The notes under the pieces are model-generated. The model did no database searches. It saw nothing but the letters and a program-made list of their open reading frames with translations, and was not told the origin of the DNA. DNA of 25,027 bases from a virus. This document shows positions 1 through 25,027 of this stretch, one piece after another. The DNA lies in IMG/VR virus record IMGVR_UViG_3300018405_000479, positions 1 to 25,027 of that record, one strand, 5' to 3'. The translations under genes and the position numbers were made by a program. The number at the start of each line of letters is the position of its first letter. Within the stretch, counting starts at the first letter, position 1.

Positions 1-204
1 CTTCATCTCCTCAATCATTTCGATTATTTGTTCTGGCGTTTCTTTAACATCGTATCCGTATTTAGACCAGCTGTTCGGCTCATAAAAAGCATCAGTAATC
101 GTTGTTATTGTCGAACCTTTGTAATTTCCATCTATTGCTTCCATCATATTTATATTGATGTAAATGCTTTTACTACTAACAGTGTGCGTCAATTTTATAA
201 ACAT
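1..204 (-). CDS. Small FlbD-like protein, 3' end cut off by the window
   Basis: An ATG at 204 follows AAGGAG at 7-nt spacing, and 68 codons are open to the window edge, so the C-terminus is missing. The protein begins MFIKLTHTVSSKSIYINI and continues with a beta-rich stretch and a KETPEQIIEMIEE segment. The pattern of short beta-strands followed by a final amphipathic helix after a KE(S/T)PEE-like motif resembles small FlbD-type proteins, which are often found in Firmicute phages with no assigned role. That likeness is by eye only. It lies just after the zinc-finger gene, whose stop is at 223, and probably shares the promoter at 480-509. Function unknown. Confidence 0.7.
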   Translation of the reverse strand, partial: MFIKLTHTVSSKSIYININMMEAIDGNYKGSTITTITDAFYEPNSWSKYGYDVKETPEQIIEMIEEMK

Positions 205-222
205 TTCTCCATCTCCTTTTAA

Positions 223-447
223 TTAACCATTTAAAGGCTTTGCGGATATTGTTCGTATTCTTGAGTTTTCTGATAATGTTTTTCCATCCACTCTTAATTG
301 AATAGGTTCTCCGTATAGTTCAAATAATTCATCACGTTCCATGTCGTGCTCCATTCTTACGTGAGCTTTAGTAAGTATATCACATACATGTCCACATTCA
401 GGATGCGGGCATTTTAAACGACTATAATTCATTTTTCTACCGCTCAA
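223..447 (-). CDS. Small zinc-finger protein, MucR/C2H2-like
   Basis: 74 aa from a TTG start at 447, placed 9 nt after AAGGAG. An internal ATG at 432 is a weaker alternative. Cysteines at CPHPECGHVC are followed by HVRMEHDMERDELFELYG. A cysteine cluster, then HxRxxH and a (M/L)xxxE(L/Y)xxxYG tail is the layout of small phage zinc-knuckle proteins related to MucR or to the zinc part of HNH proteins. No nuclease domain follows, so DNA or RNA binding is the best guess. It is the first gene behind promoter element A (480-509), which suggests a role in that expression class. The target is unknown. Confidence 0.72.
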   Translation of the reverse strand: MSGRKMNYSRLKCPHPECGHVCDILTKAHVRMEHDMERDELFELYGEPIQLRVDGKTLSENSRIRTISAKPLNG

Positions 448-479
448 TTATTTCAACTCCTTATTTAATCTGTTAATTA

Positions 480-509
480 ATATATAATAAAAAGGCTGAT
501 ATTTTTAAG
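480..509 (-). promoter_or_regulatory. Phage promoter-like element A
   Basis: Minus-strand CTTAAAAAT, exactly 13 nt, then TTATATAT. This is one of six copies in the window with identical spacing. The TTATATAT block ends 32 nt before the TTG start of the zinc-finger gene. The first block lies wholly in the loop of the hairpin at 489-524. Confidence 0.7.
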
Positions 510-524
510 TAATACAGCCTTTTT
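489..524 (-). terminator. Intrinsic terminator hairpin overlapping element A
   Basis: Minus-strand AAAAAGGCTG pairs over 10 bp with CAGCCTTTTT across a 16-nt loop and is followed by ATTATATATT. It sits 8 nt past the stop of the resolvase-like gene at 533, so it can end that transcript. Its 3' flank is also the second block of element A. Confidence 0.75.
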
Positions 525-532
525 ATCTATTT

Positions 533-871
533 CTAAATATTATCTTTATAGTATCTCCACGCCTCTAACATAAGCGCAAAATCATTTTCTTTCATTGCAT
601 AATAGTTATCTCCATCTCCAAAGTCAAATGCTAATACTGAGAAGTCTTTTCCTCTTGCAAACGTTTCTTCTTCATTCTTTTTCAACCACTCCTTTTTAAT
701 TGAATGAGATTTCTGAGGCTTTGTCAGTGTTTTACACTCAATTAAAAACTCATCATCAGCTACATCACCTTTATCAAAGGCTGTTGCACCGCTGTTTTTT
801 GTTTGTTTCATTCCTAACTTTTTAGCTACCTTCTTTTCCTGTTTAGCTGAATAGAATCTATTTGGTTTCAT
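533..871 (-). CDS. PD-(D/E)XK nuclease, Holliday-junction-resolvase-like
   Basis: 112 aa. The ATG at 871 (MKPNRFYSAKQ) has AAGGAGG 6 nt upstream. A longer frame from a TTG at 892 would run through the ribosome binding site and is unlikely. The core reads KKLGMKQTKNSGATAFDKGDV, then EFLIECKT, then a helix and a strand (FSVLAFDFG). The order GD ... E-x-C/V-K fits the small PD-(D/E)XK fold seen in Hjc-type resolvases and in related short phage nucleases. The ECK motif and the preceding SGA-x-x-x-x-GD segment are the best evidence. A second gene of this general class lies at 4298-4648. A terminator-like hairpin separates it from the upstream gene. Resolvase specificity is inferred from the fold only. 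Confidence 0.65.
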   Translation of the reverse strand: MKPNRFYSAKQEKKVAKKLGMKQTKNSGATAFDKGDVADDEFLIECKTLTKPQKSHSIKKEWLKKNEEETFARGKDFSVLAFDFGDGDNYYAMKENDFALMLEAWRYYKDNI

Positions 872-896
872 TCTACTCCTCCTTCTAGACAAAATT

Positions 897-920
897 AAAG
901 GCCTTTTTTACAAGGCCTTT
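897..920 (-). terminator. Terminator-like hairpin between 934-1212 and 533-871
   Basis: AAAGGCC and GGCCTTT arms flank a short A/T loop, with T-rich sequence on both sides. It follows the stop of the gene at 934 on the minus strand. The T-run after the hairpin on that strand is short (TTTAATTTT), so termination may be partial. Confidence 0.6.
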
Positions 921-933
921 TTATTTAATTCTC

Positions 934-1212
934 TTACCTGTTAACCAGATCTTTATATTGCTTAACAGGTACTTCAACTGGCGGCAATTCTACTACAAGA
1001 TAATCTTTATCTCTTTCACCGGTTACTTGTTCTTTAAGATGTCTTTCTACAACCTGTCTTAGACTGGTATGGCCATAGACTTCTTTTGAAACTGTTTCAT
1101 TAAGTTTGTTATCAGTATCTACTGAAGTAAAAATTGAAATTCTTCTAAGGTTTCCGCTTGTATCGTTCTTTGTATAATAGTTTTGTACTGTGATTACTTG
1201 TTTTAAGTTCAT
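934..1212 (-). CDS. Unknown 92-aa protein
   Basis: The ATG at 1212 (MNLKQVITVQNYYTKND) has AAAGGTGG at a 7-nt gap. The frame is open back to a TTG at 1248, but that start has no ribosome binding site and would overlap the upstream small gene. The sequence has beta-strand character (QVITVQNYY, RRISIFTSV) and a proline-rich end (VVELPPVEVPVKQYKDLVNR). No family recognised. It is the second gene after the host-type promoter at 1437-1465, which suggests early expression. Its leader contains the ACAAAAAAC motif that also precedes several other genes here. Confidence 0.7.
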   Translation of the reverse strand: MNLKQVITVQNYYTKNDTSGNLRRISIFTSVDTDNKLNETVSKEVYGHTSLRQVVERHLKEQVTGERDKDYLVVELPPVEVPVKQYKDLVNR

Positions 1213-1240
1213 TCTAATTCCACCTTTTTGTTTTTTGTTT

Positions 1241-1393
1241 TTATTCAAAATCTTTTAATTCTTCTTTAATCTCTTTGATTTGATTTAGAACCTTGATTTC
1301 TTTTTCTCTATCTAAATCTTTTTCTAACTGTTCCATGTAGAACTCTAAGTCGCTTTCTAAACCTTTTTTGTACATTTTCATTTCTTTTTCCAT
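1241..1393 (-). CDS. 50-aa charged helical protein
   Basis: An ATG at 1393 follows AAAGGAG at an 8-nt gap and is open for 50 codons to a TAA at 1241-1243. The protein starts MEKEMKMYKKGLESDLEFY and is almost all K, E, L and D, predicting one long amphipathic or coiled-coil helix. It is the first gene behind a perfect TTGACA-N17-TATAAT promoter, so it is probably expressed early by the host polymerase. Small acidic or charged early phage proteins often bind host enzymes, but nothing in the sequence names a target. Confidence 0.65.
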   Translation of the reverse strand: MEKEMKMYKKGLESDLEFYMEQLEKDLDREKEIKVLNQIKEIKEELKDFE

Positions 1394-1436
1394 GTTAATC
1401 GTCTCCTTTGTTTTTTGTTATCTTAACTATAATTAT

Positions 1437-1465
1437 ATTATACATTAATATTATATAGTTGTCAA
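1437..1465 (-). promoter_or_regulatory. Consensus host sigma-A promoter
   Basis: Minus-strand TTGACA (1465-1460), a 17-nt spacer and TATAAT (1442-1437) match the vegetative consensus at all 12 positions. The -10 ends 43 nt before the ATG at 1393. It lies just after the recA terminator, as expected for a new transcription unit. Confidence 0.85.
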
Positions 1466-1488
1466 CCATCTCGTAAAAAAGAATAAAG

Positions 1489-1519
1489 AAAAAAGCCTAA
1501 GTTTTTTCTTAGGCTTTTT
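1489..1519 (-). terminator. Intrinsic terminator of recA
   Basis: AAAAAGCCTAAG pairs perfectly with CTTAGGCTTTTT around a 6-nt loop of A on the minus strand (T on the plus strand). The recA stop codon at 1511-1509 lies in the 5' arm. Strong stem and T-run. Confidence 0.9.
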
Positions 1520-2681
1520 CGTTGGCTTTTGCATTAAGCGCATCTCTTAACTCTTCGAATAATTCATCATGCTCTCTCAAGTATTCTAATAGTGATGCAC
1601 GTCCTTGGAACTTTAACTCTTCTCCATTATCATCACTTAATATTTCACCCGTATCTGCATCGATGAATTTATACCAAGCGCCTGCTTTAACTACAAAATC
1701 ATACATGACTGATAAATCAACTGTATCTGCTAAGTAGTCAATTCCTTCATTGTATTTTAAAGTATAGAATCCCATACGACGGTCAGGCTTACTTACTTTA
1801 GTTTTAATTACCTGCATATTCACTAAGTTACCGTGAGGTGCTTCTGCATTATTTTTTAGTTCGTTATTTCGCTCGTCAATAAATGAACCTTTTCTAAGAT
1901 AGATGCGTAAGCCGTGTAAATGTTTCCATGCACGTCCGCCTGGTGTTTTGTAGATATTAAATGGATTGTCCATATCTTCTCTTACTTGGTTAATGCTAAC
2001 TAAGGCCGTTTCATTTTTTGCAATAACTGCTGAAATACGTCTAGAGAATTCAGATAATGGTCCTGATATACCACCATATGATTTTTTACTCATATCTTCT
2101 TCGTATACGTTTTGACCTACTAACATTGGAACACTATCTAATACAAGTAAAATAATCTCACCAGACTTAATCAAATCAATAATCATCTGTAGAACTTCTT
2201 CAGCTGTTTGATCTTCAGGTCTAATTAAATAAAGGTTATCAATATCTACTCCATTTAACGTTGCCCATTCTTCATCAAGTGTATTCTCTGCATCTACATA
2301 TACGACCTTTCTAGGACCTACTGATTCATGTTCAGTTAATTCCTCTTCGTATTTTTTAATCTTCTTAGCATCACTTTTATTATTTTTTTCTTTTAACTCT
2401 TTAAGTGTACTAGATAACTCGTCGTAACGATCTTTCCATAACTTATATGAAAGTCTTTGAGCATTTGCTACTAAGTCAATAGCGGTGGTAGTTTTACCAC
2501 CACTTTCAGGCCCGAATAGTTCAGTAGACTTTCCAATAGGAACTCCTCCGTATGTTAAATAATTTGCACGAGGACTTGAAAAAGGTATTTTAGGAAGTGG
2601 TGTATATTCGTTTCCTTTTTTAATTAAATCCGTCTTGTACTTTTTATTTATATCGCTAATTACTTGGTCTAATTGACTCAT
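1509..2681 (-). CDS. recA: RecA/UvsX-type strand-exchange recombinase
   Basis: 390 aa from the ATG at 2681 (MSQLDQVISDINKKYK), which has GGGAGG upstream and an ATGA overlap with the small membrane gene before it. The frame extends to 2699 without a better start. Walker A is GPESGGKT at about residues 57-64, in the classic RecA context. Later segments match RecA: VVYVDAENTLDEEWATLNGVDI, a Walker B strand ILLVLDSVPMLV, SINQVRED and TPGGRAWK. An unusual lysine/glutamate-rich insertion of roughly 40 residues (KLWKDRYDELSSTLKELKEK onwards) sits between the P-loop helix and the VVYVDAE strand and looks like a coiled-coil hairpin. It probably drives recombination-dependent replication and repair with the resolvase-like nucleases and possible mediator upstream. 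It ends in its own terminator. Confidence 0.93.
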   Translation of the reverse strand: MSQLDQVISDINKKYKTDLIKKGNEYTPLPKIPFSSPRANYLTYGGVPIGKSTELFGPESGGKTTTAIDLVANAQRLSYKLWKDRYDELSSTLKELKEKNNKSDAKKIKKYEEELTEHESVGPRKVVYVDAENTLDEEWATLNGVDIDNLYLIRPEDQTAEEVLQMIIDLIKSGEIILLVLDSVPMLVGQNVYEEDMSKKSYGGISGPLSEFSRRISAVIAKNETALVSINQVREDMDNPFNIYKTPGGRAWKHLHGLRIYLRKGSFIDERNNELKNNAEAPHGNLVNMQVIKTKVSKPDRRMGFYTLKYNEGIDYLADTVDLSVMYDFVVKAGAWYKFIDADTGEILSDDNGEELKFQGRASLLEYLREHDELFEELRDALNAKANEKA

Positions 2682-2812
2682 GTAAATAGAACCTCCCATA
2701 CTAGAATAAATCCGTATAATGTTAATCCCATTAATGCTAACATTCCTAAGAATAAAATGGCGATAAATGTATAGGCTAATGTCTGTGAAATTACTTTATC
2801 AATTGTTTTCAT
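2678..2812 (-). CDS. 44-aa single-span membrane protein
   Basis: An ATG at 2812 inside the 3' end of dut runs 44 codons to a TGA that overlaps the recA ATG. After MKTIDKVISQTLAY comes a hydrophobic stretch of about 25 residues (TFIAILFLGMLALMGLTLYGFILV), long enough for one membrane span, and a short end. It overlaps dut by 14 nt. The only ribosome-binding-like sequence is AAGGTGG about 12 nt upstream, so translation may be coupled to dut. The strict stop-start overlaps on both sides argue that it is real. Function unknown. Confidence 0.6.
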   Translation of the reverse strand: MKTIDKVISQTLAYTFIAILFLGMLALMGLTLYGFILVWEVLFT

Positions 2813-3407
2813 TTGTTGATCCATGGCCACCTTTTCGTAAAGTTTTTTCTGGCTTGTCGTTATCTGATAGTAAGAAATAATTAAATATTCCTTGCCCTAT
2901 TCTTTCACCTTTTTTAATTGTAATGTCAGTAATGCCAAAGTTTATAAATTGGAACATTATCTCACCATCATTATCAGGATTTTCATAATAATCTGAGTCT
3001 ACAACGCCTACTCCGTTTCCTAGCATTAACGCCTTTTTAATAGGGTTGCTTGATCTATTGTACATTAATAGAACTTCTTGATATGGCATATAAGCCTTTA
3101 CTCCTGTATGAACAAGCGTAGGCTTAAAAATCTCACCTTTTTCTTTATCTACATCAAACTCAAAATCGTCTTTTGTACCACCTGGTACTACGATTTCAGT
3201 TATCTTAGCAACCAAACGCTTTGATAGTTGTTTCCATATAGATGGAACTGTAACTGTTTCTGCGCTTTCAAAATCGTAACCTGCTGAGCCTTTTGTCTGT
3301 CTTGCAGGTAAATTAATATCTTTATCTTCCCAGCCTTTAGCTACTTCAAAACCTCTCTGTTTAAACTGAATTGAACCGGCATTTTCAATATATATTCCAT
3401 CATACAT
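2799..3407 (-). CDS. dut: dUTPase (trimeric family)
   Basis: 202 aa, ATG at 3407 after GGAGGG. It hydrolyses dUTP to dUMP, keeping uracil out of DNA and feeding thymidylate synthesis by the nearby ThyX. All five motifs are visible: AGYDF (about 42-46), NRSSNPIKK (117-125), GNGVGVVDSDYYENPDNDGEI (130-150), GERIGQGIF (167-175) and RKGGHGSTN (191-199). Motif V has His where GGFGSTG normally has Phe. The protein is longer than the usual 140-150 aa because of an N-terminal extension and an insert at about 53-98 between motifs I and II. The gene starts just after the lipoprotein stop and overlaps the small membrane gene. Confidence 0.92.
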   Translation of the reverse strand: MYDGIYIENAGSIQFKQRGFEVAKGWEDKDINLPARQTKGSAGYDFESAETVTVPSIWKQLSKRLVAKITEIVVPGGTKDDFEFDVDKEKGEIFKPTLVHTGVKAYMPYQEVLLMYNRSSNPIKKALMLGNGVGVVDSDYYENPDNDGEIMFQFINFGITDITIKKGERIGQGIFNYFLLSDNDKPEKTLRKGGHGSTNENN

Positions 3408-3419
3408 TTTTAAACCCTC

Positions 3420-3782
3420 CTACCACGTATCAATTTCAAATAAGATTTCGTCACCATCGTTAAGTTCATAACTTCCTGCTCCAACTTGCGCAGGTTCACC
3501 ATTTACAATAAACGACCAAAATTCTTTTTCGCTTTCATCTGCTTTTCGTCCATTTATTGACGTGATAAAACCATCTGTTTCTTCTAGTTCAAAGTTATTC
3601 TTCATTACATCCATAGCTGTTTGATCTTCTACAAATGCAACTTCAAGTTGCTCCTCTTGTACGCTTATGGTAACTACTTGATTTTCTACTGTCGCAGAAA
3701 TAGCTTTTTCTACTTCTGGCTCCTGTCCACATCCTGATAGTAATGATAATCCGATAATAATTGATAATAATAATTTTTTCAT
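3420..3782 (-). CDS. Phage-encoded lipoprotein with DUF4430-like domain
   Basis: 120 aa, ATG at 3782 with AGGAGG. MKKLLLSIIIGLSLLSGC is a lipoprotein signal: two lysines, a hydrophobic core and an LSGC lipobox, so Cys18 should be lipidated and the protein anchored outside the cell membrane. The rest (TAMDVMKNNFELEETDGFITSINGRK, WSFIVNGEPAQVGAGSYELNDGDEI) follows the pattern of DUF4430/transcobalamin-like C-terminal domains: D-V-L/M, a GFI-x-SI-x-G turn, W-x-x-x-VNG and a GD-E/x-I end. A surface lipoprotein inside a replication operon is out of place. Phage lipoproteins elsewhere block DNA entry by competing phages, so superinfection exclusion is one idea, without direct evidence here. Confidence 0.85.
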   Translation of the reverse strand: MKKLLLSIIIGLSLLSGCGQEPEVEKAISATVENQVVTISVQEEQLEVAFVEDQTAMDVMKNNFELEETDGFITSINGRKADESEKEFWSFIVNGEPAQVGAGSYELNDGDEILFEIDTW

Positions 3783-3792
3783 TGTTCTCCTC

Positions 3793-4296
3793 CTAATTGT
3801 ACTTATCTTTAATAACCATTTCAGTATCTTGCATGCGTTTAGTCAATACTTTTTTAGCTCCGCTGAATACATGTTCAGCCATTTCTAGTTTTGTTTTAAG
3901 TTTTTTATATGCACGTTGAAATGCTATTTCAATCATAGATTCATTTAACGTCAGATAAGATGCATTTGCTTCTTTATCTTTGATTGTACCTGATGATTCC
4001 ATATAGCGTTGATTATAAATGTCTAACTTAACTGCTTTAGCCATATCACTTTCAACACCTAACGTTTCAATACCATTGCTTGCATAGTACATAAAAACAG
4101 GAATGCGCATTACAAGATGTTCAATCTCACTATCGTCCAAAGTTGTTTTATCATCTAAAAGAAGTTTTATTTTTTCTACTTCTTCATCTAGCTCTTTATT
4201 ATACTTTTGAACGATTGAGTCTACTACTCTTTCAAGTACTTGACTATTTTCCTCGACTGTATGCTTGATTGATCTTACTTTGGATTCTTCTATCAA
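3793..4296 (-). CDS. Helical protein, possible UvsY-like recombination mediator
   Basis: 167 aa from a TTG at 4296 that sits 8 nt after AGAAGG. A GTG at 4305 is in frame but lies in that binding site. The sequence is mostly helical: an N-terminal coiled coil (VEENSQVLERVVDSIVQKYN), a middle with GVESDMAKAVKLDIYNQRYM, and a basic C-terminal helix pair (RAYKKLKTKLEMAEHVFSGAKKVL). T4 UvsY has a similar size class and an all-helical, basic layout, and this gene lies in the recA operon beside a resolvase-like gene. I see no specific motif, so the mediator role is a guess from context. It could equally be an unrelated structural or accessory protein. Confidence 0.65.
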   Translation of the reverse strand: MIEESKVRSIKHTVEENSQVLERVVDSIVQKYNKELDEEVEKIKLLLDDKTTLDDSEIEHLVMRIPVFMYYASNGIETLGVESDMAKAVKLDIYNQRYMESSGTIKDKEANASYLTLNESMIEIAFQRAYKKLKTKLEMAEHVFSGAKKVLTKRMQDTEMVIKDKYN

Positions 4297-4297
4297 C

Positions 4298-4648
4298 TCA
4301 ATCACCTTCTAAGTCTTTTATTACTTGCTTTAGATTTTCAACCTCTTTTTCTTTTTCTAAAAGATACTTAAACTTTTCAAACTTCATGCAAACAACCCAC
4401 GGCATATGGTCACCTCTAAACGCTACAATATCAGGCTTTTCACGTTCGTCTAATATCCAACTGTATAACGTCTTCTCAAGTTGTTTTCTGCGCTTGACCT
4501 CCGCTTTCCATCCATTAGGTAATATAACATCATTTGAGAACTCAGCACCTTCCACAGCTCCGGAAAGTGGTACTCGTTTACCATTAACAAGTTTAGCAAA
4601 CTCTCGCTCGCCTCGATTACCTTTTTGTTTAGACATACGTCCGCCCAT
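4298..4648 (-). CDS. Small PD-(D/E)XK nuclease, resolvase-like
   Basis: 116 aa, ATG at 4648 directly after the thyX TAA. AGGGGA about 8 nt upstream supports this start over the ATG at 4636. The sequence KQKGNRGEREFAKLVNGKRVPLSGAVEG ... NDVILPNGWKAEVKRRKQLEKTLYSW follows the Hjc/RecB-like order: G-x-x-x-E-R-E-x-A helix, SGA, (N)D-V, and E-V-K. E15 or so, D41 or so and the EVK pair would be the metal site. The C-terminus becomes a charged helix (KYLLEKEKEVENLKQVIKD). Likely a Holliday-junction resolvase or branch nuclease working with RecA. It is distinct from the nuclease at 533-871. Confidence 0.72.
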   Translation of the reverse strand: MGGRMSKQKGNRGEREFAKLVNGKRVPLSGAVEGAEFSNDVILPNGWKAEVKRRKQLEKTLYSWILDEREKPDIVAFRGDHMPWVVCMKFEKFKYLLEKEKEVENLKQVIKDLEGD

Positions 4649-5377
4649 TTAAAGTTTCCCCTGTTCTTTATAAACCTTAACCACGTTAGGAAACTGATCT
4701 TCTACCAATGCTAACACTTCTTTTGCATACGCCTGAATCTCGTATTGGGCATCTTCTTTGATACGTTGTGCAACGAAGTGAAGAACTGACTGAAGCGAAG
4801 CGGTCCAATACCATCTTACATACATACCATAGGCTGGTAAAAACAAACGAGCTTGCTCCGGCGCTATTCCAATACCTAATGCACGTTCATAGATAGCTTC
4901 TGCGTGCTGAATAAACTTTTCAAGTTCTGCAGTATATGCAAGTCCTAACTCTTCAGGAGTAAAGTTCTCTCCGCTTCCTTGTTTTGAGTTTGCAGGCTTT
5001 TTACGCCACTCGTTAGGTTGAGGAATGTAAAAAGTAGGTTCTTCTGTAATGTACCGACGGCTTGATTCATTCCATGCAGTCATTGTATCTCCAATACCTT
5101 CTTGATGTGAACTGCCTACAATATATTTCCACCACTGCCTCGCGACCATAAGTGGAGCGTAAACTTCAAATTGAATCATTGCGTGACGGAAAGGACTTGT
5201 ATGATTATCTCTAACTAAAAATTTAATCAGTCCGATATCTTTTTCGTCTAACTTATCTTTTTTCTTATTATATGATACACGAGCTGAATTAACTGGAGTT
5301 AAATCTGTACCTAACGTATCGTGTAAAATAACATAACCTTTATCTAATACGTCTTTTCGTTTGTTTACTTCTGTCAT
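4649..5377 (-). CDS. thyX: Flavin-dependent thymidylate synthase
   Basis: 242 aa, with a TAATG overlap with the exonuclease before it. It makes dTMP from dUMP using methylene-tetrahydrofolate, FAD and NADPH. The family core is clear: NHTSPFRHAMIQFEVYAPLMVARQWWKY, then WNESSRRY, PAYGMYVRWYWTASLQSVLHF and a long C-terminal helix. The signature RHRx7S is altered. After ARQWW, where RHR is expected, the sequence reads KYIVGSSHQEG with a short insert before WNESSRRY. Related phage and bacterial ThyX proteins show similar variants, so activity is still likely. It pairs with Dut, and FolE upstream in the window may compete for GTP. Confidence 0.92.
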   Translation of the reverse strand: MTEVNKRKDVLDKGYVILHDTLGTDLTPVNSARVSYNKKKDKLDEKDIGLIKFLVRDNHTSPFRHAMIQFEVYAPLMVARQWWKYIVGSSHQEGIGDTMTAWNESSRRYITEEPTFYIPQPNEWRKKPANSKQGSGENFTPEELGLAYTAELEKFIQHAEAIYERALGIGIAPEQARLFLPAYGMYVRWYWTASLQSVLHFVAQRIKEDAQYEIQAYAKEVLALVEDQFPNVVKVYKEQGKL

Positions 5378-5994
5378 TATTCAAAATCCTTTCCCATTAA
5401 AATGTTATAGCAGAATGTTACAAGCTCTACCTGGTAATGTGCGTCATCTAAAGCGTCATGTTTTATAAATCCTACTTCATATTTCAACTCTAAATGTTTA
5501 TCTAATTTACCACGTAATTCCTTCTCTTTAATTCCTAACTTATGCATTGCTAGTTCTAAAATGGTTCGTACATCTCTATCGTTTCTATAGAAAATAGGAT
5601 ACACTTGATCATGTTTTTCAAATTGAGTTTTTAGTTTAGCATTATCAAATAAGATTCCATTTCCCCATAAGAAAATATCTTTATAGAATGGATCATCTTC
5701 AGATTGTGATAAACCATTAATCCAGCAGCTGAAATCTTCTAATGCTGATTCTAAAGGAACTTGACCATTTAGAATTAAGTCAGTAAATAACTCCTTGTCT
5801 GTTCCTAACCACCATTTGATTGTAGAACCATCAGCGTTTAATTCAGTTTTTGCAATATCTACATACGCTTCAAACGTATCAATGATTTCACCGTTATTAA
5901 TATCAAATGCAAGTGCTGCAATTTGAATAATTGTGGCATCATCACCTAATCCTAATGTTTCTAAATCTACCATAATGTCTAATCTTTTTTCCAT
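5377..5994 (-). CDS. DEDDh 3'-5' exonuclease (RNase T/DexA-like)
   Basis: 205 aa, ATG at 5994 with GGAGGAG. The catalytic residues of the DEDD superfamily can be read in order: MVDLETLG (Asp9, Glu11), LWGNGILFDNAKL (Asp), and HDALDDAHYQ (His then Asp), which makes it the DEDDh type. The region IIQIAALAFD and the KWWLGTD segment resemble the T4 DexA and phage RNase T-like group. It may trim single-stranded DNA ends during recombination or degrade RNA or host DNA. Sequence alone does not separate these. It overlaps thyX by the last base of its stop. Confidence 0.85.
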   Translation of the reverse strand: MEKRLDIMVDLETLGLGDDATIIQIAALAFDINNGEIIDTFEAYVDIAKTELNADGSTIKWWLGTDKELFTDLILNGQVPLESALEDFSCWINGLSQSEDDPFYKDIFLWGNGILFDNAKLKTQFEKHDQVYPIFYRNDRDVRTILELAMHKLGIKEKELRGKLDKHLELKYEVGFIKHDALDDAHYQVELVTFCYNILMGKDFE

Positions 5995-6006
5995 CTGTTC
6001 TCCTCC

Positions 6007-6201
6007 TTAGTATGTTTCCCTTTTTGGTCCTCCGTTAACTTCAATTACAATACGATACGTATTATTTTTCTCGTGTTTTTCAAAACCTTCATCGTCTAAA
6101 ATAACGTCATAGCCGTATTGCACATCTGCTGAAATTAAATCATCTTCTTTCATGTTGTCTATTAACGCATGTAAATGTTTTTTTATACTCAAGTTATCCA
6201 T
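6007..6201 (-). CDS. Unknown 64-aa protein
   Basis: The ATG at 6201 (MDNLSIKKHLHALIDNMKED) has GAGGTG 6 nt upstream. A longer frame back to a TTG at 6243 would overlap the Cas4-like gene and lacks a binding site. The protein has a short N-terminal helix, then strands (ADVQYGYDVILDDEG, TYRIVIEVNGG). No family recognised. It lies between the Cas4-like nuclease and the exonuclease in one operon. Confidence 0.65.
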   Translation of the reverse strand: MDNLSIKKHLHALIDNMKEDDLISADVQYGYDVILDDEGFEKHEKNNTYRIVIEVNGGPKRETY

Positions 6202-6211
6202 CCTTTTCACC

Positions 6212-7024
6212 TCAGATACTTTCAGTAGGTCCTGTCGCAGCACATATTTTCTTATACTTACAATACTTACATTCAGATTTGCTTGTTGTCATAGGAGGAA
6301 CCTTATCGAGAGCTATATAAGTATTACATGTTTCTATAACATTGAATACTCTTTCAAACTTTTCTAACTCAGTTACTTCTACATGAAATGCTTTCCTGTT
6401 ACAGAAATCTCTGTTTTCGTAAAGGAATATTACATCATCAATTCCTAAGCATGCGGCATATGCACTTGCTTGAAACATGTGCTTATTGACAGGCTCTGTT
6501 CTTCCCTGAAACTTAAAAGAAGCTTCTGTCTTTATTTCTAATACGTAAAATTTACCTGTCTTTTTATGTCGTATAATACCATCACATAAAAATGATAACT
6601 CTAATATTTCATTGTAAAGCTTTACTTCGTTTCCTTGTCGTTTTACAACTTTAGTCCCAGGTTGCGGCCAATCTCTTAAATAATCTTCAGCGTCTATCCA
6701 TTCAAAATCTTTATCGTAACCTTTCATCTTCATAACAGCGTCCTGTATGCGCTCATGTCTGTCTGTACCACTTTCCATTATACCAATACCGCTTGAATCC
6801 TCCGGGTCTATACTTGGAGGATCCATTTCAGCACCTGTTTTAATATAATACATGTTACGCATGCAACCACCCATGCTACTTGGTTTGTAAGATTGAGAAG
6901 GCGTTCTTCCATTATCAATCTGATTTTTGACTACTGTTTCATTTAACTGATATAGGAAATCCTGCTCAACTGTTTTTTCTTTATTTGCTTCACTTATGAA
7001 TTTAGCAAGATTCTTTAAGCCCAT
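6212..7024 (-). CDS. Cas4/AddB-like iron-sulfur PD-(D/E)XK exonuclease
   Basis: 270 aa, ATG at 7024 after AGAGGAA. Catalytic pattern: His90 (GTDRHERIQ), Asp148 (FLCDGIIRH), and Glu163 with Lys165 (VLEIKTEASFKFQ), followed by a conserved Q in the HMFQASAYA helix, the RecB-family QxxxY-type motif. Cys54 together with Cys252, Cys255 and Cys261 gives the one-plus-three cysteine layout that holds a 4Fe-4S cluster in Cas4, AddB and Dna2. No CRISPR genes are nearby, so this is the stand-alone phage version, likely a single-strand exonuclease that makes tails for RecA. It sits beside the clamp gene. Confidence 0.88.
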   Translation of the reverse strand: MGLKNLAKFISEANKEKTVEQDFLYQLNETVVKNQIDNGRTPSQSYKPSSMGGCMRNMYYIKTGAEMDPPSIDPEDSSGIGIMESGTDRHERIQDAVMKMKGYDKDFEWIDAEDYLRDWPQPGTKVVKRQGNEVKLYNEILELSFLCDGIIRHKKTGKFYVLEIKTEASFKFQGRTEPVNKHMFQASAYAACLGIDDVIFLYENRDFCNRKAFHVEVTELEKFERVFNVIETCNTYIALDKVPPMTTSKSECKYCKYKKICAATGPTESI

Positions 7025-7026
7025 TT

Positions 7027-8097
7027 TTATTCCTCTTCCGTATCTTCGTCATCCATAATGCTCAATACAAGGTTTAAATTCTCAGCAGTTAGTTTAATAG
7101 GAATACCTTCGCCATAATGAACAGTCACATCTTCTTCACTGATTGCTCCTAATAACTCTTTTAAGAATACCAAGTTGACCGTAACTGTTACACCACTGTT
7201 TGATTCAGATGCTAATTTAGGTTCAATAGTTTCAAGTGAGTTTTCATTACTATCTGTAATTTCTACTGAATCTTTATTAAACGTCATTTTAATGCTGTGA
7301 TTATCAAACTCATCTACAAAGATAGATAATCGGTCTAATACACTTAGTAATTCAGCTTTAGATAGAACGCAACTTGCAGGATGTTCTAAGTCTAAAATGC
7401 TTGTAACATCAGGATATTCTTCTTTACCGTCTAACTCAGGTCCGAAGATAGTGATTGCATCTGTTTTAAATAATAAATTATCTTCATCTTTTTGTACTGT
7501 AAACTCTTCACTATCAATTACTGCTAATAAATCAGCCAATGATTGAGGAATTAACAAGTCTTCGTTTCCAATCTTAACATCATTAATGCACATCTTTAAT
7601 CCATCAGTCGTAATAGATTTAGAAGATAAGTTATAACCTGTTAAACATGGTACCAACATTTCTTTTGCGATAGCTGAATAGTTTGTACGTAAAACGTTTT
7701 TAAGGTCTGATGTTTTAACTGTATAAGATTTACTATCTTCATCAAACTCATAAATAGGGAACGAATGGTCAGCTAAGATATTAATTTTGTAATTACCATT
7801 ACCTTTAACTTCAAACGCTTTGTCTGTTGCTTTAAATGACATTTCAGGTTTAGTTGTTTTTGATACAAGGCGGATTAAGTCAATTGCTTTCACAATAACA
7901 TCTCCGTCTTCTCCTTCGATATCACTTACTGAATAAGTCATAAAATTATTCAAGTCTGTTGATGTTAATTTTAATGTTCCATCTTCTAGTTCTAAGTGTA
8001 GGTATTCAGTAATAGGTACAATGTTAGAACCACCTACTCCTTTTTGAACTTTTGATAAAATAGCATTTAATTTTGCTGTTCCAATCTTAAATTTCAT
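7027..8097 (-). CDS. dnaN: DNA sliding clamp (DnaN/beta-clamp-like)
   Basis: 356 aa, ATG at 8097 after AGGAGGAGA. Length and layout fit the bacterial beta clamp: three similar beta-rich domains, starting MKFKIGTAKLNAILSKVQKGVGG, then ITEYLHLELEDGTLKLTSTDL, a middle domain after SYTVKTSDLKNVLRTN, and a third domain ending IPIKLTAENLNLVLSIMDD, close to the PI-x-x-(T/S) strand that ends DnaN. The acidic tail (DDEDTEEE) is unusual. It presumably tethers the phage polymerase encoded at 12669-15218. It lies 11 nt after dpdA, so clamp and DNA modification are expressed together. Confidence 0.87.
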   Translation of the reverse strand: MKFKIGTAKLNAILSKVQKGVGGSNIVPITEYLHLELEDGTLKLTSTDLNNFMTYSVSDIEGEDGDVIVKAIDLIRLVSKTTKPEMSFKATDKAFEVKGNGNYKINILADHSFPIYEFDEDSKSYTVKTSDLKNVLRTNYSAIAKEMLVPCLTGYNLSSKSITTDGLKMCINDVKIGNEDLLIPQSLADLLAVIDSEEFTVQKDEDNLLFKTDAITIFGPELDGKEEYPDVTSILDLEHPASCVLSKAELLSVLDRLSIFVDEFDNHSIKMTFNKDSVEITDSNENSLETIEPKLASESNSGVTVTVNLVFLKELLGAISEEDVTVHYGEGIPIKLTAENLNLVLSIMDDEDTEEE

Positions 8098-8108
8098 TTA
8101 TTCTCCTC

Positions 8109-9005
8109 CTAAAATAATGACTTCTGCTTATATTTTCTTGGCTTGTACTCGTAATTCTCTGCCCAATTATGAAGATAAGTAATATTCCAGCGCAGGCGCT
8201 GTTTATAATCTTCACTTAATGTCTTTAAATCAAAACCTAATGACTCAATTTCTTCTTTAAGTTTTTCTCTCATATGGTTAGGCATATTAAAGATATGCTT
8301 AGGGTCTTTGGTTGCTCTATCGCTTACTGTGATGATTCCATAACTAGACATAATTCCACCTGTTGCAGCAGTCATTATCCATGACGTACTGTCTGCGCTT
8401 GTAAATGGAAAACGTTCTAAATATTTTAAACTTGTCATTCCGAATGCGTGAGTTTTAATATTAGGGTTACTGCTTTTTTTAATTATTTCAAAACAGCGTT
8501 CAATCCAAACTGCTTTAGCAGATGTTGCCATGTCGTTGGCAGGGCTAATTCCCATATATTCAACTTTCGGCTCATGCTCTAAGATACGCTTTAAATGTTT
8601 AAAGTCTTCACCTTGGTGAAAAATAGGTAATAACTTTTCAGGACTTTTTACCCGCTCTACCATGTACAGATAATTTTCCCATGATTGCTCAGGCGCATCT
8701 CTTAACTGCTCTTTTGTTTTTGGCTTTCTAAATTCTCCAGGAATCTTATCTAATTGAGCAAATATTGATATATTATCATCCATTGCATTAACGTACTCAA
8801 TATAAGTGTCTACATCAATCTCAGTTCCTTTAGTATGTGCTGAATAAGCTCCTGAATCTACAAACGTTTTAAATCCTTTATCAGCTCGTCTTTGAATCTG
8901 TTTCTTTTCATGCAAGTAACTATGAAGCCTTAACATGTTCTTTTCTTCAATTAAATCGTCAGCTTCTTTTGCTTGCGAACCTGCGAAGTATAAGTTAAAT
9001 CCCAT
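8109..9005 (-). CDS. dpdA: DpdA-type DNA-guanine transglycosylase
   Basis: 298 aa, ATG at 9005 with AAAGGAGG. It belongs to the TGT superfamily. FVDSGAYSAHTKG puts Asp50 where tRNA-guanine transglycosylases have their DSG-G/A-F acid-base aspartate. QLDKIPG (Asp86), MGISPAND (151-158) and HAFGMTSLKYLERFPFTSADSTSW (Asp205) complete the barrel pattern, with Asp205 the likely nucleophile by analogy. The Cys-rich zinc site and extra domains of tRNA enzymes are missing, and the protein is short, as in phage DpdA. In characterised phages DpdA swaps guanine in DNA for a 7-deazaguanine. The complete queC-F/folE set directly upstream supports this. Promoter element B precedes it, so it can be expressed apart from the que operon. 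Confidence 0.87.
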   Translation of the reverse strand: MGFNLYFAGSQAKEADDLIEEKNMLRLHSYLHEKKQIQRRADKGFKTFVDSGAYSAHTKGTEIDVDTYIEYVNAMDDNISIFAQLDKIPGEFRKPKTKEQLRDAPEQSWENYLYMVERVKSPEKLLPIFHQGEDFKHLKRILEHEPKVEYMGISPANDMATSAKAVWIERCFEIIKKSSNPNIKTHAFGMTSLKYLERFPFTSADSTSWIMTAATGGIMSSYGIITVSDRATKDPKHIFNMPNHMREKLKEEIESLGFDLKTLSEDYKQRLRWNITYLHNWAENYEYKPRKYKQKSLF

Positions 9006-9025
9006 AATTCATCCTCCTTTTATTG

Positions 9026-9055
9026 ATATATAATAAAAAGCTCACTATTTTTAAG
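9026..9055 (-). promoter_or_regulatory. Phage promoter-like element B
   Basis: Minus-strand CTTAAAAAT-N13-TTATATAT. The second block ends 20 nt before the dpdA ATG. Most of the first block forms the loop of the hairpin at 9040-9060. Confidence 0.72.
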
Positions 9056-9060
9056 TGAGC
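9040..9060 (-). terminator. Intrinsic terminator of the que operon overlapping element B
   Basis: GCTCACT pairs with AGTGAGC (7 bp) around TAAAAAT and is followed by TTTTTATTATATAT. It lies 25 nt after the queF stop. The hairpin loop is the first block of element B and the T-rich tail runs into its second block. Confidence 0.78.
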
Positions 9061-9084
9061 CCTTTATTTTTATATATTTATTTT

Positions 9085-9585
9085 TTATCGATTATCTACC
9101 TTTTCAGGATATAAATCGTGGTTGATTAATCGTTGCGTTGCCATTTGTTCATATTTAGTTCCTGGCTTACCATAATTTGCGTAAGGGTCAATTGAAATTC
9201 CACCACGTGGTGTAAACTTACCCCATACCTCAATATAACGAGGATTCATTAATTTAATTAAGTCTTTCATAATAATGTTTACACAATCTTCATGGAAATC
9301 TCCGTGGTTACGGAAACTAAATAAATAAAGCTTTAACGATTTACTCTCAACCATTTTCTCTCCTGGAATATAGCTGATGTAAATGGTAGCAAAATCTGGT
9401 TGCCCTGTCTGCGGACATAAACTTGTGAACTCAGGTACGTTAAACTTAACAAAATAGTCGTTACCTGGATGTTTATTATCAAATGTTTCTAATACATCAG
9501 GATCGTATTCATAATTATATTTAGTATTTTGATTACCTAAAAGTGATACAGTGTCAAACTCTTTCTCGTTTCTTGTTGTACTCAT
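9085..9585 (-). CDS. queF: preQ0 reductase QueF
   Basis: 166 aa, ATG at 9585 after AGGAGG. It reduces the nitrile of 7-cyano-7-deazaguanine (preQ0) to preQ1 with two NADPH. The match to the short, single-domain B. subtilis enzyme is very close along its whole length. Cys57 ([13 protein letters not shown]) is the nucleophile, Asp64 the acid, and ESKSLKLY (80-87) the NADPH motif that defines reductases and is absent from QueF-like amidinotransferases. [10 protein letters not shown] holds the substrate-binding His and Glu. It is the last gene of the que operon, ending at the B terminator. Its presence predicts preQ1 rather than preQ0 as the base delivered to DpdA. Confidence 0.96.
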
Positions 9586-9609
9586 GTTAATGTTCCTCCT
9601 AATTGTTTT

Positions 9610-10233
9610 TTATTTAATTAAGCTAAAGAATTCAGCTCGTGCATCATGTTCTGTTTTAAATACTCCTCTTAACGATGATGTCGTTGTAGATGCGCCTGTC
9701 TTACCTACACCTCGTGAGCACATGCACATATGCTTAGCTTCAATAACTACGGCTACTCCAATAGGGTCTAATGTTTCTTGAATAGCTTCTGCTATTTGAG
9801 TTGTTAAACGTTCTTGAACTTGAAATCTCTTTGCGTACCCGTCTACCACCCTAGCAATTTTTGAAAGGCCTGTGATATGATTTCTAGGAATATAGGCTAC
9901 ATGAGCTACTCCATAAAAAGGTGCTAAATGATGTTCGCACATAGAAAAGAATTCAATATCTTTAACCATTACCATTTCATCGTGATCAACGTCAAATGTT
10001 TTTTCAAGATGTTTTTTAGGATCTTCTCTGTACCCTTCAGTGTACTCTAAAAATGCTTTAACTACTCGAAAAGGAGTTTCTTCTAAACCATCTCGACCAG
10101 GATCATCTCCACATAATTGCAACATACTTTGAATGCCTTCAAGGGAGTCGTTAAGAAGTTCTTTTTCATCCATTACATCTTCTTTATATAACTTTAATTT
10201 TTCAATCTGCTTTTTAGTTAATTTTTCAATCAA
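9610..10233 (-). CDS. folE: GTP cyclohydrolase I
   Basis: 207 aa from a TTG at 10233, 7 nt after GAGAGGGG at the end of queE. An ATG at 10173 lacks a binding site. It converts GTP to dihydroneopterin triphosphate, the first step toward both folate and queuosine. [14 protein letters not shown] gives Cys99 and His102, and [12 protein letters not shown] gives Cys170, the usual zinc ligands. [15 protein letters not shown] and [17 protein letters not shown] are also family hallmarks. The N-terminal 25 residues are a charged helix. Position between queE and queF shows its job is supplying 7-deazaguanine synthesis. Confidence 0.95.
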
Positions 10234-10235
10234 TG

Positions 10236-10961
10236 TTATACCCCTCTCCGGTTCGCATATACAAGTGTATGAAGTTGTGGAAATGGTCTTGCATTATTCA
10301 TCTCAGGATCTTCTAATACCTTATCCCATAACCAATCCAGTTTTTGAAGTAATCTACCTGAAATATCTCCCTGTTCTTGTGCATCATTATTACCTACTGA
10401 TACATAAAAGATATTAGGTTTATAACGTTCGTTAATTATCTTTGCGTACTCAAAGTCAGCGTCATCAAATACTACTACCTTTAGAGTATAATTGACTTCA
10501 TTTACGTCTAGCTTAGCAATAATGTCATCAAGTTTATTAAAATCTGTCTTCATCATTGAGCTTGGAGGTTTTGGTGATATCGTTAAGTCGTCAATGTCGT
10601 AAAACCACTCTTTGAAGAATGATCCTTGAGTTTCTAATCCAATTTCAATTCCATCATTTTTCAATAAGTTAATTAAATCATCCATCGGTTGTCCTATAAG
10701 CGCAGGATTTCCTCCGCTTATAGTAACATGGTCAAAATTATCTTTTCCAATTTCTTTTAACTCATTGTAAACTTGCTCACCTGTTTTCATTTCTGCTTTT
10801 TCTTCACCATTCCATGTAAATGCGCTATCACACCATGCACATGAATAATCGCAACCGCCTGTTCTTACGAACATAGTTTTACGACCAATAACCATCCCTT
10901 CACCTTGGATTGTAGGTCCGAAAATCTCCATGATAGGCATACGTTTTTTCTTCTGCGTCAT
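10236..10961 (-). CDS. queE: 7-carboxy-7-deazaguanine synthase QueE
   Basis: 241 aa, ATG at 10961 sharing one base with the queD stop (TAATG). A radical SAM enzyme that rearranges carboxy-tetrahydropterin to 7-carboxy-7-deazaguanine. [20 protein letters not shown] is the family N-terminus, and [10 protein letters not shown] (Cys37, Cys41, Cys44) binds the 4Fe-4S cluster. TISGGNPAL is the SAM-contacting GGE-like motif, and ISPKPPSS also matches. Length and sequence are close to B. subtilis QueE, including the NRRGV end. Confidence 0.95.
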
Positions 10962-11332
10962 TATTCAACACCTCGATAACGTGCCCATGTTTTTGGTGTT
11001 TCACTTACTCTAACTTCAACAACTTGCTCAAGCCCGTTTGATTTACACCACTCGTATAAATGACGTGATAAATTCTCAGCTGTTGTGTAGAAGTCGAATA
11101 ATTCATTTAAGTGACGGTGGTCAAGTTCACTACCAATGTAATTTTTCAATGGTTTTAATTCACCGTAATCTCTTACAAAACCATCTTCATTTAGTTCATT
11201 TGAACCTAATACTGCTACTACAATATAGTTATGACCGTGTAATCTTGCACATTGGTGATCTAAAGGTAAATGTTCTAGCTGATGTGATGCGCTAAAATGA
11301 AACTCTTTTGAGATCTCGTATTTATAACTCAC
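10961..11332 (-). CDS. queD: 6-carboxytetrahydropterin synthase QueD
   Basis: 123 aa from a GTG at 11332, 7 nt after AAAGGAGGAG and overlapping the transporter stop (GTGA). It turns dihydroneopterin triphosphate into 6-carboxy-tetrahydropterin. The zinc histidines are His17 (FHFSASHQL), His32 and His34 (RLHGHNY), and Cys28 in QCARLHGHN is the catalytic cysteine. ELDHRHLNE and VRVSETPKTWARY complete the active site. Size is normal for the family. Confidence 0.95.
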   Translation of the reverse strand: MSYKYEISKEFHFSASHQLEHLPLDHQCARLHGHNYIVVAVLGSNELNEDGFVRDYGELKPLKNYIGSELDHRHLNELFDFYTTAENLSRHLYEWCKSNGLEQVVEVRVSETPKTWARYRGVE

Positions 11333-11943
11333 AGTGCCTCTCCTCCTTTAGATCGTGCTAATTTTACAAGTAAATAAGTTATTGGTGTATCTGCTACTGC
11401 TACGATAAATTTAAAGATATATTGAACTACAATCATTGAAATTAAAACGCTTGTAGGTACTGTTCCGATAAACGCAATTATAATGAAAATGCCGGTATCG
11501 ACGAGTTGACTGACGATTGTCGACGTATTATTTCTTAACCATAACTTTTTAGTTCCATGCTTTTTCTTAAGGTAATGAAAGATTCCGACATCTAAAAACT
11601 GGCTAGATACATACGCTGTTAAACTTGCAATCGTGATTCTAAATCCTCCTGCTAAAATTGTTTGGTACTCTGCCTGAAGTCCAAAATGTTCGGCTGGTGG
11701 TAAATAAATTGAAATTAAAATAAAAATTGATGCAATGATTTGAGCAAGTAAACCTGCTTTCACAGTTCTCATTGCCATTTTCTTTCCGTAAACTTCTCCG
11801 ATTACATCTGTTAATAAATAAGTCACTACATAAACAATTGCCGCAGCAGGTAAAACGAATCCACCGACTTCAAATAGTTTAACTGAAATGATATTACTTA
11901 GTATTAACAGTCCTACAAATAGGCTTGACAAGTAAATATACAT
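11329..11943 (-). CDS. yhhQ: Queuosine-precursor transporter (YhhQ/QPTR family)
   Basis: 204 aa, ATG at 11943 after AGAGGAGAA. Five or six hydrophobic spans are visible, starting MYIYLSSLFVGLLILSNIIS. The family pattern YLLTDVIGEVYGKK follows, then a middle span, FLDVGIFHYLKKKHG, and RNNTSTIVSQLVDTGIFIIIAF. Members import preQ0 or preQ1. Here it sits inside a complete de novo pathway between queC and queD, so the phage can probably both make and scavenge the base. GTGA overlap with queD shows tight coupling. Confidence 0.9.
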   Translation of the reverse strand: MYIYLSSLFVGLLILSNIISVKLFEVGGFVLPAAAIVYVVTYLLTDVIGEVYGKKMAMRTVKAGLLAQIIASIFILISIYLPPAEHFGLQAEYQTILAGGFRITIASLTAYVSSQFLDVGIFHYLKKKHGTKKLWLRNNTSTIVSQLVDTGIFIIIAFIGTVPTSVLISMIVVQYIFKFIVAVADTPITYLLVKLARSKGGEAL

Positions 11944-11947
11944 TTAT

Positions 11948-12595
11948 TTATTCTCCTCTTCTTTGTTCGTATTTTTCTAATCCGTTCTGTCTTAACTTAC
12001 ATGATGGACACTCTCCGCATCCTTTTCCGATAATTCCATTGTAACAGGTTAAGGTATTATCTCTTACGTATTCAAATACACCTAATTGATCCGCTAACTC
12101 CCATGTCTGCTCTTTATCGATGTGCATCAAAGGCGTATGAATAGTTAAAGATGTTTCCATCGCTAGATTCAACGTCATTTGCATTGATTTAATAAAATCT
12201 TCTCTGCAATCAGGATATCCACTGAAATCCGTTTGGCTTACCCCCGTAACCAATTCAGTAAATCCTTTCTGTTGTGCAATGATACCTGCTAATGATAAGA
12301 ATAATAAGTTTCTACCTGGTACAAATGTATTAGGCAACTCACCATCTTCTTGTTCAATGTCGATTTCGCGTGTTAGAGATGTTTTTGTAAGCTGGTTTAA
12401 TAGCTCAACATCTAATACTCTATGAGTCAATTTTAGATCTTCAGCTATACGTTCAGCAACTAAAATCTCTTGCGAATGTCTTTGACCGTAGTTAAATGTT
12501 ACTAACTCGACTTCATCAAACTTTTTAAGTGCCCAAAATAAACAGGTTGTACTTTCTTGACCTCCACTAAAAACCACAATAGCTTTTTTCTTCAT
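11948..12595 (-). CDS. queC: 7-cyano-7-deazaguanine synthase QueC
   Basis: 215 aa, ATG at 12595 after AGAGGAGGTG. It uses ATP and ammonia to convert carboxy-deazaguanine to preQ0. The PP-loop is [12 protein letters not shown] at 9-20, and four cysteines (184, 193, 196, 199) in [16 protein letters not shown] bind zinc. [11 protein letters not shown] and [15 protein letters not shown] are strongly conserved. The PP-loop Asp of SGGxDS is Glu14 here, an uncommon change. It is the first gene of the operon, driven by element C. The leader is only about 28 nt, so the preQ1 riboswitch that controls the Bacillus que operon has no room here. Confidence 0.95.
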
Positions 12596-12623
12596 AAGTT
12601 CACCTCCTCTTACATTGTAATTA

Positions 12624-12653
12624 ATATATAATAAATCACTATATATTTTTAAG
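12624..12653 (-). promoter_or_regulatory. Phage promoter-like element C
   Basis: Minus-strand CTTAAAAAT-N13-TTATATAT ending 28 nt before the queC ATG. A small palindrome, TTACA-T-TGTAA at 12611-12621, lies between it and the ribosome binding site and could be an operator or chance. Confidence 0.7.
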
Positions 12654-12657
12654 TGAT
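12635..12657 (-). terminator. Weak hairpin overlapping element C, after polA
   Basis: ATCACT pairs with AGTGAT (6 bp) around an 11-nt A/T loop, followed by TTATTATATATT. It lies 11 nt after the polymerase stop. The stem is weak, so termination here may be inefficient. The layout matches elements A, B and F. Confidence 0.5.
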
Positions 12658-12668
12658 GTATAAAAGTT

Positions 12669-13550
12669 TTAAAGATCTATATTTTCACCATACCATCGCT
12701 CGTTTATTTCTGCGTCAACAGACATTGGAACTGATATGAAATCTTTTACTGAATTTACCATTACTTCACATAATCTTTCAGCACTTCTTTTTGCATTTTC
12801 TTTAGGTGCTTCTCCGATAACCTCATCGTGTACAGTTAATAATATCTTAAATCCTAGATCATTAAGTTCTTTATCGTTAAATATATCTAGCATAGCTTTT
12901 TTGGTTATATTTGCTGATGAACCTTGAATGACTGAGTTTAATATTTGACGTTCTGCATCTGCAATTTTCATTCGGTTTTCTAGTATTTTAACACCTTTAC
13001 TCTGTGCATCTCTTTTTACCTTATTAGATTCTGAACCCCATGCGTTTTGAAGTCGTGTTAAGTAGTACTTTACTACTGTATCATCTTCGATAGGTTGCTT
13101 TGTAGATGAATCAATGAATTCATATTCAGGCAGTAAGTAGTCAGGTAATCTTCTCTTAACACCATAAACTGTTTGAATGTAGCCATTTTCACTTACGAAT
13201 TTTTTATATACATCAATCAAGTTTTTAATTCCTGGGAATGTTTCAAAGACTAAGTCCGTATATCGTTGCGCTTCTTCTTTAGCTACACCTAACTGCTCAG
13301 CTACTGAATTCGTTGAGCGTCCATACATAAGACCTAATACGATACTTTTTACGGACCCTCTCAATTTTGCACCCTCAGGTTGTTTCTCTCCTGTTTCAGG
13401 GTGGAATTCTAAACAATTTTCATAAGGTTTATTGTAAATAGTAGAGGCCATCCATGCGTATAAATCTTTTCCTTCTGCATAAGCATCTCGTAAACTATTA
13501 TCTTTTAACTGCTTAGATATAATATCTGCAAGTACTCGTGGCTCCTGTTG
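12669..13550 (-). CDS. polA: DNA polymerase family A, exon 2 (C-terminal part)
   Basis: Exon 2 begins at 13550 with [14 protein letters not shown] and gives 293 residues. The open frame's first Met at 13451 is not a start. It joins exon 1 (13791-15218) in frame after removal of 240 nt. QQE completes polymerase motif A, whose catalytic Asp is in exon 1 (GGDFS). Motif B is visible as [16 protein letters not shown] with the fingers Arg, Lys and Tyr. Motif C is [11 protein letters not shown] with the second catalytic Asp. The spliced protein would be about 769 aa. It is the phage replicase, working with the clamp, helicase and SSB encoded here. Confidence 0.93.
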
Positions 13551-13790
13551 CTTTACCGTTATAGGCTCGTTACGCCTCCAATCTTTCGACTGGTGTCGGA
13601 CTATATCTTATTTTGGTTTTTTAACCAAAATCCTCCTGTTTCGACTTCACTTGAAGCCTACTCTACTCCCTTATCTACGGTTTCGATAGTCTCTGCACGT
13701 TCCCTTTTAAGGGCTTCGCTCATGATTGCCATATCTTTTCAGACTTAGGTTTCCATGAATTAAAGAGGTTTTAATTCAGCCATGATATTA
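13551..13790 (-). ncRNA. Group I self-splicing intron in the polymerase gene
   Basis: 240 nt. The 5' exon ends TTCAGT, and the intron contains GCTGAA at positions 11-16. This gives a 6-bp P1 helix with the required U-G wobble at the splice site. The intron ends in G (GGTAAAG), as group I introns do. Core elements are clear on the minus strand: GCAATCATGAGCGAAGCCC (P/Q region), GTGCAGAGACTA (R) and AAGATATAGTCC (S), with GACTA pairing to TAGTC as P7. A GATTTTGGTT/AACCAAAAT hairpin before S suggests the IA subclass with extra P7 helices. It splits codons S and Q of motif A, exactly in frame. There is no homing endonuclease inside. Confidence 0.93.
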
Positions 13791-15218
13791 ACTGAAATCT
13801 CCTCCGATTAAATAATAGCCATCTGTAGGAATAAACATTTTTCTTATTTCTTTATTCTTAGATGGTATGTTTTGTAAGTTTGGATCCTTACTACTGAATC
13901 GGCCTGTTACTGCTCCATATTGATTAAATGAACCATGCAATTTACCTGTACGTTCATTTACAACTCTAGGAAGTTTTTCAACATACGTACTAAGTAATTT
14001 TTTAAGTCCTCTACATTCTAATACACTATCGACTAATTGACCATGCTCAGGGTGTAATTCTTTTATTTTTTCTAAAATACCTGCTCCAGTTCCTCGAGGA
14101 GATTTTCTATCAACAGATTTTATTTTCAATACATTGTATAACAATGTTTGCATTTGTTTAGCTGAATTGTAATTAACTCCGCCCATAATTGTATTTTTAG
14201 CTGTCTGATCTAGTTTTGAAGTATCTAAATTTCTAACAACTTGTTGAAGATTTTCATTGGCCTCTTCAAGTTTTGCAGTGTACTCTTTATACAATTTATC
14301 TGATACTTCTTTATCAATTCCAACTCCTCTATCTTCCATGCTTGCGATAACTCGTATAAGCGGAAGTTCTACATTCACAAAAAATGTTCCTGCTTCTTTC
14401 AGACCTTTTTCTTCACATGACTCTCGTTTAGGGTCTAAGAACTGTTGCTGGAATTTAGTTAATTGAGTTGTCATTAAACCATCTTTAGCTGCATATAGGT
14501 AAGCAATCTCTATTGGAATATAATTAAAAGGAACATCTGAGAATAGTTCACTAAACTTATCCGCTTCCTTTGTTGAATCTGTATTTATATATTTATTCCA
14601 AAGATACTTTAAACCGTGGTTTTCGTTTTCATTTAAGTAATGCCCACCTAACATTGTATCCCATCCTACATGTAAGTAATCAGGTAAGTCTAGCCAACGA
14701 TTAGTGGTACGTATGTCAAAATCAGCGTTGTGGAAGTACCAGTCAATATCTAGAATAGGTTTAAGGTATTCAGTCATTGTTTCATAACTAAGTTGGTCTG
14801 GTAAAACATTTCCATCTAAATCTGTATGCTTATGTGGTATATAGCAAGATTTTTTTCCATCTGTATGCAGTACGGTTCCAACTAAGTAATCATCACCTAA
14901 TATATTTAAACCTGTAGATTCTACATCTAAACTTGCATATCCGTTTTCTTTTATTTTATCAATGTATTCTGAAAGCTCTTCTTCTGTTCTTATACATAGA
15001 TAAAGATCTTCTTGTCCTTCAAAACTCTCTTTAGCTAACGCAACTATACTTGCTATTTTTTCTTTTAGTTTACTTTTTGAATCTTTGCCCGATGTTTTTC
15101 TTACTGTTTTTGTTTTCTTAGCTTTAGGACTATTTGCCTTTTTTGCTATTTTCTTGTTCAACTCTTTTGATTGCTTATCAAGTTGAGGAAGATTTCCAAA
15201 TAAAGATTTTTGCGCCAA
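13791..15218 (-). CDS. polA: DNA polymerase family A, exon 1 (exonuclease and start of polymerase)
   Basis: 476 residues from a TTG at 15218, 6 nt after AAGGAGGAG. The frame runs back to 15263 but the binding site would then be inside the gene. After a lysine-rich linker (about 15-55) comes a DEDDy 3'-5' exonuclease: SLDVESTG (Asp98, Glu100), YFHNADFDIR (about Asp168), and YAAKDGLMT (Tyr242, Asp246). No 5'-3' exonuclease domain is present. The thumb and palm follow, with AVTGRFSSKDPNLQNIPSK, and the exon ends at GGDFS, the first half of motif A. The next codon is an in-frame TAA inside the intron, so unspliced RNA gives an inactive fragment. Confidence 0.93.
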
Positions 15219-15243
15219 GTTTTTCTCCTCCTTAAAAATAATT

Positions 15244-15265
15244 AGGTGATGCCTAAGCACCACCT
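15244..15265 (-). terminator. Hairpin between ssb and polA
   Basis: AGGTGGTGC pairs with GCATCACCT (9 bp with one G-T) around TTAG, followed by AATTATTTTTAA. It starts 14 nt after the ssb stop. The T-run is delayed and broken, so it may attenuate polA transcription or protect the ssb 3' end rather than stop fully. Confidence 0.5.
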
Positions 15266-15278
15266 TTTTGTAAGTTAA

Positions 15279-15920
15279 TTAAAAAATGTCAGCGCCAGAT
15301 TTAGGCTCAGATGTGCGTCGTTTTGTAGGTTCTTCTTTTTTCTCTGATTGATTAGATTGATTAGATTGAGTTGGAGTAAATGTACCGTCTGCAATCTGTT
15401 GTAAATCTTCTAAGCTCTTATCTAAGATAAATCCATCTTCACCTACTAAGTTTTCACGTTTTGGCAAGTCGTCTAACGTTTTATTGTCTTTATCTAATGC
15501 GTATAGAAGATATTGAGTTTTCATATCTCCTGCTTTACCTTGACGCTCAATCTCAATTGGCTGGCCACATAACGTACCATAGCGATTAATAAATGAAAGT
15601 AAAGTTGGAATAAAGTTTTGTCCTCGTTCCCATACTTTAGTCTCAGAATCTCGCTTATCTACTAATTGCAAGAATACTCGAAGTTTTGGCTTGTCGCCTG
15701 ACTTACATAATGGGCAATCGCTCGTCTCCGGACATTTTACGTGTCGTCTCTTTCCGTTAATCTCTACATTGTGTACAATGTACCAATCAATGTCATCTTC
15801 GTCTCCGTGTAAGAATCGTACGACAGCAGCGTCTTTATCATCCTTCAATGAAAAGAATGAACCTCCACCGCCTTGACTCTTAAAATGTTCATAAGCATCG
15901 TTTAAACTTTTAAATCCCAT
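15279..15920 (-). CDS. Single-stranded DNA-binding protein, gp32-like
   Basis: 213 aa, ATG at 15920 after AGGAGG. It should coat single-stranded DNA at the fork. The middle holds a zinc-type site, HVKCPETSDCPLCKSGD, set within an OB-like beta region (AVVRFLHGDEDDIDWYIVHNVEI, LRVFLQLVDKRD). This is the layout of T4 gp32-type and related phage SSBs. A low-complexity Q/N/S linker (TPTQSNQSNQSEKKEEPTKRR) leads to a short end, SGADIF, resembling the acidic, Phe-ended tip through which SSBs dock partners. It lies directly upstream of the polymerase. Confidence 0.85.
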   Translation of the reverse strand: MGFKSLNDAYEHFKSQGGGGSFFSLKDDKDAAVVRFLHGDEDDIDWYIVHNVEINGKRRHVKCPETSDCPLCKSGDKPKLRVFLQLVDKRDSETKVWERGQNFIPTLLSFINRYGTLCGQPIEIERQGKAGDMKTQYLLYALDKDNKTLDDLPKRENLVGEDGFILDKSLEDLQQIADGTFTPTQSNQSNQSEKKEEPTKRRTSEPKSGADIF

Positions 15921-15955
15921 TCCTATTCCTCCTATTTGTTTTTTAATTATTTATA

Positions 15956-16126
15956 TTAAACAGTGAGATTATTCACTGTTTTGAAAAAGGTTGTAGCCAT
16001 TTTCTTAAGATCATCTGCACTTTTATTACCTGAACTTACTTTCAAAGTTTGATCTTCAACTACGAGTACAACTGCATCTCCTTTAATGACTTTAATTACA
16101 TTTTCGATCTTTTGGTTTAGTAACAC
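15956..16126 (-). CDS. Unknown 56-aa protein
   Basis: A GTG at 16126 lies 11 nt after AGGAGG. An in-frame ATT three bases earlier is a less likely start. 56 codons run to a TAA at 15958-15956. The protein alternates short strands and helices (IENVIKVIKGDAVVLVVEDQTLKV, then SADDLKKMATTFFKTVNNLTV). No family recognised. The last codons form a perfect 8-bp hairpin (AACAGTGA/TCACTGTT, 15958-15979) with a weak A/T tail, which may act on the transcript. It is the first gene after element D and precedes ssb. Confidence 0.6.
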   Translation of the reverse strand: MLLNQKIENVIKVIKGDAVVLVVEDQTLKVSSGNKSADDLKKMATTFFKTVNNLTV

Positions 16127-16160
16127 AATAATTCCACCCTCCTGTTTACCTCTTTAATTA

Positions 16161-16190
16161 ATATATAACAAGAAGGTGGAATTTTTTAAG
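16161..16190 (-). promoter_or_regulatory. Phage promoter-like element D
   Basis: Minus-strand CTTAAAAAA-N13-TTATATAT, one mismatch from the others in the first block. TG precedes the second block, like an extended -10. No hairpin. It ends 34 nt before the start of the 56-aa gene and overlaps the end of the sigma gene. Confidence 0.65.
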
Positions 16191-16782
16191 CAAAGTTTAA
16201 ATTTAATTTAGTTTTTAAACGTTTCTTCAATTGAAATATTGCTGATGGACTAACGTCAAGAGCTCTTGCTACTTCGCTATCTGTAACTTCTTGATGCTCA
16301 CTCATTACTATTTCACAGTATTTGAGTTCCGTATCTGTTAAACTATCAACCTTTTTAAGAGTTTCCATGAACTCAATTTTAGTGAAATCTGTTTCACTGG
16401 ATTGGTAAATTTCAACATCTTCGAAATCTCCTGTATTGTAATTTGCTTTTCTTTTTTGATGATTTAACATCATAGTTTCAGCATAAAGACGTCTGTTTAG
16501 GTAAGTACTGAATAACGTTTGAATTTTAGCGCCTTTTGTCTCGTCATAGACGAGCATTGCCTTATGAAGTTCTTCTAAAACAAAACTTGCCTTATCTTCG
16601 TCAGTTAAATTAAAGTACTTATTCACCTGAGTAAGTGTATAAGGATATAAATCACAAAATACTTTTGCAAATATAACAGGGTCTTCAGTTTCTTGATACT
16701 CAGCTGCTAATGAACTTATTAAGTTTGAACTAAAATTTTCTGATACGGTTAATTTTTTCATGTTTTGGTAAGTTTGTTGCAT
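16186..16782 (-). CDS. Divergent phage sigma factor
   Basis: 198 aa, ATG at 16782 after GAGGAGA. It should direct host RNA polymerase to phage promoters. A sigma region-2-like helix is seen at about 79-102, YDETKGAKIQTLFSTYLNRRLYAE, equivalent to the F-x-T-Y-x-x-x-x-(I/L)-R-x-x-(I/L) signature around -10 melting. A region-4-like helix-turn-helix is at about 168-191, DSEVARALDVSPSAIFQLKKRL, preceded by LTDTELKYCEIVM. An N-terminal helical part has no clear match. The gene has its own near-consensus host promoter, fitting early expression. The CTTAAAAAT-N13-TTATATAT elements are natural candidates for its target, but nothing in the sequence proves it. Confidence 0.8.
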   Translation of the reverse strand: MQQTYQNMKKLTVSENFSSNLISSLAAEYQETEDPVIFAKVFCDLYPYTLTQVNKYFNLTDEDKASFVLEELHKAMLVYDETKGAKIQTLFSTYLNRRLYAETMMLNHQKRKANYNTGDFEDVEIYQSSETDFTKIEFMETLKKVDSLTDTELKYCEIVMSEHQEVTDSEVARALDVSPSAIFQLKKRLKTKLNLNFA

Positions 16783-16820
16783 GGTTCACATCTCCTCAAA
16801 TGTTTTTTGTTTATACTTAT

Positions 16821-16849
16821 ATATTACTGTATAATATTATATATGTCAA
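16821..16849 (-). promoter_or_regulatory. Host sigma-A-type promoter of the sigma gene
   Basis: Minus-strand TTGACA, a 17-nt spacer, then TAATAT (16826-16821), ending 38 nt before the sigma-factor ATG. It differs from consensus only in the -10. It lies just past the primase stop. Confidence 0.75.
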
Positions 16850-16857
16850 TACTATTT

Positions 16858-17853
16858 TTAAATTAAATTATATTTAATAGAATCTAATTGAGTTTCACTC
16901 ATCATATTAACATCTTTAACACCTTGAGGAAATGATAGCCTATATATGATTTTATTTGAGCCTAATTGTTTCTTTAGTTTCTCAGTTCCTAACTCACCAG
17001 CGTTGTCATTATCTAAAGCACTTATAAACTTTCTTATAGGTAGTTTTAAAAGAAGCTTTGCTTGAGTCTCTGTTATCCTCGCTCCCATTAAAGCTACTGC
17101 TGGAATTCTTTTTGTCCATAACGTTAATGCGTCGATAGGACTTTCAGTTATATATAACTCTTTAATCCATGAAAGGTTTTTATACACTTGGTAAAGTCCG
17201 TAAACATGGTTACCTTTATTTCCGCCCTCATCATTTAAAAACTTTTTACCTTCAACGGATCGTCTTTGAATAAGTGCTAAATGGCCTTTTTCATCAAATA
17301 CTGGAAACGTTATTGAATGCGTATCCTTGTCGTAGCCAACATCGAAATATTCAATAACCTTATCAGTTAGTTTTCTTCTGTACATATAAGGATGCGTATA
17401 TCTAAAGTCATCTAAATTAACAAGAGGGCTTTCATCAAACTCAATATCGTCTTCTTCTAATTCTCTAGCCATATTTAGTTCAATAGGCTTGCGCTCTTCT
17501 ACTGCTAAGTTTACAAATTTTTGCGTTATCCATTTAAACCCTTGAATACCACCATCGTTATAACCTAAAGCATTTGATATAAACGTTGGTAAGTCTGCAG
17601 TGTAGCCACACGTAAAACAGTTGCATGTCCCTTCGCGTATGGTTCTTCCGGGTAAATCTACCTGAACAGTAGAAACACCAAGAGACGGGTGTCTCTCTTG
17701 CCCGTCCGCATGGTTTATACATGTTACCATAACATTGTTATGAGTCGGCTTTATATCTTTAAGCAACTCAATATCATTAAGCTGTAATTCTCTTTTTAAT
17801 TCACGAATAATATCTTCAACGGTTGCTAATACAGGAACGCCATTTACTTCCAC
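16858..17853 (-). CDS. dnaG: DnaG-like primase
   Basis: 331 aa from a GTG at 17853 that overlaps the helicase stop (TAGTG). AAGGAG lies 13 nt upstream, rather far, so translation may be coupled. It makes RNA primers at the fork. A zinc-ribbon-like part near the N-terminus uses Cys45, His48 and Cys77/79/82 (TCINHADG, GTCNCFTCGY). The TOPRIM domain shows LYITESPIDALTLW (Glu237), then ISALDNDNAG (Asp281, Asp283). It is shorter than bacterial DnaG and lacks a clear C-terminal helicase-binding domain. It sits directly after the helicase gene. Confidence 0.9.
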   Translation of the reverse strand: MEVNGVPVLATVEDIIRELKRELQLNDIELLKDIKPTHNNVMVTCINHADGQERHPSLGVSTVQVDLPGRTIREGTCNCFTCGYTADLPTFISNALGYNDGGIQGFKWITQKFVNLAVEERKPIELNMARELEEDDIEFDESPLVNLDDFRYTHPYMYRRKLTDKVIEYFDVGYDKDTHSITFPVFDEKGHLALIQRRSVEGKKFLNDEGGNKGNHVYGLYQVYKNLSWIKELYITESPIDALTLWTKRIPAVALMGARITETQAKLLLKLPIRKFISALDNDNAGELGTEKLKKQLGSNKIIYRLSFPQGVKDVNMMSETQLDSIKYNLI

Positions 17854-19172
17854 TAGAAAAGGTCAACTCCTTCTTGTTCAACAGGGTTGGATTCTTTTAT
17901 CTGACCTTTGTTATCTGTCTGAGCAGTAAGAAATGGCTTTACAATTCCTTTATCAAGATCCCATATCATCATTATCTCGCTGAATCTCTCTCCGTACCTG
18001 TTCTTTTTTAAACTGAATTTCATAGTAGGACCTATAGATTTTATTGTCAAAACTCTTGTAGCATTCTGTCCTATTCCATCACTTTCAGCTAAGTGTTCTA
18101 GCTCAGGTGCTTCTTCATTTGATTTATTGGCACTCTTTTTACTTGAATCACGATTTGCCTGCGCTGGTGTGAGAATTGGAATCTCGTACTTCTCTGAGGT
18201 TAAAAATAAATCCTCAGCTATATGCGTATATCTGATTCTCGTTTGTTCTCCACGCTCTGCTCTGTAATCATCCATAAGAGATAATTGATCAATACCTACA
18301 ATACCAGGATTATACTTTTCTATAAGCTGGTGAAGTTTTGGAATTGTTAATCTCTTTCCACCAATGTGCTTAGGAGTAATAACAACGAAAGGAACATCTG
18401 TACTAGATAAATTCTCGAGATAAGCGTAGTAATCATCTTTTGTTTTTGATTCCCCTAACTCATCAGAACCTTTCATCAGACCAGTTCCGCTAAATTTTCC
18501 ATGCAATGTATCAAATCTGAAACCTACGATTGTTTCTGACATCTCACCGCTGTAAAGCAAAACAGGAACTCCGGCCAGCCATGCAGATACTAAGAAAAAT
18601 AAAAGTACCCACGTTTTACCCTCGTTTGTTCGTCCTGCTATTACAATGAAATCTTCTTTTAACCATCCGTGAGTAATATCATCAAGTTCAGCAATTCCTG
18701 TCGTTATACCTAACAGGCCTTTTGATTCATTTCTAAAGTCGTACTCACTCTTTCTGTCTTGTCCGCCTTTTACAATGTCATATCCTTCTTTGTACTGACT
18801 TGCTAAACTCTTTATCTGTTCCACTTGAGCCATTAAAAACTCAACTGCTTCTTCTGAGTTATCAGTCACTTTATCTGCTAACGTATGAACAAACGGCACA
18901 AGGTGTTTATACATGTATTGTTCTTGAAGTGTTTCCACCAAGTACTTATCACTTTCAGAAACTTCAAAAAAGTCATGCTCCTTAAATCTAGATTCACTCA
19001 AAAAAGTTTCTTTGTCAGGAACATTACCATGCTCTGTATAGTGATCTAATATATAGTCAATCTCATCTCTGTAAGTTAAGAAGTAATCACTATCTATGTT
19101 ATTTTGGTTTAAAACAGATAACGATCTGGTAAGAAGTATCTTGTTTATAGTTTGAAGTTCGGCCATGCTCAT
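17853..19172 (-). CDS. dnaB: DnaB-like replicative helicase
   Basis: 439 aa, ATG at 19172 overlapping the loader stop (ATGA), with GGAGG 11 nt away. RecA-fold ATPase: Walker A GRTNEGKT (180-187), GEMSETIVGFRFD (H1a-like), Walker B IVGIDQLSLMDD, and PAQANRDS before an E-rich loop, as in DnaB family motif H3. The N-terminal 140 residues are helical, as in the DnaB collar. It ends in EEGVDLF-like acidic residues that may bind partners. It acts with the loader encoded just upstream and the primase just downstream. Confidence 0.92.
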   Translation of the reverse strand: MSMAELQTINKILLTRSLSVLNQNNIDSDYFLTYRDEIDYILDHYTEHGNVPDKETFLSESRFKEHDFFEVSESDKYLVETLQEQYMYKHLVPFVHTLADKVTDNSEEAVEFLMAQVEQIKSLASQYKEGYDIVKGGQDRKSEYDFRNESKGLLGITTGIAELDDITHGWLKEDFIVIAGRTNEGKTWVLLFFLVSAWLAGVPVLLYSGEMSETIVGFRFDTLHGKFSGTGLMKGSDELGESKTKDDYYAYLENLSSTDVPFVVITPKHIGGKRLTIPKLHQLIEKYNPGIVGIDQLSLMDDYRAERGEQTRIRYTHIAEDLFLTSEKYEIPILTPAQANRDSSKKSANKSNEEAPELEHLAESDGIGQNATRVLTIKSIGPTMKFSLKKNRYGERFSEIMMIWDLDKGIVKPFLTAQTDNKGQIKESNPVEQEGVDLF

Positions 19173-19855
19173 AAGCTATCAATCCTCCGATCAACGTCAC
19201 TTTGAAACTCAACAAGTTTTGATGAACCTATTATTCTGCTTACAATAGTCTCACCTAAATAATCTTGCTTCCTCATAGTTTCAAGTGGTATGTTAGAAGT
19301 AAAAATCTGTGATAGCATATTACTCTCTCTATGGTTTATAAACGTGTAAAGAGTCTCACGTACAAAATTAGATGGACTCTCTGTTCCAATATCATCCCAT
19401 ATTACAAGGTCTGCAGTTTTAATGTTCTGTAACATCTCTGCAAACTCGTCATTAGGATTATCAAACGAGTTCTTAAGCTGTCTAAAGAACTCAGGTACGT
19501 TCACAAATAACCCTCTGCATGTTAAGTTATTACCTAACGCAACTTTTCTAAAGTACTCATTCATAATCTTACACGCCCATGATGTTTTACCTGTACCCCT
19601 TTTTTCACTTAGTAAAAATAATCCATCACCTTTCTCTACATGATCTTGAACACTGTTTTGCCAATCACGTAAATAAAGAAAAGCATCTCTATCAGCCTCT
19701 TCAGGTACCAGCGGATTTTCATACTGATACCTTTTTGGCATGCTACTTAAATTATATATATTTTGCATTTGGATATAACCTATACAATGCTCATGGCAAT
19801 TAGTGCGCTGTTCATTGAATAGTTTACAATACGATTCTGCCTGACATCTTTGCAT
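19169..19855 (-). CDS. DnaC/DnaI-like AAA+ helicase loader
   Basis: 228 aa, ATG at 19855 after AGAGGTG. Walker A EKRGTGKTS (84-92), Walker B ADLVIWDDIGTE, a sensor-like IFTSNIPLE, and a C-terminal arginine (RIIGSSKLVEF) are typical of DnaC/DnaI loaders. Four cysteines at 4, 10, 20 and 24 (RCQAESYCKLF, NCHEHC) suggest a small zinc-binding N-terminus, as in DnaI. It should load the phage helicase at the origin. Element E lies 18 nt upstream of the start, so the loader, helicase and primase form one transcription unit. Confidence 0.9.
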   Translation of the reverse strand: MQRCQAESYCKLFNEQRTNCHEHCIGYIQMQNIYNLSSMPKRYQYENPLVPEEADRDAFLYLRDWQNSVQDHVEKGDGLFLLSEKRGTGKTSWACKIMNEYFRKVALGNNLTCRGLFVNVPEFFRQLKNSFDNPNDEFAEMLQNIKTADLVIWDDIGTESPSNFVRETLYTFINHRESNMLSQIFTSNIPLETMRKQDYLGETIVSRIIGSSKLVEFQSDVDRRIDSL

Positions 19856-19873
19856 TTAATTCACCTCTACAAA

Positions 19874-19903
19874 ACATATAACAAAAAGAGTTGAATTTTT
19901 AAG
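19874..19903 (-). promoter_or_regulatory. Phage promoter-like element E
   Basis: Minus-strand CTTAAAAAT-N13-TTATATGT with TG before the second block. It has no hairpin. It lies just after the initiator stop and ends 18 nt before the loader ATG. Confidence 0.65.
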
Positions 19904-19909
19904 CATAAA

Positions 19910-20848
19910 TTAAAATACTTCTCTTTCTGCATAATCTTTTTGAGATGTATCTACTGTGAAGTCATTCACTTTAAACTCTCGTTCTACAGGCTGAATAGTA
20001 TTCTGTGATGTTTCTACAAGTTGTTTAATAAGGCGATTATTCTTCTGTACCATGTTAAACGTTAGCTTAGGATATTGAGTAGCACTTGGACTATCTTTGT
20101 AATTTTCTAGCATTAAGTCAATATAAGCACAAACTTTATCTAAAGGTAATTCAAATCGTTTAATTAAATCTTCTCGGATAATGCTAACAGATGAATATCT
20201 ATCAAACGTTAAAGGTTCACCTAAAATAGTCTCATGCTGTTTCATGAAGTAGTAGGTATAATCTCTAAACGTAACATCTGACCAAGGTATAGATTTAGCT
20301 TTAGCATTTTTAATTTTTTCTAAAGCAATTTCTTTGTGAGAAGATTTCTTAGTTTTTTGTTTCTTGCCTGAGCTTTGCTCTTTATTCAATTTATTGAATA
20401 AAGTGTTTTTATTAGTATTGTTATTATTAGTATTATTAGGGTCCGTCTGACAAACCTGGTGTGGTCCGTCTGGCGTACCTGGTACTTGTTTTTTAACAGT
20501 TTGTTTCTTCAGTGAATCCACTGTCAGATCATGTTGCTTAGCCAATTCCGTCTTGACTTTTTCACTTACATCCATTAACTTATAGGTGTTAAGAGTTTTC
20601 ACTCCTTTTTGTTTTTTGTTTACGGTGATGTATCCTAGCTTTTCAAGATGTTTAATCGCCTTTATGACGGAAGATCTTCCGGCACCTGTTAGTTCACAGA
20701 TAAGCGATTGGCTAGGATAACATTCACCGGTTTTATTATCTGCATACATAGATAAAACCATATAGACAGCTTTGTCATATACATTTAAACGCTTGTCTTT
20801 TATAACTTCATTTTTAATAGTGGTAAAGTTCCCCTCGAGCTTTGTCAT
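19910..20848 (-). CDS. Winged-helix replication initiator (DnaD/O-like)
   Basis: 312 aa, ATG at 20848 after AAAGGAGG. The N-terminus starts MTKLEGNFTTIKNEVIKDKR, followed by a winged helix with CYPSQSLICELTGAGRSSVIKAIKHLEKLGYI, as in phage initiator HTH domains. A linker rich in N, T, K and P (about 120-175) separates it from a C-terminal helical domain that may contact the loader. The linker's DNA holds two tandem iterons, an AT-rich run and an inverted repeat (20380-20485), so the gene probably contains the origin it binds, as lambda O does. It lies immediately upstream of the loader and helicase. Confidence 0.8.
   Translation of the reverse strand: MTKLEGNFTTIKNEVIKDKRLNVYDKAVYMVLSMYADNKTGECYPSQSLICELTGAGRSSVIKAIKHLEKLGYITVNKKQKGVKTLNTYKLMDVSEKVKTELAKQHDLTVDSLKKQTVKKQVPGTPDGPHQVCQTDPNNTNNNNTNKNTLFNKLNKEQSSGKKQKTKKSSHKEIALEKIKNAKAKSIPWSDVTFRDYTYYFMKQHETILGEPLTFDRYSSVSIIREDLIKRFELPLDKVCAYIDLMLENYKDSPSATQYPKLTFNMVQKNNRLIKQLVETSQNTIQPVEREFKVNDFTVDTSQKDYAEREVF
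20380..20485. other. Candidate replication origin inside the initiator gene
   Basis: Three neighbouring parts. Two tandem 23-bp repeats at 20440-20462 and 20463-20485 start GGTCCGTCTG and share ACCTGGT, with 18 of 23 identical. They are G/C-rich in an A/T-rich gene. Next to them is a 36-nt A/T run (20404-20439) with ATTATTAG-type repeats, a likely unwinding tract. Then comes an inverted repeat with perfect 11-bp arms CTTTATTCAAT/ATTGAATAAAG and a 2-nt centre (20380-20403). The encoded protein segment is a low-complexity linker, so the DNA rather than the protein may be under selection. Confidence 0.5.
20440..20485. repeat. Two tandem 23-bp direct repeats (iteron-like)
   Basis: Copies at 20440-20462 and 20463-20485 differ at five positions, two of them at the end. 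Because 23 is not a multiple of three, the repeats are read in two frames (QVPGTPDGP and HQVCQTDP). Repeats kept in DNA but not in protein point to a DNA-level role. Confidence 0.75.
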
Positions 20849-20863
20849 TTTTTTTGTCCTCCT

Positions 20864-21118
20864 TTAATATACTTCGTAGATGCTTAGTACGTTACTGATT
20901 GAACGATATACTTGATCTACCGGTACGTTTAACTTAATTGAAATCTCCTCAGCATACTTGTACGCATCTTCTAAATCAATTTTATCATCATCTAAAATCA
21001 AATTAACTGCAATATCTAGCAGTGTAGATTTAGGGCTATCTAGCACCTTACGATCTGCAAAGATGATTGGACGCTTTCCTTCTCTTTCAACTGTAAACCC
21101 TTCATTTTCCCATGACAT
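20864..21118 (-). CDS. Unknown 84-aa acidic protein
   Basis: The ATG at 21118 (MSWENEGFTVEREGKRPIIF) lies 8 nt after GGAGG. The frame extends to 21133 but passes through that site. A short beta part is followed by helices (TLLDIAVNLILDDDKIDLEDAYKYAEE, VPVDQVYRSISNVLSIYEVY). It lies just before the initiator and after a terminator. No family recognised. A small partner of the initiator is possible but unproven. Confidence 0.7.
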   Translation of the reverse strand: MSWENEGFTVEREGKRPIIFADRKVLDSPKSTLLDIAVNLILDDDKIDLEDAYKYAEEISIKLNVPVDQVYRSISNVLSIYEVY

Positions 21119-21148
21119 TTTACATTCCTCCAATATAAATTTTTAATT

Positions 21149-21181
21149 AAAAACAAGGCGGATTTTAACCACCTTGTTTTT
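21149..21181 (-). terminator. Intrinsic terminator after 21196-21384
   Basis: Minus-strand AAAACAAGGTGG pairs with CCGCCTTGTTTT (one G-T) around a 7-nt A/T loop, followed by TAATTAAAAATTT. It lies 15 nt past the stop of the 62-aa gene. The stem is strong. Confidence 0.82.
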
Positions 21182-21195
21182 ATTATAGTACTTTA

Positions 21196-21384
21196 TTAAT
21201 CATTATTCAATTCCATAATCTGTTTTTCTACTTCGTGAATGACTGTATTCCAGGCTTTTTCTCGACCTTTCTGAATGTCATCTCCTTCGGTAAACTCTAC
21301 TTCAATACCTGAGTTAAACTTGTACCACGTACCTCGAATCTCTGCACTTGTTCCAAAACTCGCTGAAAATTTAGTTACTCGCAT
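21196..21384 (-). CDS. Unknown 62-aa protein
   Basis: ATG at 21384 after GTGAGGT, directly following the stop of the gene before it. MRVTKFSASFGTSAEIRGTWYKFNSGIEVEF looks like a curved beta-sheet, followed by a helix (GREKAWNTVIHEVEKQIMELN). Small proteins of this shape occur in replication clusters of several Firmicute phages with no known role. No motif allows a functional call. It ends the operon at the terminator at 21149-21181. Confidence 0.7.
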   Translation of the reverse strand: MRVTKFSASFGTSAEIRGTWYKFNSGIEVEFTEGDDIQKGREKAWNTVIHEVEKQIMELNND

Positions 21385-22017
21385 TTACTCAACCTCACTT
21401 TCAAATTGCTTATAGGCTTTGGCTTCAGGATGAGCATCAAATAAAAATCGCAAGGCCGTCTCACGGTCGTTTCCAGCTAATTCTAAATAACGATTAAATT
21501 GATGTTCTAAGGATAGTCGTTTAGACTCTTTTTTTCTTACTGCATATACGACCTCTAAAATTGAATCAGCGACTTCATTTCTACGCTCTTGATTCGCTTC
21601 AAAATCCTCCATTAACATTTCATACTGTTTAACAGCGTCTTCATGTTTTTTAACATCGTCTGCAATCTGGTTGTAGAATTCTTCAGTGTAGTATTTATCC
21701 GTCGATACTTCAGGTTTATTATATGATTTAAGTTCCGTTACAAACTTATAACCAAAATCACGACCGTATTCAACATCAACTAATTCCATGTTAGATACTA
21801 AGTCAAATAGAGCAAGTGCCTTGTTGTAATCTAATGTTTTAAAACCTCCGATAGAATAAACATTTACATCAGGTGCCGGAATATCCTTTTTAGGTTTCTC
21901 CGGTTCAGGCGTAAGTTTAATTCCATTCATTGCACATTCTAGATCAATATAATTTTGAATTTCGTCCTCCGTTAAGTTTAGAATCTCTTCGTCTGTTAAG
22001 TCAAAAAAGTTTTTCAT
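21385..22017 (-). CDS. Unknown 210-aa acidic protein
   Basis: An ATG at 22017 shares a base with the stop before it (TAATG), with GGGGAG 9 nt upstream. Acidic N-terminus (FFDLTDEEILNLTEDEIQNYIDLE), a proline/lysine linker (TPEPEKPKKDIPAPD), then a largely helical C-terminal part with coiled-coil character (KKHEDAVKQYEMLMEDFEANQERRNEV). No recognisable catalytic motif. It belongs to the operon starting at element F. Confidence 0.72.
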   Translation of the reverse strand: MKNFFDLTDEEILNLTEDEIQNYIDLECAMNGIKLTPEPEKPKKDIPAPDVNVYSIGGFKTLDYNKALALFDLVSNMELVDVEYGRDFGYKFVTELKSYNKPEVSTDKYYTEEFYNQIADDVKKHEDAVKQYEMLMEDFEANQERRNEVADSILEVVYAVRKKESKRLSLEHQFNRYLELAGNDRETALRFLFDAHPEAKAYKQFESEVE

Positions 22018-22400
22018 TAATCTTCACTCCCCTTTTTAATTTTTAATACAGGTACAACTTTTCGTTCAATACATGAATCCAAATCTTGCGGGTAAATCTC
22101 ACCAGTGTAAATAAGTTTTTCAATCACTTCTTCATCAGGAATCTCTTTCACTTTAATTGCTTGATGAAGACCTAAATCTTTAAGCTTTTGAACCATCTCA
22201 TCTTCTTTAATTTTAGTACGTACTTGCTCATTATAAGATAGTACATAACCACGGCCTTCGAGTGAGTTAATTTCCTCACTCTGCATATAGGCCTTTAGCT
22301 TTTTGTTCAAAGCTTTTTTCTCTTTGTCTAGCAACTTGTACTCTGCATCAATCTTTCCATAATTCTCAATCACCTGTAAAATCTTTAATTCTTCTGACAT
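22017..22400 (-). CDS. Unknown 127-aa coiled-coil protein
   Basis: ATG at 22400 after AAGGAGGAG. A charged coiled coil (KIDAEYKLLDKEKKALNKKLKAYM) leads into a short beta/helix part with EGRGYVLSYNEQVRTKIKEDE and a C-terminus rich in V, I and K. The first half recalls phage proteins of the gp157/Gam-like helical sort, but the match is too general to name. It is the first gene after element F. Confidence 0.72.
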   Translation of the reverse strand: MSEELKILQVIENYGKIDAEYKLLDKEKKALNKKLKAYMQSEEINSLEGRGYVLSYNEQVRTKIKEDEMVQKLKDLGLHQAIKVKEIPDEEVIEKLIYTGEIYPQDLDSCIERKVVPVLKIKKGSED

Positions 22401-22432
22401 TTGTTCTCCTCCTTTTTAATTACTACATATTA

Positions 22433-22462
22433 ATATATAATAAATGCTTAACTATTTTTAAG
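22433..22462 (-). promoter_or_regulatory. Phage promoter-like element F
   Basis: Minus-strand CTTAAAAAT-N13-TTATATAT, ending 32 nt before the ATG at 22400. The first block lies across the loop and one arm of the hairpin at 22444-22465. Confidence 0.7.
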
Positions 22463-22465
22463 CAT
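22444..22465 (-). terminator. Hairpin overlapping element F
   Basis: ATGCTTAA pairs perfectly with TTAAGCAT (8 bp) around AAATAG, followed by TTATTATATATTAA. It begins 4 nt past the stop of the MerR-like gene. The stem is A/T-rich, so strength is moderate. Confidence 0.6.
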
Positions 22466-22468
22466 GAA

Positions 22469-22747
22469 TTAATCTTTTTCTACTTCACCACGTTTTCCCC
22501 ACTTTTTACGGCTTGTAGATGACATCATTCCGTACTTAATATGGTCACGGAAATCGAGTAACATTGGTACATCAGTTTCTTTAAAGTATCGAGTACCTCG
22601 TTTATCTAAATCTGTAAATACTTTAGGTAAGTCTGCGCTATTTTCTTCTGCAAACTCGTACCAGTTTTTTATTGTCTGAGCACCTCTCTCTACAATTTCG
22701 CTTACTTCTCCAATACTTAAATAATTAACACCATTTACTACTTTCAT
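22469..22747 (-). CDS. MerR-like winged-helix DNA-binding protein
   Basis: 92 aa, ATG at 22747 after AAGGAGG. YLSIGEVSEIVERGAQTIKNWY is a MerR/excisionase-type helix-turn-helix, and RGTRYFKETDVPMLLDFRDHI is the wing and following helix. A basic tail (SSTSRKKWGKRGEVEK) may add DNA contacts. It lacks the long dimer coiled coil of true MerR regulators. Likely a small phage regulator or accessory DNA-binding protein. Target unknown. It ends just before element F, which it could control. Confidence 0.78.
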   Translation of the reverse strand: MKVVNGVNYLSIGEVSEIVERGAQTIKNWYEFAEENSADLPKVFTDLDKRGTRYFKETDVPMLLDFRDHIKYGMMSSTSRKKWGKRGEVEKD

Positions 22748-22760
22748 TATAATTTCCTCC

Positions 22761-24518
22761 TTATGATAACAATCTGTCTACTAATTCTGACTTATCGTAT
22801 TTGGCTAAAACAGTATCATTTCCTTCTACAAGTCCTTCACCCATCTCAGCCTTTTCTTGAATAATACTTTCTATTTGCTCATCAATCGTACCTTTGCATA
22901 CTAATGTAACAATGTTAACAGTACCTTTGGTTCCAATACGATGCGCTCTATCCTCAGCTTGTTCTGTATTGGCCATATTCCAAGGCTTATCTAAAAATAT
23001 AACTGTTGAAGCTGCTGTTAATGTTAAACCTGTTCCCATTGCGGCTATTGTACCTACGATCACTTTACATGAATCATCTTCTTGAAATCTTTCTACTTCA
23101 GCTTGTCTATCTTTTGTATCACCAGTAATGACTGCCGGATTGTATTCATCTATTTCAGGAATCAATCTATCTGTAACGGATGTCCAGTTTGTGAATATAA
23201 TTGCCTTTTTACCTGACTCTGCAAGCTCTTCTAAAATTTCTTTTAACCTGTCAAACTTCGCACTCTCAGATATTTTATCAGATAATATAGCTGTATGCGC
23301 AGTTGCCTGTCTTAATCTAATAAGTTGAGCAAGTGGATTCGGACTTAATTTTATTTGGTCAAGATTCTGTGAAATAGAGTTTTTAACCTCCTTGTAAATT
23401 TGAGCTTGCTTAGGACTCATATCTACATATTCCGTTGACCTTATTTTAGGCGGTAAATCTAATACATCTTCTTTCTTACGTCTAAGCATTATCTTTTCCA
23501 ACTTAGTTTGAAGCTCTTTTAAGTTTTTATATTCAACAATTTCATAACCACCATATCCACCCATGATGCAGTAACGATTTCTAAACTGATAAAATGAATG
23601 CTTTTCTACATTCAACCATTTTAAAATATTGTATAAATCAATCGGCTTGTTCATTAAAGGGGTACCTGTTAATGCTAATTTAAACGGACTTTTTAAATAA
23701 TGAATGGCCTTACCTTGTTGAGTTTGGCTGTTTTTAGCCTTATGAATCTCGTCAATAACTACCATTCCAATAGTGCCATCCTTTGACATTTTTTCTAGCT
23801 CAGTAATAATATCTAATTGAACTTGTTGAGTTTTAGATAACGGTTTAACTTTTTTAGTTTTCTTATCTTTTTTAGCAGTAGGTTTTCTTAGTGATTCAAT
23901 ATTAGTAATTAAGAAAAACTCATCTCGACCTTCCTTTAAATCGTCTAAACGGTCTTGAAGTGTACCATCTTTTGTTTTCCCATTCTTTAAAGTACGTTGA
24001 CCAAGTATATGCGCACTCTCGTCGCTATGCGTACTCACCTCTTTGAGCCAATTATGTTTTAATGAGTTAACACCACATACTATTAAACAGTGCTTGAAAG
24101 GTGTCTGCTTACGTTTTGCGATAGCTATGTCAATCGCTTGTTTTGTTTTACCTAAACCTTGTTCATCAGCAAGTAGAAATTTATCTGACTTTAATGCGTA
24201 TTCAACTCCTTGTAACTGGTGCTCAAAAGGTTTTGTTTTAAACTCTAAATCAACATTACTTTTCTTAGGTTCAGGTACACTATCAGATTTTAATTCTTTT
24301 TTGTACTCACCTTTAATTTCAAAGTCTTTAAAATCATTTTCTACTAACGTTAAATCATCTACAGGTACTTCCCATTCCTTAGTATCAGGATGGTAATAAC
24401 GTAACGGAAGATTCTTAACTTTAGCTAAAGCATCAAAATCGAACTTAAAACTAATGTAAGCAGATTTTTTATCTTTGATATGAACTGATTCTTTAATTTT
24501 TATATTTATTGATTTCAA
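22761..24518 (-). CDS. SNF2-family DNA helicase/translocase
   Basis: 585 aa from a TTG at 24518, 8 nt after TAGGAG. A GTG at 24527 overlaps that site. Motifs in order: FEHQLQGVEYAL (Q-type), Walker A DEQGLGKT (118-125), VVIDEIHKAKN (DEIH box), ALTGTPLMNKP (motif III), KAIIFTNW (IV), GTIAAMGTGLTLTAASTVIFLDKPWN (V) and AEDRAHRIGT (VI). A lysine-rich insert (TAKKDKKTKKVKPLSK) lies between motifs Ia and II. The N-terminal 90 residues (YYHPDTKEWEVP) resemble the substrate-reading region of SMARCAL1-like fork-remodelling enzymes. It probably moves along or anneals DNA at forks. A role in recombination is likely but not shown. Confidence 0.92.
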   Translation of the reverse strand: MKSINIKIKESVHIKDKKSAYISFKFDFDALAKVKNLPLRYYHPDTKEWEVPVDDLTLVENDFKDFEIKGEYKKELKSDSVPEPKKSNVDLEFKTKPFEHQLQGVEYALKSDKFLLADEQGLGKTKQAIDIAIAKRKQTPFKHCLIVCGVNSLKHNWLKEVSTHSDESAHILGQRTLKNGKTKDGTLQDRLDDLKEGRDEFFLITNIESLRKPTAKKDKKTKKVKPLSKTQQVQLDIITELEKMSKDGTIGMVVIDEIHKAKNSQTQQGKAIHYLKSPFKLALTGTPLMNKPIDLYNILKWLNVEKHSFYQFRNRYCIMGGYGGYEIVEYKNLKELQTKLEKIMLRRKKEDVLDLPPKIRSTEYVDMSPKQAQIYKEVKNSISQNLDQIKLSPNPLAQLIRLRQATAHTAILSDKISESAKFDRLKEILEELAESGKKAIIFTNWTSVTDRLIPEIDEYNPAVITGDTKDRQAEVERFQEDDSCKVIVGTIAAMGTGLTLTAASTVIFLDKPWNMANTEQAEDRAHRIGTKGTVNIVTLVCKGTIDEQIESIIQEKAEMGEGLVEGNDTVLAKYDKSELVDRLLS

Positions 24519-24529
24519 TATAATCACTC

Positions 24530-24955
24530 CTAAAATAATCTTTTTTGTTTTTTGTTTTTATAATACATAACGAATAATCGTCTTTTCTTGCCTCTCTCTG
24601 TTCCAATATGCTTAAAGCCTACCTTCTCGTAAAATGCTTTACCGCTCTCGTTATCTTCTGTTACTTTTAACTTAATATCCATGCCATAATTCAAAAGCGA
24701 GAGAATTAACGATTTACCTACTCCTTTACCTTTAACTGTTGCAGCTATTTCATATATTGTGATGTAACCTTTCTTAGTCGGAGCGAAATTAACCGCTCCA
24801 ACTATTTTGTTATCCATTTCAGCTACTGATACCCGTTTTTTGTAAATAGCTTCTTCAATTGAAACTCGCATGACGAATCCAACGAATTCCTTATTTTCGC
24901 TGAATACGTCATCTATTCCATCTAAATCTTCAGGAATTGCAAGGCGTATGTCCAT
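24530..24955 (-). CDS. GNAT-family acetyltransferase
   Basis: 141 aa. The ATG at 24955 lies 7 nt after AAGGAGG. A TTG at 24961 is too close to the site. MDIRLAIPEDLDGIDDVF is the family's first strand and helix, IVGAVNFAPTKKGYITIYEIAATVKGKGVGKSLI carries the strand 4 and R/KxxGxG acetyl-CoA loop, and SGKAFYEKVGFKHIGTE is the usual C-terminal part. The end is lysine-rich (NKKQKRLF). The acceptor is unknown: a protein, a polyamine or a modified base are all possible. No link to the que operon can be seen beyond sharing the genome. Confidence 0.88.
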   Translation of the reverse strand: MDIRLAIPEDLDGIDDVFSENKEFVGFVMRVSIEEAIYKKRVSVAEMDNKIVGAVNFAPTKKGYITIYEIAATVKGKGVGKSLILSLLNYGMDIKLKVTEDNESGKAFYEKVGFKHIGTERGKKRRLFVMYYKNKKQKRLF

Positions 24956-24967
24956 ATTCAAACCTCC

Positions 24968-25027
24968 TTAAATAATTTCGAATTCAGTGAAAGCCCAATC
25001 AATAAAGGTTACAACGTCAGGCCAATC
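24968..25027 (-). CDS. C-terminal end of an upstream gene
   Basis: Nineteen codons are open from the window edge to a TAA at 24970-24968, reading DWPDVVTFIDWAFTEFEII. The stop lies just before the AAGGAGG of the acetyltransferase gene, the spacing seen between genes throughout the window. Too short to identify. Confidence 0.5.
   Translation of the reverse strand, partial: DWPDVVTFIDWAFTEFEII

Follow-up and report, generated by a model that had tools for sequence, protein, structure and literature searches.

In lambdoid phages the replication origin lies within the initiator gene, and in phage lambda itself two iterons and an A/T-rich tract suffice for unwinding (PMC7466680). The gp38 protein of phage SPP1 binds direct repeats of oriL in gene 38, beside an A/T-rich unwinding element (PMC6316719), and the Rep protein of plasmid pSK41 binds four boxes located in rep, with the origin-coded linker domain being dispensable in the protein (PMC5703833). 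Here we analyse a whole viral contig of 25,027 bp (hereafter, the window), in which the segment at 20380-20485 is very probably a phage replication origin placed inside the gene of its own initiator, judging from its sequence and that of its relatives. The core of this locus is a further member of the known kind represented by lambda O, SPP1 gene 38 and pSK41 rep: tandem iterons lie between the DNA-binding and C-terminal domains, and an A/T-rich tract directly adjoins them. To our knowledge, the new feature is a TAAA-loop hairpin, together with its link to the helicase loader and helicase of the phage.

The initiator gene (19910..20848, minus strand) encodes 312 amino acids that comprise an N-terminal winged helix, a disordered linker and a C-terminal domain, as delineated by Pfam, PHROG and an AlphaFold2 model. 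The protein matches HTH_36 in Pfam (2e-16) and the replication initiation protein family phrog_270 in PHROG (2e-22); its PHROG match to the 'replication initiation O-like' family phrog_678 (3.5e-14) is exceeded by those to other initiator families. The winged-helix domain (residues 13-91; 20576..20812, minus strand) was placed by model secondary structure (block pLDDT 72-92) and includes the recognition helix (residues 58-71; 20636..20677, minus strand). Structure comparison relates the winged helix to the RepA-type plasmid initiators 4pql, 4pt7 and 5kbj (VIA Z 9.0-9.4 over 105-109 residues). Because other winged helices score alike against it and no RepA_N profile matched the initiator in the Pfam scan, the resemblance to RepA is one of fold only. 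The region coding for the linker (residues 106-168; 20345..20533, minus strand) carries the origin elements, in agreement with the initial annotation, which had assigned them to the linker of this winged-helix protein. The linker has a pLDDT below 50, mostly about 30, and the C-terminal domain is modelled as helical with low confidence.

The initiator gene sits just upstream of genes for a DnaC/DnaI-like helicase loader (19169..19855; phrog_50, 4e-52) and a DnaB-like replicative helicase (17853..19172; Pfam DnaB_C, 3e-20; phrog_19, 3e-57), followed by a DnaG-like primase of the Toprim type (16858..17853; phrog_47, 8e-49), all on the minus strand. This minus-strand replication operon also includes a sigma factor and polymerase I, the latter being our reading of the open reading frames. 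The polymerase I gene contains a group I intron (13577-13800, minus strand; Rfam RF00028, 85 bits) after a ...GGDFS motif, with the exon resuming beyond it. Further along, RecA, dUTPase, ThyX and a sliding-clamp-like protein (DNA_pol3_beta) are encoded at 1509-8097 (minus strand), a rather complete replication set, and 9085-12595 (minus strand) holds a Pfam match to QueF beside open reading frames resembling QueC, QueD, QueE and FolE, which together read like a 7-deazaguanine pathway.

Within the linker-coding region lie two script-checked tandem 23-bp iterons on the minus strand, iteron 1 (GTACCAGGTACGCCAGACGGACC; 20463..20485) and iteron 2 (ACACCAGGTTTGTCAGACGGACC; 20440..20462), which encode linker residues 122-137. 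As first described, they are identical at 18 of 23 positions (18 of 21 over the core) and are G/C-rich in an A/T-rich gene (61% versus 33% G+C). Their start-to-start spacing is 23, so that the two copies fall in different frames, as had also been claimed. When scored with composition weighting, the pair ranks first among repeats at lags of 15-60 in the whole window (28.9 bits), a score reached by none of 150 dinucleotide shuffles of the window and by none of the shuffles of the initiator gene (0 of 500 dinucleotide, 0 of 500 synonymous-codon); given the different frames and the synonymous-codon result, the earlier view that protein repetition does not explain the iterons holds. Under unweighted scoring the pair is not exceptional window-wide, with about 10% of shuffles reaching it, and the comparative evidence below matters more than the shuffle p-value. 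The adjoining tract (CTAATAATACTAATAATAACAATACTAATAAAAACA; 20404..20439, minus strand), a candidate DNA unwinding element, had been called a 36-nt A/T run; it is indeed A/T-rich (86% A+T) but not unbroken, and 20377-20438 stands at the 99.5th percentile of A+T within the window.

Simple scoring revealed no convincing dyad in the window's iterons, with GGTnnGTCnGACnnACC in iteron 2 as a weak one only. No GC-skew switch was found at the candidate origin, in a 25-kb fragment whose genes all run one way. A scan of viral contigs with the window's own iteron sequence matched solely two kinds of unrelated gene, one of them for a recurrent TPGQPDGP-containing protein; this indicates that the iteron sequence is not conserved. 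A DNA search of phage records with the window gave no match, the initiator protein had a single weak, partial match among those records, and the genome collection contained no relatives of the initiator.

Two comparisons were made with metagenomic relatives. The first covered 35 loci with a homologous helicase, among which 17 initiators beside the loader were tested. A tandem repeat with a z of 4.7-14.7 was present in 12 of the 17, located at 32-42% of the gene, each time with an A/T-rich tract directly after it, whereas none of 34 control segments from loader and helicase genes exceeded z 2.5. The repeats of these relatives all differ in sequence and are often dyads (for example, GTACCGAAACGGTAC, AGTGTCAGATCTGACACT and GTAAAGAAACTTTAC). 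The other five (L013, L026, L028, L039 and L049) showed no clear repeat. In L013, the initiator (1131-2317) is split, immediately ahead of the linker, into two overlapping reading frames, the first for the winged helix and the second for the linker and C-terminal domain, and only loose GGAAATTCC-like elements are found. Streptococcus phage Dp-1 has replication genes related to the window's; neither Dp-1 nor MS1, whose helicases are 40% identical, has a comparable repeat-bearing initiator next to the loader.

The second comparison used two profile scans, which yielded 89 distinct initiators in total after removal of near-duplicates; the contigs are unevenly sampled, and the association tests below count related phages as independent. 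Repeats with z >4 occur at a like position in 84 of the 89 genes, the arrays starting at nucleotides 258-339 (5-95% range), and the 45 nt after them average 82% A+T, compared with 68% across the genes. Every frame is represented among the spacings (50, 28 and 6 of 84, hence out of frame in 34), which argues for repetition of DNA rather than of protein. In a second clade (L019, L022, L036 and L056-L078), the iterons are mostly 15-bp dyads, such as GTAAAGAAACTTTAC and CGGAAAAAATTTCCG, with six-base arms and a three-base, mostly A-rich centre, a layout like that of the lambda iteron; no such dyad is seen in the iterons of the window. As positive controls, lambda O (with its iterons annotated) and the rep genes of TP901-1 and Tuc2009 were scanned by the same test, which recovered their origins at 38-43% of the gene. 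This match in relative position supports reading the segment as an origin. The likeness to lambda noted at the outset, with repeats, A/T-rich tract and palindrome following one another in the linker, is likewise real, and it recurs in most relatives with other repeats.

Beyond the tract lies an inverted repeat (CTTTATTCAATTTATTGAATAAAG; 20380..20403, minus strand) whose 11-bp arms, already reported, proved perfect by script. From its recurrence among relatives, it is a conserved TAAA-loop hairpin (CTTTATTCAA-TAAA-TTGAATAAAG) and the most unusual part of the locus, which the initial annotation had missed. The DNA fold of 20360-20445 has an energy of -7.9 kcal/mol (z -3.9), and 1 of 200 shuffles was as stable. 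We scanned up to 110 nt downstream of the 84 arrays for perfect arms of at least 7 bp around a 4-nt loop and obtained 38 perfect hairpins, against 2.0 expected. In 29 of the 38 the loop reads TAAA on the sense strand (expected 0.1; at most 2 in 200 shuffles), and none near these arrays has a TTTA loop; that is, the orientation is fixed. The TAAA loop is found in two codon frames, and six such hairpins located elsewhere in initiator genes include none with TAAA. The arms vary among phages and change together, with both-sided changes at four of eight pairs in a sequence-only alignment of nine; the covariation score was 0.38, whereas shuffles gave 0.15 and slid versions no more than 0.17.

The hairpin is also associated with the replication genes next to it. 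A loader of the window's type lies downstream in 27 of the 29 relatives with a TAAA hairpin, and the other two contigs end within 205 bp. None of the 37 arrays without a detected loader has the hairpin; it is absent as well from 18 arrays with a loader match, several of these matches being weak, and a perfect TAAA hairpin is missing from about 12 relatives whose loader match is strong. The association (Fisher p 5e-8, uncorrected for shared ancestry) may be inflated by common descent. Two relatives with the loader and no TAAA (L117 and L021) have hairpins at a like position with TAGC/TAAC or TACC loops. Given that the hairpin accompanies quite different initiators (those of the window, L022, L031 and L036), its presence seems to go with the replisome and not with the initiator. 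No origin hairpin with a TAAA loop was described in the literature searched, which was limited to open-access papers and is weak evidence of absence.

Such a hairpin might instead act in messenger RNA, in processing, stability or control of initiator translation. Its location in a transcribed gene and its fixed orientation would suit a function in RNA. Its stems, by contrast, are perfectly Watson-Crick, and the near-misses carry A-A and A-G mismatches with no G-U, an absence that favours a role at the DNA level; its position just past the unwinding tract and its company with the phage loader and helicase, not with a type of initiator, also speak against action in RNA, which we regard as rather unlikely. 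We tentatively propose, at somewhat less than even odds, that the hairpin is a sense-strand DNA element beyond the unwinding tract, read by the phage loader, helicase or primase as a signal for entry or first priming. The origin would then work as a two-key lock, with iterons for the initiator and an initiator-independent hairpin for the replisome.

Natural variation offers a view of how iterons and initiator change together. One contig (L012/L003) matches the window with 98% identity across 9-10 kb. In the stretch of about 3.1 kb from 19000 to 22140, the two differ at 33 sites, 23 of which fall inside 202 bp around the origin, a difference rate of 11% in that segment versus 0.3%. These differences are synonymous and non-synonymous alike, and their clustering suggests the exchange of a short cassette. 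The L012 iterons are alike at 19 of 21 sites and differ from the window's copies at 6 and 3 of 21; at positions 8-12 both L012 copies read TTACG, where the window has ACGCC and TTGTC. Outside the cassette, the L012/L003 initiator differs at two codons, one synonymous and the other S59N, a double change from TCT to AAT at codon 59 (20672-20674, minus strand), the second residue of the recognition helix. The pairing of S59N with changed iterons hints at co-adaptation, and, as a single phage pair, is suggestive only.

Across 21 relatives with clear 15-bp dyads, half-site similarity tracks the identity of the recognition helix (Mantel p 0.0008), and the correlation persists after the identity of the rest of the domain is removed (partial p 0.004); iteron similarity correlates with that remaining identity too. 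Three pairs (L036/L039, L022/L026 and L077/L048) have closely related C-terminal halves and unrelated N-terminal halves, a pattern that we read as domain swapping at the origin-bearing linker. The natural chimera L077 is 59% identical to L022 in its N-terminal half and has the same iteron (GTAAAGAAACTTTAC), whereas its C-terminal half is 73% identical to that of L048, whose iterons differ. That iterons travel with the N-terminal domain in chimeras is partly expected from linkage, because they adjoin that domain.

The repeats could also be sites at which the initiator regulates its own expression, as an intragenic operator or a transcription roadblock, with no origin involved. Winged-helix proteins commonly bind dyads in their own operon, and comparative repeat tests cannot tell regulatory binding apart from binding that starts replication. 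This explanation is nonetheless very unlikely, in view of the A/T-rich tract that constantly adjoins the repeats, a site inside the gene and not at its promoter, the neighbouring genes for loader and helicase, and the agreement with established origins of lambda, Tuc2009 and TP901-1. Least credible of all is that a poorly constrained, low-complexity linker acquired its repeats by slippage or protein-level duplication: the linker is disordered and spacings of 21, 24 or 45 nt, which keep the frame, are common among relatives, but the copies are out of frame in the window and in the 34 relatives noted above, synonymous shuffles never reach the score, synonymous sites diverge too in the segment that is hot between the window and L012/L003, nearly all initiators (84 of 89) carry repeats of different sequence at one place, and iterons correlate with the recognition helix.

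From the repeats, the tract, the hairpin, their conserved arrangement, the variability of the repeats and the link between hairpin and phage loader and helicase, all read from sequence, we infer binding, melting, loading and priming at the segment as follows. The winged-helix N-terminal domain would bind both iterons, and this binding would strain and then melt the adjoining A/T-rich tract. The C-terminal domain would recruit the phage DnaC-type loader, which would place the phage DnaB-type helicase and the primase. The linker that joins the two domains, being disordered, could accept any amino acids that the origin DNA dictates. Once the duplex opens, the TAAA-loop hairpin may fold on the sense strand, a step that we put forward with some reserve, and it might mark the site of phage replisome loading or of the first primer, which is a comparably tentative suggestion. 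Replicative helicases of this type have 5'-3' polarity, so the sense strand would be the loading strand for a helicase moving in the direction of the gene.

An origin in the initiator-gene linker across a large phage group is a rule recognisable in the sequence, so that origins and likely protein-DNA pairings can be listed for many uncultured phages. Natural variation supplies a table of recognition helices against half-sites, and the replisome-tied TAAA hairpin hints at how these phages position the first helicase or primer.

Each of the known systems shares part of this arrangement. The rep genes of Tuc2009 and TP901-1 resemble the window in having repeats inside the gene at 38-43% of its length, and the Tuc2009 record notes for rep 'contains origin of replication'; they differ in their repeat sequences and have neither a TAAA hairpin nor a loader/helicase operon of the window's type. 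pSK41 Rep, for which binding is known, shares the N-terminal winged helix, sites central in its own gene, an origin-coded linker and a separate C-terminal domain (PMC5703833), and the fold comparison with RepA-type initiators (Z 9.0-9.4) fits this likeness; it has four boxes where the window has two iterons, and, unlike RepA_N plasmid initiators, the window's protein has no RepA_N Pfam match and is accompanied by a phage helicase loading system. SPP1, likened here by description, has repeats and an A/T-rich element in the gene of gp38 at oriL, and a phage loader (gp39) with a DnaB-type helicase (gp40) (PMC6316719); unlike the window, it relies on host DnaG and carries oriR as a second origin. 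Lambda O arranges the three elements in the order seen in the window and likewise has them at 39% of the initiator gene; a helicase loader gene follows the initiator, and a palindrome scores beyond the tract. Lambda O has four 18-bp iterons rather than two of 23 bp, with different sequences, and lambda combines its P protein with host DnaB, whereas the window encodes a DnaC/DnaI-type loader with a phage helicase and primase, and has a TAAA-loop hairpin in contrast to the lambda palindrome.
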